Origin: Fidelibacterota bacterium
Lineage (GTDB): Bacteria; Fidelibacterota; Marinisomatia; Marinisomatales; TCS55
Direction: 5' to 3'
Length of the DNA: 64,000 nucleotides
Assembly: GCA_029936965.1 (NCBI GenBank)
Contig: JAPYRG010000002.1
Coordinates: 97,292-161,291, forward strand
Every line of letters starts with the position of its first letter. Within the stretch, counting starts at the first letter, position 1. Both the position numbers and the translations under genes were made by a program. The notes below the pieces were generated by a model. The model did no database searches. It was given only the letters and a program-made list of their open reading frames with translations, and had not been told where the DNA came from. Of the stretch, positions 1 to 64,000 are shown piece after piece.

Positions 1-96
1 TAGAATCGCCCTGCAGTACAGCTGCGCTGTCCGGGTCAACTACACTGGTAGAATCGCCCTGCAGTACAGCTGCGCTGTCTTGTGTAACTACATTAT
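1..96. repeat. 48-bp in-frame tandem repeat
   Basis: Two adjacent 48-bp units (1-48 and 49-96) share their first 31 bases exactly and are partly alike in the rest. The period is a multiple of three. On the minus strand each unit encodes a 16-residue acidic Ser/Ala/Val-rich unit beginning DSAAVLQGDS. The array may continue beyond the left edge. Confidence 0.85.
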
Positions 97-2311
97 TATT
101 TTGTAAAGTTGAATCTGAAGATAATGAATCAGTAATAGAAGAGTCTATTGTAGAAGTATCGTCACTTGTTGTATAGGTTTGTAAACTAGTGCTTTTTAAT
201 AGTTTTTTGCTTTCTAGAAATTGTTTATTAAACCTTACTCGATCTTTCAAATCGAAAACCCCAGCTAAAGAATTGGCAGAAACTTTTCCATAGAATTCAT
301 AGGTTGCTGTAATAGATTTTCTAGATAATGAATCCACCGTAATAATAACATCTATAGTCTTTATATAAATTTCATTTGGAAATGAAAAGGCGCTTGTATA
401 AAAATTTTCGCCTAACGGTACAGTTACAGAAATATTAGTATAAGGATGGGCTTTTAAATCTTCATTTATCTTGAATTGTAAATTATTATTAATAGAATCC
501 ATAGAGAGGGTTTGAGGAAATCCATTAAATACATAATTAGGATACAGATACCAATCTGGATTCCAGTCTTCAGGACTATATGATTGTGGAATAGAGTCAT
601 ATGTATTAGATGTTGTTATATTTAAAGTGTTGTTAATTAAGTCGTGATCCATGGATATTGTTGTAAGAGAACTATCGGGTATATTCTCTCGTATAAACGA
701 TAATCTTGAAGAAACAGACCTATCCACTAGGGAAAGATTAGATCTAATGCTTGTAGTAAGTACAGATTGTGAATTATCTTTAAATAAATCATAGCCTACA
801 TCTAATTCGAAGTAATGTTCGCCATCAAAATGATATCTAGAAATAGCGCTATCCCTAGTAACTAGCGTTATTGATGCTGTTCTATTTTCAGGAATTATAA
901 ATTCATCTGGAACGTATTTTATAATAGGGGCTAATGTATCTTTTACAAAAAGTTTAAATGCAAAAAGGGAATCAGATAATATTGGCATTATTTGATGTTG
1001 TTTACCAAATGGGGTGGATACACTAAGAACTTTTTCACCCAATCTTATTTGAGAAAGATAAGCAAAAATATTTTCTCCTGTTTGATTATCGGTTGGGATC
1101 CAATTAATTTTCCCAGTATGGGGCTTATAGACTGTACCCACTGGTGGCTTTACTAGCCATTGAAAACTATAAAATCCTCCAGCGGAATCAACTGTCGCCG
1201 GGATATTTGTAGAATCACCAACAAATATTGAATCTACTTTAGAAATATTGCTTATGAGGGAATCAATTGCTGCTTGATCAATTGAAGATTCAGTAGATAA
1301 TTCCTCATCAAGTATTTTATATAATCCCGATTCAATCCTTTTTAAAATAGTATTATTTATCACTTCTGATGATGATGTGTCGGGAATATTAAACAAACCT
1401 TTTCCTGAATATTCAGATTGCCTTAAAGATAGTTTATTATCCAAATAAGATAGCATCAAAACCTCATCATTCTGAAATGGTAATAAGACTCCTTCTTCAT
1501 CATTATAAGTAATATCATACACCCATATGTCTGGTGCATATAGATTTTCTTTGTCTTCTAAAACAAGTAAATCTGATGAAATTTCTGATCCATCATTAAC
1601 AGAAAATATTCCTGTTTTAAGTATATTATTTTCTTTGCTAAAAATTAATATCATTTCACCGTTATTTGTTGTTAGTAAGGCTGTATAAACTCTACCATAA
1701 CCATTTTTTAATATTTCTGGTTGAATAATTTTAGGCTCATTTATAGATAGGGTTCCAAAATCCTCTACTAAATTAAAAATTGCAGCCTTTCTAGAAGGGC
1801 TTCCGAAAGACACTGCAAACATAGACAGGGAATCTTCCTGATGAAAATTAATATTTGAAGGACGTAAAAAATCTATTTCACCAGGGAAATCAAAAAGTTC
1901 CATAGGAACCGAAGAAAACCTTCTTCCTGTCCACTTGAATGCTACAAGCCAAGGAGTTTTTTTATCCGAAATAATTGATGGGGAGGATATTATTGCAATT
2001 ATTTCTGGCTTAGGATCTTGATTAATGTTTGCTATTACTACATCAACTATTGAGGCGGATCTTATTCCATTAGGATGATAGTACCATAGTTCTTGATGAT
2101 TACTATCATCATCAATTTCTACATATTGTATCCCACCATCTTTTAATATCAGAATTTCATTGAGATTATTTTTATTAAGATCATAAGTCCCTATAATCTT
2201 AATTGGCTGAGCATAAAGACACAAAGATAGGGGTAGGGCTAATAGCAAAATCAGCCCTCGCAAATTATTCCTTAGTGCCTTCCGAGGCTTTGTGCGAAAA
2301 CAATTGTACAT
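1..2311 (-). CDS. Large secreted protein, C-terminus beyond the window edge
   Basis: I read an open frame from an ATG at 2311 down to the left edge, 770 codons without a stop, so the 3' end is missing. Residues 1-35 form a signal peptide (basic n-region, then a leucine-rich core ending LCLYAQP). The first 300 residues hold segments such as DLNKNNLNEILIL and NQDPKPEIIAII that resemble FG-GAP/VCBS blades. Around residues 365-425 the stretch with FQWLVKPP, TGKINWIPTDNQTGEN looks like a cadherin-like (dystroglycan-type) Ig module. From about residue 720 the chain becomes Ser/Asp/Thr-rich and ends in a 16-residue tandem repeat. It lies divergent from the barrel gene at 2508. The role is unknown; a cell-surface or secreted protein with a sorting domain beyond the window is likely but not visible. 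Confidence 0.7.
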   Translation of the reverse strand, partial: MYNCFRTKPRKALRNNLRGLILLLALPLSLCLYAQPIKIIGTYDLNKNNLNEILILKDGGIQYVEIDDDSNHQELWYYHPNGIRSASIVDVVIANINQDPKPEIIAIISSPSIISDKKTPWLVAFKWTGRRFSSVPMELFDFPGEIDFLRPSNINFHQEDSLSMFAVSFGSPSRKAAIFNLVEDFGTLSINEPKIIQPEILKNGYGRVYTALLTTNNGEMILIFSKENNILKTGIFSVNDGSEISSDLLVLEDKENLYAPDIWVYDITYNDEEGVLLPFQNDEVLMLSYLDNKLSLRQSEYSGKGLFNIPDTSSSEVINNTILKRIESGLYKILDEELSTESSIDQAAIDSLISNISKVDSIFVGDSTNIPATVDSAGGFYSFQWLVKPPVGTVYKPHTGKINWIPTDNQTGENIFAYLSQIRLGEKVLSVSTPFGKQHQIMPILSDSLFAFKLFVKDTLAPIIKYVPDEFIIPENRTASITLVTRDSAISRYHFDGEHYFELDVGYDLFKDNSQSVLTTSIRSNLSLVDRSVSSRLSFIRENIPDSSLTTISMDHDLINNTLNITTSNTYDSIPQSYSPEDWNPDWYLYPNYVFNGFPQTLSMDSINNNLQFKINEDLKAHPYTNISVTVPLGENFYTSAFSFPNEIYIKTIDVIITVDSLSRKSITATYEFYGKVSANSLAGVFDLKDRVRFNKQFLESKKLLKSTSLQTYTTSDDTSTIDSSITDSLSSDSTLQNNNVVTQDSAAVLQGDSTSVVDPDSAAVLQGDS

Positions 2312-2498
2312 TGATTTCTATACTAGAATATACAATAATATAATATCAACCGTCTAATATCTAATTATCATATATAATTTTAATATTATTAAGTAAATAT
2401 GTAAATAATTGTTCTTTCTTTTTTATAAACATTTCGCTACCAAATTGGAATTGTAAAGGATAACTTTCCAAAGTTAAAATTTGATACGATTGCAATCT

Positions 2499-2503
2499 GA
2501 AGG
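2499..2503 (+). promoter_or_regulatory. Shine-Dalgarno site fixing the start at 2508
   Basis: GAAGG lies four bases before the ATG at 2508. It makes 2508 the better start than the in-frame TTG at 2481, and the protein from 2508 opens directly with a signal peptide. Confidence 0.6.
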
Positions 2504-2507
2504 CATA

Positions 2508-3419
2508 ATGAAACTATATAAAGTACTTATTCTTTCTATTCCATTATTAGTTAGCGCACAAAGTGACCTCTACCCTGTGGAAGACTATTTTGGCGGAGGG
2601 ATAGGGTATAGTCCCATGTATATGATGCTAGATTCAATACCAGGCACAAACCAACTAAAAAAAGTGGGGCTTAACCCCGATGATTTTAATGACCCTTTTG
2701 TTGTTCATGGTGGAGAAGGTTTTACACAAATTTCCGGGAGATGGAGATTGGGGGGATATGCCGGTATTGGAGCTTCCAGAATAAGTAATGCATTAAGTGT
2801 TACTCTTGCTATAGATAATAATGGACTAGCTGGAATTCAAGATACTATAACCCCAGCTCAAGGTGGGGATCCTCAATATAATGCAGATATAACTGAGTCT
2901 TACAGTGGGATTTTTGTCCCAACAGTTGAAGCAAAGTTTACCTTTATGATAAGTGCAGTAACCCTGGAATATGTAGTTCCAATTTTTCGAGATCTGGAAG
3001 TTGCTAGCGGAGCTATGTTTGGAATTGGAAGAACCATTATTTCAGTCGATCAGAATACTGGCACCCCAAGATGGGATTCGAGTTTTAATAACAATTATGG
3101 GTATGTTCAAAATAATAATCTTATATATGAAGTTAATACTGAGCAAGAAATTCAAGATTTACAAAATTCATATTTACCACCAATATCAATTAGTACTGGC
3201 ATGACAAATTTGAGTGGATCATTTTTTAACTTTCAACCATATATGGCTGTTAAATGGCAAATAACAGATCGGGTTGGCCTCAGAATAAGCATCGGATATA
3301 ATAAGGGCATTATTCAGGCCGGACAATGGAAGCTAAATGATCGTTTTCAAATTAGTGATTCACCAAAATCTGCTTTATCTGCACTTTCATTCAGAACAAT
3401 GATATATTTTGGTTTATAA
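2508..3419 (+). CDS. Predicted outer-membrane beta-barrel protein, unknown family
   Basis: This 303-residue protein starts MKLYKVLILSIPLLVSAQ, a clear signal peptide. The rest alternates short amphipathic strands and Gly/Asn/Asp-rich turns, for example GGYAGIGASR, SVTLAIDNN and GLRISIGYNKGII, and ends with a strand finishing in Phe-Gly-Leu (FRTMIYFGL), close to the aromatic C-terminus typical of barrels. I cannot name the family. The S41 protease gene follows after 26 bases on the same strand, so the two may be co-transcribed. A porin-like or structural outer-membrane role is an inference from composition only. Confidence 0.6.
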   Translation: MKLYKVLILSIPLLVSAQSDLYPVEDYFGGGIGYSPMYMMLDSIPGTNQLKKVGLNPDDFNDPFVVHGGEGFTQISGRWRLGGYAGIGASRISNALSVTLAIDNNGLAGIQDTITPAQGGDPQYNADITESYSGIFVPTVEAKFTFMISAVTLEYVVPIFRDLEVASGAMFGIGRTIISVDQNTGTPRWDSSFNNNYGYVQNNNLIYEVNTEQEIQDLQNSYLPPISISTGMTNLSGSFFNFQPYMAVKWQITDRVGLRISIGYNKGIIQAGQWKLNDRFQISDSPKSALSALSFRTMIYFGL

Positions 3420-3445
3420 TTAGACCATATTAATTTTAACTAATC

Positions 3446-5059
3446 ATGAAAAAATCATATAAATCCCATGTAAATTTTTCTTTTCTCACAACAGTAATTA
3501 TAATTACTATAATTATTACTCTTCCTTCTGTTCGTCACCTTTATTCTGCAACCAAGGACACTTACCGTATTATTGAAAATAAATTCAGAATTTTTAATCA
3601 AATGATACAATATGTTAACGAATATTATTATGACGATGTTGATTTAGATAAAATATGGGATGGTGCCTTTCATGGGTTTATGGAAAAGCTTGATCCACAT
3701 TCTGTATATATACCGCCTAAAAAACAAGAAGAAATCGATGAAATTTTCCGTGGTAAATTTCAAGGCATTGGAATTGAGTTTGATATATTAGATGGATATA
3801 TAACTGTAATAGCTCCTGTAGCTGATAGTCCATCAGAAAGAGTTGGACTTCATCCCGGTGATAAAATAATTGAAATAGATGGTAAAGATGCTTACGGAAT
3901 TTCTAAAAATGAAGTAATGAAAACTTTACGTGGGCCAAAGGGAACAAGTGTTGGCTTAACAATTGCTAGGATAGGCGAGGAACCGTTCCCTGTTACAATA
4001 ATTAGAGATATAATTCCCATTTATAGTGTTCGCGCATCCCTAATGCTGGATGATAAAACTGGATATATATGGTTAACAAGATTTACAGCAACATCATCAG
4101 AAGAGATGAAAAATGCGATAAAGAAATTAGATAATCTTGGTATGAAACGTATGATCTTGGATTTAAGAAACAATAGCGGAGGTTTTTTGGAACAGGCTGC
4201 TCAAATAGCAAATATGTTTATAACATCTCGAGATACTCTTGTATATACGATTGGCAAACACAACAATACCAATGAAGTCTTTATGGCAAAACCTTCTAAA
4301 GGGAGATCAGATTACCCATTAATAATTTTACTAAATAGAGGTTCAGCCAGTGCTAGTGAAATTGTTGCTGGAGCAGTTCAAGATCTTGACAGAGGATTAA
4401 TAATAGGTGAAACAAGTTTTGGTAAAGGGTTAGTACAAAGACAGCTTGGACTGCGTGATGGATCTGCTATAAGGGTAACAATAGCTCGTTATTTCACGCC
4501 AAGTGGACGATTAATTCAAAGGCCTTTTAAAGATGGAAATACACGGGAGTATTATTCTGAATTGTACAAAAAAAATAGAGAAGCTATAATTGATTCATTA
4601 AAAGAACTTCGTCCCAAATATAAGACTAGAGCAGGTAGGGTTGTATACGGGGGAGGCGGCATTACTCCTGATGAATATATACCATATGAATTAAATTTAA
4701 ATAAAAATACTCAAAAAATAATTGGCAGTCAAAAAAGGCCGCTATTTAATTGGGGTACAAAATTTGTTTCTGAATATGGAGATTCACTAAATAATTTTGA
4801 AAATTTCAAAGAATCATGGAAGGTTAATGATTCAAATTATGCTAATTTTTTAAATTATTTGATTGAACTAGAAATAAATTCTGATACTTCTAAAATTTCA
4901 ATTGATGAATCATATATAAAAAATATGATTAAATCTGAAATTGCTGGGGCAAAATGGGGAAAAGATATGCAATGGGGCATTAGGCTAATGCAAGATAATC
5001 AAATAACAGAGGCCCTAAAATATTTTGATCAAGCAGAAGAGTTTTTATCTAAAAATTGA
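3446..5059 (+). CDS. ctpA: C-terminal processing peptidase, S41 family
   Basis: Carboxy-terminal processing serine protease acting in the periplasm on proteins with exposed C-termini. The 537-residue chain has one N-terminal membrane anchor or signal (residues 12-28), a helical region, a PDZ domain (about 103-178, with GIGIEF, GLHPGDKIIEIDG) and the S41 catalytic core. The Ser/Lys dyad is visible as S302 in GSASASEI and K327 in SFGKGLVQ, with the usual spacing of 25 residues. After the core there is a long C-terminal extension (about 390-537) ending in a possible TPR-like helix pair. Length and order fit bacterial CtpA/Prc-type enzymes. In this window the obvious periplasmic clients would be exported proteins with sorting domains, but no substrate can be deduced. 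Confidence 0.93.
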   Translation: MKKSYKSHVNFSFLTTVIIITIIITLPSVRHLYSATKDTYRIIENKFRIFNQMIQYVNEYYYDDVDLDKIWDGAFHGFMEKLDPHSVYIPPKKQEEIDEIFRGKFQGIGIEFDILDGYITVIAPVADSPSERVGLHPGDKIIEIDGKDAYGISKNEVMKTLRGPKGTSVGLTIARIGEEPFPVTIIRDIIPIYSVRASLMLDDKTGYIWLTRFTATSSEEMKNAIKKLDNLGMKRMILDLRNNSGGFLEQAAQIANMFITSRDTLVYTIGKHNNTNEVFMAKPSKGRSDYPLIILLNRGSASASEIVAGAVQDLDRGLIIGETSFGKGLVQRQLGLRDGSAIRVTIARYFTPSGRLIQRPFKDGNTREYYSELYKKNREAIIDSLKELRPKYKTRAGRVVYGGGGITPDEYIPYELNLNKNTQKIIGSQKRPLFNWGTKFVSEYGDSLNNFENFKESWKVNDSNYANFLNYLIELEINSDTSKISIDESYIKNMIKSEIAGAKWGKDMQWGIRLMQDNQITEALKYFDQAEEFLSKN

Positions 5060-5120
5060 TTTAATGAAATTAAAGGGAGCTAAATTTTTTAAGAATTTGA
5101 TAATTTTATCTAAAAATTGA
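5043..5120. repeat. 17-bp direct repeat copying the end of the protease gene
   Basis: The 17 bases ending the protease gene, including its TGA (5043-5059), recur exactly at 5104-5120, 61 bases downstream in the gap. The gap 5060-5261 otherwise holds AT-rich DNA and a strong SD (GGAGG, 5248-5252) for exbB. I see no convincing hairpin terminator. Confidence 0.7.
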
Positions 5121-5261
5121 ATTTGTGCGGTTATCTAAAAGCTTATGGATAGACAAAAAAATTAAATTAAATTCGCCCCTATTCATTTTTTTATTAATAT
5201 ATTTTAAATATTTAGAGGTAAAAGAAATGGAATTGAACAATATTAACGGAGGTTTAATAAT

Positions 5262-5867
5262 ATGGTAGAATATTTTATTAATGGTGGCCCATTCATGTGG
5301 CCAATATTAATTTTGCTTCTTGCAGGATTTGGAATTGTTGGTGAAAGATTTTATTCGCTTATTTCATCATCAATCAATACATCCAAGTTTTTTGAAGATG
5401 TTGAAGAAACTCTTAATAATAATGGCGTGGAAGCTTCTCTAGAGCTGTGTAAAAATACAGAAGGTCCTGTTGCGAAAATATTTAGTGCAGGCCTATCGCG
5501 AATCGGTAGAGGTTTAGAAGAGGCTGAAAAAGCTATAGCTAACGCTGCATCTTTAGAAATGTCATTTTTAGAAAAAAATATGATTTGGCTTAATGCCGTA
5601 ATTACTATAGCTCCTATGCTTGGTTTTACTGGTACGGTAGCAGGGATGGTTAACGCATTCGATGCTATTGCAGCCGCTAATGATATTTCGCCTGCCGTTG
5701 TGGCGGGAGGTATTTCGCAAGCTCTTTTAACAACAGCGTTTGGATTAATTGTGGCTATGATTATTCAAATATTTCAGAACTTTTTTGTTTCAATGATCGA
5801 TAAACTAATATTAGACATGGAAGAGTACTCAGCTAAAATATTAGATAGACTATACGAATCAAAATAA
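5262..5867 (+). CDS. exbB: ExbB/TolQ-family proton channel subunit
   Basis: Inner-membrane proton channel component that, with ExbD and TonB, couples the proton motive force to outer-membrane receptors. The 201 residues contain three membrane segments: about 11-27, 110-132 and 148-172. The conserved MotA/TolQ/ExbB core reads APMLGFTGTVAGMVNAF followed by GGISQALLTTAFGLIVAM, the family signature. A GGAGG site nine bases upstream sets the start. Two exbD genes and tonB follow within 25 bases of each other, so this is a TonB energising module rather than a Tol-Pal locus (no TolB or Pal nearby). Likely clients are the two TonB-dependent receptors at 55-62 kb. Confidence 0.92.
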   Translation: MVEYFINGGPFMWPILILLLAGFGIVGERFYSLISSSINTSKFFEDVEETLNNNGVEASLELCKNTEGPVAKIFSAGLSRIGRGLEEAEKAIANAASLEMSFLEKNMIWLNAVITIAPMLGFTGTVAGMVNAFDAIAAANDISPAVVAGGISQALLTTAFGLIVAMIIQIFQNFFVSMIDKLILDMEEYSAKILDRLYESK

Positions 5868-5891
5868 GTCAAATTAGATTTTATAAATTAA

Positions 5892-6287
5892 ATGAGTAAG
5901 AAGCGCAGGTTTAAAGGTGGCGAAATCCCAACGTCATCTATGGCAGATATTGCATTTCTGCTGTTAATCTTCTTTTTGGTAACTACAACCATTGATATAG
6001 ATAAAGGGCTGGGGATTATCTTGCCAGCTGAGGGTGAAGAACTAGAGATTAAAAAAACAAATATTTTAAATTGCCTAATAAACTCACAGGGGAATGTTTT
6101 GCTTGGAGGTGACCCCATTGCGCTAAAAGACGTAAATAAGGAAATACGTAGGAGGTTAGCTGAGAATAATAAATTAATTATATCTGTGAAAGCTCATGAA
6201 AAAACAAAATATGGGGATTATGTTTCTTTAATTGATCAATTAAAGCGTGCGAATGCGACTAGAATTTCTATTGCAGATGCTGAATAA
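5892..6287 (+). CDS. exbD: ExbD/TolR-family protein, copy 1
   Basis: Partner of ExbB, with one membrane helix and a periplasmic domain. The 131-residue chain has the hallmark N-terminus: a cytoplasmic basic stretch, PTSSMADIAFLLLIFFLVTT as the only membrane segment (about 14-34) with the proton-binding Asp in MADIAF, then a small periplasmic alpha/beta domain ending at LKRANATRISIADAE. It starts 24 bases after exbB and its stop overlaps the next start by one base. The first of two exbD genes in tandem; duplicate ExbD is common in FCB-type bacteria and may allow a mixed dimer. Confidence 0.92.
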   Translation: MSKKRRFKGGEIPTSSMADIAFLLLIFFLVTTTIDIDKGLGIILPAEGEELEIKKTNILNCLINSQGNVLLGGDPIALKDVNKEIRRRLAENNKLIISVKAHEKTKYGDYVSLIDQLKRANATRISIADAE

Positions 6288-6697
6288 TGAAGCTTGATAG
6301 AAAAGTAAATATTAACAGTGATATTCCAACGGCTTCAATGCCAGACATTATTTTTATGCTTCTAATATTTTTTATGGTCACTACAGTTTTACGGGAATAC
6401 TCCGGTTTAGATATTGAACTACCTAAAGCAAAACGAATTCAAAAATTGAAATCGAAAAGGCATACTGCTCATATTTGGCTATCAAAACAAGGGCAGATAT
6501 CTATAGAGGATAAACTTATCCGATCTGAAAATATTAGGCATATCATGTACTCTAAGCGTGCTGCTGATCCTCAATTAACTGTTTCCATAAAGGCTGATAA
6601 ATCAGCTCGTATGGGCTTAGTTTCAGATATTCATACTGAACTTCGTAAAGCTGATGCGCTTATGCTAAATTATTCATCCAAAACTTCTGTAGAATAA
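6287..6697 (+). CDS. exbD: ExbD/TolR-family protein, copy 2
   Basis: Second ExbD, 136 residues, with the same plan as the first: PTASMPDIIFMLLIFFMVTT (about 14-35) containing the essential Asp, then a periplasmic domain. It shares the motif layout but little of the periplasmic sequence with copy 1, so the duplication is old. The ATG uses the last base of the preceding TAA, which implies translational coupling. TonB follows after seven bases. Confidence 0.92.
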   Translation: MKLDRKVNINSDIPTASMPDIIFMLLIFFMVTTVLREYSGLDIELPKAKRIQKLKSKRHTAHIWLSKQGQISIEDKLIRSENIRHIMYSKRAADPQLTVSIKADKSARMGLVSDIHTELRKADALMLNYSSKTSVE

Positions 6698-6704
6698 TAA
6701 TATA

Positions 6705-7328
6705 ATGTCAGATCAAGCAGCTATTTTATCCTTAAAGTTTAAGTATCCTGTAATTATACGTCTTGCAACTCTCTTTAGCATAATACTATTAATTTTAACA
6801 TTTTTAATTTATCCTAGGTATTTAGGATTACTTGAATTTGAAGATTTTGAGCTTCAAGAGATCATTATAGAAAATATTCCTCAAACTCAGCAAATAGAAA
6901 GACCTCCGCCACCTGCAAGGCCGTCTGTCCCTGTTGAATCTGAAGATGAAGACATTGCTGATGATTTAACTATTGAAGAAACTGATTTAGATAGTTTTGA
7001 GGCTTGGGATGCTCCACCTCCTCCCCCAGAAGGCCCAAGAGTAAAGTTTATTCCTTATGATGATCCTCCACAACCTTTATCATCTATTAGGCCAGTTTAT
7101 CCTGAAATTGCTCAAGAGGCAGGAATTGAGGGAACAGTTGTTGTTCAAGTTTTTGTTGATAACAGAGGGCGTGTTCAAGATACCTTAATTCTAAAAGGAA
7201 TCCCAAATACTGGATTAGATGAAGCAGCAGTAGCGGCTATTAAGAAAACTCGTTTTCGTCCCGCAAGGCAAAGGGAGAGGGCTGTTGGGGTGTGGATTTC
7301 TATACCCGTTAATTTTAGATTAAAATAA
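6705..7328 (+). CDS. tonB: TonB family energy transducer
   Basis: Periplasm-spanning energy transducer of 207 residues. A cytoplasmic N-terminus is followed by one membrane helix (about 18-37), an acidic and proline-rich linker (PPPPARPSVPVES, APPPPPEGP) and a TonB C-terminal domain (about 118-207), with YPEIAQEAGIEGTVVVQVFV, GLDEAAVAAIKKTRFRPARQ and a final strand VNFRLK. The linker is shorter than in enterobacterial TonB, so the periplasmic span must be modest. Last gene of the exb cluster, convergent with sdhB. The 44-base gap downstream shows no clear terminator hairpin. Confidence 0.93.
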   Translation: MSDQAAILSLKFKYPVIIRLATLFSIILLILTFLIYPRYLGLLEFEDFELQEIIIENIPQTQQIERPPPPARPSVPVESEDEDIADDLTIEETDLDSFEAWDAPPPPPEGPRVKFIPYDDPPQPLSSIRPVYPEIAQEAGIEGTVVVQVFVDNRGRVQDTLILKGIPNTGLDEAAVAAIKKTRFRPARQRERAVGVWISIPVNFRLK

Positions 7329-7372
7329 TCATTTATTCCTTAATAGAATAATAACTTAATTAAAAAAGAGAA

Positions 7373-8125
7373 CTATTTTGGTTTACCAAATAATTTATTC
7401 CACAACCAAATAATCGGATCATAATATCGATCTACAACTCTTTCTTTAAGAGGAATAATGCCATTATCTGTGATTTGGATATGCTCTGGACAAACATCAG
7501 TACAGCAGCGAGTAATATTACACATACCTGATCCATAATCATTCTTAATATTTTCTATTCTATCTGCTTTATCAAGTGGATGCATTTCAAGACTTGCCAA
7601 TCGTATCATAAATCTTGGGCCGACGAATTCATTTTTTTTATCATGATCTCTCAATACATGGCAAACGTTTTGACATAAATAACATTCTATACATTTTCTA
7701 AATTCCTGTACTCTATCCACATCTTCCTGCATCATAATATAATTACCATTATTATCTTTTTTATCAGGATCCGGGGTAAATGGGGCAATATTTTTATTTT
7801 GTTTATAATTCCATGAGACATCAGCAACTAAATCCTTAATTAATGGAAATGTTTTTATTGGTCTAACTGATATTGTTTCTTCCAGGCTATATTCATTCAT
7901 TCTTGTCATACAGGCTAATTTTGGTTTGCCATTAATTTCAACACTACATGAACCACATTTCCCTGCTTTACAATTCCACCTTACGGCCAAGTCTCCTACT
8001 TGTTCAGATTGTATACGGTGTATTACATCAAGAACAACCATGCCTTGATCCACCTCTACTTTGAAATCTTTCATAGTTCCTTCTCTTGAATCACCGCGAA
8101 ATAATTTGAACTTTCTTAATCCCAT
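7373..8125 (-). CDS. sdhB: Succinate dehydrogenase/fumarate reductase iron-sulfur subunit
   Basis: Electron-transfer subunit of complex II, 250 residues. Three cysteine clusters are visible: the plant-type 2Fe-2S set in CKAGKCGSCSVEINGK with a further Cys in LACMTRM, the 4Fe-4S set CIECYLCQNVCH, and the 3Fe-4S set CNITRCCTDVCPEHI. Electrons pass from FAD in SdhA through these centres to quinone at SdhC. It is the last gene of the C-A-B operon, six bases after sdhA. The sequence alone does not tell succinate oxidation from fumarate reduction; the aerobic setting suggests oxidation. Confidence 0.95.
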   Translation of the reverse strand: MGLRKFKLFRGDSREGTMKDFKVEVDQGMVVLDVIHRIQSEQVGDLAVRWNCKAGKCGSCSVEINGKPKLACMTRMNEYSLEETISVRPIKTFPLIKDLVADVSWNYKQNKNIAPFTPDPDKKDNNGNYIMMQEDVDRVQEFRKCIECYLCQNVCHVLRDHDKKNEFVGPRFMIRLASLEMHPLDKADRIENIKNDYGSGMCNITRCCTDVCPEHIQITDNGIIPLKERVVDRYYDPIIWLWNKLFGKPK

Positions 8126-8131
8126 ATTCTA

Positions 8132-9976
8132 TTACTGTCCCTTTTCAAGTAATACTTCATTTTCTAATTCTTCAATACTGAGCTCGGCAATTCTTTTTAA
8201 CTCTGGGTCGGGCTCATCCCGCATAACCTTATCAGCGATCATCGTGCCTTCATTAGACTTGCTAATAACAACATTATATTGAAGCCATTCATCGCGCTCC
8301 CCTTCAAAATCAACGCGAGTATGTGCTCCTCGGCTTTCTTCTCTCATTTTTGCTGCTCGAGCTACAGATTCTGCTGTCACAAGTAAGTTTCTTAGGGAAA
8401 TAGCTTGATGCCAACCTGGATTGAATTGGCTCGCGCCATCAGCTTTAACATTATTAAATTTTTTCCATAAATTGGAAAGTCCATCTAGTCCTTCAGATAA
8501 AAGCTCATCTGTCCGTACAATTCCAACATTATTTTGCATTAATTCTTGCAGATCTTCATGGATTAAATATGGATTTTCACCCTTTTCACGATTTAAAATA
8601 TCGGTTGCAGAACGTATAATTTTTTGAATAGCAACATTGTTTAAGTTGAGATTATTATTTATTGATTTGATATAATTAACCACGCCTGAACCAGCAAGTT
8701 TCCCACAAACTAGTAAATCAGAAAGTGAATTCCCGCCCAATCTATTGGCGCCGTGTACCCCCGCTGCACACTCTCCACACGCAAACAAACCAGGAACTCG
8801 GGTCATTTGGGTATTAGCATCTACTTTGACACCTCCCATAAAATAGTGTAATGTTGGGCCAACCTCCATTGGTTCATTTGTAATATCTAGCTCAGCTAAT
8901 ACTTTAAATTGATGATACATAGAAGGCAACTTGCGCTTAATATCTTCAGCGTTTCTACGGCTGGCAATATCTAAGTAAGCACCGCCATGAGGTGAACCTC
9001 TTCCTGCTTTTACTTCTTTGCGTATTGCACGTGCAACAACATCTCTAGTTAAAAGTTCTGGAGGCCTTCTTGCATCTTTATCACCTGCCAACCAGCGATT
9101 AGCTTCTTCCTCAGAGTCAGCAGTCTCCGCTGCAAAACGACCTGGAATATTATCATACATAAATCTTTTATTTTCACTATTAGTCAATATTCCACCCTCC
9201 CCACGAACACCTTCAGTTACTAGTGTCCCTCTCACCGATGGTGGCCACACCATCCCAGTTGGATGAAATTGGGTAAACTCCATATCCATTAATTCAGCGC
9301 CAGCTTCATAAGCCATTCCGTATCCATCTCCTGTATATTCCCATGAATTGGAGGTGATTTTCCAGGCCTTCCCTCCTCCTCCCGTTGCTAAAATAACAGC
9401 ACGACATTTAAATATTATAAATTCTCCATTATCACGCCACATCCCAACCATTCCGCTAATGCGATCACCGTCTTTAATTAAGTCCAACCCAGTACATTCC
9501 ATATATATATCAATACCTTGGTGAATTCCATGATCTTGAAGTGTCCGTATTATTTCTAAGCCAGTTCTATCACCCACATGTGCAAGTCTTGGGTAACGGT
9601 GGCCCCCAAAATTTCTTTGATTAATTAATCCTGATTTTGTACGGTCAAAAACAGCTCCCCATTCTTCGAGTTCTCTTACTCGCGCTGGAGCTTCACGCGC
9701 ATGAAGTTCGGCCATTCTCCAGTTATTTAAAAATTTTCCCCCACGCATTGTGTCTCTAAAATGGACTTTCCAATGATCTCGGGTATCAACATTGGCTAGT
9801 GAAGCTGCCACTCCTCCTTCAGCCATGACTGTATGTGCTTTACCCAACAATGATTTGCAAACAAGACCAGTGCTCAGACCTTCCATAGAACATTCTATAG
9901 CAGCACGTAGCCCTGCGCCACCAGCTCCAAGTACAATAACATCATGTTCTACAGTTTTGATTTCAGATATATTCAC
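8132..9976 (-). CDS. sdhA: Succinate dehydrogenase/fumarate reductase flavoprotein subunit
   Basis: Catalytic subunit, 614 residues, interconverting succinate and fumarate. The N-terminal dinucleotide fold has VIVLGAGGAGLRAAIE (about 14-29). H48 in KAHTVMAEGG is the expected covalent FAD attachment residue. Substrate-site motifs include TQFHPTGM, RGEGGILTN and HYFMGGVKVD, and the FAD-closing motif GECAAGVHGANRLGGNSL. The start is GTG at 9976, whose G is also the last base of the sdhC TAG stop; a GGA eight bases upstream supports it. Normal family length, no odd gaps. Confidence 0.95.
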   Translation of the reverse strand: MNISEIKTVEHDVIVLGAGGAGLRAAIECSMEGLSTGLVCKSLLGKAHTVMAEGGVAASLANVDTRDHWKVHFRDTMRGGKFLNNWRMAELHAREAPARVRELEEWGAVFDRTKSGLINQRNFGGHRYPRLAHVGDRTGLEIIRTLQDHGIHQGIDIYMECTGLDLIKDGDRISGMVGMWRDNGEFIIFKCRAVILATGGGGKAWKITSNSWEYTGDGYGMAYEAGAELMDMEFTQFHPTGMVWPPSVRGTLVTEGVRGEGGILTNSENKRFMYDNIPGRFAAETADSEEEANRWLAGDKDARRPPELLTRDVVARAIRKEVKAGRGSPHGGAYLDIASRRNAEDIKRKLPSMYHQFKVLAELDITNEPMEVGPTLHYFMGGVKVDANTQMTRVPGLFACGECAAGVHGANRLGGNSLSDLLVCGKLAGSGVVNYIKSINNNLNLNNVAIQKIIRSATDILNREKGENPYLIHEDLQELMQNNVGIVRTDELLSEGLDGLSNLWKKFNNVKADGASQFNPGWHQAISLRNLLVTAESVARAAKMREESRGAHTRVDFEGERDEWLQYNVVISKSNEGTMIADKVMRDEPDPELKRIAELSIEELENEVLLEKGQ

Positions 9977-10803
9977 TAATTATTCCAAGTATTCATATCT
10001 ATCCAGTAACCACTAGCAACCATTCTGACGTAAATATCAGTAAAGGCAACCCATATCATGCTTATCCATGCCCACATCATGTGGCGGCCATTTAACCAAC
10101 TAACCCCTTTCCAAACCTGATAACGAAAGGTTGGTTTTCCATTTGGGCATGTAAAACAATCTTTGTGCCCACCGCTTAAATGTCTAAACACATGGCAACC
10201 AAATGTATATCCAATCAATAAAATTGGATTAATTGTTAAAATAATAGATCCAAGACCAACGCCAAATTCCCCACCTTGAAAAAACGATAAAATTGCATCA
10301 TAGCTCAAAATAAATATAATACCTATAGCTATATAAAGGGTAAACCGATGTAGGTTTTGGAAAATAAGCAATGCCGTTTCCCCTTTATATTTTTTATTTC
10401 TGATGCCTTTTACAGAACATCCAGGGGGACTCATAAAATAAGATCTATAATAGAATTTTCTATAATAATAACAAGTCATTCTAAAAGATAACGGGCCAGC
10501 AAGAATTAATATTGCTGGAGAAGCGGGTATAAGATTAGGCCACCATTCGGGCCAAGACCCAAACCAGCTATGATCGATTGGGGCAGCTCCATTAACTATT
10601 GGATTAATAAATATTAGTGGAGAATAAAAGGGTGATAAATAACCGCCAAAACCTTCAACTCCTGCAGACCACCAATAATAATCTCCCTGTAACATTGCCC
10701 ATGTTGTATATATAACAAAACAAAGGAAGCCGACGCCTGTCCATAATGGCTCGAACCACCATCTATCCGAACGCTGTGTATTAAATAAAGAATTAGAATC
10801 CAT
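9976..10803 (-). CDS. sdhC: Succinate dehydrogenase cytochrome b subunit
   Basis: Membrane anchor of complex II, 275 residues with about five hydrophobic segments and many Trp/Tyr residues at the membrane borders. Candidate haem-ligand histidines lie in NLHRFTLYIAIGI and GCHVFRHLSGGH. A CFTCPNGKP loop with two cysteines is unusual and could bind metal or form a disulfide. A single anchor gene of this size matches the type B (diheme) arrangement rather than SdhC plus SdhD. It is the first gene of the operon, with a possible palindromic operator about 55 bases upstream. The subunit call rests mainly on its place upstream of sdhA. Confidence 0.85.
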   Translation of the reverse strand: MDSNSLFNTQRSDRWWFEPLWTGVGFLCFVIYTTWAMLQGDYYWWSAGVEGFGGYLSPFYSPLIFINPIVNGAAPIDHSWFGSWPEWWPNLIPASPAILILAGPLSFRMTCYYYRKFYYRSYFMSPPGCSVKGIRNKKYKGETALLIFQNLHRFTLYIAIGIIFILSYDAILSFFQGGEFGVGLGSIILTINPILLIGYTFGCHVFRHLSGGHKDCFTCPNGKPTFRYQVWKGVSWLNGRHMMWAWISMIWVAFTDIYVRMVASGYWIDMNTWNN

Positions 10804-10855
10804 AACAATAATTTGCTGTAAAATATTGGATGAAATTAATTATTATCGTAAGTAA

Positions 10856-10872
10856 ATAGAAATAATTTCTAT
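10856..10872. promoter_or_regulatory. 17-bp perfect palindrome upstream of sdhCAB
   Basis: ATAGAAAT, a single A, then ATTTCTAT form a perfect inverted repeat centred at 10864, about 60 bases before the sdhC start. Its size and place suit a dimeric regulator site. The DNA is AT-rich, so chance is possible. Confidence 0.3.
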
Positions 10873-10892
10873 CATGGTACATTTATGGATAA

Positions 10893-11021
10893 TATAGAAT
10901 ATCTTTGTTAGAAATTAATCAATGGAATGAAAAGAATTTATTTTTTGGTGGTGTAAACACTGTTACAAAAAATGAGGCTGTTAGCGATATTCGAAGAGGC
11001 GGTTGCGGGTTGATCTGTTAA
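10893..11021 (+). pseudogene. Apparent 3' remnant of a gamma-glutamyltransferase gene
   Basis: An open stretch without a start codon begins right after a TAA at 10890 and ends at TAA 11019-11021. It encodes 42 residues including NLFFGGVNTVTKNEAV followed by SDIRRGGCG. That resembles the C-terminus of gamma-glutamyltransferases, which often end with an (F/Y)FGGV stretch and a GDPRRGG-like motif. The rest of such a gene (over 450 codons) is absent; sdhC lies upstream instead. Neighbouring genes for a glutamate-cysteine ligase and a C26 peptidase make a glutathione-related origin plausible. The match is from memory of the family, so moderate to low confidence. Confidence 0.4.
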
Positions 11022-11740
11022 GATCTATTTTTTGCTTCACTAGTAAGCCAACTAAATAACTTTTTTTGATCAATATTATTTGGCATTAGTTCAGGGTGCC
11101 ACTGTACTGCTAAAAATGAGTTTGGTGATTTAGAGTCTTCAATGGCTTCTATTAAACCATCATCAGACCAAGCTACTGGAATTAAATGACTACCTAGATC
11201 TCTTATGCCTTGATGATGTGTACTTGCTACTTCAATTTTATCATTATTAACAATTTTATTTAGTATAGAATTTTGATCAATTTTCACATTATGCATTGAC
11301 CACTCTCCATTGAATTTCCCATGATTGATTGATCCTTCTAACTGTTTATTTAAATCTTCAAACAAACTGCCCCCTCTTATCACATTAATATGTTGCATAC
11401 CTACACAAATTGCTAAAATTGGTTTATTCAACTTGAACATTTCTGAAAATATATTTCTATCAAATATTTCACGTTCAGCTGACATAACATCTGAGTCAAG
11501 TAATTCAGGAAATTCTCCATTGTATAATTCATTCGGAATATCAGGTCCACCTACTAGCAATAAAGCATCTATAATATCTGCAATCTCACTCATTGCAGTA
11601 TTGTCTTTTGGGTAATTAAGAGTAAAAGCAATACCGCCAGCATCCCATATAGATTCGTAATAGTATTCTTTTGTTGCATTCCACATAGCACCATTATGCT
11701 CATAATAATAAGGGGTTATTCCTACAATTGGTTTCTTCAT
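11018..11740 (-). CDS. Class I glutamine amidotransferase, peptidase C26 (gamma-glutamyl hydrolase type)
   Basis: Cytoplasmic hydrolase of gamma-glutamyl amide bonds, 240 residues. The catalytic triad is visible: C112 in LAICVGMQHINV, H215 and E217 in VQWHPE. LLVGGPDIPN replaces the usual GG(x)D(x)xP oxyanion segment and is close to it. The N-terminus KPIVGITPYYYEHNGAMWN is typical of the PuuD/YvdE-like C26 group, which cleaves gamma-glutamyl-GABA and related compounds. Its ATG overlaps the stop of the ligase gene by four bases, so the two are coupled. The likely job is trimming or recycling gamma-glutamyl compounds; the exact substrate is not shown by the sequence. Confidence 0.85.
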   Translation of the reverse strand: MKKPIVGITPYYYEHNGAMWNATKEYYYESIWDAGGIAFTLNYPKDNTAMSEIADIIDALLLVGGPDIPNELYNGEFPELLDSDVMSAEREIFDRNIFSEMFKLNKPILAICVGMQHINVIRGGSLFEDLNKQLEGSINHGKFNGEWSMHNVKIDQNSILNKIVNNDKIEVASTHHQGIRDLGSHLIPVAWSDDGLIEAIEDSKSPNSFLAVQWHPELMPNNIDQKKLFSWLTSEAKNRS

Positions 11741-13026
11741 GCAGGTTCCTTTAAAAATTCTATCAGGGGTTTATTACTATTCATATACTCATGCTGACGA
11801 AATAATCCCGGTATTCCTTTATTCCGGAATAATTCTAAATATGGTATAAATAAATCTGCTTCATTATTAATAGATAAAAGTTGGCTTCGGTGTGATAGGC
11901 CTTCTAATGCTAATTCAACAAAATAATTAATCCAATCAAACATGCTTGTTTTTTGCGGTCCTATTTTGTCTAGATTTAAATTATCAGCATTCTTAATTGC
12001 TAGCTTTCTATCAATAGTATTCCATGATAGAAATAATTCCATCAACTTATCTCTTATGGTATCATCAGCAAATATACCAACCCAAAAGGCCACTGGTGCA
12101 AATTCATATCCACCCGGAGGTCGGTCAGTGCAGCGAAGCTCTAGCATGCCTTGTTTAAATCTAACATGAGTAAATATTTGATGAATAGCAGCATTAATCA
12201 TTTGATCATCTAGTTCATTATTATCATTTAATAAAGAGAGCCACTTATTTATTGGTCCCATAAAACGTTTTATATCATATTTTTTGTCCATAGAAAAGAT
12301 TGATGGTGCATTTAAAACTATACCTGAAAATTTTTCAATGAGATTTTCTGTAGAAAAAATATCATGTTCAAATAAGTAGCCGCATCTCGTATTATCTGTG
12401 TTTGCCCAGATTGTATGTCTAAAGTTATTTTCCTCAACTGGATCCGAATTAATAAATGGAGAATTTGCAAATAATAAGGAGGCGAATGGATTTATGCAAT
12501 CGGATAGAAATGCCATTTGTTCACCATCTACTCTAGAAAGAATATCTATATTTATTTGAACACTAGCTGTGTTTTTCATCATCCAATGTCCATGAGTCCC
12601 TGTTTTTTCAAATAGATTATCCATTAATTGATATTTAATATTATCAACTAATTCAATAGAAGATGGCGAATATAGTGGTTCAACTGTACAATCAATTGTA
12701 AATAAATTATTATCAACTAATAGCCCTCTAAAGATTTCCAAATGTCTAGTATATTCCTTGTGAATATCATGTAATGATACATATGGTGCTGATGCCCATT
12801 CAATTTGACCTCCAGGTTCCATAGAATAATCATATTTTTCATTCTTATTGTTTTTATTTTTAATTAAATCAATCAATAAATCGGATGCAGAATAATCTTC
12901 AGATGGATTTACAGGAATTCTATTTCCGCTTTTCGTATATACAATATTTTCAATTTCCACGCCAATTAATCTGTCATTGTTTGTTGATGATTTTTTTAAA
13001 ATTAATTCTATGATCTTGTTTTTCAT
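11737..13026 (-). CDS. gshA: Glutamate-cysteine ligase, GCS2 (plant/alphaproteobacterial) type
   Basis: ATP-dependent ligase joining the gamma-carboxyl of glutamate to cysteine, the first step to glutathione or a related thiol. The 429-residue chain shows GCS2 landmarks: the metal-binding start RLIGVEIENIVY (about 20-31), YSMEPGGQIEWASAP (about 86-100), GHWMMKNTASVQINIDI with the conserved Thr/Ala/Ser-Val-Gln pattern, and HVRFKQGMLELRCTDRPP. No glutathione synthetase lies nearby, so gamma-glutamylcysteine itself may be the product used, or gshB lies elsewhere. An EgtA-like role in ergothioneine synthesis cannot be excluded. The start lies 40 bases downstream of the terminator that closes the motor operon. 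Confidence 0.85.
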   Translation of the reverse strand: MKNKIIELILKKSSTNNDRLIGVEIENIVYTKSGNRIPVNPSEDYSASDLLIDLIKNKNNKNEKYDYSMEPGGQIEWASAPYVSLHDIHKEYTRHLEIFRGLLVDNNLFTIDCTVEPLYSPSSIELVDNIKYQLMDNLFEKTGTHGHWMMKNTASVQINIDILSRVDGEQMAFLSDCINPFASLLFANSPFINSDPVEENNFRHTIWANTDNTRCGYLFEHDIFSTENLIEKFSGIVLNAPSIFSMDKKYDIKRFMGPINKWLSLLNDNNELDDQMINAAIHQIFTHVRFKQGMLELRCTDRPPGGYEFAPVAFWVGIFADDTIRDKLMELFLSWNTIDRKLAIKNADNLNLDKIGPQKTSMFDWINYFVELALEGLSHRSQLLSINNEADLFIPYLELFRNKGIPGLFRQHEYMNSNKPLIEFLKEPA

Positions 13027-13066
13027 TAATAAAAAATAATGTTATTAATTATGTTAGAAATTAAAT

Positions 13067-13094
13067 AAAAAAAAACCCCCTATATGGGGGTTTT
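13067..13094 (-). terminator. Rho-independent terminator closing the motor operon
   Basis: Read on the minus strand, AAAACCCCC, loop ATATA, GGGGG and then nine T form a GC-stem hairpin with a T tract 22 bases after the fliG-like stop. It is the best terminator in the left half of the window. Confidence 0.9.
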
Positions 13095-13115
13095 ATATAA
13101 AATAACAATAACTTG

Positions 13116-14054
13116 TTACTCAACCATTTCTCCGCCACCAATGAAATCTTCTAACTTAAAAACGCCATCTTTTTCCATCTGTTTTGCGGCCTGAATAATT
13201 CCTTTTCTAGCATTATCAACTTCTCTTTTAGATACTGCTCCTTCTACAGGTTCATACATAGCTTGTTTTTTCTGAGGTAAATTATTTTTAACTCTTGTAA
13301 CCACTTCTTCATCCATTCCTTTCATTGACATTGCAATAAGGTCAAGCTCTACTGAGTTCATAAGATCTCGTATTAAATTATCAGGAAAAAATTCGAAAAT
13401 ATCATCCCATTTAAGATGGTATTTTTTTATTTCTTCTGCTAAGGCAGGGGCGTCTCTTGATATAGCTTCTAAATATTTTGATTCATCCTCTGGATCCATT
13501 CCCCCCAAAATATCTGCAACATCTTTACCACCTCCCCTAGAAAAATCAACAGTTTTAGGTAAAAAATGTGATTTTTCCTGCAAATCTGAAGCAATACTTA
13601 CTACAGCTTCTAGGGGGACTTCATCAAGTGTACCCATTTCAATCAACACCCTACCTTTTTCCTCTGGATCTAGTCGTTCTAAAACTTTTGTTCGCTTCTC
13701 AGCATCAACCTGAGCCATGACAATAGCCTTTACTCTTGTATCTTCTGGCAAAACCATAGAAATTAACTGCTCATCTGTTAAATCGACTAGAAAAGCAAAT
13801 GGCTTCTTTGGCGCATCTTCTGCTCCCTCTTCAGACTGAAATTTTTCGCTTACAAAACTATAATAGAATTGCTCTATGACATGTTTTTTTACTTTAAAAG
13901 AAACACTATCCATATCTCGCGCAACAGATCGAACTTTTCGTATATCAGTCTTTGTTAATTCTTTTAATAAGGTTATTGACAAACCTTCTCCAAGAATATT
14001 AAATAATATAGCTACTTTTTGTAGACCAGATAATCTTTTTATATCAGTGATCAT
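13116..14054 (-). CDS. fliG: FliG-like rotor protein of a non-canonical motor
   Basis: Cytoplasmic rotor protein expected to sit on the FliF-like ring and receive torque from MotA. The 312 residues keep all three FliG parts: the N-domain opening LSGLQKVAILFNILGEG, the middle domain (about 86-170) and the C-domain beginning GGGKDVADILGGMDPEDE, with LIAMSMKGMDEE holding K245, which aligns with the torque-linked Lys264 of E. coli. The FliM-binding EHPQ motif of the middle domain appears as EDTR by my alignment, and no fliM or fliN is nearby. The acidic pair of the torque helix is only partly kept (EPVE instead of RDDL). An SD (AGAGG) lies seven bases before the ATG. Final gene of the operon, followed by a terminator. 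Confidence 0.88.
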   Translation of the reverse strand: MITDIKRLSGLQKVAILFNILGEGLSITLLKELTKTDIRKVRSVARDMDSVSFKVKKHVIEQFYYSFVSEKFQSEEGAEDAPKKPFAFLVDLTDEQLISMVLPEDTRVKAIVMAQVDAEKRTKVLERLDPEEKGRVLIEMGTLDEVPLEAVVSIASDLQEKSHFLPKTVDFSRGGGKDVADILGGMDPEDESKYLEAISRDAPALAEEIKKYHLKWDDIFEFFPDNLIRDLMNSVELDLIAMSMKGMDEEVVTRVKNNLPQKKQAMYEPVEGAVSKREVDNARKGIIQAAKQMEKDGVFKLEDFIGGGEMVE

Positions 14055-14066
14055 ATAATGACCTCT

Positions 14067-15500
14067 TTATTTCTTCTTTTTCTTCTTTTTATCAGAATCA
14101 TCTTCTTCTGGTTCCCCTGGTGGGGGCTCAGGTTCCGGAACAACATCATCCTCTAACCATTCTTTAACAATGCGAGTAGCAGTTTTTGGCTGTCCAACGC
14201 TCATTGAAACTACAGACTGTCGCATTTCACCGATTTCACCCCTAATAACATCGGGATCTTCTTGTGGCTCATTATTTGCTACAGGTGCACTTTTACGCTT
14301 TTTTTTTCTACGTAATGGTGGTGGATACGGCCATGGCATTGGAGGTTGTTGTGGGCTTTGTTTTTTCTTAAATAATAAAATCACCACTAATACGAGCAAT
14401 ACCACAACAAGCGCCCCTAAAATTGAAACCAAAATTATAAGAGCAGATGAGCTTTCTACATTTTCCATTTCTTGCTCAAGGCCCATTTGAACAGAATCAA
14501 GCATCGCAATTCTATTTGTTAATTGCGAATCTACGCGAGCGTCATTTGTGAATGATAATACATTCTTTAATGAAGTTATCTCCTCTTTTAATGCTCGTAA
14601 TTGTAATGAGTCCCGTAATAATGCTGTTTTTCTCTCATACTCAAATTTATCTGCGGCACCTCTTCGTTCTAAATTATTTAGTTGTTCTTTTAATTCTAGC
14701 AATGGACCGCTGATTTCCTTCTCAATAGATTTTGTTAATGCATCATCTCCTTCACCCGATTGAAGCATCTCTAACTTATCAGCAATATTCTTTAATAAAA
14801 CTTGTTCAGCGCTTTTTTCATCTCTTCTTTCCTTAAAAGACGCTGTCATAATGCTAAGGACATCCCCTCTTGTGCGATCGAACCTAGAGGCCACCATAAC
14901 TATTTGACGAATGTTTTCAATTAATTCTGGAGCAGCACCTTCTTGGAGAATAATACTGATTTGTAAACGTTTGACTGACGCTATAGCAGGCACTCTTTTT
15001 GTTAAAGTTTTAGATTGAACTCTTTCGGTTTTATTCCCAGGCTCTTGAATTGGCACAACCATTCCTGGTCCCTGCTGTCCTTCATTAGAAGACCCTTGAA
15101 CAACCTGAGGCTCTGCTTCAACTTCAAAATCAAAACCAGGGATTGGAAGTCCCATGCTAGAAAATTCAGATTCAGCATCAGAACCCCCCCTTGGGGCTGC
15201 TTCACCAATTATCGTTGTTAATTCTTCGAGAGCTGAGGCTTCATCATAAATTGCCCTGTCGCTAGGTATAATTGTGATTTTCTCTTCTTTCTCTCCAGTT
15301 ACTTCAATATTAACATCCACATCAATTACATATTTTTGATCATCGATAATCTTAGATAAAGCACTAGCTATTCTAGATCTTAGATCGCTTTCTACCATTA
15401 ACTTTTGTGTCAAATAGGATGAATTTTGCTGACCTAATAATAAGCTTAGGCTTAAAACAAATAACCAAATGAAAGGATATATTTTATGTCCTCTCTTCAT
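14067..15500 (-). CDS. fliF: FliF-like protein with RBM3 only, coiled-coil stalk and FliG-binding tail
   Basis: Membrane ring protein of 477 residues (canonical FliF about 550). It has a signal or anchor (9-24). It then has a region matching the RBM3/collar part of FliF (about 28-222): ESDLRSRIASALSKIIDD, VDVNIEVTGEKEE, a low-complexity Gly/Gln/Pro loop, then VKRLQISIILQEG and SRFDRTRGDVLSIM, which mirror the FliF RLSVAVVVD and GF..RGD segments. The RBM1 and RBM2 domains are missing. A long coiled coil (about 225-350) precedes the second membrane helix (353-377). The cytoplasmic tail carries MRQSVVSMSVGQPKTATRI and KEWLEDD, like the FliG-binding end of FliF (dP..vA..IR.W), then an acidic and poly-Lys end. 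The domain reading is by eye. Confidence 0.8.
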   Translation of the reverse strand: MKRGHKIYPFIWLFVLSLSLLLGQQNSSYLTQKLMVESDLRSRIASALSKIIDDQKYVIDVDVNIEVTGEKEEKITIIPSDRAIYDEASALEELTTIIGEAAPRGGSDAESEFSSMGLPIPGFDFEVEAEPQVVQGSSNEGQQGPGMVVPIQEPGNKTERVQSKTLTKRVPAIASVKRLQISIILQEGAAPELIENIRQIVMVASRFDRTRGDVLSIMTASFKERRDEKSAEQVLLKNIADKLEMLQSGEGDDALTKSIEKEISGPLLELKEQLNNLERRGAADKFEYERKTALLRDSLQLRALKEEITSLKNVLSFTNDARVDSQLTNRIAMLDSVQMGLEQEMENVESSSALIILVSILGALVVVLLVLVVILLFKKKQSPQQPPMPWPYPPPLRRKKKRKSAPVANNEPQEDPDVIRGEIGEMRQSVVSMSVGQPKTATRIVKEWLEDDVVPEPEPPPGEPEEDDSDKKKKKKK

Positions 15501-15539
15501 ATTCTACTCCTTTTGTAATTCTTAATATACTCATAATAA

Positions 15540-16370
15540 TCAACTATCGTTCCCCACATAACTTGTTGAGTGATGTGAAGGTTTTAAAAATGTGATCTCT
15601 ATTCTTCTGTTTCTACCTTTTTTTTCCGGTGTATCATTCAATTCCAAAACAGTGTTTCTATCTACCTTCTGTGTCAGGTTTTGAGCTTGACCCCTTGGAA
15701 CCCAATCAGCATATCCCGCAGCAACCAACCGGGTCGGGTTGACTCCCTGATCAATAACATTTCTTACCACTGCCGAGCCGCGTGCCGTAGATAGCTCCCA
15801 ATTTGATGGGAACAGTTTTTGATATGCTTTGGGCAACGCATCGCTATCTGTGTGCCCTGCAATTTCAATTTGAAAGATTGAATTCTTAATCTCAGGTACT
15901 ATTTTTTCTGATAATAATTTCTTTAGGCCTGGACTTATTCCAGCGCTTCCAGATCCAAAACTAAAATCACCGCTTATCTCTAATGTAACACCTTTAGAAC
16001 TAGTGGTGACTTCTACTGGCGGATCTCCTTTACTATCCTTCATTTCTGCTTCAATTTTTTCTACCATTTCATCCAAAGATGCTTTTACCTCTGCTAACTT
16101 TGTAGCTTTTTTTTCAAATTTCCCCTCAAGCTCTGCAGCGCCTTCTTTTTTAATTTTACTCCCTAATGATTTACCTGTAGAATTTGCCATCTCCATTATT
16201 TTTACTGGATCCATTGTAGATAGAGCAGCAAGAAGAACAAAAAAGGCAAAAAGAAGTGTCATCATATCTGCAAATGTGCCAAACCATCCTGGCAGACCTT
16301 CTTCTACGAGGCTCATTCCTTTTACTATGCCAGATTTAAAGGCCTTCTTTTCTCCTGATGTTTTAGCCAT
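15540..16370 (-). CDS. motB: MotB-like stator protein with OmpA-type peptidoglycan-binding domain
   Basis: Stator subunit of 276 residues. The N-terminus is basic; the single membrane helix (about 33-52) reads GTFADMMTLLFAFFVLLAAL with D35 in the position of the essential ion-binding Asp of MotB. A plug and linker helix region (53-120) follows, then an OmpA/MotB domain (about 130-262) with IEIAGHTDSDALP, NWELSTARGSAVVRNVI, RLVAAGYADWVP and the closing RNRRIEITF. All residues expected for peptidoglycan anchoring (Asp in GHTD, Arg in STARG and NRRIEI) are present. It starts six bases after the motA-like stop. The length is close to that of flagellar MotB, so the stator looks complete and able to work. 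Confidence 0.92.
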   Translation of the reverse strand: MAKTSGEKKAFKSGIVKGMSLVEEGLPGWFGTFADMMTLLFAFFVLLAALSTMDPVKIMEMANSTGKSLGSKIKKEGAAELEGKFEKKATKLAEVKASLDEMVEKIEAEMKDSKGDPPVEVTTSSKGVTLEISGDFSFGSGSAGISPGLKKLLSEKIVPEIKNSIFQIEIAGHTDSDALPKAYQKLFPSNWELSTARGSAVVRNVIDQGVNPTRLVAAGYADWVPRGQAQNLTQKVDRNTVLELNDTPEKKGRNRRIEITFLKPSHHSTSYVGNDS

Positions 16371-16376
16371 TAATTA

Positions 16377-17162
16377 TCATTCACCTTCTTTCTTCCATTC
16401 TGCAGGTGGTATGAATGAATTGAGTTTTTCCCTAACAATCAGGGGGTGTTTTTTCTGATGTATCAAGCGCGAAGCCTCCACCAGCAAACACTGAACTGTT
16501 GTATTCGCTGAAATTCTAACATTTATTTTATCAGCCATTGGTAAGAAAAATAGGTTAGCAAAAACAGCACCATAAAATGTAGTTATTAATGCTGCTGACA
16601 TGCCGGGGCCCAATGAATCCGCGCCACCTTCGCCACCAAAACCTGATAACATAATCACCAATCCAATTAATGTACCAACCATGCCCCAGGCCGGTGCCAT
16701 GACACCCATAGATTTAAAAAGGGATGACTGTGTTTTTTCACGTATTTCCCTGTATTCTATTCTTGTTTCTAATATTTCTGTTAATTCTTCTAATGAATAT
16801 CCATCAACTACCATTTGCACTCCATCGCGGAAGAAAAAATTATTAATTGAATCAACGTGCTTTTCCAAATCTGCTGCGCCTTTTCTACCAACGTCTGCGG
16901 CTTCAACAGCCTCATCAACAAGTGTTCCTAGTTTTATCTCGCCTCCCTTTAAAACTGCGCCCATTGCAGCACCTAATTTTAAAACATCAGAAAGAGGGAA
17001 GGCTACAGATATAGAAGCAAGCATCCCTCCAAATACAATTGCAAAACTTGGACCAGAGATAAATCCTCCAGTACTAGCACCAGCTTCAGCTGCAGCTAAA
17101 AATATACTACCGGCAATAGCTCCAAGTCCTAAAACAATACCTACTAAGGTTGCAATATCCAT
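16377..17162 (-). CDS. motA: MotA-like stator protein
   Basis: Ion-conducting stator subunit, 261 residues with four membrane helices (about 4-24, 37-57, 152-172, 187-208). The MotA signature is strong: MAPAWGMVGTLIGLVIML and GPGMSAALITTFYGAVFAN, with P157 and P185 matching the functionally important prolines of MotA. The cytoplasmic loop between helices 2 and 3 (58-150) includes the charged stretch ETRIEYREIREKTQ, where torque-generating residues sit in flagellar MotA. It resembles the shorter PomA/MotA group used by many bacteria. Proton versus sodium specificity cannot be read safely. It lies six bases after the barrel/TPR gene and six before motB. Confidence 0.93.
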   Translation of the reverse strand: MDIATLVGIVLGLGAIAGSIFLAAAEAGASTGGFISGPSFAIVFGGMLASISVAFPLSDVLKLGAAMGAVLKGGEIKLGTLVDEAVEAADVGRKGAADLEKHVDSINNFFFRDGVQMVVDGYSLEELTEILETRIEYREIREKTQSSLFKSMGVMAPAWGMVGTLIGLVIMLSGFGGEGGADSLGPGMSAALITTFYGAVFANLFFLPMADKINVRISANTTVQCLLVEASRLIHQKKHPLIVREKLNSFIPPAEWKKEGE

Positions 17163-17168
17163 AGAAAT

Positions 17169-18536
17169 TTACTCCCTAACGAAACTTGTTGTTTTTAATC
17201 TATTCTCATGTAACGCTTTTAAAATATTACGAACATCATCATATTCAGGATCCATCCTTAAGGCAAGATTCCAATTAATTGTTGCTCTCTGCACGTCTCC
17301 AAGTTTATAGTATATTGACCCTCGCCTAGCATACGCAAGAGCAAGGTTTGGATTTAAATCTAAAGCTGTTTCAACTTCTTGTAATGAGGCTCGATAATCA
17401 CCTCCATAAAAATATCTAAGCGATCTGGAAAGATGCCTCATGGCTTCATTCATATTTTTTTCGCCAACATTGCTCGATAGTTTTAATGAAGTAAGAGAAT
17501 CTTCAAGAAAATTGGAACGCTGCTCCATTGCAGATAACCTTACCATTAAATTTCTCATTTCATTATTTACCATCACTACAGAATCGCGAAGAGAACTAAC
17601 CACAAAACTTGCCATTGCTAAAGTAGAGTCAAATTGATCAGAGAATTCATCGTCAAAAACTGGAAAATCTCCTTCTGATAATGGAGGCATAGGCCCTGAT
17701 ACGTCTCCAAGCACACGCCTAGCTCTTCTTGGAACAGCCATATCAAATCCAATGGTTAATGCTGGATGACCAGGCCAATAACGAAGCTTCCAGCTTGGCA
17801 GTTTATCTATGTGGGTGAACCCAATGTTTAGGCGATAATCCGAGGTAAGGGGGATGCGGAGTCCCACATTGATTCCTATACCATCAAATTCACCCACAAA
17901 ATCCAAACCACCCCATTTATTAAAAAATGGAGTGTTTAAATGAAACCCTGCAAATACTCCCGCAGGCGTACCTGTAGAATCAGTAACTGGAAGCGAATCT
18001 TGTGCGCCAAAACCCCCAGTACCAAAACCTAAAAACGTCTGTAAATTATATGATCCCAAAGTTTTTGCGCTACTAACAACAGCAAAAAACGATAACTGTT
18101 TAGGTGATAAGCTTAAGCCGCTTTCACTTTCAGAATTTTTAAATACTATATCTTGTAATCCAATAGATACGCTTACGTCATTGTAAGTATAAACTCTTTG
18201 CTGTAAATGAAAACCAAATTCAACAGGAGGGGCGTATGTAGATACATCTAGATTGGCTAGATTAGTTGTATCAGCAGTTTGTACAGAAGAAAAACCAACA
18301 GAAAAGTTTTTTCCAGCTTCCATATCAAAGAAAATTCCTGCAGTACTATTAAAAGGGCTAAGGTTGTGGAACTCTGTTCCAAACCCTGTTCTGAATAAAT
18401 ATGGAGATCTACCAACTGTGCTAAATGGTATTTTCATCATAACACCTGGTCGCGTATATGCTACACGGGTAGCTGCAAAGACTGTATTAAATAGACTAAA
18501 TAGAACGGTGGCGGATAATAATAGTGCCCTAATCAT
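17169..18536 (-). CDS. Outer-membrane beta-barrel with C-terminal coiled coil and TPR domain
   Basis: A 455-residue exported protein: signal peptide (1-21, ending VFAAT), a barrel-like region (about 25-270) of alternating strands such as VSVSIGLQDIVF, LDFVGEFDGIGINVGLRI and RLNIGFTHI, a Pro-rich hinge (PMPPLSEGDFPVF), a coiled coil (about 305-350) and TPR units (about 363-440), with ALDLNPNLALAYARRGSIYY and LGDVQRATINWNLALRMDP. The layout suggests an outer-membrane anchor with a periplasmic TPR arm, a natural partner for the peptidoglycan-bound stator or the FliF-like stalk. Its start overlaps the upstream stop by four bases and motA follows after six bases. I know of no flagellar equivalent. 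The barrel call is from pattern only. Confidence 0.7.
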   Translation of the reverse strand: MIRALLLSATVLFSLFNTVFAATRVAYTRPGVMMKIPFSTVGRSPYLFRTGFGTEFHNLSPFNSTAGIFFDMEAGKNFSVGFSSVQTADTTNLANLDVSTYAPPVEFGFHLQQRVYTYNDVSVSIGLQDIVFKNSESESGLSLSPKQLSFFAVVSSAKTLGSYNLQTFLGFGTGGFGAQDSLPVTDSTGTPAGVFAGFHLNTPFFNKWGGLDFVGEFDGIGINVGLRIPLTSDYRLNIGFTHIDKLPSWKLRYWPGHPALTIGFDMAVPRRARRVLGDVSGPMPPLSEGDFPVFDDEFSDQFDSTLAMASFVVSSLRDSVVMVNNEMRNLMVRLSAMEQRSNFLEDSLTSLKLSSNVGEKNMNEAMRHLSRSLRYFYGGDYRASLQEVETALDLNPNLALAYARRGSIYYKLGDVQRATINWNLALRMDPEYDDVRNILKALHENRLKTTSFVRE

Positions 18537-19429
18537 TGATATATTTCCGCGCGCTTAATTTCCATGCGTGCGAGCTTAGCATACTCACTTTTTGGATAAT
18601 TATTTACTAATTTATTTAAAACAACTAAAGATTTATCTAACTCTCCTCTTTTTCGAAATAATAACCCTTTTTTAATCAACGCATCATCAATATGGTCAGA
18701 ATTATTATTTTCAATCACCATATCTAGATAGATCATTGCATTATCAATATCACCAAGATGCTGATAAGAATCAGCCATCCAATAGATAACATTACCCGAT
18801 ATATTTTTATCAGTATCTATTAAATGTAAATTTGCAAAATATTTTATTGCTAATTGAAAATTATCCTGTTGATAAGCAAAGACTCCTGCCATATAGTCCT
18901 TGCTATTAAATTCTTTAATTAACTTTTTAGATTGCTTCTCATTTTTTGATTTCATAGCTACGGTAGACTTCACTTGATCGTTTAGCGGTTCTATTAAATG
19001 CGCTGTTGGCTTAACATCAGGATCGATCCCCACTTCATCTACCATACTTGGTCTTTTATTAATATCAGTGATCATGTTCTTTAACAATTGATTTTCTTGT
19101 TGTAAATCAAACAATTTCTCTTGGAATGAATTTTCTAATTTTGCAATTCGATTATTGATTCGCTCCAGGCTGGCTAACATTTCTGAAGATGCAGCCATAT
19201 AAATTGATCCACTTTTGGCTTTTTTTACCTGAAAATTAATTTCTTCACTTGGGGCCTCAACTAATCTATTATATTCTTCATCTCCCGTAGAAGGTTCTAT
19301 AACTATCCCCAAATCAAGAAAAAACACTTCTGATATCGTAGCATTTGATTGTGCAAAAATAGTATTAAATAAAAACAGGAGAATAATTAATCTGCGAAAA
19401 TAAATCACTTTTATTCGTATTCCTCCCAA
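18533..19429 (-). CDS. CpoB/YbgF-like periplasmic coiled-coil and TPR protein
   Basis: A 298-residue exported protein: signal peptide (about 8-27, LIILLFLFNTIFAQ), a coiled coil (about 82-118, with LERINNRIAKLE and LFDLQQENQLLKNMI) and a C-terminal TPR array (about 172-296) including YQQDNFQLAIKYF, IYWMADSYQHLGDIDNAMIY and LDKSLVVLNKLVNNYPKSEY. Trimer-forming coiled coil plus TPR is the plan of CpoB (YbgF) of the Tol-Pal system, which also couples an ion-driven motor to the envelope. Its 5' end overlaps the upstream gene by 19 bases and its 3' end overlaps the barrel gene by four, so the three are tightly coupled. The CpoB comparison is structural, not proof of shared function. Confidence 0.7.
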   Translation of the reverse strand: MGGIRIKVIYFRRLIILLFLFNTIFAQSNATISEVFFLDLGIVIEPSTGDEEYNRLVEAPSEEINFQVKKAKSGSIYMAASSEMLASLERINNRIAKLENSFQEKLFDLQQENQLLKNMITDINKRPSMVDEVGIDPDVKPTAHLIEPLNDQVKSTVAMKSKNEKQSKKLIKEFNSKDYMAGVFAYQQDNFQLAIKYFANLHLIDTDKNISGNVIYWMADSYQHLGDIDNAMIYLDMVIENNNSDHIDDALIKKGLLFRKRGELDKSLVVLNKLVNNYPKSEYAKLARMEIKRAEIYQ

Positions 19430-20598
19430 TCTATAACATATGAGTATCCTATAAATGATCCAAATGCATGCGGAACATATAATTCAAAAGCTCCTACAGC
19501 GCCAGGAAGAAGCGTAGCATCTGTAGTAATTCCTGAATCAAATGTATGATATGTGCCTCTGGCAAAAGTAGTGAGGGTTTTTGTTTCACCACTCCAGTTT
19601 TTACGGAAAACAAAATCCATCTTTACAAAATCTGCACGTCGGCCTCCAATATTTTTCACTTCTCCTGTGAAAATTGTATTTCCTTGATTATCTTTTTTTT
19701 CTGTTATATTTCCTACTAAAACACAGTTGGCTGCATATTTTCTACCTGCACTCCTATTTAATGGGTCAGCAGATGTATATTTTGGTTCAGATAAGCGAGG
19801 CATCGGTGGTGGAGAATAACTATCCCGAACTTGTTCAGGTACATACTCTTGAGTGTCTTCTGTTATCACATTATCTATCACCCGAACAATATTATCACGC
19901 TTAATAATAAGATAGCCTACTAGAGTTTCTACTTTAAGCTCTGATTCATCTTGATACACAATCTTACCAAAAATTGTGCTACCATTTTTCATAATAATCT
20001 CTTTTGAATAAATTGCTAGAGGGTTTACCCACATTTTACTCAATGATTTTAAGTTTTCTAACTCGGAACTAAGATGCTTAACCTCAGCAGATAGTTTTTT
20101 TATTTCAAAACTAAGTTCATTCATGATATAGGTGGACCCAGCATCTCCAGGTTCATCCTCTGCGGCAAGTTCGGGGACCAAGGGGCCATCATTAATTGGG
20201 GGCGCAACTGCAGCAACGCTTTGCTTTTTTACTGGAGCTTCTTCTTTCACCACATTGGCTGGCGCAGTTTGCTGTAACGAAACCTGTAGATCTTTTATAT
20301 CATCTTCACTAACAGCAACACGGACATTTGCTTTTCCAAGCTCCCCTCCATCTACCCGGATAAAATACTGACCTGATAGAACTTTTTTAAATTTGAATTT
20401 CCCATTTCCTTTTGCTTTAGTGCTTTGCACTTCAAGCTCGCTTTTATCTAATAATAAAACGGTTACTTTTCCGGCTTTGTCTCCATTGCTGTCAAATACT
20501 TGTCCGGAAACACCATAGTCTTTTGCTTGTAAAAAGCTAAATATTAAGAGATAAGATACAGCTAGAAGAATGCTATTTTTTGGTCTGTGGATTCTCAT
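19411..20598 (-). CDS. Multi-domain periplasmic protein opening the motor operon
   Basis: A 395-residue exported protein. After a signal peptide (1-25, ending SFLQAKD) comes a carboxypeptidase-regulatory-like beta-sandwich (about 28-108: VSGQVFDSNGDKAGKVTVLL, GNGKFKFKKVLSGQYFIRVD). A Pro/Ala-rich linker, a short coiled coil (about 155-188), an Sm-like beta domain (about 196-240: IIMKNGSTIFGKIVYQDESE) and a C-terminal FxLYD-like domain (about 285-395, with GEVKNIGGRRADFVKMDFVF) follow. Each is a protein-contact module; there is no enzyme motif. It is the first gene after the promoter at 20697-20725, with GAGG before the start. A scaffold in the periplasm is the simplest reading. Domain names are by eye. 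Confidence 0.65.
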   Translation of the reverse strand: MRIHRPKNSILLAVSYLLIFSFLQAKDYGVSGQVFDSNGDKAGKVTVLLLDKSELEVQSTKAKGNGKFKFKKVLSGQYFIRVDGGELGKANVRVAVSEDDIKDLQVSLQQTAPANVVKEEAPVKKQSVAAVAPPINDGPLVPELAAEDEPGDAGSTYIMNELSFEIKKLSAEVKHLSSELENLKSLSKMWVNPLAIYSKEIIMKNGSTIFGKIVYQDESELKVETLVGYLIIKRDNIVRVIDNVITEDTQEYVPEQVRDSYSPPPMPRLSEPKYTSADPLNRSAGRKYAANCVLVGNITEKKDNQGNTIFTGEVKNIGGRRADFVKMDFVFRKNWSGETKTLTTFARGTYHTFDSGITTDATLLPGAVGAFELYVPHAFGSFIGYSYVIDWEEYE

Positions 20599-20696
20599 GC
20601 CAATATTCCTCGGTTTTAATTAATAAAAGCAATTATAATATAGTTATGTCTTAATCATGCTTTTTTCTTCCCAATAATTGATTCCCACCGAAGGTA

Positions 20697-20725
20697 AATA
20701 TATTACAGTATACCCGCGCTATCAA
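20697..20725 (-). promoter_or_regulatory. Sigma70-like promoter of the motor operon
   Basis: On the minus strand TTGATA (20720-20725), a 17-base spacer and TATATT (20697-20702) form a near-consensus promoter about 98 bases before the first start at 20598. It lies in the only sizeable gap of the region (20599-20813), which otherwise shows nothing I can name. Confidence 0.6.
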
Positions 20726-20813
20726 TAGAAGATGTTAATAAAGTGATTAAAAAATATTTTGTATAATTAACATAAAAACTGATAAATGAGAGTTGAAACA
20801 TCAATGCAATTAA

Positions 20814-21425
20814 TTATTTCCAAAAATTATCAAAGGTCTTTTTCTTCCTATATGCAGCATCTTTAGAAGCTTCTGCCTCTTCTCGCAATCCCTCGGGCAA
20901 TGTTTTACTTAATGAGTCTTCATAGGCTTCAATAATTAAATCATAATCTTTGTTATCCTTTTTCTCATAAGATTTAGCTATCCAATAACTTGCGAGACCA
21001 TCTTCTTGATCAACCATAGATGCTTTTGAAAAAAATTCTATTGCATCCCACAAAGATGATTTACTTCCTTTTTTGTACAATGATAATCCTTCAAGCATTA
21101 ATAGCTCATAGCGTACCGTTTTATTCATAGGATCAATAGCTAATACCTTTTTGTACTCTTTTATTGCTGTCTCTCTATTACCAGAACTTTCTGCTTTTCT
21201 CGCAATATTTATATGCGCCGTGGACAAAATTGATACAAATTCTGGGCGCCTTTCTTTACTTAACGCAAGCAAAGAATCTTGTTTTGATACAACTTTTTCT
21301 GGCTCCGTGATTGATAATTTTTTCAAGCTTGGCTTAGATGGTGCGCAGCTTTCTAATATTATGAGAAAGAAGAATACACTTAGAAATAAACCGGGCATAT
21401 TTAAGAAAATGAATCTATCCTTCAT
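20814..21425 (-). CDS. TPR lipoprotein
   Basis: A 203-residue lipoprotein. The signal ends in LIILESCAPS, a lipobox with the modified Cys at about residue 27. The mature part holds TPR-like helices (about 62-180): ARKAESSGNRETAIKEYKKV, LAIDPMNKTVRYELLMLEG, AIEFFSKASMVDQEDGLASY and IAKSYEKKDNKDYDLIIEAY. It overlaps the end of the hydroxylase gene by 11 bases. It sits just upstream of the motor promoter, on the same strand, but outside that unit. A link to the motor is possible because that operon is also rich in TPR proteins, but the overlap ties it to the hydroxylase transcript. The start at 21398 (MPGLFLSV) is an alternative. Confidence 0.7.
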   Translation of the reverse strand: MKDRFIFLNMPGLFLSVFFFLIILESCAPSKPSLKKLSITEPEKVVSKQDSLLALSKERRPEFVSILSTAHINIARKAESSGNRETAIKEYKKVLAIDPMNKTVRYELLMLEGLSLYKKGSKSSLWDAIEFFSKASMVDQEDGLASYWIAKSYEKKDNKDYDLIIEAYEDSLSKTLPEGLREEAEASKDAAYRKKKTFDNFWK

Positions 21426-22347
21426 AAAAAAATAAGCTTTTATTTTTATAATATGCTTTATACATATCTTCCATGGAGTCTATGACATAGTATCTTTCTT
21501 GAAGATTGCTAAAATCATATCTAGTCATAATTATTTCTTCTATATCAAATGGTAAAAACTTTGATCTTTTGGATTTTCCTTTAGCGCACTGGATAATATT
21601 ATTTGTTTCATCGCATGATGATATAATTCCCGCTCCATAAATTTCATAATCTATATCATTGTTGTTTCTACGATAACTGTCAGCGTTTCCATTATTTTTT
21701 ATTACGCCAAATTCATATGTCCACCATGCAAAATTCTGTAATCGTTTTAAATTATGAGCTACCAACTCTGGACCAAGTTTTCTAGTGTCAACAATTATCT
21801 CATGACCAAGCCTCCCTACATCTGCTAAAAATTCTGCAAATTCTTTATTCATTAAAAAAGGCACATGTGCTTGTATATCATGAAAAATATCTGGTTCTGG
21901 TGTATAGCCTTCCTCATTTTTAATTGTCCGGTCATGATATTTTTTATCAAATCGAGGAGATTTTCTTATAATATCTGTAACAGGAAATTGCTTCTTTGCA
22001 TTAATTTCAAAAAATAATTCTTCATCTAAAAAGCCAGCGACTGGCAGTAAAGACCATCCAGTTGAATTCTTAATTATTGGAGAGATGGCTTTAAAATCAG
22101 GAAAACGATCCCGAGGAATTGGCAATGATTTTATGCCTAGTAAATATTCTTTTGATGAATATTGATCTAAAACTAATTCTAAATTAATATATAAATCTGA
22201 CCAAATCTGATTCTCAAGATTAGTAATTGAAGAATAATTCTGATTAATAAGGTATTGATCATCCTTTCCAAAAATATATATACCTTCAATAGTCTGTGTT
22301 TTGAGATTGCTAAACAAGTAATCGTATTTTTTATTATCTATAGCCAA
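21415..22347 (-). CDS. phhA: Biopterin-dependent aromatic amino acid hydroxylase (phenylalanine 4-monooxygenase type)
   Basis: Non-haem iron monooxygenase turning phenylalanine into tyrosine with tetrahydropterin and oxygen. In the 310 residues the family signature TPEPDIFHDIQAHVPFL gives iron ligands H156 and H161, and WWTYEFGVI gives E212. LPIPRDRFPDF and IYGAGIISSCDETN are other conserved blocks. The usual DxFGH/DIFGH step reads DIQAH here. It has about 40 extra N-terminal residues over compact bacterial PhhA but no ACT regulatory domain. No pterin carbinolamine dehydratase (phhB) is next to it. It follows the Smr gene after 31 bases. The class is secure; phenylalanine versus tyrosine or tryptophan as substrate is not. 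Confidence 0.88.
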   Translation of the reverse strand: MAIDNKKYDYLFSNLKTQTIEGIYIFGKDDQYLINQNYSSITNLENQIWSDLYINLELVLDQYSSKEYLLGIKSLPIPRDRFPDFKAISPIIKNSTGWSLLPVAGFLDEELFFEINAKKQFPVTDIIRKSPRFDKKYHDRTIKNEEGYTPEPDIFHDIQAHVPFLMNKEFAEFLADVGRLGHEIIVDTRKLGPELVAHNLKRLQNFAWWTYEFGVIKNNGNADSYRRNNNDIDYEIYGAGIISSCDETNNIIQCAKGKSKRSKFLPFDIEEIIMTRYDFSNLQERYYVIDSMEDMYKAYYKNKSLFFYEG

Positions 22348-22378
22348 AAGCTTATTTACCTTTCAACAATCATTAATT

Positions 22379-22702
22379 TTACCTCAACCAAATATAAGTA
22401 ATTGCGCTACTTCTTCGACCAAAATCTTTATCATCCGGTAATCCGCAATCAGACCTCATTTCCATAGATTCTTTATCAAACATGTCATAGTTCTCACCAA
22501 AAATTACGGCATTAAATCGCCCTTTTTGTTCTATACACCATTCTCTTACTGCGGTCTTTAATGCTCCTGTTCCATGTCCATGAATTATTTTAATTGCTCT
22601 CGTATCTCCTTGAAAAATAAGACTACTTATTTCAGACTCTAATACAGCCATTGCATTATCAAGGGCAAAGTTTTTATGTCCAATATCTATTGTGGTTAAC
22701 AA
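22379..22702 (-). CDS. Stand-alone Smr domain protein
   Basis: A 107-residue protein that is nearly all Smr domain, as found at the C-terminus of MutS2 and in small stand-alone proteins acting on nucleic acids or stalled ribosomes. The landmarks are an N-terminal IDIGHKNFALDNAMAVLESE (the usual LDLHG appears as IDIGH), KIIHGHGTGALKTAVREWC as the core HGxGxGxL motif, and a C-terminal segment with many charged residues. It could be a nuclease or an RNA-binding protein. First gene of the run Smr-hydroxylase-TPR lipoprotein, divergent from the aldo/keto reductase. Confidence 0.85.
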   Translation of the reverse strand: MLTTIDIGHKNFALDNAMAVLESEISSLIFQGDTRAIKIIHGHGTGALKTAVREWCIEQKGRFNAVIFGENYDMFDKESMEMRSDCGLPDDKDFGRRSSAITYIWLR

Positions 22703-22829
22703 AATATAATTTTTTATAGTTATGAAATTGTAATTACAAAGTCATAATTATTTCAATATAATAAAAAGAACTTTATTATATATCTAAGTTATAATTTTAT
22801 TATCATTAATATAAACAAGTACAATAATT

Positions 22830-23795
22830 ATGCGAAAAATTATATTAGGGAAAACTGAGCAAGAAATATCAACGATCAGCCTTGGGACATGGTCTTACGG
22901 TGGCGCAAATAAACAGGGGGAAATACCTGTGGGCTGGGCAGACCAAAAAGACAGTGATTCGATTAATGCGCTTAAACATTGTTACAAATCTGGAATTAAC
23001 CATTGGGATACAGCAGATGTATACGGGAATGGCAGATCAGAAAAAATTATTGGTTCGCTTTGGAATGAAATTCCTAGAAATGAGATTTTTTTGGCAACAA
23101 AAGTAGGGTGGGATATGGGTAGTTATGAATATTTCTATCACCCTGTTCACATGAGAGAACAAATGGAAAAATCTTTGATCAATTTACAGACCGACTGTGT
23201 AGATCTTTTATATTTACATCACTGTAACTTTGGCAAGAACGGTGAATATTTCGATGATGCGGTTGAGACCATACGACGTTTCCAAGAAGAAGGAAAAACT
23301 AAGTTTCTTGGATTATCTGATTGGGATTTATATAAAATAATGAAATATATAGATGATGTTGATCCTGACGTTGTTCAGCCATATCGTAATGTAATGGATA
23401 ATACCTATTTATCATCTGGATTAAAAAGTTGGATAGATGAAAAAAATGCTGGGGTATGTTTTTTTTCACCAATTAAGCATGGCCTGTTAACGGGTAAATA
23501 TACTGAACCCGTAAAATTTGGAGATGGTGATTTTCGATCTCAAGTAAGCGGGTTTAACGATGATATAATAATTAAAAAAATGCAGAGAAATAAAATTCTT
23601 TTAGAAGAAAAGTTTTCTGATCATCCCAACCCTGTTATGCGAGGAATTATTGATTCACTTTTCTTTGATTCTCCATCAGGATGTGTCCTGCTTGGTCAAC
23701 GAAATATTGAGCAAGTAAACATAGCAACTACATTAGGTGGAGTTTTATTAAAAGAAGATGTAGATTGGGTAAAATCACTATATAATAATACTTAA
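22830..23795 (+). CDS. Aldo/keto reductase
   Basis: NAD(P)H-dependent oxidoreductase of 321 residues with a TIM-barrel pattern. The catalytic tetrad is visible as D60 and Y65 (HWDTADVYGNGRSE), K91 (FLATKVGWD) and H130 (LYLHHC). The C-terminal cofactor region has SPSGCVLLGQRNIEQVN. The N-terminal LGKTEQEISTISLGTWSYGG fits the AKR11-14 type that includes bacterial general stress and sugar-related reductases. It is followed after 19 bases by a membrane protein gene. The physiological substrate cannot be told. Confidence 0.92.
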   Translation: MRKIILGKTEQEISTISLGTWSYGGANKQGEIPVGWADQKDSDSINALKHCYKSGINHWDTADVYGNGRSEKIIGSLWNEIPRNEIFLATKVGWDMGSYEYFYHPVHMREQMEKSLINLQTDCVDLLYLHHCNFGKNGEYFDDAVETIRRFQEEGKTKFLGLSDWDLYKIMKYIDDVDPDVVQPYRNVMDNTYLSSGLKSWIDEKNAGVCFFSPIKHGLLTGKYTEPVKFGDGDFRSQVSGFNDDIIIKKMQRNKILLEEKFSDHPNPVMRGIIDSLFFDSPSGCVLLGQRNIEQVNIATTLGGVLLKEDVDWVKSLYNNT

Positions 23796-23814
23796 TAGAA
23801 ATAATCCTAGATAT

Positions 23815-24402
23815 ATGGATATCGTTAAATATCTAAATTATAAAATATCGTTTTATAAAATTTTACTCCTGTTTTGGGGTTTATTCTGGCTATTAAATGG
23901 TATGGATAAATTTTTTAACGGAACATTTGTCCCTAACCCTAATTCCTATGCAACAGAATCTATTATTTACAATATGGATGGGGAACAAGTATACAAGATT
24001 CAGCCTGTAGAGCCACATGGTTGGTTTGGTGTTAATAGAGACGCTAAAATGGTTGGGTATTTTAAAAGAATAAATTTACCAAAGTGGTTAGCAATATCCT
24101 GTTTATATACAATAGCAACAATTGAATCAATATTAGGTTTTTCTTTACTGCTGGTATTGGTTTTAGGAAAAGTTCATTCTGATTGGAATAGATTAAATAT
24201 GAAAATAGTTATAGGAATATTTTTTGCTTTTAGTATTTTTGATATATTGTTTGGTGATCGTATGGAACTCTGGGAGCATGGCACGTTTCTTATACTTGCT
24301 ACAATCCATTATATTTATTTCCTTTTTGCTATGCCAGGAGAGGCCTTTGATATGCTCAAAGAAGGTTTATATAAAAAAACTAAGGAACAATTATCTAAAT
24401 AA
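23815..24402 (+). CDS. DoxX-like four-helix membrane protein
   Basis: A 195-residue inner-membrane protein with four hydrophobic segments (about 15-32, 97-125, 133-146 and 155-172) and a soluble loop (about 34-90) that includes WFGVNRDAKMVGYFKRIN. The last helix ends in AMPGEAFDMLKEG. Spacing and charge pattern resemble DoxX-like proteins, but I cannot match a named member. It lies downstream of the aldo/keto reductase, probably on one transcript, and converges end to end with the aldehyde dehydrogenase gene. Confidence 0.6.
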   Translation: MDIVKYLNYKISFYKILLLFWGLFWLLNGMDKFFNGTFVPNPNSYATESIIYNMDGEQVYKIQPVEPHGWFGVNRDAKMVGYFKRINLPKWLAISCLYTIATIESILGFSLLLVLVLGKVHSDWNRLNMKIVIGIFFAFSIFDILFGDRMELWEHGTFLILATIHYIYFLFAMPGEAFDMLKEGLYKKTKEQLSK

Positions 24403-24403
24403 C

Positions 24404-26110
24404 TTAACCGCGTAATGCATCAAAAAACAGGCCTGGTAAATGGCGCGGGCCTGGATTCGCCTGGAAATAAGTAAACCTCCGAGAAACATTATGGGCTTGC
24501 TTGTTCGTTACAAACCATGGTGGTTTTGGAAACATATGAAACTCACCTTTTAACAGATTTCTTGGAAACGGGGAAAAGGGAGCATAAACGACAGTCTTTT
24601 CAGGCTTATCAAATAAACGTGTATTGTGAACTACGCCATTTCCACTTTGAATATCATCAATTGAATGCCCCGGGAAAGCCCCCCATGTACATTCAGCAGT
24701 TAAGAAGGCAAGCGCGCACCAAGTATTCACCCCTATTGAACCATACTTGAGTTCTGCAATTATTTTTTCCCAATCTGGTCCTAACTGATTGATTGTTTTT
24801 GGATGTATAATAATATTTGCTCCAAGCGTCCCCCACAATTTTTCATTACAGAAGTTTATGGTATTAAGCAGATAATCCTTTGGTTCCTCTCCTGGCAAAT
24901 AAGTTTGTGCAAGAGCCCCCACAAACACTTCATTTTGAAACAAATATTCATTATTACTTTTATGATCTATATCAGCAACTAATAATCTGGAAAGCTCTCC
25001 ATCTCCATCAATATGATCGCAATTATCATAGTTTTGTTTAATACCTTCATGCCTATCTTTTGCCCCCGGATAATATGGCTCTCTTGCATTAGTTTTGGAA
25101 ATTGTTGATTTTACTTCTGCAAGCAAATCTTTTGATTTAGTCCAAGATTCCGGCAATATTAACACTTGGCCTGCAACACAATTGAAGCTTGCATTGTGAA
25201 GCTTTTGGGTGGCAATATTTTCAGCCTGGTATTTAATATCTGCTTTCGACCAAGGCCCAGGAACTACAATAATTGGCGTAACACACCCTAGCTCTGCCGT
25301 TATTGATTTATCAATTTTCTTTTCTCTGCGCTCTTTTCTTTCAACGCCTTCTTCGCCAGAACCAAATACGATAGAATCATATGTTTTAGCTCCACCAGTA
25401 ATATGGATGTGATCTATTCCATCATGCTTACACAAGTATTTACCTACATCAGCCCCACCAGATACAATTTGCACATAACCTGCAGATATAAAATCCTCAA
25501 AAATTTTATCAAAAATTTCTTTTAAGTAATTATTTACAGGATGAACCTTCAATAAAGAAACAGACTGATGTGCAAACAGCCTATCTAAGACGTCTAATGG
25601 AGCAATGGAGGATACGTTTCCAGCACCTAGGATCAATGATATATGGCCATTTTGAGAATTTAATTTATAGACTTGTGCAATATGATCATTGAAATTGTTT
25701 TCATTTACGGTTTTTTGCATCCACACTTCTGCTCTAATTCCACTTAATAATAAACGATGGTATATATTGTAAGGGAAAATGTTGGCAACTAATTGTCCAT
25801 CTGGTCGAGATCTAATTTTTCCTATAGGAGGATTTTCTCCTTTATCTAGGGCTTTTAAAGTTTCTACCATGCTTTCTACTCCATAGATAAGAGCCCATGG
25901 GCCAGATGCCCATTCTTCACCGGATAATGGTGAATCAATAGGGATGGATTTTGCTTGATTTGCAGCTTCTGCCCAATCTTTTGCAACTTCAATGGTTTTA
26001 CTAGATAGAGATTGAAATAATGGTATCTTTTCAGCTATGGTAAGATTTGCCCAGCTATCTTTATTGGCCTTTAATAAATCAATTGCCTTATCTAAAACTA
26101 AATTATCCAA
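24404..26110 (-). CDS. Aldehyde dehydrogenase superfamily protein
   Basis: NAD(P)-dependent aldehyde dehydrogenase fold, 568 residues, longer than the usual 480-500. The catalytic pair is visible: E274 in ITAELGCVTP and C311 in LHNASFNCVAGQ. LLKVHPVN (K188) and HITGGAKTYDSI form the cofactor site. The stretch before the nucleophile reads HNASFNCVAGQ rather than the common NxGQxC, and about 60 extra residues at the C-terminus (FPKPPWFVTNKQ, ANPGPRHLPGL) are unusual. This points to a divergent subfamily whose aldehyde I cannot name. It lies 26 bases downstream of the subtilase gene. Confidence 0.82.
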   Translation of the reverse strand: MDNLVLDKAIDLLKANKDSWANLTIAEKIPLFQSLSSKTIEVAKDWAEAANQAKSIPIDSPLSGEEWASGPWALIYGVESMVETLKALDKGENPPIGKIRSRPDGQLVANIFPYNIYHRLLLSGIRAEVWMQKTVNENNFNDHIAQVYKLNSQNGHISLILGAGNVSSIAPLDVLDRLFAHQSVSLLKVHPVNNYLKEIFDKIFEDFISAGYVQIVSGGADVGKYLCKHDGIDHIHITGGAKTYDSIVFGSGEEGVERKERREKKIDKSITAELGCVTPIIVVPGPWSKADIKYQAENIATQKLHNASFNCVAGQVLILPESWTKSKDLLAEVKSTISKTNAREPYYPGAKDRHEGIKQNYDNCDHIDGDGELSRLLVADIDHKSNNEYLFQNEVFVGALAQTYLPGEEPKDYLLNTINFCNEKLWGTLGANIIIHPKTINQLGPDWEKIIAELKYGSIGVNTWCALAFLTAECTWGAFPGHSIDDIQSGNGVVHNTRLFDKPEKTVVYAPFSPFPRNLLKGEFHMFPKPPWFVTNKQAHNVSRRFTYFQANPGPRHLPGLFFDALRG

Positions 26111-26136
26111 AATGATTAAACCTCCTCATCAAAATC

Positions 26137-29100
26137 TTATTTCAAAAACAACATTTTCCTAGTTTTAAAATAATTTTCAGCAGTTAAACGATAAAAGTAT
26201 ACCCCACTAGGAATAGAATTATGATCATAATCATTTGCCTCCCAGCGGACTGTATGCTCTCCAGGTTGAGCTATCCCTTCATAAATAATGTTAATTAATC
26301 TCCCTTGTAAATCAAAAACTTCTATTCTAACCATTTGTTTTATTGGTGTAGAGAAAGTTATTGATGTTATTGGGTTGAATGGATTTGGAAAATTTTGTGA
26401 TAGATGGAAATTGATTGGAATATTTTTTTCATCATTATTTGATAAAATAACTAAGCTAGTGTCTACTAATAGATGAATATCATCAACATACCATCCGCTC
26501 GCAACACCAGAAGCATCTGTTGAAATATGAAATCTTAGATACACACCGGAATCAATATATTCCGTAACCTCTATTTTTACAGTATCGACAAAATTAATTC
26601 CTGATATAGAATAAATAGATTCCCAAATACTTCCATCGCCAGATATTTGAATTGTACCAATATCATTTTCCCTTAAGAAACTACCTGTCCAGAATTGCAA
26701 ATACGCAGAATTATAATCTGACAAATCAAAAGGATCTAACAGGGTTAGATAATCAGATTTATTATTTTCATAATTCATACTAGGGGAATCATTCATCCCA
26801 TATTTAACGGCAGAATTCACATAAGATAATCCCCAATTCTGTCCAGTATCCCACTGTCCAATATTTTCCTCATCCCACTGTGTAAGAATCGTTTTATTTA
26901 TGATTTGGAAGCTTAAAGTGTCCGAATATCCAATATTTGAATTTGAAGAACTATCTTTGGCAGCAGCAAAATAATATACTTTGTCATTTCCAGAAAGATT
27001 TTCCCATTCAATATTCCCTTGCCAAAAATAACCATCTAGACTCATTGGTGTAACAAGTATTTCCTCTTGGTTAAACGAGTAATACCAATATAAAAAAACA
27101 CTATCAATTCCAATATTATCAGTTGCTAATACAGAAACACTCGCGGTCCCTGAACGATCAATAAAATTGGGTAATCTTACTAGATCATTTACATCAGGGG
27201 CTATCATATCTCTACCTATGCTAAACTGAAACACTTCGTCCGTATTGATTGGATTTGTCCAATTATAATAACTATTGTGAACAGAAAAATAATATTCAAC
27301 TAACACAGATTGATTGGGGGAAGGTGCAGTATAATAAAATCCCTCTGTTGTATCATGCATTTCCACCATGTTGAATTCTCCACCATTCAATCTATAATAT
27401 AAAAAAGGGCCGTTGAAATCAGCCCCATCATTAAAAATACTCACATGGAAATAAATGTTTGAAGTTGAATCTTCATTATCAACTAAAGGAGTATGATTAA
27501 TAAAGTTTAAATAATTGAGAGTTCTATCCAAAAATACGGTTTGGGATTCATTAATATCATTTGGAGCGGTAGAGCTAGAATTGCTACCAAACGTCTCTAG
27601 TCCTGTTCCAGTATAAACTAAGCGGTAATCTCCTGTATAGCTTAAGCCCATATTTAATCCATTGCTGTAGGTAAAGATAGAATTGGCATCGTCATGAGGG
27701 GAAAAATAATCTGGGTACTGACTTCCTCCGTCATATCCGGGTTGATATATATTAAAATTTAAACCATCAGATATGGGATTCCCTGGCACTCCCTGAACAG
27801 ATGAAACGCCCGCATCATCTCCACCCCAATCTGCATGCAAATAATTATAGAAAAATGCGGTTTGAGATGAATCTCCTGGGTATTCATTTAACTCCCAACC
27901 CAAATCCTGGCCAGACAAATATAAGTTTCCACCATTATCAAGATATTCCATGATCACTTCACGATCTTCAAAATCCAGTGTTGGGAATGACCATTCAGTG
28001 AACCAAATTAATATTGGGCTATTTTGCACCATTTCATAAGATAGAGGACCGTTCATTCTATCCCACAAGGAATAAGGGACATACATACTGTCCAATATAG
28101 TAGTATAAAACTTATCAGTTAAGCCACCACCGTCATCATCAACAATTAATATTGGTGTTTTACCAATATTAATTGAGAGCTCAAAAGAGTTTAAATTTTG
28201 ACCATCTTGTTGTACACCAATATTAAAAATACATATTCCTACATAAGCAGAATCATTAATAGTCATTGAAAAAGCCTGATCCAAAATGATAGTATCTTCT
28301 GGAACAACGGTAAGGTTCAATTCTGCTTCATCAATAATATCTATTCTTGAATCACTGCTTGTTAAATAAATATTTACATTTCCAGAACCCATTATAGAGT
28401 AATTATACAAAGAAATATCAATATCTATTGTTTCACCTGGATCAAATGCGGAGTCACCATTACCATGTAACAAATCACTTGCTGAGAAATTTGCTAATCC
28501 CAGCCTCACGGGCAACATATTAAACTGATTATTACCATATGTTACGGCATTATTTGCGTTTACGCGCCCACTTCCTAGTAGTAAATAATATTCTGGATTA
28601 ATATCATAAATATTATCTGCTGTTGCGGAAAGCCTAATCGCTAATTCATTTGCTGTTAAATCAGGAAACTGTGATTTAATCAAGCCCGCTATTCCAGCCG
28701 CAACTGGGGAAGCCATAGAGGTTCCGGAAAATGATGCATAGTCATTATTTGGGACCGATGATAGTATCCCAGACCCGGGTGATGAGATATCTACTGATAA
28801 GTGATACGTTGAAAAACCAGATTTATAATCTCCTGATGCTGTTGAGGCAACGCTTAATACCTTAAGATACCCAGCTGGATAAAATAATTCATTTTCATCA
28901 CTATTCCCTGCGCTAGTGATAGATAAGGTTCCTAACTCATACGCATATAGAAATGCATCAAGAAAATAATTGCTAAACCCACCACCACCATAACTATTAT
29001 TAGTCACAGCTGCTCCCATGTCAGCTGCATAAATAATAGCAGCAGCTGCATCTCCGGATAATGAACCATTGTTATCATTTGAAAATTTTAAAGGAAGAAT

Positions 29101-29841
29101 CTTGCATTTCCATCCGGGGGCTGAAACCCCAATACCATTATCCGTAACGGCAGAAGCACAACCTGCAACATGTGTCCCATGGTCTTGGCTTTCTATTGCT
29201 GGATTAGGGTCATTATTATTTTCAGCAAAATCCCATCCATGAATATCATCAATATACCCATTAAAATCATCATCGATACCATCTGTGCCATGATATTCTG
29301 CCCAATTCGTAAAAATATTATCTGCAAGATCCTCATGGTCAAGATCAACAGCATCATCCACAATCGCTATTATCACACTAGTATCTCCTGTTGTCGTATT
29401 CCATGCTTGGCTTGCATCAATTACAGGGAGATGCCATTGATTCGAATAATAAGGATCATTTGGAACCGTTGTTTCAAAATGCATATATCTTGGCTCAGAA
29501 TAAATGACATAATCTAAATTGTGAAATTTTTCCGCTACTTTATCTGGGGGAATATTAACAGAATATCGGATTCTATATATACGATTAATATCAGGAAGGC
29601 GAGTATCAAGATTTTTTTTATAGGGGACTACAGGGCTAATATCATCTATAGCCATTTTTGACAATATGTCATCAATTTCTATTATTCCAGTAAATGAAGA
29701 ATTTGGGGTAATAATTTTTGTATCTGGAGACAGCTTAATTATGAATTCGTTTGGAACAAATTCAAAATTCTGGAAATTTTTTGCATCAACTGATACATAT
29801 AAAACTAAAAGAATAAATATAATCTCTAACTTTTTTGACAT
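26137..29841 (-). CDS. Subtilisin-like serine protease (S8) with C-terminal sorting domain
   Basis: Exported protease of 1234 residues. Signal peptide (1-20), a prodomain (about 28-118), then the S8 catalytic domain with Asp162 (IAIVDDAVDLDHED), His221 (DHGTHVAGCAS), oxyanion Asn313 (TSAGNSDEN) and Ser375 (SGTSMASPVAAG). After it come beta-sandwich repeats, a region with DDDGGGLTDKFYTTILDS and SGQDLGWELNEYPG, a discoidin/jelly-roll-like block (SDYLTLLDPFDLSDYNSAYL), and a final 75-residue domain with NFPNPFNPITSI, IEVFDLQGRLI and SGVYFYRLTAENY. That last part is the FlgD-like or type A sorting domain of type IX-like secretion. I chose ATG 29841, which has AGGAAGG seven bases before it, over the TTG at 29847. 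Confidence 0.93.
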   Translation of the reverse strand: MSKKLEIIFILLVLYVSVDAKNFQNFEFVPNEFIIKLSPDTKIITPNSSFTGIIEIDDILSKMAIDDISPVVPYKKNLDTRLPDINRIYRIRYSVNIPPDKVAEKFHNLDYVIYSEPRYMHFETTVPNDPYYSNQWHLPVIDASQAWNTTTGDTSVIIAIVDDAVDLDHEDLADNIFTNWAEYHGTDGIDDDFNGYIDDIHGWDFAENNNDPNPAIESQDHGTHVAGCASAVTDNGIGVSAPGWKCKILPLKFSNDNNGSLSGDAAAAIIYAADMGAAVTNNSYGGGGFSNYFLDAFLYAYELGTLSITSAGNSDENELFYPAGYLKVLSVASTASGDYKSGFSTYHLSVDISSPGSGILSSVPNNDYASFSGTSMASPVAAGIAGLIKSQFPDLTANELAIRLSATADNIYDINPEYYLLLGSGRVNANNAVTYGNNQFNMLPVRLGLANFSASDLLHGNGDSAFDPGETIDIDISLYNYSIMGSGNVNIYLTSSDSRIDIIDEAELNLTVVPEDTIILDQAFSMTINDSAYVGICIFNIGVQQDGQNLNSFELSINIGKTPILIVDDDGGGLTDKFYTTILDSMYVPYSLWDRMNGPLSYEMVQNSPILIWFTEWSFPTLDFEDREVIMEYLDNGGNLYLSGQDLGWELNEYPGDSSQTAFFYNYLHADWGGDDAGVSSVQGVPGNPISDGLNFNIYQPGYDGGSQYPDYFSPHDDANSIFTYSNGLNMGLSYTGDYRLVYTGTGLETFGSNSSSTAPNDINESQTVFLDRTLNYLNFINHTPLVDNEDSTSNIYFHVSIFNDGADFNGPFLYYRLNGGEFNMVEMHDTTEGFYYTAPSPNQSVLVEYYFSVHNSYYNWTNPINTDEVFQFSIGRDMIAPDVNDLVRLPNFIDRSGTASVSVLATDNIGIDSVFLYWYYSFNQEEILVTPMSLDGYFWQGNIEWENLSGNDKVYYFAAAKDSSSNSNIGYSDTLSFQIINKTILTQWDEENIGQWDTGQNWGLSYVNSAVKYGMNDSPSMNYENNKSDYLTLLDPFDLSDYNSAYLQFWTGSFLRENDIGTIQISGDGSIWESIYSISGINFVDTVKIEVTEYIDSGVYLRFHISTDASGVASGWYVDDIHLLVDTSLVILSNNDEKNIPINFHLSQNFPNPFNPITSITFSTPIKQMVRIEVFDLQGRLINIIYEGIAQPGEHTVRWEANDYDHNSIPSGVYFYRLTAENYFKTRKMLFLK

Positions 29842-29848
29842 TTCCAAT

Positions 29849-29855
29849 CCTTCCT
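29849..29855 (-). promoter_or_regulatory. Shine-Dalgarno site fixing the subtilase start at 29841
   Basis: AGGAAGG on the minus strand is seven bases before ATG 29841. The in-frame TTG at 29847 would place the SD too close, so 29841 is preferred. Confidence 0.7.
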
Positions 29856-29875
29856 ATTGTCATGCCATTGTATTT

Positions 29876-32569
29876 TTATTTTAGTTCAGCTTGCGCTGCA
29901 GCAAGTCTAGCAATAGGAACACGATAAGGTGAACAACTTACATAGTCTAAACCCATGCGATTACAAAAACTTATACTTTCCGGGTCGCCTCCATGTTCTC
30001 CGCATATACCAATTTTTAAATCATTTCGGACTGCTCTCCCTTTTTCAACGCCCATTTGAACAAGCTGTCCAACACCAGTTTGATCTAGGCTTTGAAATGG
30101 GTCATGTTCTAAAATTCCTTTTTCAAGGTATTCAGGTAAGAACCCACCTATATCATCCCGACTGAAACCATAAGTTGTTTGAGTTAAGTCGTTTGTACCA
30201 AAACTAAAAAACTCTGCTTTGTCTGCAATTTCGTTTGCTGTAAGAGCCGCTCTTGGTAGTTCAATCATTGTTCCAACTAAATATGAAAAATTTTCGCCAG
30301 ATTCTAACTTAACATCTTCTGCTATTTTCCGAACAAGTGCTTCCTGATGCTCATACTCTTTATAGGTCCCAACTAGTGGAATCATTACTTCTGGAGAAAC
30401 TTCCACATTTTCTTTCATCAATTCAGCTGTTGCTTCAAATATCGCACGCGCTTGCATTTCCGTTATCTCTGGATAGGCAATCCCTAAACGGCACCCTCGG
30501 TGTCCTAACATAGGGTTTAATTCTTCAAGTCCTCTAATTCTGTTTTCCAATACTTCTGAAGAAATATTTAATTCATCCGCTAATTCAGTTTTCTGCTGAT
30601 CATTTAGAGTCATAAACTCATGAAGCGGTGGATCTAGCAATCTAATAGTTACAGGATAAGGAGACATTGCTGCTAAAATTCCTTTAAAATCTTCTCTCTG
30701 GAATGGTAATAGTTTCATAATTGCTTCGCGGCGCTTTGAAACATCTGTGGCTATAATCATTTCTCTAACTGCAAGAATTCTCTCTGGATCAAAAAACATG
30801 TGCTCTGTCCGACAAAGACCAATGCCTTGTGCCCCAAATTCTCGAGCCTGTTTTGCATCCTCAGGGCTTTCTGCATTAGCCCTAACGCCAAGCCTTTTTA
30901 TATTATCAGTCATTGACATTAATTTCCCATAAAATTCATTGATGCTCAAATCTGGCTCGGTAAGATTTAATTTCCCTTTATATATTTTTCCTGTTGATCC
31001 GTTTAACGTTAACCAATCTCCTTCTTTTACAATTTCATCATCCACAAGCATTTGATTGTCAGCATAGTTTATTTGTAAGGCAGAGCAACCTACTATACAG
31101 CATTTTCCCCACCCCCTCGCAACTAGGGCTGCGTGGGAAGTCATACCGCCTTTGGCTGTCAAAATTGCTTTTGCTACGTGCATTCCGTGCACATCTTCAG
31201 GCGATGTTTCATTTCGTACTAAAATAACATTAAGCCCTTTTTTTGCCCATTGTTCAGCAACATCAGCTGAAAACACTACTTGACCAACGCCTCCACCAGG
31301 TCCTGCGGGTAATCCTTTTGCTAACAATTCTCCTTCTTGTTCTGATAAAGGATCTACCATTGAATGCATAATTTCGTCAAGTTGGTCTGGCGAGACTCGT
31401 AATATTGCTTCCTCATTTGAAATTAGATTTTCTGATTTCATTTCACAGGCGATTCGGATAGCTGCTGCTCCATTTCTTTTACCAACTCTAGTTTGCAGCA
31501 TCCACAATTTCCCATTTTGAATCGTAAACTCAATATCTTGCATATCGCGATAATGTTTTTCTAGTTTTAATCTTATAGAATCTAATTGGGTATAAACCTC
31601 TGGCATTGATTCGTCCAGACCAGGAAATTTATTTGTCTCAGTTATTTTAGTGCTACTATTTAAAGGATAGGGGGTTCTTATTCCAGCAACAACATCTTCT
31701 CCTTGTGCATTGATAAGCCATTCTCCATAAAACACATTCTCACCGGTCGCAGGATTTCTCGTAAATGCAACTCCTGTTGCAGAATTATCTCCCATGTTTC
31801 CAAACACCATTGTCTGTACGTTAACCGCTGTCCCCCATTCATTTGGTATGTTTTCTATTTTTCGATAACTAATAGCCCTCTTACCGGACCAAGATTTAAA
31901 AACAGCTGATATCCCACCCCAAAGCTGAGAATTTGGATCATCAGGGAAATCACTCCCAAGAGTTTCTTTTACCTTAATTTTAAATTTAGTGCATAGATTT
32001 TTTAAATCATCAGCTGTCAATTCAGTATCATCTGTAACCCCTCGTTCTGTTTTCATATTATCCATGATTTCTTCTAATAGTTCTCGTATCCCCTTTCCAT
32101 GTTTTAGCTCTAATCCCTCAGCCTTTTCCATTACAACATCAGAATACATTATGATCAATCGACGGTAGGAATCATAAACAAATCTTGGGTTTTTGGTTTT
32201 TTTTATTAGTCCAGGAATAGTTTTTTCAGTTAGCCCTACATTTAAAACTGTTTCCATCATGCCAGGCATTGATTGTCTTGCTCCTGATCTTATAGATACT
32301 AAAAGTGGATTTTCCGTATCACCAAATTTTTGATTCATAATAGATTCAACTTTTCTAATAGCATCTTCCACTTCCTGCTCTAGTTGGTTTGGATAAACAC
32401 CATCGGCTAAGTAATTCATACACAGATTAGTCGTTAGTGTAAATCCTGGAGGAACGGGGATATTAAGGCTTGTCATCTCTGCAAGGTTTGCCCCTTTGCC
32501 TCCAAGCGTATTTTTATCTTCTGCGGTTCCATCTGCTTTACCCTCCCCAAAGAAATAAACGTATTTCAT
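29876..32569 (-). CDS. ppdK: Pyruvate, phosphate dikinase
   Basis: Interconverts pyruvate, ATP and phosphate with PEP, AMP and pyrophosphate. The 897 residues match the family length. The N-terminal nucleotide domain starts NTLGGKGANLAEMTSLNIPV and has SIRSGARQSMPGMMETVLN. The phosphohistidine domain has GGMTSHAALVARGWGKCCIV with catalytic H479. The C-terminal PEP/pyruvate barrel has GLCRTEHMFF, GTNDLTQTTYG and KIGICGEHGGDP, with the conserved Cys. Gene order pyk-ppdK with 17 bases between them puts both PEP/pyruvate enzymes on one transcript. No PPDK regulatory protein lies nearby. Confidence 0.97.
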   Translation of the reverse strand: MKYVYFFGEGKADGTAEDKNTLGGKGANLAEMTSLNIPVPPGFTLTTNLCMNYLADGVYPNQLEQEVEDAIRKVESIMNQKFGDTENPLLVSIRSGARQSMPGMMETVLNVGLTEKTIPGLIKKTKNPRFVYDSYRRLIIMYSDVVMEKAEGLELKHGKGIRELLEEIMDNMKTERGVTDDTELTADDLKNLCTKFKIKVKETLGSDFPDDPNSQLWGGISAVFKSWSGKRAISYRKIENIPNEWGTAVNVQTMVFGNMGDNSATGVAFTRNPATGENVFYGEWLINAQGEDVVAGIRTPYPLNSSTKITETNKFPGLDESMPEVYTQLDSIRLKLEKHYRDMQDIEFTIQNGKLWMLQTRVGKRNGAAAIRIACEMKSENLISNEEAILRVSPDQLDEIMHSMVDPLSEQEGELLAKGLPAGPGGGVGQVVFSADVAEQWAKKGLNVILVRNETSPEDVHGMHVAKAILTAKGGMTSHAALVARGWGKCCIVGCSALQINYADNQMLVDDEIVKEGDWLTLNGSTGKIYKGKLNLTEPDLSINEFYGKLMSMTDNIKRLGVRANAESPEDAKQAREFGAQGIGLCRTEHMFFDPERILAVREMIIATDVSKRREAIMKLLPFQREDFKGILAAMSPYPVTIRLLDPPLHEFMTLNDQQKTELADELNISSEVLENRIRGLEELNPMLGHRGCRLGIAYPEITEMQARAIFEATAELMKENVEVSPEVMIPLVGTYKEYEHQEALVRKIAEDVKLESGENFSYLVGTMIELPRAALTANEIADKAEFFSFGTNDLTQTTYGFSRDDIGGFLPEYLEKGILEHDPFQSLDQTGVGQLVQMGVEKGRAVRNDLKIGICGEHGGDPESISFCNRMGLDYVSCSPYRVPIARLAAAQAELK

Positions 32570-32586
32570 ATAAAATTCCTTTTCTG

Positions 32587-33999
32587 TTATTTTGCTTTTT
32601 GAACAAACACGAAATTTGTTGTTCCTGCTATGCCAAGCGGAACCCCTCCAGTAACAACATATTTATCTCCATTATTCAATATATTATTACCATCTATAAA
32701 TTTAGCAGACACACTTGGGATATCATCCGATCTTGAATATTCTTTAATCATTTTAGGTGTCACTCCCCAAATAATTGATAACTGACGGTATGTTTTTTCT
32801 ACAGGGGTTAAAGCAATAATATTAGCAGAAGGCTTATACCTTGCAATCATCCTCGCTGTGCTTCCGCTATGAGTTAGAGATAAAATAATACTAATGTTCA
32901 TATCATTTGCAATTTGACAGGTTGCATGACTTATTGCATCGGCAGTATGATGCTCATGCCCTATCGGTTGAAGTATGCTATTAAAATCAATGGTCTTTTC
33001 TGTTTCAATTATAACTTTCTTTAAAACTTCAATTACTTTATCCGGAAATTTTCCCACTGCGGTCTCCCCAGTTACTAATAAAGCATCTGTTCCATCAAAA
33101 ATTGCATTCGCAATATCGCTTATTTCTGCGCGCGTAGGTGTAGGAGCTTCTACCATAGTTTCTAAAAGTTGAGTGGCAATAATTACCGGCTTACCAGCTT
33201 TGTTCGCCATTTTAATAATCTTTTTCTGAATTAATGGGACCTGCTCTTGAGGTATTTCTACCCCTAAATCTCCGCGAGCAACCATAACTCCATCAAAAGT
33301 ATCTATTATTTTATCAAGATGATCTAATGCTTCCCATTTTTCAATTTTTGCAATGACCGGGATGGTGGCTCCTTTATCTTTTAATATCGTGTCCACAGTT
33401 TCTTTATCATCCGCGGAACGAACAAAGGACAGGGCAATCCAATCTGTCCCTTCGTCAATTGCTAATGATAAATCTGTATAATCTTGTTCTGTCAAAGGCG
33501 GCATGTCAATCGCTACTCCAGGAAAATTAACCCCTTTTCCTTTCTCTACGCTTCCACCAATTAAAGTTTTAACTTGAATTGAATGGGAACTAATCTTTTT
33601 TAGTACTTCAAGCTGAATACGACCATCATTAATTAAAATTCTTGCTCCTTTTGAAATTTTTCCAAACGTAAATCCAGAAGATACTATAATCTTATCTTCA
33701 TCTATATCTTTATCATTCGCAATAATTATTTTGTCATTTTCCTTTAGTATCAATCCTTCCTTAACATTCTTTATTCTGATTTTTGGTCCTGCTAAATCCG
33801 CAAGAATAGTTGGATGAAAAGATTTGTCCGATCGCAGTTTTTTTAATTGTTTGAAAAGAGATTTTTTATCATCAATAGATCCGTGCGACATATTAATTCG
33901 AAACGCATTTACCCCTAAATCAACCATTTTTTGCAATGTTGTTTGATTAGAGCATGCTGGTCCAATGGTCGCAAGTATTTTTGTTTTATTTAATATCAT
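32587..33999 (-). CDS. pyk: Pyruvate kinase
   Basis: Makes pyruvate and ATP from PEP and ADP in glycolysis; 470 residues, the normal bacterial length. Visible are the opening TKILATIGPACSNQTTLQ, the substrate and metal site FRINMSHGS, AKIEKWEALDHLDKII with the catalytic Lys, GVMVARGDLGVEIPQEQVP, and TRAEISDIANAIFDGTDALL followed by GETAVGKFP. The usual MLESM segment reads LLETM. The C-terminal domain ends GVPLGIAGTTNFVFVQ. It lies between apaG (four bases upstream) and ppdK. Confidence 0.96.
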   Translation of the reverse strand: MILNKTKILATIGPACSNQTTLQKMVDLGVNAFRINMSHGSIDDKKSLFKQLKKLRSDKSFHPTILADLAGPKIRIKNVKEGLILKENDKIIIANDKDIDEDKIIVSSGFTFGKISKGARILINDGRIQLEVLKKISSHSIQVKTLIGGSVEKGKGVNFPGVAIDMPPLTEQDYTDLSLAIDEGTDWIALSFVRSADDKETVDTILKDKGATIPVIAKIEKWEALDHLDKIIDTFDGVMVARGDLGVEIPQEQVPLIQKKIIKMANKAGKPVIIATQLLETMVEAPTPTRAEISDIANAIFDGTDALLVTGETAVGKFPDKVIEVLKKVIIETEKTIDFNSILQPIGHEHHTADAISHATCQIANDMNISIILSLTHSGSTARMIARYKPSANIIALTPVEKTYRQLSIIWGVTPKMIKEYSRSDDIPSVSAKFIDGNNILNNGDKYVVTGGVPLGIAGTTNFVFVQKAK

Positions 34000-34003
34000 A
34001 AAA

Positions 34004-34387
34004 TTAATTTACAGAGAAAGGCACTGCTAATTTAAATGGTTTGATTATTGCGTCAAATTTTTGACCATTATCTCTTACCATATGGAATTTTCCATACATT
34101 ACTCCAAACTCAGTCTTTAATGGGCAAAAGCTAGTATACTCGAAGGATTCTCCTTGTTCCAATCGGGGTTGACGCCCTACTACTCCAGGTCCTCGAACCT
34201 CCTCTATGTTCCCTTCCGCATCCGTAATATGCCAATACCTACTTAATAATTTTGCAGGACAATTACCTTTATTTTGTATGGCAATATGATATGCAAAAAA
34301 AAATCTTTTTTTTAACGGGTTTGATCTCCCAGATATATATTCTGAATGAGTATTAATTGTAATTCCATCATGTTGGTTTTGGGGCAT
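34004..34387 (-). CDS. apaG: ApaG domain protein
   Basis: Small single-domain beta-sandwich protein, 127 residues, the normal ApaG length. Conserved blocks are FFFAYHIAIQNKG, LLSRYWHITDAEGNIEEV, GVVGRQPRLEQGESFEYTS and GVMYGKFHMVRDNG. ApaG affects divalent-cation tolerance in some enterobacteria; its biochemical role is not settled. First gene of the apaG-pyk-ppdK run, divergent from the M28 peptidase across 100 AT-rich bases. Confidence 0.93.
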   Translation of the reverse strand: MPQNQHDGITINTHSEYISGRSNPLKKRFFFAYHIAIQNKGNCPAKLLSRYWHITDAEGNIEEVRGPGVVGRQPRLEQGESFEYTSFCPLKTEFGVMYGKFHMVRDNGQKFDAIIKPFKLAVPFSVN

Positions 34388-34487
34388 TAATTACTGTAAT
34401 AATCTCTATTTATTTTTTACCTTGAATATATAGAATCTAATATTTATTAAGATGAGTATTGAATTATATAAATATTAATAGAAAAAG

Positions 34488-36305
34488 ATGAATGAACTTC
34501 TTAAAAGAATTGTAATCACTTTAATAATTATTGTGTGCGGTTTAATGATCATTAGCAAGTCAAATAAAGAAAAAATTGATCCTGGATCCGCAGAAATCAT
34601 GACATTTGAAATTCTCGAACATATTAAATATTTATCTTCAGATAAATTAGAAGGCAGGTTCCCGGGATCTGTAGGTTCAAAAAAAGCAATAAAATACATA
34701 AGCAAACATTGGGAGGCGCAGGGGGTTCTACCTGCGGGGACAAAAAAATACGAACAACCATTCTCTTATATAAGCAAGGTATCACTTGGTAGTAGAAATA
34801 TTTTGCGCGTTCGTAATTCAAAATCGCGATATAAAATAAAAAAAGACTTTATTCCTATAGGGTGGTCTGGAAATGGAAATATTGATGACAAAGTTGTCTT
34901 TGTTGGATATGGATTTGATATTGATGATAGTTTGTCATGGAATGATTATATAAATGTTAATGTAAAAAATAAATGGGTGTTAATGTTCTTAAACGGACCT
35001 GATGGGAATAGTACACATTCACCATATGGTTATCATAAAAAGCTGTATAATAAAGTGATCGCAGCGCGGGACCGCGAAGTTGGTGGAATATTATTTATGG
35101 AGCGAGAAGAAAATGAAAATAATAAACTAAAACCATTAGTATACAGACAGAGCGCATCTTCAGCTGGTTTGCCAATAATTCAAATAACCCATGCCGTAGC
35201 TAATAATATAATTAATGACAATGATAGAACAGTAGCGGATTTACGTTCCCAGATCGATCAGGGGTTGGCATCTTTTTCTTTTGAATTGGATCGCAAAGTC
35301 TCTGCAAGTGTTAACTTAAAATTTGAAAAAGAAACCGCAACCAATGTTATTGGGTTTATTAAAGGATCTGACCCAATTTTAAATAAAGAATATATAATTA
35401 TTGGCGCACATTACGATCACCTGGGTTATGGAGGACATATGTCAGGTTCTTTAAATCCAGATTCTATGCAAATACATAATGGTGCAGATGATAATGCCTC
35501 TGGTACTGCTGGCATTCTTGAATTAAGCCATAAATTAATGATGAATAAAAAATTATTAGGGAGAAGTATAATTACCATATGCTTTGATGCTGAGGAAAAA
35601 GGGCTGTTAGGATCAAAGTTTTATACACAAACCCCAACGAAAGATTTAGAACAAACTGCTATTATGATAAATATGGATATGATTGGAAGATTAAATGAAA
35701 AACCAATTACTCTTGGCGGTGTTGGAAGCGCAAAAACCCTTAGTAAAACTATAGAAGTAGTACAACAAAATCATACATTAAAAATTGATAAAAATATAAG
35801 TGGGATGGGTTTTGGTCGAAGTGATCATGCGAGCTTTTATAGAGAAGATATACCCGTGTTATTTTTCTTTACCGGAGCCCACCAAGATTATCATAAACCA
35901 TCTGATGACTGGGATAAAATTGATTATCAAGGAGAAAAAGAAGTTTTGAATTTCGTATATGATTTAATTGTTCAATTATCAACAAATAAAGAAAAGCCTA
36001 TATTCGCTGAGATAACCAACGACAATTCAGATAATCAATCTCCTTCATTTAATGTTACATTGGGTGTAATTCCTTCTTATGGTAGCCAAAAGATTGGTAT
36101 GGAGATTGATGGGATTTCAAGAAAAAATGGTCCTGCAGATAAAGCTGGAATGAAAAAAGGGGATATTATTATTGAAATAAATGCTAAAAAAATAAGAAAT
36201 ATTTATGATTACATGGCAAGATTAGCAGAATTAAACAGCGGTGATAGAATAATAGTAAAAATAATTAGAAATAAAATAGAAATAGAATTAATGCTAGAAC
36301 TATAG
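34488..36305 (+). CDS. M28 family metallopeptidase with PA-like insert and C-terminal PDZ domain
   Basis: Exported zinc aminopeptidase-type enzyme of 605 residues. An N-terminal anchor or signal (about 8-22) is followed by a region with a PA-like domain (about 110-280) and the M28 core. Zinc ligands appear in IIGAHYDHLGYGG (His, Asp), HNGADDNASGTAGIL (Asp), CFDAEEKGLLGSKF (Glu pair), NMDMIGR (Asp) and HQDYHKPSDDWDKI (His). A PDZ domain (about 515-605: KNGPADKAGMKKGDIIIEIN) ends the protein. This architecture is common in FCB-type bacteria and suits peptide scavenging. It converges directly with the transglycosylase gene. Confidence 0.93.
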   Translation: MNELLKRIVITLIIIVCGLMIISKSNKEKIDPGSAEIMTFEILEHIKYLSSDKLEGRFPGSVGSKKAIKYISKHWEAQGVLPAGTKKYEQPFSYISKVSLGSRNILRVRNSKSRYKIKKDFIPIGWSGNGNIDDKVVFVGYGFDIDDSLSWNDYINVNVKNKWVLMFLNGPDGNSTHSPYGYHKKLYNKVIAARDREVGGILFMEREENENNKLKPLVYRQSASSAGLPIIQITHAVANNIINDNDRTVADLRSQIDQGLASFSFELDRKVSASVNLKFEKETATNVIGFIKGSDPILNKEYIIIGAHYDHLGYGGHMSGSLNPDSMQIHNGADDNASGTAGILELSHKLMMNKKLLGRSIITICFDAEEKGLLGSKFYTQTPTKDLEQTAIMINMDMIGRLNEKPITLGGVGSAKTLSKTIEVVQQNHTLKIDKNISGMGFGRSDHASFYREDIPVLFFFTGAHQDYHKPSDDWDKIDYQGEKEVLNFVYDLIVQLSTNKEKPIFAEITNDNSDNQSPSFNVTLGVIPSYGSQKIGMEIDGISRKNGPADKAGMKKGDIIIEINAKKIRNIYDYMARLAELNSGDRIIVKIIRNKIEIELMLEL

Positions 36306-37121
36306 TTAGTTATTAAATAATCCTTTTTTTATTTCTTGTCTTAACTCCATAATAACCCCAACATAATTATTTGACCTATTATAAGCAAAAACTGATTTCC
36401 AAGCACTTGAGCTTTTTGAATAATCATTTGTATTGGGTTTATATCCGTTCTTTAATAAATAGTTGGCTACACTCCCTAGTACATCTGGCCATTTATTATG
36501 GTGACGGATTTTATCTCCATCAAAATCAATTGCATAGTAATTAAAACTTGATGGAATAAATTGACCAAAACCAAATGCGCCTGCATAAGAACCTTTAATT
36601 GAATGTGGGTTAATCTTGTTTCTATGGCATAAAATTATGAATTCAGATAACTCCTTTGCTGCCCATCTCTTTTTTCTTGGTAATTGATGAATCAATGTAT
36701 ATAGGGCGTTAAAAACAGAATATTGTCCGTAATGTTTACCATAACTGCTCTCAACGCCAACAAGGCTTACCAATAAAAATTTATCAACTTTTAAACTATC
36801 TGATACTTGTTCAATCAAATCTTTGTTATCATTAAAAAAATTTATTCCTCCTTTGATCCTTTTTTCAGTAATAAATATTTTTCTGTATTGCTCCCATTCT
36901 TTTTTCTCATAGGGGTTATTAAATGAATTAATAATCTTAGGGTGAATTTTTATTTCCGAATTCAGAAACATCTTTATTACATATTCCTTTGGGACGTCTT
37001 TTTTCTCCAGATGATTCCAAACTACTTGAAAAGCAGGGTCATTTAATACAGTATCTAATTGGGATTTTTCATCACTAATTAGAAACACATATAAAAGTAA
37101 ATACAATATAAATGAGGGCAT
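36306..37121 (-). CDS. mltB: MltB-like lytic transglycosylase
   Basis: Cleaves the MurNAc-GlcNAc bond of peptidoglycan with anhydro product formation. The 271 residues have an N-terminal signal (about 3-16) without a lipobox Cys, then the MltB-type SLT domain with catalytic Glu in SLVGVESSYGKHYG, the block YAGAFGFGQFIPSSF, DFDGDKIRHHNKWPDVLGS and VANYLLKNGY. It lies six bases after the GH3 gene. It could act in wall turnover or clear a path for an envelope machine, but the context links it to the GH3/symporter operon. Confidence 0.92.
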   Translation of the reverse strand: MPSFILYLLLYVFLISDEKSQLDTVLNDPAFQVVWNHLEKKDVPKEYVIKMFLNSEIKIHPKIINSFNNPYEKKEWEQYRKIFITEKRIKGGINFFNDNKDLIEQVSDSLKVDKFLLVSLVGVESSYGKHYGQYSVFNALYTLIHQLPRKKRWAAKELSEFIILCHRNKINPHSIKGSYAGAFGFGQFIPSSFNYYAIDFDGDKIRHHNKWPDVLGSVANYLLKNGYKPNTNDYSKSSSAWKSVFAYNRSNNYVGVIMELRQEIKKGLFNN

Positions 37122-37127
37122 CTTAAC

Positions 37128-39662
37128 TTAATTATTATAGTTAATTGTTTGTTTTAATCTTATATCTTTTGATGAACTACCAATCAATATTTCAAAATCT
37201 CCTGGTTCTATTATCCATTTATTTATATGATCATCAAAAAAAGAAAATGATGATTTATCTAGAGATAGATTGACCATTTTTGACTCTCCAGGTAAGAGAG
37301 ATATTTTTTGAAATTCTTTTAATTCTTTTAAAGGTCTATCCAAACTTGAGCTTATATCTCTCACATAGCACTGAACGACTTCCTGGCCTTTAACTTTGCC
37401 AGTATTCTGTACAGAAAAACTTAATTCTATATTATCTAAAGATTGAACCTGTTTGGGGCATTCCAATTCTTTATAGTCAAATTCAGCATATGATAACCCA
37501 TGACCAAAAGGAAATAAAGGTTCAACCTTTCTGGTGTCATAGTGTCGATATCCAACATATATACCTTCGTTATAGATTACTTTATCTTCTCCTGGATAGT
37601 AACCAAAAGAAGGGTTGTCTTCTATTCGCTTAGGAAATGTAACAGGAAGTTTTCCAGAAGGATTTACATTACCAAATAAAACATTAGATAATGCATTGCC
37701 ATATTCTTGCCCTGGTAACCAAACTTGTAACACCGCTGGGCACCGATCAATCCAGGGCATTTCAATGGGCGATCCTGTATTCATTATTACGATAGTATTT
37801 TTATTCACATTTAAAATAGATTCAATTAGCTTATCTTGCTTGCCAGTTAATTTCATTGAGGGCCTATCTTCTCCTTCCGTCTCGTAATTATCTGATGAGC
37901 CAACAACAACAATCGCTACATCTGTTTTTTTAGCCAAATCGACTGCATCTGACATAGAAGGCTCCGGGAGCCGACATCCTATTTCAAGATATCTAAATTT
38001 GTTTAGCATGTTGGACATAGCTGGCATAATAATTTTTAAAATAAATGAAATAATAGAATTTGGTTTTGCTGAATATTCGATCCTTATCGAGTGTATTCCA
38101 GCGTTTAGAAATATATTGCCAATTCTTGGTGCGGGTAACAACCCTCCAAAACCAGGGCTGCCTTTTTCATTAAGAGAAAGTTTTTTCTCATCAATATATA
38201 TTTTTGCTTTCCCTAAACCTGGGTTTGCGCTAAAGCGGTATTGTCCATCATTTTGTGCTATAAACTCTCCTGTCCATTTTACAGATCCAAATATATCTTT
38301 ATCTAAAATACCAAAAATACGAAGCTCTTCATCTGTTTCTATCTTATAAGGGTACCCGCTAAGATCATATGAACGATAATATTCTGCCCTAAGTCCTTTG
38401 TTTTCAGACCCCGCTTTTGTTCTTAATGAATTTTTTTCCATCAAGGGTACTGTAGGATGATTTTCAACCCCTTTTTCATAATAAACATCAATATCATTTA
38501 TCTTTGCTCCATCTAATATTCCCTTTAATGGTGTAATGGAATATGCTGGGGTTACTCTGGCGCTTCCTCCGCCCTGAATTACTGATCGATTAGCATTTGG
38601 TCCAATAACTGCAATTGATTTTATATTTTTTGGGTTTAATGGAAGGGTTTTCTTTTCATTTTTGAGTAAAACTATTGACTCTTCTGCTACTAACCTTGCG
38701 ATCTCTTTATTATCATTAAGCACCACGGATATCTCATAACTTTTTCCCAACTTGGTTTTTAAAATTAGTTTTATCATCCTTAACGCAGCTTCATCAATTT
38801 CTTGTTCTGTAACCACGCCTTTCTTAAACGCCTTTTTTAGGGGTTTCTCATAATAGTTTCCAGGCCCCGGCATTTCAAGATCAAGTGAGGCTTTTAAAGA
38901 AGGTACCGTGCTTTTAACTCCTCCCCAATCTGAAAGAAGAACCCCTTCAAAGCCGAATTCTTTTCTAAGAATATCATTCATTATATACCTTTGCTCTGTT
39001 GCGTGTATGCCATTAATCCGATTGTATGCTGCCATAATAGTATATGGTTGAGATTCTTTAACAACTTTTTCAAATGCTGGTAAATAAATTTCTCTTAGCG
39101 CTCTTTCAGAAATTTCTGCACTAACGCTTTGGCGTTTTATTTCCTGATTATTAGCTATGAAATGCTTAACGCTAGATCCAACATATTCACTTTGAAGGCC
39201 ATTTATGTATGCTGATGCAATTACGCCATTAAAAAAAGGATCCTCAGAAAACGTCTCAAATGTCCTTCCGTTTAAAGGGGTTCTTATGATATTCATTGTT
39301 GGGCCAAGCAACACCTCTACCCCAAAGGCGCGACTTTCTTTTCCCAGGGCTGCTCCTAATTTATTTATTAGATCAGTATTCCATGTTGCGCCCATAGAAA
39401 TTCCAACAGGAAAGGCTGTGGCTATTTCGTTAGAATTGCTACGCACACCATTAGGCCCGTCCCACAACTCTAATTGAATGAGCCCTAATCGATCAATGTT
39501 CTGCGTATTATACGCTCCTTTCCCAGATAACAAACTGATTTTTTCATCTACGGTCAGTTGGTTAAGAATATCATCAGCATTTTCTTGCAATGAGTTATTT
39601 GCAAACAAAAGATATTGTATAAAAATAAAAAGGAAGAAGTATTTAAAATGATTATTAATCAT
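37128..39662 (-). CDS. Glycoside hydrolase family 3 with PA14 insert and Fn3-like C-terminal domain
   Basis: Exported beta-glycosidase of 844 residues with a signal peptide (1-21). The GH3 N-domain has GPNGVRSNSNE, KHFIANNQEIKR (KH 166-167) and nucleophile D245 in FEGVLLSDWGGV. The C-domain has SIAVIGPNANRSVIQGGGSA. A PA14 domain (about 405-545: AEYYRSYDLSGYPY, NDGQYRFSANPGLGKAKIYI) is inserted in the C-domain, as in some beta-glucosidases where it shapes the sugar site. GSSDNYETEGEDRPSMKL likely holds the acid/base Glu. An Fn3-like domain (about 735-840) ends it. It lies in the symporter operon, so its product sugar may be imported by the neighbour. Confidence 0.95.
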   Translation of the reverse strand: MINNHFKYFFLFIFIQYLLFANNSLQENADDILNQLTVDEKISLLSGKGAYNTQNIDRLGLIQLELWDGPNGVRSNSNEIATAFPVGISMGATWNTDLINKLGAALGKESRAFGVEVLLGPTMNIIRTPLNGRTFETFSEDPFFNGVIASAYINGLQSEYVGSSVKHFIANNQEIKRQSVSAEISERALREIYLPAFEKVVKESQPYTIMAAYNRINGIHATEQRYIMNDILRKEFGFEGVLLSDWGGVKSTVPSLKASLDLEMPGPGNYYEKPLKKAFKKGVVTEQEIDEAALRMIKLILKTKLGKSYEISVVLNDNKEIARLVAEESIVLLKNEKKTLPLNPKNIKSIAVIGPNANRSVIQGGGSARVTPAYSITPLKGILDGAKINDIDVYYEKGVENHPTVPLMEKNSLRTKAGSENKGLRAEYYRSYDLSGYPYKIETDEELRIFGILDKDIFGSVKWTGEFIAQNDGQYRFSANPGLGKAKIYIDEKKLSLNEKGSPGFGGLLPAPRIGNIFLNAGIHSIRIEYSAKPNSIISFILKIIMPAMSNMLNKFRYLEIGCRLPEPSMSDAVDLAKKTDVAIVVVGSSDNYETEGEDRPSMKLTGKQDKLIESILNVNKNTIVIMNTGSPIEMPWIDRCPAVLQVWLPGQEYGNALSNVLFGNVNPSGKLPVTFPKRIEDNPSFGYYPGEDKVIYNEGIYVGYRHYDTRKVEPLFPFGHGLSYAEFDYKELECPKQVQSLDNIELSFSVQNTGKVKGQEVVQCYVRDISSSLDRPLKELKEFQKISLLPGESKMVNLSLDKSSFSFFDDHINKWIIEPGDFEILIGSSSKDIRLKQTINYNN

Positions 39663-39677
39663 TTCCTTGAATGGTCT

Positions 39678-41624
39678 TTATTTAGAATCTGAGCTTTTTA
39701 TTAAACCTTGCCTGATTGCTTCTTTACGGACAGGCCCCCAAAATCCTATCGGTCTGGACATAACATAGTATGCAACAAGATGGTCAATTTTCTCGGGTTT
39801 GGTTAAAAAAGTTACTGGTAAGTAAATCATAGCATTGAGAATAATTAAAGCCCAAAATTGTAAATAATCAGGAAGCTCTGGAATAACGCCAAATCGAGGT
39901 AAAATCCATACCACCAACCAGCTTAACCCTAGGTTTGCAATCCAGGCGCTTAAAAAGCCCCAAGAATTAAATCTCCACCAGATTACTTGTAATATATTCG
40001 GTAACCACACACCTGCAGACATAATCCATAAAGCAAAAATCAACCATGCGGTGATTTCCTCACCAATGATTAAACCAAAAATAAATGATCCAATTAAAAT
40101 CAATATAGTTGACTTTCTCCCTATAGAAACTAGCTTTTCTTCGCTGGCTTCAGGGTTAATATAATGATGATAAAAATCTCTTGTTGCATACATTGCTCCA
40201 AGGTTTAAATGCGTAGAAACAGTTGATAGATGTATTGCAATTATCCCTGCAAATAAGAATCCAACCATTCCTACTGGTAAATATTCAAAACCAACTCTAT
40301 ACCACGCCATTTCATAGTCTCCACCTTGGCCAAGGTGAGGGTTGATTACAAAAAATCCCATAATTGCTGCAGCCCAAATTGAGTTTCGAACAAGAACCAG
40401 TGCTGTCCCAGCCCAAATACTATATGCTGCATCTCTAACTGATTTTGCTGATTGGATTCTTTGTGCTTCTGGATACCAATCGATTGCTGTTCCCATACCA
40501 AACCCACCAATAAGAGCAATTATCATCATCGTAATAAACCATGCAATCGGGAATTGACCTTCATACATACCTGTAAAACTCATTGGACTCAAACGCCATC
40601 CTTGTCCTTCCAATTGGTTCTTTGTAATCAAGACCCATGAATTACCGTTGTCTAATGAATATTCAACATCTACAAATTTCCTATTATTATTTTTTGACCA
40701 AACAATATTATATCCATGATCAGATAATAAAATACTATTATTGTTCGGAAATAATATTTGATCCTCTTTTTTATCATCCTGTTCATTCATTACTGATTCT
40801 TTTGCGCTGTTTTCCGCTTTTTTAAAAAGAGATTCGTTCTTTGTGTTTTTTATTAAGAATGATTCGCTCCTTGAAATTTCTTCACCTGTTTCAGCATTTT
40901 TAATTCTCACAATTGCATCAACCTGTGAAGACTTTATATCTGGTATTTTCCATTCACATGTGCTGTTGTATCTATCAAGTTTTGAAATAATAGCTGTCGG
41001 GCCACCAGCGGCTAACACTCCATACACTGAAACAATAATTATCACAAGCAAAGCAATTACACCTTGCTGGAAATCGGCCATTACTACGCCCCAATATCCA
41101 GATGTATACACATACACTGCGCCAATAGCAGTAAAGATTAATAATCCAACATATAGATCCCAACCAAATAAGTAAGCGCACACCTTCCCCATAGCAATGC
41201 CAACCCAACCAAGTATAAACATATTCAAAAAAACTTGCCAACCAGCAAGCCACCCGCGGAGCAATTCTGCGCCTAATTCACCAAATCGTAATGTTTGCCA
41301 TTCAGCCTGACTATAAGCAAGAGAACGTCGGAATATCCTTGTAGAAACATATGCGCTAATTGCGCACCATGCGGAATAAAATGAATACCATAATCCAGCG
41401 AAACCATATTTATATACTACTCCCGCCACCCATATTGGTGTGTCTGTTGCAGTATGTGTGGCATATACTGATGAAGCAGGTAGCCACCAAGGCAGTCCTC
41501 TATTTGCCAAAAAATAATCTGCCTGGGATCTTTTACCAAATTTGTAGAAATAAAAACCAAAAAAGACCATCAATAAAACAAAAAGAGTTAACCAAAGCCA
41601 ATCTAGAAACTGAAATGTTATCAT
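39678..41624 (-). CDS. Sodium/solute symporter with a large inserted soluble domain
   Basis: SSS-family importer of 648 residues. Membrane helices run from residue 7 with the usual family pattern (NRGLPWWLPASSVYATHTAT, GFGMGTAIDWYPEAQRIQSA, HLSTVSTHLNLGAMYATRDF). The odd part is residues 215-355, about 140 soluble residues between two helices. This insert shows CEWKIPDIKSSQVDAIVRI, ending SESFLIKN, a charged Lys/Glu/Asp linker, then YNIVWSKNNNRKFVDVEYSL and DNGNSWVLITKNQL, like pieces of an Ig-like beta-sandwich of extracellular proteins. The substrate is likely a sugar or sugar derivative given the GH3 neighbour, by inference. Confidence 0.85.
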   Translation of the reverse strand: MITFQFLDWLWLTLFVLLMVFFGFYFYKFGKRSQADYFLANRGLPWWLPASSVYATHTATDTPIWVAGVVYKYGFAGLWYSFYSAWCAISAYVSTRIFRRSLAYSQAEWQTLRFGELGAELLRGWLAGWQVFLNMFILGWVGIAMGKVCAYLFGWDLYVGLLIFTAIGAVYVYTSGYWGVVMADFQQGVIALLVIIIVSVYGVLAAGGPTAIISKLDRYNSTCEWKIPDIKSSQVDAIVRIKNAETGEEISRSESFLIKNTKNESLFKKAENSAKESVMNEQDDKKEDQILFPNNNSILLSDHGYNIVWSKNNNRKFVDVEYSLDNGNSWVLITKNQLEGQGWRLSPMSFTGMYEGQFPIAWFITMMIIALIGGFGMGTAIDWYPEAQRIQSAKSVRDAAYSIWAGTALVLVRNSIWAAAIMGFFVINPHLGQGGDYEMAWYRVGFEYLPVGMVGFLFAGIIAIHLSTVSTHLNLGAMYATRDFYHHYINPEASEEKLVSIGRKSTILILIGSFIFGLIIGEEITAWLIFALWIMSAGVWLPNILQVIWWRFNSWGFLSAWIANLGLSWLVVWILPRFGVIPELPDYLQFWALIILNAMIYLPVTFLTKPEKIDHLVAYYVMSRPIGFWGPVRKEAIRQGLIKSSDSK

Positions 41625-41648
41625 AATTTTTTTATCTATATATAATTA

Positions 41649-41789
41649 TTATTTATCTCGATTATTTTTTTCAAAATACTGAATTAATAAATATGTAAGA
41701 TAAAAAGATAGTCCCAATATGAGCGCGGGTAAAATTATACCCAATATTGGTGGCCCAATGGCTGTAGATAATATGATAAGAAAAGGCAC
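41649..41789 (-). CDS. Small hydrophobic membrane protein, 46 residues
   Basis: An open frame from GTG 41789 to TAA 41649 encodes a single long hydrophobic stretch (FLIILSTAIGPPILGIILPA, then LILGLSFYLTYLLIQYF) followed by a charged tail EKNNRDK. It begins one base after the stop of the 40-residue gene and ends 24 bases before the symporter start. The GTG start and lack of a strong SD are cautions; its location in a tight series of membrane genes supports it. I know no named family. Confidence 0.5.
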   Translation of the reverse strand: MPFLIILSTAIGPPILGIILPALILGLSFYLTYLLIQYFEKNNRDK

Positions 41790-41790
41790 C

Positions 41791-41913
41791 TTAACTATCT
41801 CTACTTTCTAGTTTTTTTCTTTTTTTATAATAAATGTATGCAAATATCATACCAGCAAAAGATGCTACGTAGGCAATCGTCATTCCAATTACTACTGCAA
41901 ACGCCCGTGTCAT
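41791..41913 (-). CDS. Small single-helix membrane protein, 40 residues
   Basis: ATG 41913 to TAA 41791. The sequence MTRAFAVVIGMTIAYVASFA continues with GMIFAYIYYKKRKKLESRDS: one membrane helix with a basic cytoplasmic tail, which obeys the positive-inside rule. The ATG overlaps the TGA of the 98-residue gene (ATGA), a strong sign of coupling. It may be a small subunit or assembly factor of the symporter downstream. Confidence 0.6.
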   Translation of the reverse strand: MTRAFAVVIGMTIAYVASFAGMIFAYIYYKKRKKLESRDS

Positions 41914-42206
41914 TTATTCTTTTTCCACTTTTGAATTTCTTCTAATTGTAATAAATAATCCTTTTCGTTCTTTTCATATTCAGCAGATATTGATCTTAAT
42001 TTAGGATCAATTATCCAATACATAATTAACGCTGATAAAATCCCTATTATCAAAATAACAAAACCAACGGGGATCAATAGAGCAGACATGGCTGCTCCTA
42101 CCATAAGAGCTATATAAGAAACAACTGAAAAAAAGATTGCAAACCAATCCTCTTTGTGCATTTCATCAGCATTTTCTGGTGTCCACTCTCTATTTATAAA
42201 AGACAT
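41910..42206 (-). CDS. Two-helix membrane protein upstream of the symporter
   Basis: A 98-residue protein with a polar N-terminus (NREWTPENADEMHKEDWFAI), two membrane helices (about 25-45 and 46-66, rich in Ile/Leu/Val) and a charged C-terminal helix (SAEYEKNEKDYLLQLEEIQK). It lies between a lipoprotein and two tiny membrane proteins ahead of the SSS transporter. Function unknown; the conserved-looking N-terminal segment suggests a partner-binding role. Confidence 0.7.
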   Translation of the reverse strand: MSFINREWTPENADEMHKEDWFAIFFSVVSYIALMVGAAMSALLIPVGFVILIIGILSALIMYWIIDPKLRSISAEYEKNEKDYLLQLEEIQKWKKNK

Positions 42207-42246
42207 TTATCTCTCTCTTTAAAGAACAAATTTAATTGTTAATTAA

Positions 42247-42813
42247 TTAATTTGCTTTGATTGTTTCCAACAGGTTGTATTGAAATAATAATCTCCATGA
42301 ATCCCGCATTTTATGCGTTATTTCAAAATTTTGTGATCCCAAATATCCTCTTAATCTATTTGCTCTTGCAATTTTCCTAAAAGCATCGGATCTAATTGAT
42401 ATAAGATCTAATAATTCTCCATCTGCAAGCATTGATGCGGCAACATTGATTTCTGACATATTAAACTCAGATCCAATACGATTTGAACTCCCTAAAAAGA
42501 TAGTGTCATTATCAGCAATAAAACTTAAATGGTTTGCAAACCCAGGATATGATGAGGAAAAAAAGACTAAATCATAATAATCTGGATCACAATCAAGCAT
42601 GTTTCCATCACATGTTTTAGAAACTGATAGTTTTAATGTATAAGGTGGAACATTTCTTTCTACGAGATAAATATCTTTTGTGGTATAGGTGGTGTTTTGA
42701 TTTATATCATTATAATAAAAAGATATTGGTTTTATTTTAAGTATAGAAGCACATCCAGCTAAAAGAAATAGGATTGTAAAAATTATTGATGTTGGGTGTA
42801 GTTTATTTATCAT
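42247..42813 (-). CDS. Hypothetical lipoprotein
   Basis: A 188-residue lipoprotein with lipobox LLAGCASI (Cys at about 21). The mature part has few features: a beta-rich middle with two cysteines (KTCDGNMLDCDPDYYDLVFF) that may form a disulfide and a helical C-terminus. I recognise no family. First gene of the run that leads through the small membrane proteins to the symporter, GH3 and MltB, divergent from apbE. Confidence 0.65.
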   Translation of the reverse strand: MINKLHPTSIIFTILFLLAGCASILKIKPISFYYNDINQNTTYTTKDIYLVERNVPPYTLKLSVSKTCDGNMLDCDPDYYDLVFFSSSYPGFANHLSFIADNDTIFLGSSNRIGSEFNMSEINVAASMLADGELLDLISIRSDAFRKIARANRLRGYLGSQNFEITHKMRDSWRLLFQYNLLETIKAN

Positions 42814-42865
42814 AAAATAAAATTACTAAATTCGGTAAGCAATTAGTACTTATTCATATTATAGT

Positions 42866-43891
42866 ATGCATATGAAAAAAAATATTATCATAAGCCTAAT
42901 TATAATTACCCTTTGCAATTCCTGCGATATAACTAATCATCAAATTAAGCTATCTGGATTTACAATGGGAACTACATATAATATAAAAATTATCTCAGAT
43001 AATTTTGGTATAACGTATAAGGACAAGATAGGTGGTCAAATTGATTCTATTCTAATTAGTATTAATCAACAAATGTCTACCTATTTATATGACAGCGAAA
43101 TATCCACATTCAATAATAATGAATCAACTGCTCCTTTTAAAATATCCAATGAGTTTTCATATGTTGTGGGGCGTGCTTTACATTGGGCAAAGACAACTGA
43201 AGGTGCCTTTGATATCACATTGGTTCCTCTACTATATCTCTGGGGGTTTGGCCCTGGACAAAAAGGTGGATTAAAAGATGTATTTCCTGATGAAAAAACT
43301 ATTAATAATAGAAAAATTCATATAGGCTATGACAAACTATCCATTAATAATAACTTTCTTCAAAAAAAAGATCCCTTTATAAAAATTGATTTAAATGCAA
43401 TTGCAAAAGGTTTTGGAGTAGATGCTATTTGTAATTTTCTTAACTCTAAAGGGATCAATAATTATATGGTTGAAATTGGTGGAGAAGTACGTTGTTCAGG
43501 ATATAACCGAAAAAAAGAATCTTGGATGATTGCTATTGAAAACCCAGAAAGTGATAATGAAATAAACTGGGCAGTGCCTCTAAATAATATGTCAATGGCT
43601 ACGTCAGGTGATTATAGAAATTATTATGAAATTGATAACGAAAGATATTCACACGAAATAGATCCTAGATCTGGCTATCCAGCTCAGACTGACATTGCCT
43701 CTGCAACCGTTGTAACTTCACAATGCATTGATGCAGATGCTTTTGCAACAGCATTAATTATATTAGGCATAGAAAAAGCTATAAAACTGATAGAAGATAC
43801 AAGCGATACAGAAGCTTTTTTAATTATTCGAAAAGATAAAGACGTCTATGAAACAATTAGAAGTAGTGGAATGAAAATAAAAGAACTATAA
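42866..43891 (+). CDS. apbE: ApbE, FAD:protein FMN transferase
   Basis: Attaches FMN covalently to Ser/Thr of target proteins in the periplasm, magnesium-dependent. The 341 residues begin with a lipoprotein signal ending LCNSCDIT, then FTMGTTYNIKI, FDITLVPLLYLWGFGP, KIDLNAIAKGFGVDAICNFL, the FAD-site YMVEIGGEVRCSG, SGDYRNYYEIDNERYSHEID and the metal-binding CIDADAFATALIIL. No RNF, NQR or other FMN-modified protein is in the window, so its target lies elsewhere. No SD is evident; the ATG at 42872 is an alternative start. It converges with the DUF1080 gene. Confidence 0.93.
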   Translation: MHMKKNIIISLIIITLCNSCDITNHQIKLSGFTMGTTYNIKIISDNFGITYKDKIGGQIDSILISINQQMSTYLYDSEISTFNNNESTAPFKISNEFSYVVGRALHWAKTTEGAFDITLVPLLYLWGFGPGQKGGLKDVFPDEKTINNRKIHIGYDKLSINNNFLQKKDPFIKIDLNAIAKGFGVDAICNFLNSKGINNYMVEIGGEVRCSGYNRKKESWMIAIENPESDNEINWAVPLNNMSMATSGDYRNYYEIDNERYSHEIDPRSGYPAQTDIASATVVTSQCIDADAFATALIILGIEKAIKLIEDTSDTEAFLIIRKDKDVYETIRSSGMKIKEL

Positions 43892-43895
43892 AATA

Positions 43896-44555
43896 TTATA
43901 GTTTTCGAATTTTAATATTACGATACCAAACTTCTTCACCGTGATGTTGAAGCCCTATGTGTCCGGTATTTTCATTAGCAAACAATGGCATACTTGCAAA
44001 TTTACTATTTGCTATTAAACCCTTCACCTCATCACTACCATGCTCATAATTAAGAATTTTTGTTCCATTTAACCAATGTTCAACTAGGTTGTTTTTTACA
44101 ACAATCCTTGCTTCATTAAACTCTCCTACTTTTTTTGATACGTCTTGTATCGGAGCAATAAGATCATATAATGCTCCGGCAGAAGTAACATTTCTTTTTC
44201 CATCATGATGAGCTGTATTATCTAAAACCTGCATCTCTGGTGCGGTTTGCCAAATATAGTCTCCTTTTTCTGTAGCAAAATAAAATATACCACTATTACC
44301 AATAGGAGAAACTTTCCACTCTAGAACTAATTCAAAGTCTTTGTATGCCTTTTTTGTTATAATATCAACCTTGTTCCCGCCAACAATTGTCTTCAAAGTA
44401 CTATTTTCTACGGACCATCCATCAAAAGGGAAATCATTCTGCTTGAAACCCCGCCAATGTGAGACATCTTTTCCATCAAATAAAGTAGTCCAATTGTTTT
44501 GCTGGTTAGAACAATTCATAAATAAAAACAAAATAGCCGTCATAATTTTTTTCAT
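43896..44555 (-). CDS. DUF1080 (3-keto-disaccharide hydrolase) lipoprotein
   Basis: A 219-residue protein with lipobox FMNCSNQQ and one DUF1080 (PF06439) concanavalin-like domain: TTLFDGKDVSHWRGF, GWSVENSTL, FELVLEWKVSPIGNSGIFYF, MQVLDNTAHHD, AGALYDLIAP, VVKNNLVEHWLNGTKIL and GHIGLQHHGEEVWYRNIKI. Members of this family cleave 3-keto-glycosides made by Gfo/Idh/MocA-type dehydrogenases. As a lipoprotein it would act in the periplasm or on the cell surface. It is the final gene of the six-gene catabolic run. Confidence 0.9.
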   Translation of the reverse strand: MKKIMTAILFLFMNCSNQQNNWTTLFDGKDVSHWRGFKQNDFPFDGWSVENSTLKTIVGGNKVDIITKKAYKDFELVLEWKVSPIGNSGIFYFATEKGDYIWQTAPEMQVLDNTAHHDGKRNVTSAGALYDLIAPIQDVSKKVGEFNEARIVVKNNLVEHWLNGTKILNYEHGSDEVKGLIANSKFASMPLFANENTGHIGLQHHGEEVWYRNIKIRKL

Positions 44556-44579
44556 ATTACTTATTCCTATTTGAAATAA

Positions 44580-45200
44580 TTATAATTCTTTAATAAAAAT
44601 ATTTTTAAACGAGACCTTTGTGTCCCAATCGTGGTTTTGCAAACCAATATACCCCTCCTTTGAAAAATCTGATACTTTTCCACTTGGGGTTGCCTCCCAA
44701 TCATTAACAAGGACGTTGTTTAGTTCAACGGTTATCCTGTCATCAATAAATGTGATTTTATAATGATTCCATTCACCTGATGGGTGTGAAACATCTTTCG
44801 AGGCAGTGTTTGCATCATATACTGCTGCTGTTTTGTGTTTTCCTTTTCCTTTATCGTTTATCTGAATTTCAAAAGAATGGTAAATATAATCATCACTTAC
44901 AGGCATCTCTGGAACGCGCAAAAATATTCCAGAATTTGCTTTTGGTTCAGATGTTTTATAATCAAGCTCAAGTATAAAATTTTTATACTTTTTTGCGCTA
45001 TACCACAGAAGACCCATTCCACCTGTTGCTTCTAAAACGCCTGTTTTTTTATCTAATGTAAAAAACCCTGGCCCATAATGGTTCCACCCATGCTTAGAAT
45101 ATTCCCCGCTTGATTTACTTAATATTCTTGTATATCCTTTTATATTCTGCTGTGCAAAAGAAAATCCAATTACAATTAATAAAATAAATAACTTTTTCAT
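44580..45200 (-). CDS. DUF1080 (3-keto-disaccharide hydrolase) exported protein
   Basis: Second DUF1080 protein, 206 residues from ATG 45200, with a cleavable signal (KKLFILLIVIGFSFAQQ) and no lipobox. Blocks: MGLLWYSAKKYKNFILELDY, NSGIFLRVPE, FEIQINDKGKGKHKTAAVYD, GEWNHYKITFIDDRITVELN and GYIGLQNHDWDTKVSFKNIF. It shares the domain with the 43896 gene but the two are far apart in sequence, which suggests different substrates. An upstream start at 45218 overlaps the oxidoreductase gene; I prefer 45200 because the signal peptide starts there and the SD-like GGGG sits one base from 45218. Confidence 0.88.
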   Translation of the reverse strand: MKKLFILLIVIGFSFAQQNIKGYTRILSKSSGEYSKHGWNHYGPGFFTLDKKTGVLEATGGMGLLWYSAKKYKNFILELDYKTSEPKANSGIFLRVPEMPVSDDYIYHSFEIQINDKGKGKHKTAAVYDANTASKDVSHPSGEWNHYKITFIDDRITVELNNVLVNDWEATPSGKVSDFSKEGYIGLQNHDWDTKVSFKNIFIKEL

Positions 45201-46447
45201 TTGTTTTTTGGATTCCATTCCCCTTTGGCAACAGATGGAACAAAAGAATCAAGATCGGGGGGTGGAAAAGAAATGGTCTTCCCTTGTTCTGCGCTCATGT
45301 ATGCGGTCATTAATAGTTCTGTAACATTAAGCCCATCATCAAAATTTTCATCGGGTCTTTTACCAGCCAAAAAAGATTCAACCATGTGTCTATTTTCAGC
45401 TGTATAACCATAGACTTCAGCTTCATTGCTTACTACAGGCATTCCTCCAGATTCAGCGTTTTGTTTTTCAACTAAGTCCTCACCGGCAGAACCAGCAACT
45501 TCTCGACTAAAAAACACCTTGAGGTCAGGGTCAAGTGTGTTGACAAACATAGAATATTCTGGACCAAACAATTCCATACTTAATCGCAGCCCCTCCCCAA
45601 CAAAACACCATGATGTTGTAGTTTCTATAATAAGTTTTTCTCCATCCTCATCTAAATACTCAATTAATGATCGCGCGAAATCTTCTGATGGACTCTCCAA
45701 ATAATTTGTTTTACCACCACTGTTTTTAGATAAAATATCAGCATATTTTGGACGCTGCCATTTCAAACAATCTGTATGTGCGCTGACGCTTATCGGTTTT
45801 ATTGAATCTCTAGGTTTCCCTGGGTCCGTCAACATAAACCGCGCTTCTTCTACAGAATGGCACATCATATCATTTAAAACACCACCACCCTGTAATTCTC
45901 CTTCCCAAAACCAGGGCATGTGTGGTCCACTGTGTTCTTCTGCTGCGCGGGCTAAGAAGGGTCTGCCTGTTGTAGCAGCTCCACGAGCCCATATAATTTC
46001 TTTTCCTCTAGTTATAGAAGGCGAAAAAACTTGGTTTTCCAAATATCCATCTAACAATCCAACGCTTTGCGTTAATTCTAATACTTTTTTTGCCTCTGCT
46101 ACATTTCTACCAAGAGGTTTTTCACATGTAACGCCAATTAATTCACCTTTTCCACTTTGAATTGCGTTAGCAATCTCCTCAAAAGCATCTATTCTTGCGA
46201 AATTTGGTGAACACACCCATAAGGCATCAATCTTAGGGTCTTCTACCATCTCAGTTATAGTATCATATGCTTTAGCAGGCCCTAAAGCAAGATCATTTGC
46301 AATAGCAGCTGTTTCCTCAGCAGATTGTTTGGTTTTAGACATGACGCCTATAACATCAACATCCCGAACACTAATTAATGATTGAATGTGAAACCGTGAT
46401 ATAAAACCACCGCCAATGAATCCAATTCCTAATCTTTTTTTGCTCAT
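45197..46447 (-). CDS. Gfo/Idh/MocA family oxidoreductase
   Basis: NAD(P)-dependent sugar oxidoreductase of 416 residues without a signal peptide. The N-terminal Rossmann fold begins LGIGFIGGGFISRFHI. The conserved Glu-Lys-Pro motif is in CEKPLGRNVAEAKKVLEL, and the substrate domain has GGGVLNDMMCHSVEEARFML, including the His used in catalysis in this family. Enzymes of this type oxidise a sugar carbon (often C3) or reduce a keto sugar. Lying between a transporter and two DUF1080 genes, it most likely handles a keto-sugar intermediate in the cytoplasm. Confidence 0.9.
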   Translation of the reverse strand: MSKKRLGIGFIGGGFISRFHIQSLISVRDVDVIGVMSKTKQSAEETAAIANDLALGPAKAYDTITEMVEDPKIDALWVCSPNFARIDAFEEIANAIQSGKGELIGVTCEKPLGRNVAEAKKVLELTQSVGLLDGYLENQVFSPSITRGKEIIWARGAATTGRPFLARAAEEHSGPHMPWFWEGELQGGGVLNDMMCHSVEEARFMLTDPGKPRDSIKPISVSAHTDCLKWQRPKYADILSKNSGGKTNYLESPSEDFARSLIEYLDEDGEKLIIETTTSWCFVGEGLRLSMELFGPEYSMFVNTLDPDLKVFFSREVAGSAGEDLVEKQNAESGGMPVVSNEAEVYGYTAENRHMVESFLAGKRPDENFDDGLNVTELLMTAYMSAEQGKTISFPPPDLDSFVPSVAKGEWNPKNK

Positions 46448-46451
46448 GGGT

Positions 46452-47666
46452 TTAAACTGATTTTAATTCAGCTTTTGTAGCTTGATCATCATCTTTAAAA
46501 AATACCAGAAAAACAAACGCCATTACAGTACAAAGAACTGCAGGCACTAAAAAGAACTTCCACCAGACCGTTGATCCATCAGCAAGTTTAAATGTATCCC
46601 AAATATATCCTGTAAATAGTGTTCCTAAATAGTTCCCCACACCCAATGTAAAGAATGTTAGCATTGCTTGAGCTGACGCACGCATATCATCACTTGCTTT
46701 CATATTCACATAAATTTGAGATGTTACAAAGAAAAAAGCATAACCAAACCCATGCAGTGTAAGAGAAGAAATAATTACTGAAAGATTAGGTACCATAAAT
46801 AAAAAATATCTTATTGGCCATGCCAAAATACCAATTACCATTGTAAGTCGTACGCCAAGTTTTTGAATAGATATATGAAGTAAAAACAGCAGTACAACAA
46901 CTTCAGCAATCTGAGCAACCGTCTTTATAGCTGTTAACCATGCTTCTTCTGCTCCCATATCTAATAAGAATGGCGCTGTTGGTATATAGTAGAACTGTAG
47001 TTCCGTTGTAACCACAAAAGAAGCCATCATAAAAATTAAAAAGTTTCTATCTTTCAATAATGATAAAGCCTCTAGAAAAGCAAGTGGACTACTTTGACTA
47101 GCAACGGGCGGTGTTTTTGGTAAAGTAAAACAATACAGACCCATAATTATTGAAGCTGCAGAAGCAAATAATAATAAATCGCTCCCACCAGTCCAATTTT
47201 CAGTATGCCATTGACTGCGCATAAACGTAACCATCCAGCCTACAGCAATCCAACCTATTGTTCCCCACATGCGGACTTTACCAAACTCTGCTTCTGCATT
47301 TTGCAAATTACGAAAACAAATAGAATTGGTCAGGGCTATCGTAGGAGCATAAAGAAGGCAATAAGCAAACATCCATGTCCACATAGAGGAAAATTCAGTC
47401 TGGTGTGCTGTAAAATATAGCAATACGCCACCAAGGAGATGTGCAATGCTTAAAAATAACTGTGTTGGGAATAATCTATCAGCAATTTGTCCACCTATAA
47501 ATGGCGCAATAATACACCCAAGCCATAGACATCCATATATTGCAGATATTTCACTTCCAGAAAAACCGATTTTATCAAGATGCGCTCCTAATGCAGTAGT
47601 CCACGACCCCCAAATCGCATATTGTAAAAACATCATAATACCAAAACGTGTTTTTAAGTCACCCAT
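46452..47666 (-). CDS. MFS transporter, nucleoside:H+ symporter type
   Basis: A 404-residue major facilitator with twelve hydrophobic segments. The opening RFGIMMFLQYAIWGSWTTAL and GCIIAPFIGGQIADRLFPTQ are typical of the nucleoside:H+ symporter (NHS) group and its sugar-linked relatives. MWGTIGWIAVGWMVTF and a C-terminal FFKDDDQATKAELKSV are also visible. In this setting (two oxidoreductases, two DUF1080 proteins) a sugar or keto-sugar is a likelier cargo than nucleosides. Four bases separate it from the downstream oxidoreductase. Confidence 0.88.
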   Translation of the reverse strand: MGDLKTRFGIMMFLQYAIWGSWTTALGAHLDKIGFSGSEISAIYGCLWLGCIIAPFIGGQIADRLFPTQLFLSIAHLLGGVLLYFTAHQTEFSSMWTWMFAYCLLYAPTIALTNSICFRNLQNAEAEFGKVRMWGTIGWIAVGWMVTFMRSQWHTENWTGGSDLLLFASAASIIMGLYCFTLPKTPPVASQSSPLAFLEALSLLKDRNFLIFMMASFVVTTELQFYYIPTAPFLLDMGAEEAWLTAIKTVAQIAEVVVLLFLLHISIQKLGVRLTMVIGILAWPIRYFLFMVPNLSVIISSLTLHGFGYAFFFVTSQIYVNMKASDDMRASAQAMLTFFTLGVGNYLGTLFTGYIWDTFKLADGSTVWWKFFLVPAVLCTVMAFVFLVFFKDDDQATKAELKSV

Positions 47667-47694
47667 ATTAATTTATCCTCCTAGCTTATTGTCT

Positions 47695-49362
47695 CTAAAC
47701 AATTCGTCTTTTTACAGGATCCCACTCTACTCTACGTCCTGTTAAATAAGACTGGGTAGCCATATGGCATGCAACTGCTTCTTCAAACCCTTCTTCTATA
47801 TTACAACGTGGTTGTCCACCGTTTCGTATGCAATCTAACCAATCAGCAACATGTAAATGAGTAGGGTCAACTCTTTTGCCTTCCTTGTACGTATACACTA
47901 ATCCCTTTTGAGCAAAATATTTTGCTGTTGCCGATGTTACGCCATCTACCTCCTTCGATCCTGGGGAATAAGCAAACATTGGAAGGGCAGTATTGATTAT
48001 ACCATCCGCGATCTTTTTCTTGTATCTAGTTGAATAAGGGTCGGGGGTAACCGTTAAACCACTGCCAACCTCCATTGTTGCGTCATGCCCCATAAACACC
48101 TTACCACGGTGATTGCTATTTGTTAATGTTGCACTATAAATAACAGTAAGATTTCTTTCTGGGTATTCATAGATAGTTTGAAAATTATCAGGAACATCTC
48201 TTTCGTGCTCAATCATGTCAGGAAAATTCTCTTTAGTATATCGATAGATTCCTCCAGATGATGAAGCCGTTTTTGGAATACCCAGATCCATAATTTGATT
48301 TACTGCATCAAAATCATGAGAAAGTAAATCTCCTGATAGACCTGTTCCATAATCATACCAGCAACGCCACCGAAAATATCTCTCTAAATTAAATGGAACT
48401 TTATTTGGCGTTGGTCCTTGCCAGCGGTTCCAATCTAAGGTTTTAGGAGTAGCAAAAAGATCCTTGGAAACATATTTTTGACCATAATCCTCAATAGAAT
48501 TCCATTGTATGGGGTATACCCATGCTCCCCCGGGAGAATTACGATTTGTTGTTATTTCAACGAGGGTAATAGGTCCAAGAATATCGTTATCAATTATTTC
48601 TTTCGCTTTTTCATGACTTGCCGCAGCTCGACTATGATGACCCAATTGCAATTTCATTTTGCTTACACTAAATGCATCATGCATAGCCTGAGCTTCTTCC
48701 ATTGTCCGTGTCATACATTTTTCTACATAGACATGTTTCCCTGCTCGTTCTGCGTCAATTGCAATTTTTGAATGCCAATGATCTGGAGTGGTAATAACAA
48801 CTGCATCTATATCATCACTAGCTAATAAGTCTTGATAATCAAGGTACGCCTTTGCAGGTTCGGTTTGAGGCTGTACGCTGTTTGGACGAAGCGTAGAAAT
48901 TGAGGCAGCTACTCCTTGATCTCTTCTGGTTGAAAAAACATCACAGACTCCCGTAAGCGCTACATTCAGATCATCCTGTTGCAGGTAGGTTTCAAATCGT
49001 TTGTCAAGTTTGTTTTTTTCAGAACCAGCCTTTGCTTTTGCTGCCCATTCTGGATTACCAAATCCCGCTGCTTTAATATCTTGAGCGCCTCTCCATCCAT
49101 ATCCAATCACCCCTAAACGAATAAGATCACCTGGTTTTTTATTTTTTAAAACTGCAGGAGCTTTCTTTTTTAGAGAAAGCTCTTCCATAATTTCCCCATT
49201 ACGCATTTTATCCAAAGCTTTTTTCTTATAATAATTCCATAAATAAAGAAGTACGGCAGGAACCGCAGTTAATCCTTTGATTATATCTCTTCGCTCAAAT
49301 TGCAACCCAGTGCTTTCTTTTGAAGCTCCCTGTTTTTTTTGATCTGATTGTGTTTCTGACAT
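47695..49362 (-). CDS. Gfo/Idh/MocA family oxidoreductase with twin-arginine-like N-terminus
   Basis: A 555-residue oxidoreductase. Before the Rossmann fold (LIRLGVIGYGWRGAQDIKAA) lie about 80 residues including FERRDIIKGLTAVPAVLLYL, a twin-arginine-like motif and hydrophobic core. This suggests folded export with cofactor, although the segment may remain as an anchor. The usual EKP motif reads VEKCMTRTMEEAQAM, with Cys in place of Pro. WQGPTPNKVPFNLERYFRWR and DLLSHDFDAVNQIMDLG mark the catalytic domain. Exported members oxidise glycosides at C3. An AAGGAG site lies before the ATG. Confidence 0.88.
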   Translation of the reverse strand: MSETQSDQKKQGASKESTGLQFERRDIIKGLTAVPAVLLYLWNYYKKKALDKMRNGEIMEELSLKKKAPAVLKNKKPGDLIRLGVIGYGWRGAQDIKAAGFGNPEWAAKAKAGSEKNKLDKRFETYLQQDDLNVALTGVCDVFSTRRDQGVAASISTLRPNSVQPQTEPAKAYLDYQDLLASDDIDAVVITTPDHWHSKIAIDAERAGKHVYVEKCMTRTMEEAQAMHDAFSVSKMKLQLGHHSRAAASHEKAKEIIDNDILGPITLVEITTNRNSPGGAWVYPIQWNSIEDYGQKYVSKDLFATPKTLDWNRWQGPTPNKVPFNLERYFRWRCWYDYGTGLSGDLLSHDFDAVNQIMDLGIPKTASSSGGIYRYTKENFPDMIEHERDVPDNFQTIYEYPERNLTVIYSATLTNSNHRGKVFMGHDATMEVGSGLTVTPDPYSTRYKKKIADGIINTALPMFAYSPGSKEVDGVTSATAKYFAQKGLVYTYKEGKRVDPTHLHVADWLDCIRNGGQPRCNIEEGFEEAVACHMATQSYLTGRRVEWDPVKRRIV

Positions 49363-49386
49363 AAAATACTCCTTACGTTTAAATGA

Positions 49387-49878
49387 TCAATCTTTTTGTA
49401 AAAATCTATCTAGCCCTGTTATATGACTTGTTGGAAACATAGCCAAAACAAATAATGCGCATGCCTCAATTAAATTTTTATCAATAATTAAATAGCTTCC
49501 TTCAGGCGGTTTAGAATACTCTAGACCTACTAATGGGGGGTGAAACAAATAATATATAGAAATAAGACATGCTCCTGCTATACAACCCCAACGTGATAGA
49601 AGTCCAAGCATGAGGCTTAGGCCAATTAAAGTTAGGCCCCACATATTCAGAGTATCTACAGCGCCTAGGATGCTAGGGCTTGTTACCATCCACTTTGCTA
49701 ATCCAGAAAATATCCATTTAGAATCCAATAAGTATGCTGCAGATGTCCAATTAGCATTTGATAATTTTGCCATACCTTCATATAACAAATGCCAACCGAT
49801 CAGTAATCTAAGTAACGATAAACCAAGCAATTGATATTGATTATAATCAGGTGCAAGTGAACTCATTTTATTGTTCAT
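49387..49878 (-). CDS. DoxX family membrane protein
   Basis: A 163-residue inner-membrane protein with four hydrophobic segments, opening LLGLSLLRLLIGWHLLYEGM and AKLSNANWTSAAYLLD, a common DoxX pattern, then LTLIGLSLMLGLLSRWGCIA. It begins the six-gene run and precedes the exported Gfo/Idh/MocA gene by 24 bases. DoxX proteins often accompany periplasmic redox enzymes and may help pass electrons to the quinone pool, which would suit an exported sugar oxidoreductase. That role is inferred. Confidence 0.82.
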   Translation of the reverse strand: MNNKMSSLAPDYNQYQLLGLSLLRLLIGWHLLYEGMAKLSNANWTSAAYLLDSKWIFSGLAKWMVTSPSILGAVDTLNMWGLTLIGLSLMLGLLSRWGCIAGACLISIYYLFHPPLVGLEYSKPPEGSYLIIDKNLIEACALFVLAMFPTSHITGLDRFLQKD

Positions 49879-50020
49879 TATATTCTTCCCTCACAAGTGT
49901 AATTAATGCTACCAACAATAGTACATTAGATTATAATCAAGATTCTCGATAAAAGCAAATAGCCAACTTTATTTAAGCTGAATTTATTTATTGCTATTTA
50001 CTTAAATAGAGCATCAATTT

Positions 50021-50032
50021 AAAAACGTTTTT
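50021..50032. promoter_or_regulatory. AT-rich palindrome in the divergent GH3/DoxX promoter region
   Basis: AAAAACGTTTTT is a perfect 12-bp palindrome midway in the 203-base gap between the divergent doxX-led operon and the GH3 gene. LacI-type operators often centre on such a CG step, so a shared sugar-responsive site is conceivable. Nothing else in the gap stands out except the SD of the GH3 gene. Confidence 0.25.
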
Positions 50033-50081
50033 TTGCAACTTATTTAAAATTTATATAATCATTAAAGGAAGGAACTAAACT

Positions 50082-52016
50082 GTGCTTTTATTAAAGAATA
50101 AAAACGCTTCGATACTGATAGCAATATTACTTTCATTTTCATGTCAGTCAAATGATGGATCAAAAACTAAATCTGACGGCAAGCAGTCAACATTAATTGG
50201 TGAAAAACTGATAGATAGATCATCAGAGACTCCAACCGATAGCGCTTTATACAAAAACTCTGGATTGCCAATAATAGATAGAGTGCGTGATCTTATGACT
50301 TATATGACGATTGAAGAAAAAGTTGGTCAAATGACACAAGTTGAAAGACAATTTCTTGATAGGGATGATAATATTTCAAAATACTTTTTAGGATCTCTTT
50401 TAAGCGGAGGAGGCTCCGCTCCTGCAAAGAATTTTCCAAGAGCTTGGGCAGATATGTATGACAGATTTCAAAAAGTTGCATTATCTACAAGGCTGGGGAT
50501 CCCGATAATTTATGGGATTGATGCCGTACATGGACATAATAATGTAGTTGGCGCTACCATTTTTCCACATCATATAGGTCTTGGATGTACAAATAATCCA
50601 AAAATTGTTGAAGAAGTATATCGAGCAACAGCCATAGAAGTTGCAGCTACAGGTATAGATTGGAATTTTGCGCCGTGCCTTGCGGTCCCAAGAGATGAAA
50701 GATGGGGGCGAACATATGAGGGTTTTGGTGAAACTCCTGAAATTGTTAAATCAATGGCTGCTGCTGCTGTAATTGGACTACAAACTGATAAGCTAAACAA
50801 CCAAACAAGTATCTTAGCAACTGCAAAACATTTCCTTGGAGATGGTGGAACTACATGGGGTACAGGACTTGATAAAAAACTTGATCAAGGAGATACGCAA
50901 GTTAGTGATCAAGAAATGAGAGAAATACATCTTCCCGGATATTTCCCAGCGCTTGAAGCAGGTGTGGGTACTGTTATGCCATCATATAGTCAAATTAATG
51001 GTACATATATGCATATGAACAATGATTTGTTAAATGGGCTTCTGAAAAAAGAATTGGATTTTAAAGGATTTGTAATCTCTGATTGGGCAGCTTTGGAAAG
51101 AATGGTTGGCCAAGATGATTATAAAAAAAATATTATAGCGTGCATTAATGCTGGTGTAGATATGGTTATGGTCCCTGGAGCAGTCCCTCATGGGAATCAA
51201 AGTTATCAGAATTTTATTAATTTATTGATTGAATCAATTAAAGAAGGCTCGATTAGCGAAGCTAGAATAAACGATGCAGTGGCAAGAATTCTTAAAATAA
51301 AATTTGAAATTGGTTTGTTTGAAAATCCATTTACCGATCGATCGCTTCTAAATAAAGTTGGGTCTAAAGATCATAGGTTAATTGCTAGAAATGCAGTAAA
51401 ACAATCCTTAGTTGTATTAAAAAATAACGGCGTGTTGCCAATATCAAAAGATCTAGGTCAAATTCATGTTGCTGGGAAAAATGCAGATGACTTGGGAAAT
51501 CAATGTGGCGGATGGACAATATCTTGGCAAGGGGAGAGTGGGCCGCTTACGAAAGGAACTACTATATATGAAGCTATACAAGTTGCAGTAAGCTCTTTCA
51601 CAAATGTTACGTATTCAAAAGATGGATCTGGTGCAAGTGGGGCAAATATTGGTATAGTTGTAGTAGGAGAAACCCCGTATTCAGAAATGCAGGGGGATAA
51701 AGAATCGCTGCAGCTTGATAAAAAAGATTTAAAAGCTATAGAAAATATAAGAAATGCAGGGGTTCCTGTAGTCGTCGTTGTAGTATCAGGACGTCCATTA
51801 ATTATTGAAAATGAAGTGGACAAATGGGATGGATTAATTGCTGCGTGGTTACCAGGCTCTGAAGGTAAGGGTGTTACTGATGTATTGTTTGGAGATTATA
51901 ATCCTACTGGAAGGCTTTCAGTAAGCTGGCCTAGAAACATGGGTCAAATTCCAATTAACTTTGGAGATCAAGAATATGATCCATTATTTGAATACGGGTT
52001 CGGTTTAAGTTACTAA
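50082..52016 (+). CDS. Glycoside hydrolase family 3 lipoprotein, beta-glucosidase type
   Basis: A 644-residue exported beta-glycosidase starting at GTG 50082, with AAGGAAGG nine bases upstream. Lipobox LSFSCQSN (Cys 21). GH3 blocks: GIPIIYGIDAVHGHNNVVGA, TIFPHHIGLG, FAPCLAVPRDERWGRTYEGF, ATAKHFLGDGGTTWGTGLD, and nucleophile D334 in GFVISDWAALERM. The second domain has AGKNADDLGNQCGGWTISWQ and VVGETPYSEMQGDKESLQL with the likely acid/base Glu. It ends at the typical FEYGFGLSY. It resembles the ExoI/barley exo-beta-glucanase type more than the PA14 form at 37 kb, so the two GH3 enzymes likely differ in specificity. Confidence 0.95.
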   Translation: MLLLKNKNASILIAILLSFSCQSNDGSKTKSDGKQSTLIGEKLIDRSSETPTDSALYKNSGLPIIDRVRDLMTYMTIEEKVGQMTQVERQFLDRDDNISKYFLGSLLSGGGSAPAKNFPRAWADMYDRFQKVALSTRLGIPIIYGIDAVHGHNNVVGATIFPHHIGLGCTNNPKIVEEVYRATAIEVAATGIDWNFAPCLAVPRDERWGRTYEGFGETPEIVKSMAAAAVIGLQTDKLNNQTSILATAKHFLGDGGTTWGTGLDKKLDQGDTQVSDQEMREIHLPGYFPALEAGVGTVMPSYSQINGTYMHMNNDLLNGLLKKELDFKGFVISDWAALERMVGQDDYKKNIIACINAGVDMVMVPGAVPHGNQSYQNFINLLIESIKEGSISEARINDAVARILKIKFEIGLFENPFTDRSLLNKVGSKDHRLIARNAVKQSLVVLKNNGVLPISKDLGQIHVAGKNADDLGNQCGGWTISWQGESGPLTKGTTIYEAIQVAVSSFTNVTYSKDGSGASGANIGIVVVGETPYSEMQGDKESLQLDKKDLKAIENIRNAGVPVVVVVVSGRPLIIENEVDKWDGLIAAWLPGSEGKGVTDVLFGDYNPTGRLSVSWPRNMGQIPINFGDQEYDPLFEYGFGLSY

Positions 52017-52023
52017 ATTAAAC

Positions 52024-52060
52024 AAAAAAAATCCCCAACCATGTGATTGGGGATTTTTTT
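52024..52060. terminator. Bidirectional rho-independent terminator
   Basis: AATCCCCAA (52030-52038) pairs with TTGGGGATT (52047-52055) across an eight-base loop, with an A run before and a T run after. It ends both the GH3 gene and the convergent PorV-like gene. Confidence 0.92.
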
Positions 52061-52081
52061 ACCATTATATAATAATATATT

Positions 52082-53056
52082 TTATAGGGTATAATTCAAT
52101 CCAAAGCGCATCACACTATCAAATACACCAAAATCTGTGTAAGAAACATCCACACCAAATCCTGCCATTTTAAAACCGACACCTAGATTAATGCCTGCTT
52201 CATCTGAAGGGGTTACATAACCAGCTCTTATGTCCATCATCTCCATTACACTATATTCCAAACCAACTCGATATGTTGTAAAATAATCACGTGGACGTTC
52301 ATTAACAAAAGATACAGATAGGTTATTTGCCACATCAGCAGATACACCCATTCTAAATGTCAGCGGTAACTCAAAAGCCTCCTCAGCGTACTTCAAGCTC
52401 TGAGAAAAATTTCTAGCACTCATTGCAAGCATAAGATTTTTCCAATCCATCTGATACATGAGTCCAAAATCATAAGCTGGTGTGCTCATATCTAATTTCT
52501 TTGTACCACCATCTGCATCCACTGTAGCAACGCCTAGATCTTCACTAGCAATTTTGACATGCAAACCAACACTAAATCTATCCGTTGGAGCAAATGCATA
52601 ACCTAAGCCAACCGCAGTAGCTGTAGGGCTAAACGTTCCATTATCAGTATATCCAGATTCTGCGGAACTACGTACAGCTCCTTGAAGGTCTCCATAATTA
52701 ACACTCATAAATGAAAGACCAAGAACGCCTGCGTTTGATGCATAAGCAAATCCTGCTGCTTGATATGATATTTCAGCAATCCATTGCGTCTGGCCAAAAG
52801 ACACATTCATGCCTTCTACTCGGGCCATTCCAGCTGGATTATAAAACAGAGAAGAAGCGCCTCCTTGTTTTGCGGTAATAGCATCTCCAAGAGCGGCTGC
52901 TCGAGCATCCGGCGAGAAGCTTAGAAACTTCATCCCCGTCTGCGCTAATTTATCAGTACCAAGATCATCATCATCATCATCTTGCGCTATTGTAAATGAG
53001 CACAAAAGAGTTAGGATGAGAACGGGTATTAAATTAAATGTATGTTGTTTTTTCAT
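52082..53056 (-). CDS. PorV-like (UPF0164) outer-membrane protein
   Basis: A 324-residue outer-membrane barrel with signal peptide (1-25, ending FTIAQ). Next come an acidic run of six Asp and the family motif SFSPDARAAALGDAITAKQG followed by GASSLFYNPAGMARVEG, the hallmark of PorV/LptO and UPF0164 proteins. C-terminal strands include AGFGVDVSYTDFGVF and end RFGLNYTL. PorV shuttles type IX cargo from the translocon to the attachment complex. Being directly downstream of a sorting-domain protein gene (31 bases), this one may serve that protein. Other UPF0164 members act as fatty-acid-type porins, so the shuttle role is not certain. Confidence 0.85.
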   Translation of the reverse strand: MKKQHTFNLIPVLILTLLCSFTIAQDDDDDDLGTDKLAQTGMKFLSFSPDARAAALGDAITAKQGGASSLFYNPAGMARVEGMNVSFGQTQWIAEISYQAAGFAYASNAGVLGLSFMSVNYGDLQGAVRSSAESGYTDNGTFSPTATAVGLGYAFAPTDRFSVGLHVKIASEDLGVATVDADGGTKKLDMSTPAYDFGLMYQMDWKNLMLAMSARNFSQSLKYAEEAFELPLTFRMGVSADVANNLSVSFVNERPRDYFTTYRVGLEYSVMEMMDIRAGYVTPSDEAGINLGVGFKMAGFGVDVSYTDFGVFDSVMRFGLNYTL

Positions 53057-53087
53057 AATTTATCCCTTTTGGTTGTAATCTATTTGA

Positions 53088-55205
53088 TTAACGAATTATA
53101 ACAAATTTACGTTCTGCAGTATCACCTGAAGCATTATCTGTAATATGTGCAATATACAGACCGCTTGCGACAACCTGCCTTGATGAAGTCGTTTGATCCC
53201 AATATTCATCACCACTTCCATCGTCATGTTCAATTGTTTCAACTAATTCACCCAACTGAGTAAAAATCTTAATTGTACAATTTCCTGGAACATCCAAGAA
53301 CCCAAGCTTATCTCTTTCAGAAAACCGTATATCAGTTGTCGCCCCTATATGATAAGGATTTGGAACAACGCGTACAGCTTTAAGATTTGCACCAGGGGCC
53401 CTCTTAAGACTTGCTGGCAAGTATGTCTGAGTCCAATGCTGGTTACTTTTAAGCGAACCAGCTGGAGTCATCGCCCCTCCATCGTTTTCAGAAGCATTAC
53501 CTACAGCTTGGATGAAATAATAATAATTTTCTCCACGTTCTGCATCTGTATCATCCCAAGACATTTCACCGCCACCAAGATCTGCAACAAATTCATGCCC
53601 CAAACCTCCATGATCTGCAAGAGCTGCACCTATATATGGGAAACTATATGTTCCCTTTGCTCTATATACATGCCAAGCTGTTCTTGCTGGCCCGCCGCTC
53701 ATGGCAGTCCAGGATAAGCTTATTTTATCCGTACCTGAAGTGACTGTAAAATTTTCTGGTGGATATGGAGCCTCTGGTATATCATAACCAGAAGCATAAT
53801 TTGCTATCGCTCTTTCAAATGTTTTGAATAATGAATCTTTTGCAGTTAACGCCCACTGGTTCTTTGTCATGCTTGTTCCATTATATTCTAATAGAGCTGA
53901 CTCGTCAGGCGTTGCTCCCGTTGCTTTATACAATTTACCAATATCATATTTAGCTTTCATGCTCAGTCCTCCAACAGCATCAGCAACAACGATATTTACC
54001 GATTCGCCAAATGGGATAGTATAAGGACCATGTCCTTCAATTACAGACCATCCGCCTTCATCGTATGTTCCATCAAAAATATTTGGAGCATTTGTTGGTG
54101 TATCAAAACTTCCTTCCGGTTCAATATCATCTGCATGGTGAGGATACATTCTCCCTGATGCCATATAGGTATTATATTGAATTTCCATCATTGAAGCATT
54201 GTATTCATCTGTAGTTAGGTTGGGATCATCACTTCCCATAACCCCCATTGTAGAAGGTTGATCTGGAGAGTCAGCACCACCAGGTGCGTCTGGAGAGTGA
54301 ATTGTTACACGACCAACCATTTGACCGGCAGCAAGACGCCCAGTTGTGTCCCATCCCGCAGAAGCCCAGTGCCCAAACATCATTGGTCCACCAATAGAAC
54401 TAAAGCTTGTATTGTCAGGGTTTAGGCCTGCCCAAGCGTATTGAGCACGAAAATCAACATCATAATCTTCGTGACCATCACCAACAGCATCATTCATAGT
54501 AAATTTCCCCCATGGGGCTCCGCCACCTCTAATCCAAGAAGAAGCATCATGAACCATATAGCGATGAATAAAGAAAAACATAACACCTGTTAAATCAGCG
54601 GTTACTTCGATATCATCATCGCCATCAACATTTCCGGTGTTAGTGAATTTATATTCAACAATATGATAATCATCATGATACTCTTGACTAAAAGCTTTCA
54701 TAGTTGCTTCTGTTGTAATACCAATTCGACTATTATTTGAAACCTCCATAATTCTATCAGGACTCATTGTTGAATTCATTTCATTAACAAAAACATATTT
54801 TTCAAATGATTTAGCACCATCAACAATTATTTCTGGATCAAACTTACTGGTGATTTTCTGCTCTACAGCAAAAAATTGAATATCCCCACCAGATCTCGGC
54901 CCAATATGGGCAATTTTATGTGGATATGTTGTGCCATTTTCATCTTTAAAATTGGTCGCTCCCATCCAAAAAGCCTGTGCTCTTGAATTCCCTGAATTGT
55001 AATCAATAGCTGGCCACATAAGAGGTGCATTCCCCCAAGGTTCTTCCTCCCGGTTCACCAAGCCTTCTGAATATGGACTGTGAAAACTACCGACGTTTAA
55101 CCATTTAATAGAATATTGTGCACTTAGTTCATTCAAACCGGTCGAAAGCAGCAATACTGCAATTGCAAAGGCTGAAAAACTGTGCTTTTTATATTTCATG
55201 TTCAT
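53088..55205 (-). CDS. Surface or secreted protein with Fn3 domain and C-terminal sorting domain
   Basis: A 705-residue exported protein: signal peptide (1-30), a large N-terminal part (about 31-480) with no named domain but rich in Asp/Gly/aromatic residues (PEIIVDGAKSFEKYVFVNE, IRGGGAPWGKFTMND), an Fn3-like domain (about 485-590: PPENFTVTSGTDKISLSWTA, YYYFIQAVGNAS) and a sorting domain (about 612-705: RVVPNPYHIG, CTIKIFTQLGELVETI, VVASGLYIAHIT, AERKFVIIR). Gene order TonB receptor, this gene, PorV-like suggests that it is placed on the surface beside the receptor. AGGAGA precedes the ATG. Confidence 0.82.
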   Translation of the reverse strand: MNMKYKKHSFSAFAIAVLLLSTGLNELSAQYSIKWLNVGSFHSPYSEGLVNREEEPWGNAPLMWPAIDYNSGNSRAQAFWMGATNFKDENGTTYPHKIAHIGPRSGGDIQFFAVEQKITSKFDPEIIVDGAKSFEKYVFVNEMNSTMSPDRIMEVSNNSRIGITTEATMKAFSQEYHDDYHIVEYKFTNTGNVDGDDDIEVTADLTGVMFFFIHRYMVHDASSWIRGGGAPWGKFTMNDAVGDGHEDYDVDFRAQYAWAGLNPDNTSFSSIGGPMMFGHWASAGWDTTGRLAAGQMVGRVTIHSPDAPGGADSPDQPSTMGVMGSDDPNLTTDEYNASMMEIQYNTYMASGRMYPHHADDIEPEGSFDTPTNAPNIFDGTYDEGGWSVIEGHGPYTIPFGESVNIVVADAVGGLSMKAKYDIGKLYKATGATPDESALLEYNGTSMTKNQWALTAKDSLFKTFERAIANYASGYDIPEAPYPPENFTVTSGTDKISLSWTAMSGGPARTAWHVYRAKGTYSFPYIGAALADHGGLGHEFVADLGGGEMSWDDTDAERGENYYYFIQAVGNASENDGGAMTPAGSLKSNQHWTQTYLPASLKRAPGANLKAVRVVPNPYHIGATTDIRFSERDKLGFLDVPGNCTIKIFTQLGELVETIEHDDGSGDEYWDQTTSSRQVVASGLYIAHITDNASGDTAERKFVIIR

Positions 55206-55266
55206 TTGTATCTCCTATTTTGTATCAGGATTAACCAATTTATATTATTACCTTAATTTTACTTTC

Positions 55267-58200
55267 CTAGAAAGAAACCCTTACGCCAACACTTATAGTT
55301 CTTGGATTAAGGAACGTTCTATGCCATTCATTAGGCATATCAATATATGCTTTATCGCTTTTCACCTTACTAACAAAGCTAGAGCTTGCTGTTCCCCAAT
55401 CTGTTCCATTCCAATGATACCAATCGCCGGTATCGTGCACATAATACAGAACATCTCCTGTTTGAATCAGTGCGGGTAACTCTTCCGTCGCGGGAAGATT
55501 AGCCGCTGTAGCCACAACTTCAATAGGAACAAACGCTACATCACGCTCTCTAAAAGTGCCAGGTCTATCGTCTCCTACAATATTATTATATGTCATTTCA
55601 GTATCAGCTACTTCATCCCAAAAATCTGAAGGCATATGTAGAGAGGTCATATAATTATCCCAATCATCTCCACCGGTCTGGCCTTCAAATGGGCCCCCGT
55701 GAGGATTATAAGGGCTAAAGTACATGTATTTCAGACCCAAGAGATTTTGTACATCAGCAAAAACCATAACTCTGCTACCACCAACATTAAAATTCTTACT
55801 AAGACGTGCATTCATAAATAAGAAATCTTTCATCTGTACATTATTATTCACGCCTGGAATTGTTGCGCCACCTGGACCAACCCATGTAAAGTGTCTACCA
55901 GCACGCCATCCGCCATTTAATGTTACGCGAAAATCAGCCAATGGGCCCATGCTCTTTGGTGCAACATACTCTAGATTCGCTGATGCAAATGGTTCTGCTA
56001 CCGGCTTAATCTGATAATGATCAGTCGCTGTTCTTTCGTATTCTGTTTGAGTTACATCATTCTCATACTGAGAACCCCAGCCAAAATTTCCTTGACTTCG
56101 AACTGAATAGGTGTAATTAAAGTATCCTGTTACACTCCCCATATTCTTGCTAAGAGAAAATTCTAAACCACGAGTGTCGCTATAGTTATAAGGAACAGAT
56201 CTATTATATGATACTTCCGAATCGATACTTTGATACCATACAGTCTTTGGCTGCAGCGAACTATCTTTATAATACCCACCTACACGAAGCAAGTATGCGT
56301 CTTGAAGCGCCTGTTCATAACCAACCTCATAACTAACTGTTTGTGGCATTGGATTGTTAGGATCGCCAATCTGATGCACTTCTCCACGCCAAGCCTGCCA
56401 AATCATAAAGCTTTCCTGAGCAGTTAATTGCTGACGATAGGAACCATAATTAAAATACAATTTGCTATTCACTGTAATTGGAAAAGCTATACGAATTTTT
56501 GGATTTAGAGTTATTTGAGTCTCGGCATCGCTGGAAGTAATATCGCTAAAACGCTCATCGCCAACATCCCCTTTTTCTTTAGCCGTCAATTCACGTGCAT
56601 AATCATCATAATCCCACCATTTTGTGTTAGGATTATAATAATCCACGCTAAGTCCCAGCGTTGCAATCATTCCTTTAAACTCTAATTTATCTTCAGCATA
56701 AAGACCTGCTTGAGTGGGGGTTTTCTTCCATCTTTGTGAACCACGTTCAACGTGAACAATAACAGAGTCGCTTGAACCATAATCCATATCATAATCATAT
56801 AATGACATCCAGGCGCCCGCATTAAGCTGATTTGTGCTGTTTAATTGTGATGTATAATCAAAATTAATATTTGTACTAGAAACCTTTGAATCATCGCGAC
56901 CTCTAGCCCAATGGCCTCCCAAACGAGACCCGCTTCCAGGGTTACTCATACCATCTGAAGTCCAACCCCATGGGGTATATACTAATGAGTCAGCCCCAGT
57001 TCCACCGGTCCCATAAAGTAGTTTTATTACATCTGGTACATCGCTAGACGTTTCCCCAGGGGGAGCGTTGGAACCAAGTCTACGCGAATTTGGCCCTGTT
57101 TTAAACGTTTCTGAATTCATTGAAAACCCTACATTATAGTATGTTTTCGCATTTACTGTATTAGTAAAAGTAGCCCCCATAATATCAGTATCATAATCCG
57201 TAACCGCATAACGGTCCCAAGCAAAGATTACACTTTTACCTACATGATCGCCATTTTGGTTAATTAAAGTTTCCGAAGGAGATATGCCTTGGTTGCTATT
57301 AAAAACCAATGTTGAGTTCGCACTACCTGCGCCCCAGGGGTACAGAGGCGTTCCGCCACGCTGTGGATATGGCACATGTAGCATGTCCCACGCTTCGTGT
57401 GCTGCGCCTTCTTGGTGTGAGGTTTTATAAAAAGCCATCAACTTCATTGAAGAATTGAGGTCATACATAACTTTTGCATGTACATTATTTTCCTTAAATG
57501 AGCTACGCGCCTGTGGGTAAAAATATGGCTCCTGGTTACTCAAATAAGAAACAAGGAATCTCAATCCAGTGCTACCTAACGGCATTCCAAATGTAGCATC
57601 AATAGATTGAAAGGCATCTTTAACCTCTGTATCCTTGCGATGATGCCAATCAAACACTTCTAGCCATTGACTTTCGTCTAAAGTTGCGGCATTACCTGTG
57701 GCGCCATCAATAGTAGCTTGCCAGCCGGTAAATGTAGGGTACTGTGCTTGGTAATATTGATCCCAACCGCCTCCATCTGTGCCGTTTGTTTTCACAGCTG
57801 AATCTTTATAAGGCTTCCACCAGTACGCATTAATATCTTTAACGCTTTTCCCAAAAGACATTGAACTAGCTGGAGATTGGTTTATTAGAACATCTAAAAT
57901 CATTCTATCTCGGGGATCTTTTGTTACAATATTAATTGCACCACCTCGAGCGTTAGCTACACCTGAACCCAAGCCCCCTGTTTGAATCTGCAATTCATCG
58001 ACGGAGGTTAATGCTATAGCCGTTTGAGGGGTCCCGTCTCTTCCACCGCGAGTGCTAATGCCATCAACAACAAAAGCTGTTTCATTAATACCAGAGCCCC
58101 TGATAACCATGCCGGGTTCAACACCCGCTTGTTGGCTAATAAAATCTCCAACAGATCTAACGGGTATATTTTCAATATCTCCACCACTTACATTAATTAC

Positions 58201-58605
58201 TGTACCAGCAACATCTGGCTGTACCAATGGTCTTTCAGCAAGAACTTCTACAGCCTCGCCGGTTACAGCTTCTACGCTAGTAACAAAATTCACAGTGGTA
58301 GTTAAATCAATAAATACGCGAACATCCAATTCTACAGCTGTTTGATAACCAATAATTTCTGCTCGCATAGTATACGCACCAGGAGAAACGTTTAAAATAA
58401 AATATTCACCATTTTCATCTGTTGCAGCCCCTAATCCCGTACCATCAATAAGAACATTGGTACCAATTAATGCTTCACCAGTAGACGCGTCAGTTACTAT
58501 TCCCCTAACTTTTCCTGAAGTTTGAGCAATTAAATTGCTAGCTAAAAAAACAGTGCAAACTAAAGCAAGCAATGTGTTTGTTAAGTAAGAATTGCGATTC
58601 GTCAT
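55267..58605 (-). CDS. TonB-dependent receptor with carboxypeptidase-regulatory-like domain (copy 1)
   Basis: Outer-membrane active importer, 1112 residues from ATG 58605. Signal peptide (1-28), a carboxypeptidase-regulatory-like domain (about 30-115: GKVRGIVTDASTGEALIGTN), a plug (about 120-235: QQAGVEPGMVIRGSGINETA, VDELQIQTGGLGSGVANARG) and a 22-strand-type barrel ending ISVGVRVSF. There is no SusD gene beside it; a sorting-domain protein and a PorV-like protein follow. Before the final strands lies an extra segment (about 1035-1095) with VLYYVHDTGDWYHWNGTDWG. The substrate is unknown. Confidence 0.93.
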   Translation of the reverse strand: MTNRNSYLTNTLLALVCTVFLASNLIAQTSGKVRGIVTDASTGEALIGTNVLIDGTGLGAATDENGEYFILNVSPGAYTMRAEIIGYQTAVELDVRVFIDLTTTVNFVTSVEAVTGEAVEVLAERPLVQPDVAGTVINVSGGDIENIPVRSVGDFISQQAGVEPGMVIRGSGINETAFVVDGISTRGGRDGTPQTAIALTSVDELQIQTGGLGSGVANARGGAINIVTKDPRDRMILDVLINQSPASSMSFGKSVKDINAYWWKPYKDSAVKTNGTDGGGWDQYYQAQYPTFTGWQATIDGATGNAATLDESQWLEVFDWHHRKDTEVKDAFQSIDATFGMPLGSTGLRFLVSYLSNQEPYFYPQARSSFKENNVHAKVMYDLNSSMKLMAFYKTSHQEGAAHEAWDMLHVPYPQRGGTPLYPWGAGSANSTLVFNSNQGISPSETLINQNGDHVGKSVIFAWDRYAVTDYDTDIMGATFTNTVNAKTYYNVGFSMNSETFKTGPNSRRLGSNAPPGETSSDVPDVIKLLYGTGGTGADSLVYTPWGWTSDGMSNPGSGSRLGGHWARGRDDSKVSSTNINFDYTSQLNSTNQLNAGAWMSLYDYDMDYGSSDSVIVHVERGSQRWKKTPTQAGLYAEDKLEFKGMIATLGLSVDYYNPNTKWWDYDDYARELTAKEKGDVGDERFSDITSSDAETQITLNPKIRIAFPITVNSKLYFNYGSYRQQLTAQESFMIWQAWRGEVHQIGDPNNPMPQTVSYEVGYEQALQDAYLLRVGGYYKDSSLQPKTVWYQSIDSEVSYNRSVPYNYSDTRGLEFSLSKNMGSVTGYFNYTYSVRSQGNFGWGSQYENDVTQTEYERTATDHYQIKPVAEPFASANLEYVAPKSMGPLADFRVTLNGGWRAGRHFTWVGPGGATIPGVNNNVQMKDFLFMNARLSKNFNVGGSRVMVFADVQNLLGLKYMYFSPYNPHGGPFEGQTGGDDWDNYMTSLHMPSDFWDEVADTEMTYNNIVGDDRPGTFRERDVAFVPIEVVATAANLPATEELPALIQTGDVLYYVHDTGDWYHWNGTDWGTASSSFVSKVKSDKAYIDMPNEWHRTFLNPRTISVGVRVSF

Positions 58606-58613
58606 TTTGTAGT

Positions 58614-58618
58614 CCTCC
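58614..58618 (-). promoter_or_regulatory. Shine-Dalgarno site fixing the receptor start at 58605
   Basis: GGAGG on the minus strand lies eight bases before ATG 58605. The in-frame upstream start at 58647 would put 14 residues containing no signal features in front of the signal peptide, so 58605 is used. Confidence 0.85.
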
Positions 58619-58662
58619 ATGTGAAATCGTTTAATATTAGTTATCAATTAATTAATTCTTCT

Positions 58663-58676
58663 CGCGCCAAGGCGCG
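58663..58676. repeat. GC-rich inverted repeat in the receptor leader
   Basis: CGCGCC, AA, GGCGCG form an inverted repeat about 60 bases before the receptor start, a striking GC block in AT-rich DNA. It could be an operator or a leader hairpin. On the minus strand no T run follows, so it is not a terminator for the upstream receptor gene. Confidence 0.5.
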
Positions 58677-58822
58677 TTTTCCTGACGATTTTGGCTTGGC
58701 TAGCTACCATCAAAAGCAAATGTCGCAAATATTTTTGCTAAGAGTCAAGAAAAAATTATTTTTATCTTTCTTATGCAATATTGCGTTATTAGATAAATAA
58801 GTGGGGATTAAGACATCATTAA

Positions 58823-61789
58823 TTAAAAGGAAACTCTAACCCCTATTTTGAAACCAAAGGGGTTTAAAAAAGCAGACTCAGAATTATCTGGCATATTTAT
58901 ATATGCTTTATTTACTAACACTTCTTTTACAAAAGCTAGGTCAGCAATTTGCCACTCACCATCGATAAATTGCATATATGTAGAGTTATTAAATATGTAA
59001 TACAATTCGTTTACGTCTCTTGACTCCATTACAGGTGGGGGAGGTAACAGATAATCCCCACGAACAATATTTATAGGAACATATCTGATATTATCTTTTG
59101 GATAATCTCCTGGGGTATCATTCCCCGAAATAAACATATAAGGCAATTCATAAGACTTAAGATTATTAAATGCGCTATTTGGTAAGTGTAATGAGGACAT
59201 GTAATCATTATAATCACTAACGGGGTTTTCCCCTGAAACAATAAAGGGGTGCTCGAAATACATAAATTTAAAATTTAGTGGATTTGTTATGTCTAAAAAT
59301 AATTTTATCGACCCAAAAGAGGTGTCAAATTTTTTACTCAATCGTAGATCCAGTGTATAAAAATCTTTTGTTCTCATATTGTTTTTTATTATTGGGTGGG
59401 GAGCATATTGCACACCCATTTTATCCTCAATTTGATCAATGATGGGGCCGCTCCAAGTAAATACTTTTCCGGCTCTCCATTGGGCTAATAAATCTAAATG
59501 CCAATCGGATATAAGCCCAAATTGGGAAGTTTTTGGTACATACAATTCTATATTAGCCCTGGCATAAGGCTGGGCTACAGGTTTAGTCTGATAGTGGTCT
59601 TGTGTAATATTATTGTATTCATTTTCATCTAAAGGATTTTGAATAATCCCGGTGATTCCGAAATTACCAGAACTAAAATCCATGTAAGTATAATTGATGA
59701 AACCTTTCAATAATCTTCCTTTTGTTTTACTTAGTGTAAACTCAAGTCCGCGGACATCATTATAATTGTTTGGTACGGCTAGGGTATAAATCATATCATC
59801 GCTAATAAACGATTTAAAACTGATTTGATTATCAACACTTCGGGAATAGCTTGAAAATTGAAATAAATAATTTGGTGTAAACATATTTTCATATCCAATT
59901 TCATAAGCTATGGTTCTCTGCATTGGCAAATTAGGGTTCCCCAGGCTAGAGATAGAACTGCGGTCTATCGTAAATGATTTCTCTTGTATCCTGTATAAGA
60001 ATTGTACTTGGGGCATTTGGCGGAAATGTCCGTAATTAAAATAAAATTTGGTTTTTTCCGTTATTGGAAATGAAATCCCAATGCGAGGACTCAATTCAAA
60101 CTGTTTTTTTGCTTTAACCTTCATAGATTCATTTTCTCTATCTTCATTATTTTGTTGAGTAAAAAACTGATCAAACTCTGTGAAAATATTTTTCTCTCCA
60201 CCTGCTGAAAAATAATCTGCTCTTGCGCCTAAATTCATAATCATTTGATTGTAGGAAAATTTCCCCTGTATATAAGCAGCCCCTTGTTGAGGCGCTGCTT
60301 TCCAAAATTCACGCAGTATATATGGAGACTCAAAATCTATATTATCACCAAATATTAAATTTGAAATTGACCCAATTGCCATCACCCTCGTTTCTACGGC
60401 ATCATTATATTCCGATGATATATTATAATTATGATATATATATTCAATTCCAGCTTTGAATTGTGTATCAGGGGAGTGTTGCTTTGTAATATCAAGTTTC
60501 CCTGAATAAACAGATACATTAGATGTGTCGCGATCTTTTATTGGGTTATTTAATTCTGGTTGCAATAAATAATTTGAATGTAAATAGTCTAAATTTATTT
60601 CATAAAATAAAGAGGGGCTTAATGTCTGAGATAATTTCCCAGAAATCATTCTGTGATTTATATCTGCTATCCCAATACTAGAGTTTTTAAACAATCCTTC
60701 TGTTTTAAAAAAATCATTTTCAAACCCCCATGTATATGATGGAATTCCTGCTGGCATTACCATGCTAATTGAATCAGAGATGCCCTTTTGGGATATAAAA
60801 AAACTACTTAATGTAAATTTTAAATCTGTTTTTATATTAGAAATCAATTTTACCTGAAAGGTCTCATCTTTTCTTAATTCGTTTCCTGATTTTTCAAGAT
60901 ACGGTAACTCCTTATTGCGATAAGAAAAAAGAAAGCGTTGATTCTCATGATTTTGATTTATTGGGCCCCCTATAGTTAGATCAATATCATTACCGGTATT
61001 ATATATTGTATCCCATTCACCAGGAAAATTCAATTTTTGATGAGAATTTTTTCTAAATAAAACATCTCCGCTAAAACGATCTTTAGGTGGATCTTTTGTT
61101 GTTAATTGAACTAATCCTGAACGTACATTTCCAAATGAAGCATCAAATCCACTTGTTTGAATTTGTATTTGCTCTACCGATGTAAAACTTAATCCGGTTA
61201 TTGGTCCATTTGTTCTACCGTCTCTAATATTTATTCCATCAAGCACATATAATGTAGAGTTTATATTGCCACCACGAATTGTCATATTGGGCTCTATGCC
61301 TGCTTGCAAGCTAATAGCTTCTTCAATCGAGGAAATTGGAATGTTTTCTATATTCTTTGCATCAATATTAATTGAATTAGCCGATATTTCCGGATTTATC
61401 ATTCCACGTTCGGCATAAATTGTGATTTCATCAGTGTCAAGGACCTCTTCTTCAAGCATAAAATTTATTACAGTAGTTTGTCCTGAGTACACAGCTATAT
61501 TTTTTATAGTAGTTTTTTTATACCCAATATGGTTCGCTCTTACGCTATATGTTCCTGGCGATAAATTAGGAATTATATAAATACCATTACTATCTGATAC
61601 AGAACCAATATTTGTTGATAGCAGCAAAACATTAGAGCCTTGCAACCCTATCTTATTTTTGGCTGATTTTATAGCACCCCTAATACTGCCAGTTTGCGCT
61701 GAAAGTGCATTTACAACAAAAAAAATCGTCAAAACTAATATTGGTATGCATTTTTTTCTTATATAGTAAAAAAAGTGTTTTGGGAACAT
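58823..61789 (-). CDS. TonB-dependent receptor with carboxypeptidase-regulatory-like domain (copy 2)
   Basis: Paralogue of the receptor downstream, 988 residues. Signal peptide (about 12-32, ending ALSAQ), regulatory-like beta-sandwich (about 33-115: GSIRGAIKSAKNKIGLQGSN), plug (LQAGIEPNMTIRGGNINSTL, VEQIQIQTSGFDASFGNVRS) and barrel ending FKIGVRVSF. The two receptors share the plug, the TKPVAQPYA/IKPVAEPFA block and the unusual penultimate segment (ELYYIFNNSTYMQFIDGEWQ here). Copy 2 is about 120 residues shorter. The 175-base gap to copy 1 suggests a separate promoter for copy 1. Confidence 0.93.
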   Translation of the reverse strand: MFPKHFFYYIRKKCIPILVLTIFFVVNALSAQTGSIRGAIKSAKNKIGLQGSNVLLLSTNIGSVSDSNGIYIIPNLSPGTYSVRANHIGYKKTTIKNIAVYSGQTTVINFMLEEEVLDTDEITIYAERGMINPEISANSINIDAKNIENIPISSIEEAISLQAGIEPNMTIRGGNINSTLYVLDGINIRDGRTNGPITGLSFTSVEQIQIQTSGFDASFGNVRSGLVQLTTKDPPKDRFSGDVLFRKNSHQKLNFPGEWDTIYNTGNDIDLTIGGPINQNHENQRFLFSYRNKELPYLEKSGNELRKDETFQVKLISNIKTDLKFTLSSFFISQKGISDSISMVMPAGIPSYTWGFENDFFKTEGLFKNSSIGIADINHRMISGKLSQTLSPSLFYEINLDYLHSNYLLQPELNNPIKDRDTSNVSVYSGKLDITKQHSPDTQFKAGIEYIYHNYNISSEYNDAVETRVMAIGSISNLIFGDNIDFESPYILREFWKAAPQQGAAYIQGKFSYNQMIMNLGARADYFSAGGEKNIFTEFDQFFTQQNNEDRENESMKVKAKKQFELSPRIGISFPITEKTKFYFNYGHFRQMPQVQFLYRIQEKSFTIDRSSISSLGNPNLPMQRTIAYEIGYENMFTPNYLFQFSSYSRSVDNQISFKSFISDDMIYTLAVPNNYNDVRGLEFTLSKTKGRLLKGFINYTYMDFSSGNFGITGIIQNPLDENEYNNITQDHYQTKPVAQPYARANIELYVPKTSQFGLISDWHLDLLAQWRAGKVFTWSGPIIDQIEDKMGVQYAPHPIIKNNMRTKDFYTLDLRLSKKFDTSFGSIKLFLDITNPLNFKFMYFEHPFIVSGENPVSDYNDYMSSLHLPNSAFNNLKSYELPYMFISGNDTPGDYPKDNIRYVPINIVRGDYLLPPPPVMESRDVNELYYIFNNSTYMQFIDGEWQIADLAFVKEVLVNKAYINMPDNSESAFLNPFGFKIGVRVSF

Positions 61790-61869
61790 TTTCTATTTTA
61801 TGAATATTCTAGCAATGAAATTAATATTTTGCTTTGTGATTACTATAAAAATACTTAATTAACCATAAA

Positions 61870-63612
61870 ATGATGTTGAATAAATTTGCTCAAATGAATA
61901 TATTTTTTTACATACTACTGATTTTTATGGTGTTATTATTCTCTTGCAATAATAAAGATTCAACAGAAAAAATTAGTTTATCAAAAAATAAATCTGGAAT
62001 TACAAATATAGAATTTTCTGATGTTACCACAGATGCTGGATTGGGAAACTTTATTCATGATAATGGTTCATTTGGAAAAATGTGGTTTCCTGAACAAATG
62101 GGATCTGGTGGAGGGTTTATTGATTATAACAGTGATGGCTGGTTAGATATTTTGTTAATAGGTGGCGGGGCTTGGAAAAATTATACTAAACGAAATATAA
62201 AGACATTATGGTTATATAAAAATAATGCAGATGGAACATTTGCAAATGTAACAGATGAATCAGGTCTCGGAAAAATTAGTACATATGGACTAGGAGTTGC
62301 TGCTGCAGATTATGACAATGATGGTGATCAAGATATTTTCCTCACTACGCTAGATAGGAATATCTTATTAAATAATAATGACGGTTATTTTGTAAATGTT
62401 TCAAAAAATGCGGGATTAGGTAATAGCATTGAATGGAGTAGTTCTGCCATTTTTTTCGATGCTGATAACGATGGGTGGCTTGATTTATATGTAGGAAATT
62501 ATGCTATATGGTCCCCTTTAAACGATCTGTGGTGTTCGCTAGATAGCAAAACAAAAGTATACTGTCCGCCAGAAATGTACACTGGTCTTCCAAGTAAATT
62601 TTATCATAATAATGGTGATGGATCTTTTAGCGATTATACAACGAAGGCGGGGTTTTTACCTGCTCCTGGTAAATCTTTAGGAGTGGTTCTGATGGATTAT
62701 AATGATGATGGCTGGTTAGATCTGGCTGTTGCAAATGACGGAGAACGAGATTTGTTATATAAAAATAATGAAGGGGGAATTTTTGATGAAATAGGGACAG
62801 AGCTTGGTATGGCATATGGAGAAAATGGTGAAGCTCGTGCAGGAATGGGTATTGATGCTGGTGTTGTTGATAGTAGTGGGAACACTACTATATTTATTGG
62901 AAACTTTTCTAATGAAATGGTTGGCGTTTACAATTATTCTGGCAAAGGTTGGTTTAATGATCGTTCTGCGCTATCAAAAATAGGAAGAGCAAGCTTTCTT
63001 TCTTTAACCTTTGGACTTATGCTTTTTGATGTAGATATGGATAGTGATCTAGATTTATTTATTGGAAATGGACATGTATATCCGGAGCGAACTAAAAATC
63101 AAGATGGTGTTACTTACAAACAGGCGTCTCAACTATTTTTAAATAATGGAAATGGCGTTTTTGTAATTGCCAATGAGAAGGTTTCTGGTGTTTTAAATAA
63201 TAAAATGGTTGTTCGCGGTGTTGCTATAGGAGATTACGATAAAGATGGAGATCTTGATTTGCTACTTACAGAAAATAATGGTCCCGCTCATCTTTGGAGA
63301 AATGATACAGAAACAAAAAACTATCTACGAGTCAATCTTGTAGGTGTAGATAGCAACAAGGATGGTATTGGGTCAAAAGTGCTTTTATATATTGGAGAAT
63401 ATAAAATGGAACGATTAATTCGCACAGGCTCTAGCTATCTTTCCCAATCCGAGTTAACGGCAACATTTGGTCTTGGTGAACATCAAAAAATTGACTCTCT
63501 TTTGATATACTGGCCTAGCGGTAATAAAGAAATGTATTTTGATATAGAAATCAATAAGGAAATACTAATAAAAGAAAACTTTGGTGAAATTGAATATTTA
63601 TTAAGAAACTGA
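61870..63612 (+). CDS. FG-GAP/VCBS repeat lipoprotein with ASPIC/UnbV C-terminal domain
   Basis: A 580-residue exported lipoprotein (lipobox VLLFSCNN). It has at least six calcium-binding FG-GAP loops: DYNSDGWLDI, DYDNDGDQDIF, DADNDGWLDLY, DYNDDGWLDLA, DVDMDSDLDLF and DYDKDGDLDLL, consistent with a seven-bladed propeller. The C-terminal ASPIC/UnbV domain (about 500-570) shows DGIGSKVLLYIG, RTGSSYLSQSELTATFGLGE and LLIYWPSGNKEM. This CRTAC1-like architecture is known but without a firm bacterial function. It abuts the PQQ dehydrogenase gene with one base between stop and start, so the two are probably co-expressed and may work together. Confidence 0.9.
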   Translation: MMLNKFAQMNIFFYILLIFMVLLFSCNNKDSTEKISLSKNKSGITNIEFSDVTTDAGLGNFIHDNGSFGKMWFPEQMGSGGGFIDYNSDGWLDILLIGGGAWKNYTKRNIKTLWLYKNNADGTFANVTDESGLGKISTYGLGVAAADYDNDGDQDIFLTTLDRNILLNNNDGYFVNVSKNAGLGNSIEWSSSAIFFDADNDGWLDLYVGNYAIWSPLNDLWCSLDSKTKVYCPPEMYTGLPSKFYHNNGDGSFSDYTTKAGFLPAPGKSLGVVLMDYNDDGWLDLAVANDGERDLLYKNNEGGIFDEIGTELGMAYGENGEARAGMGIDAGVVDSSGNTTIFIGNFSNEMVGVYNYSGKGWFNDRSALSKIGRASFLSLTFGLMLFDVDMDSDLDLFIGNGHVYPERTKNQDGVTYKQASQLFLNNGNGVFVIANEKVSGVLNNKMVVRGVAIGDYDKDGDLDLLLTENNGPAHLWRNDTETKNYLRVNLVGVDSNKDGIGSKVLLYIGEYKMERLIRTGSSYLSQSELTATFGLGEHQKIDSLLIYWPSGNKEMYFDIEINKEILIKENFGEIEYLLRN

Positions 63613-63613
63613 A

Positions 63614-64000
63614 ATGATGATATCAATAAAGCATGTTATAATTATCGGTATTTGTGCTATAATTTTTAAATGTACTAATAATGAGGCTGACTTCACTACG
63701 TGGAAAACCTATCAAGGGGACTATGGAAGAAATCAATATTCTTCTTTAGATCAAATCAACAAACAGAATATCAGCCAAGTGAAGCCTTTGTGGGTATATC
63801 AGACTGGAGATAGTCTTCGCAAGAACTCACAAATTCAATGTAACCCAATTATAATTGATGGGGTATTATACGCTACGACACCAAATTTGAAATTAATTGC
63901 TCTAAATGCTGCAACAGGAAAATTACTATGGGAATTTGACCCTGGTTTGGATTTTTCTCCACATGTTAACAGGGGGGTTTCATATTGGGAATCAAAAAAT
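63614..64000 (+). CDS. PQQ-dependent dehydrogenase, N-terminal part, runs off the window
   Basis: The first 129 codons of a periplasmic quinoprotein dehydrogenase. The N-terminus (MISIKHVIIIGICAIIFKCT) is a lipoprotein-like signal with Cys in FKCTNN. Next come TTWKTYQGDYGRNQYSSLDQ, INKQNISQVKPLWVYQTGDS, NPIIIDGVLYATTPNLKLIA and LNAATGKLLWEFDP, the opening blades of the PQQ propeller (tryptophan docking motif in the last). Enzymes of this class oxidise sugars or alcohols in the periplasm. The substrate-defining parts lie beyond the window, so glucose versus alcohol type cannot be settled. Confidence 0.9.
   Translation, partial: MMISIKHVIIIGICAIIFKCTNNEADFTTWKTYQGDYGRNQYSSLDQINKQNISQVKPLWVYQTGDSLRKNSQIQCNPIIIDGVLYATTPNLKLIALNAATGKLLWEFDPGLDFSPHVNRGVSYWESKN

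What the first reader, a model, noticed from the sequence alone, without database searches (positions are those of the whole stretch)
13067..20725. Flagellum-derived rotary motor operon without a flagellum
One seven-gene unit encodes the rotor pair (FliG- and FliF-like) and the stator pair (MotA- and MotB-like) together with three envelope proteins that have no flagellar counterpart: an outer-membrane barrel/TPR protein, a CpoB-like coiled-coil/TPR protein and a beta-domain scaffold. No export gate, rod, hook, filament, FliM/FliN or chemotaxis gene occurs in the unit or elsewhere in the window. Known ion-driven envelope motors without flagella (GldL/M of type IX secretion, Agl-Glt gliding, Exb-Ton, Tol-Pal) use MotA/B-type stators but no FliF/FliG rotor. 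I do not recall a described system with this combination. A gliding, surface-transport or secretion-driving motor is a reasonable hypothesis.
Basis: partly seen in the sequence, partly recalled or inferred. Interest (0 to 1): 0.92.

Follow-up and report, generated by a model that had tools for sequence, protein, structure and literature searches.

The report
Flagellar-type motor without a flagellum
Most sampled genomes of one bacterial phylum carry a conserved gene cluster for the ring, rotor and power units of the flagellar motor joined to a predicted outer-membrane barrel, often where no flagellar export gene was found, and it likely forms a rotary motor that turns something at the cell surface other than a flagellum.

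Summary
Seven tightly packed minus-strand genes (13116-20598) encode FliG-, FliF-, MotB- and MotA-type proteins plus a barrel/coiled-coil/TPR protein, a CpoB-like protein and a beta-domain protein. The genome is a Marinimicrobia MAG; no FlhA, FliM/FliN or rod-hook domain was found in it. Of 149 phylum genomes, 105 have both motor FliG and barrel, 5 one of them, 39 neither; 81 of the 110 with either have no FlhA, 29 have it. Gene order is the same in 60 of 60 loci as far as contigs reach. Motor FliGs form one 100/100-supported group apart from flagellar FliGs. The FliF-like protein keeps the ring-forming RBM3/collar domain and a FliG-binding-type tail but no RBM1/2 match; FliG lacks the EHPQ FliM-binding motif (0 of 43); MotA scores with MotP/PomA, not TolQ/ExbB. 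Inference: a self-standing, ion-driven rotor coupled to an outer-membrane barrel. The output is unproven. Gliding or surface transport is my first choice. Driving type IX secretion is attractive (SprA and sorting tails near-universal, GldL/GldM not detected, though without a ringing control), but motor-less genomes outside one reduced family keep many type IX cargo proteins.

The parts
13116..14054 (-). motor FliG (312 aa), FliG N, M and C domains
   Evidence: Pfam; alignment A1 of 23; profile vs PDB FliG 1lkv E 5.7e-36
13731..13745 (-). position of the EHPQ FliM-binding motif, here EDTRV; EHPQ in 0 of 43 motor FliGs, 19 of 20 flagellar FliGs of the same phylum, 5 of 10 from other phyla
   Evidence: place checked
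13221..13280 (-). rewritten torque-helix segment LPQKKQAMYEPVEGAVSKRE
14067..15500 (-). FliF-like ring protein (477 aa): N-terminal hydrophobic helix or signal peptide, RBM3, long helices, TM, FliG-binding-type tail; no RBM1/RBM2 match
14832..15437 (-). RBM3/beta-collar domain, residues 22-223 (loop about 101-160 not confident)
14361..14447 (-). predicted second transmembrane helix, residues 352-380
   Evidence: AF2 helix; hydrophobic letters
14148..14255 (-). cytoplasmic tail helices with PxxAxxIxxWL, matching the tail of flagellar FliF of the same phylum
15540..16370 (-). MotB-like stator with D35 and OmpA-type core invariant in 22 of 22
16377..17162 (-). MotA-like stator of flagellar MotP/PomA class
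17169..18536 (-). predicted outer-membrane barrel + coiled coil + TPR protein (455 aa)
17730..18401 (-). predicted beta-barrel, residues 46-269
   Evidence: AF2 model; Foldseek best FapF 5o68 7.1e-06, next a designed 12-strand barrel
17403..17645 (-). predicted 81-residue helix, residues 298-378
17208..17396 (-). TPR tip, residues 381-443, highly conserved
18533..19429 (-). CpoB-like coiled-coil/TPR protein, 0-2 copies in relatives
19411..20598 (-). CarboxypepD_reg + coiled coil + small beta domains; the C-terminal part is what matches in distant relatives
13072..13094 (-). terminator-like hairpin closing the unit

Best explanation
The unit encodes what is likely a self-standing ion-driven rotary motor of the cell envelope, built from flagellar-type stator, rotor and ring proteins and predicted to pass its torque to an outer-membrane barrel protein rather than to a flagellum. 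Predicted working: MotA/MotB-like units, held to peptidoglycan by the OmpA domain of the MotB-like protein, conduct ions and push a ring of the FliG-like protein. FliG would be held by the tail helix of the FliF-like protein, whose transmembrane helix and long helices carry a periplasmic ring of RBM3/collar domains above the inner membrane. The barrel protein would reach down from the outer membrane with an 81-residue helix and a TPR tip, and the beta-domain and CpoB-like proteins would help bridge or guide the shaft. With no FliM/FliN match in this genome it would probably not switch direction as a flagellum does. My choice for the output is movement of surface-exposed proteins, that is gliding or surface transport. 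Shown here: gene content, conservation, domain identities, motifs, co-distribution, no match of the tested flagellar parts in this genome. Predicted: folds. Inferred and untested: assembly, rotation, coupling, output.
For: Homology of all four motor parts. MotA family: 22 of 22 members match MotP/PomA/MotA models; TolQ is matched by 7 of 22, far more weakly. FliF RBM3 fold and FliG-binding-type tail. Same order in 60 of 60 loci as far as contigs reach (L013 shows FliG alone; seven of the 60 loci supplied query sequences). Barrel and motor FliG: both in 105, one in 5, neither in 39 of 149 genomes (from lists copied by hand). 81 of those 110 have no FlhA over the cut-off, including G016, a one-contig 2.79 Mb genome. 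Motor FliGs are one group, 100/100. EHPQ in 0 of 43 motor FliGs. FlhA, FliM/FliN-C and Flg_bb_rod give no match in the own genome, with 4 of 14 control genomes ringing each time.
Against: No experiment, no complex prediction. The FliF model is weak overall (mean pLDDT 66.7, pTM 0.31; RBM3 and some helices are confident) and its sequence profile reaches PDB FliF only at E 0.0023. The acidic pair of the canonical FliG torque helix is not kept: one falls on a proline and the other in a 3-residue gap, so torque transfer must differ in detail. EHPQ is itself missing in 5 of 10 flagellar FliGs from other phyla (EYPQ or ELP there), so its loss alone does not show loss of FliM. The barrel's place in the outer membrane rests on its model only. 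In L029 the barrel hit is only the TPR tail and no beta-domain gene was found; the barrel frame is split in L022 and the FliF frame in L003 and L072, by mutation or assembly error. 39 of 149 genomes lack the unit by my thresholds, so it is dispensable.
Confidence: 0.55

Rival explanations
1. The motor is the missing engine of type IX secretion in this phylum: its turning ring does the work that GldL/GldM and the PorK/PorN hub do in Bacteroidota.
For: SprA in 148 of 149 genomes (145 over cut-off) and in the own genome; sorting-tail proteins in 149 of 149; GldL over cut-off in 0 of 149 (6 weak), GldM in 0 of 149, GldK over cut-off in 0 of 149; PorV-family proteins in the own genome. In Bacteroidota the PorKN hub is proposed to rotate and to carry PorG, to which it is disulfide-linked (PMC12635249, passages read).
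Against: The 39 motor-less genomes still have tail proteins: 2-4 in the 13 reduced genomes of family f2, but 11 to at least 36 (the counting cap) in the other 26. No type IX gene family recurs in the conserved unit (read by eye). GldL and GldM searches had no ringing control, so their absence is not proven.
Confidence: 0.2
2. The unit is an envelope-maintenance machine of Tol-Pal type (outer-membrane constriction or lipid balance), using a rotary instead of a pulling motor.
For: CpoB-like, TPR and peptidoglycan-binding parts.
Against: The stator is of flagellar class, not TolQ/ExbB; some families lack the unit in every sampled genome; the CpoB-like gene is not constant.
Confidence: 0.1
3. It is a remnant of a lost flagellum kept without motor function, or its stators serve a flagellum.
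For: Flagella likely occur in the phylum (FlhA over cut-off in 34 of 149).
Against: Phylum-wide conserved order, own FliG group with 100/100 support apart from flagellar FliGs of the phylum, constant link to a barrel, 81 of 110 without FlhA.
Confidence: 0.05
4. The barrel is an export pore (its closest solved fold is the amyloid exporter FapF) and the motor gates or drives export of a filament or polymer through it.
For: Foldseek best hit is FapF 5o68, E 7.1e-06.
Against: A designed 12-strand barrel ranks second, so the fold match is not specific; TM-score over the query is only 0.30; no cargo gene recurs in the unit.
Confidence: 0.1

Closest known systems
Bacterial flagellar motor (MS-ring FliF, FliG, MotA/MotB)
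   Same: FliF RBM3/collar fold, FliF tail motif, FliG three-domain layout, MotA of MotP/PomA class, MotB with MotB_plug and OmpA domains
   Different: No RBM1/2 match, no EHPQ motif, altered torque helix, no FlhA, FliM/FliN or rod-hook domain match in this genome, fixed barrel partner
Type IX secretion/gliding motor of Bacteroidota (GldL/GldM driving GldK/GldN, with PorG/SprF)
   Same: Ion-driven motor plus periplasmic ring plus outer-membrane protein (analogy; PMC12635249 passages)
   Different: Stator and ring are of another family; GldL, GldM and GldK not detected over cut-off in 149 genomes, without a ringing control for the first two
ExbB/ExbD/TonB and TolQ/TolR/Pal
   Same: Related proton-channel superfamily; an ExbB-ExbD-ExbD-TonB set lies in the same window at 5262-7328 (the second ExbD by eye)
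   Different: Those have no FliF/FliG rotor (recalled); the unit's MotA matches TolQ/ExbB only weakly
Agl-Glt gliding of Myxococcus (recalled)
   Same: Ion-driven motor pulling envelope proteins for surface movement
   Different: AglRS is filed with the non-flagellar stators in PMC12505986 (passages); no rotor ring (recalled)
Amyloid exporter FapF
   Same: Predicted barrel of similar fold; FapF also has a periplasmic coiled coil (recalled)
   Different: FapF has no TPR tip and no motor (recalled)

Membership tests
Bacterial flagellum | FliF ring, FliG rotor and MotA/MotB stator present | tested here: met
   FliF only in part (RBM3 and tail)
Bacterial flagellum | Type III export gate (FlhA) | tested here: not met
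   PF00771 no match in the own genome, controls rang in 4 of 14
Bacterial flagellum | C-ring FliM/FliN | tested here: not met
   PF01052 no match in the own genome, controls rang in 4 of 14; EHPQ lost
Bacterial flagellum | Rod and hook proteins | tested here: not met
   PF00460 no match in the own genome, controls rang in 4 of 14
Bacterial flagellum | Filament (flagellin) | not tested
   no search of the genome for flagellin
Type IX secretion/gliding motor | GldL/GldM motor pair | tested here: inconclusive
   GldL 6 of 149 weak, 0 over cut-off; GldM 0 of 149; no control genome rang
Type IX secretion/gliding motor | SprA translocon in the same genome | tested here: met
   625 bits; but on another contig, not in the unit
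Type IX secretion/gliding motor | GldK/PorK hub | tested here: inconclusive
   101 of 149 with part matches, in the listed rows mostly to the second half of the profile; 0 over cut-off; 4 controls rang, none over cut-off
Tol-Pal / Exb-Ton energizers | Stator of TolQ/ExbB class | tested here: not met
   22 of 22 MotA members match flagellar models, TolQ 7 of 22 and weak; PDB MotA 1.6e-65 vs TolQ 2.2e-4

The most novel reading that the evidence does not exclude
The flagellar rotor and stator exist as an independent trans-envelope rotary machine, a class of its own beside flagella and type IX secretion: a minimal FliF-RBM3/FliG ring turned by MotAB spins outer-membrane barrel proteins and powers surface movement, or type IX export in place of GldL/GldM, in most of the phylum Marinimicrobia.
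Probability: 0.35. Interest if true: 0.95.

Novelty: new variant of a known kind. Interest (0 to 1): 0.87.

Why it matters
What use is half a flagellar motor? A 2025 survey asks it in those words and found rotor proteins (FliG, FliM or FliN) without filament in 11% of non-motile species, which it took to raise the possibility of another function (PMC12199754, passages). This unit gives that question a concrete, conserved and testable object: rotor, ring and stator without a detected export gate, fixed to a barrel partner. If true it would show that torque can be taken from a FliF/FliG ring without a rod or hook, help define the minimal rotor, and give a candidate engine for surface movement or type IX export in a largely uncultured phylum in which GldL/GldM were not detected.

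Tried and rejected
Rejected: degenerate flagellum (separate FliG group, order kept across the phylum); TolQ/ExbB-type stator. Sole type IX engine was demoted to a rival (motor-less genomes keep cargo). Led nowhere: spread outside the phylum. Against plasmids the barrel gave 4 cyanobacterial records, none covering 80% of it, annotated as TPR proteins or TPR kinase/protease. Literature: (open-access PMC only); no listed row describes this unit by title and abstract start, but only the first 15-25 rows of 84 to 2,295 papers were shown. Papers opened were seen as passages, not whole texts; PMC5596340 reports Por-type sorting-tail genes in SAR406; PMC11700989 was a false lead (genus Marinimicrobium). 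The promoter scan gave no more than chance. VIA table: a family not listed there is not excluded. Rows left out of counts: FliG fragments in G059, G069 and G123 and canonical FliGs (about 93-121 bits) were not counted as motor FliG; the line was E < 1e-40 and E < 1e-70 for the barrel, so G059 and G069, counted among the 39, may carry the unit. In one search only the best hit per gene, on the FliG strand and within 12 kb, was used.
Full report
Observation. Seven minus-strand ORFs run from 20598 down to 13116 with gaps of at most 39 nt or short overlaps. Pfam and NCBIfam assign the four motor parts clearly: FliG N, M and C domains; FliF C-terminal domain only; MotB plug plus OmpA; MotA. The other three are a barrel/TPR protein, a CpoB-like TPR protein and a protein with a CarboxypepD_reg domain. 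A terminator-like hairpin follows FliG at 13094-13072; promoter-like matches are at chance level.

Where it lives. The window is part of a 2.14 Mb, 96.65% complete genome in 50 contigs. Relatives of its FliG in the species-genome collection are Neomarinimicrobiota/Marinimicrobia in 38 of 40 loci by record title, the other two being titled 'bacterium' and 'FCB group bacterium'.

No flagellum found in this genome. FlhA, FliM/FliN C-terminal domain and Flg_bb_rod give no match; each search rang in 4 of 14 control genomes. FliI, FliP and flagellin were not searched.

Conservation. I compared 60 loci: 40 named and 20 from 20 G-handle genomes of the phylum (overlap between the two sets not checked). 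As far as contigs reach, the order is beta-domain, CpoB-like, barrel, MotA, MotB, FliF, FliG in 60 of 60 (L013 shows FliG alone). Of the 40 loci with at least 8 kb upstream of FliG, 40 have barrel, MotA, MotB and FliF matches, 39 the beta-domain gene, 35 the CpoB-like gene (seven of the 60 loci supplied query sequences and match themselves). Irregular: in L029 the barrel match is only the TPR tail; the barrel frame is split in L022 and the FliF frame in L003 and L072. In 149 phylum genomes of at least 80% completeness, motor FliG (E < 1e-40) is in 106 and the barrel (E < 1e-70) in 109; 105 have both, 1 FliG only, 4 barrel only, 39 neither. FlhA over cut-off is in 34 of 149: 29 of the 110 genomes with the unit have it, 81 do not. 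G016 is a single 2.79 Mb contig with motor FliG and barrel and no FlhA match, so a gap in assembly is an unlikely cause there. The unit is missing in all 13 sampled genomes of the reduced family f2 (0.7-1.0 Mb) and in several other lineages; two of the 39 (G059, G069) hold FliG fragments that may belong to it.

A separate rotor. A tree of 73 FliGs (43 motor, 20 flagellar from the same phylum, 10 from plasmid-borne genes of other phyla) puts all motor FliGs on one side of a branch with 100/100 support, and the phylum's flagellar FliGs with those of other phyla. The root is at the midpoint, so I cannot say which came first. EHPQ, the FliM-binding motif (name recalled), is in 0 of 43 motor FliGs, 19 of 20 flagellar FliGs of the phylum and 5 of 10 of the others. 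The torque-helix segment is rewritten to LPQKKQAMYEP, invariant in the 23 sequences of A1 and present in 24 of all 43, with a gap where canonical FliG has its acidic pair.

Stator. MotA members match MotP/PomA/MotA models in 22 of 22 cases and PDB MotA at 1.6e-65, TolQ at 2.2e-4. An R..E pair (R93, E100, kept in 90% or more of 22) aligns near the charged stator pair R90/E98 of E. coli (named in PMC12505986), with one residue fewer between them. MotB keeps D35 and the OmpA core in 22 of 22.

Outer-membrane side. The barrel protein model (pLDDT 78.7, pTM 0.51) shows about twelve strands at 46-269, an 81-residue helix and a TPR tip; the best fold matches are FapF, a designed 12-strand barrel and TPR proteins. 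The TPR tip is among the best conserved stretches, as expected of a docking surface.

Output. SprA is in 148 of 149 genomes and sorting tails in 149 of 149, but GldL, GldM and GldK give no match over cut-off in any (GldL and GldM searches rang in no control, so this is not proof of absence). That makes the unit a candidate engine for type IX export or gliding, and the Bacteroidota proposal of a rotating hub that carries PorG (PMC12635249, passages) fits. I therefore put gliding or surface transport first and secretion second; neither is tested.

Literature. Seven searches of open-access papers showed no row whose title or abstract start describes such a unit; several lists were cut after 15-25 rows. 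PMC12199754 (passages) reports rotor proteins without filament in 11% of non-motile species and leaves their function open.

Noticed in passing
window 5262-7328, + strand: ExbB, two ExbD-like ORFs and TonB in a row: a second, separate ion-driven energizer of the outer membrane about 6 kb from the unit (the second ExbD, 6287-6697, judged by eye).
   Followed up: partly
G000:C8:21262-27174 (L120): SprA-type translocon (2072-aa frame) with an ORF weakly like the PorU/PorZ tail and a PorV-family ORF downstream in the same genome.
   Followed up: partly
window 52082-53056, - strand: PorV/PorQ family protein (NF033709, 183 bits) beside large ORFs at 55267-61789 that look like TonB-dependent receptors by eye.
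   Followed up: partly
149 phylum genomes: Type IX translocon and sorting tails are near-universal in Marinimicrobia while no Bacteroidota-type motor was detected over cut-off; what energizes export in motor-less lineages is unexplained.
   Followed up: partly
window 20814-22347, - strand: A TPR lipoprotein-like ORF (20814-21425) and a biopterin-dependent aromatic amino acid hydroxylase-like ORF (21415-22347, PF00351 1.2e-26) lie upstream; relatives recur upstream of the unit on the same strand in 10 and 7 of 40 named loci.
   Followed up: no
L029 (CP070787.1), 5147-6711: Barrel gene seems reduced to its TPR tail with an opposite-strand ORF in its place, while MotA, MotB, FliF and FliG are present.
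   Followed up: no
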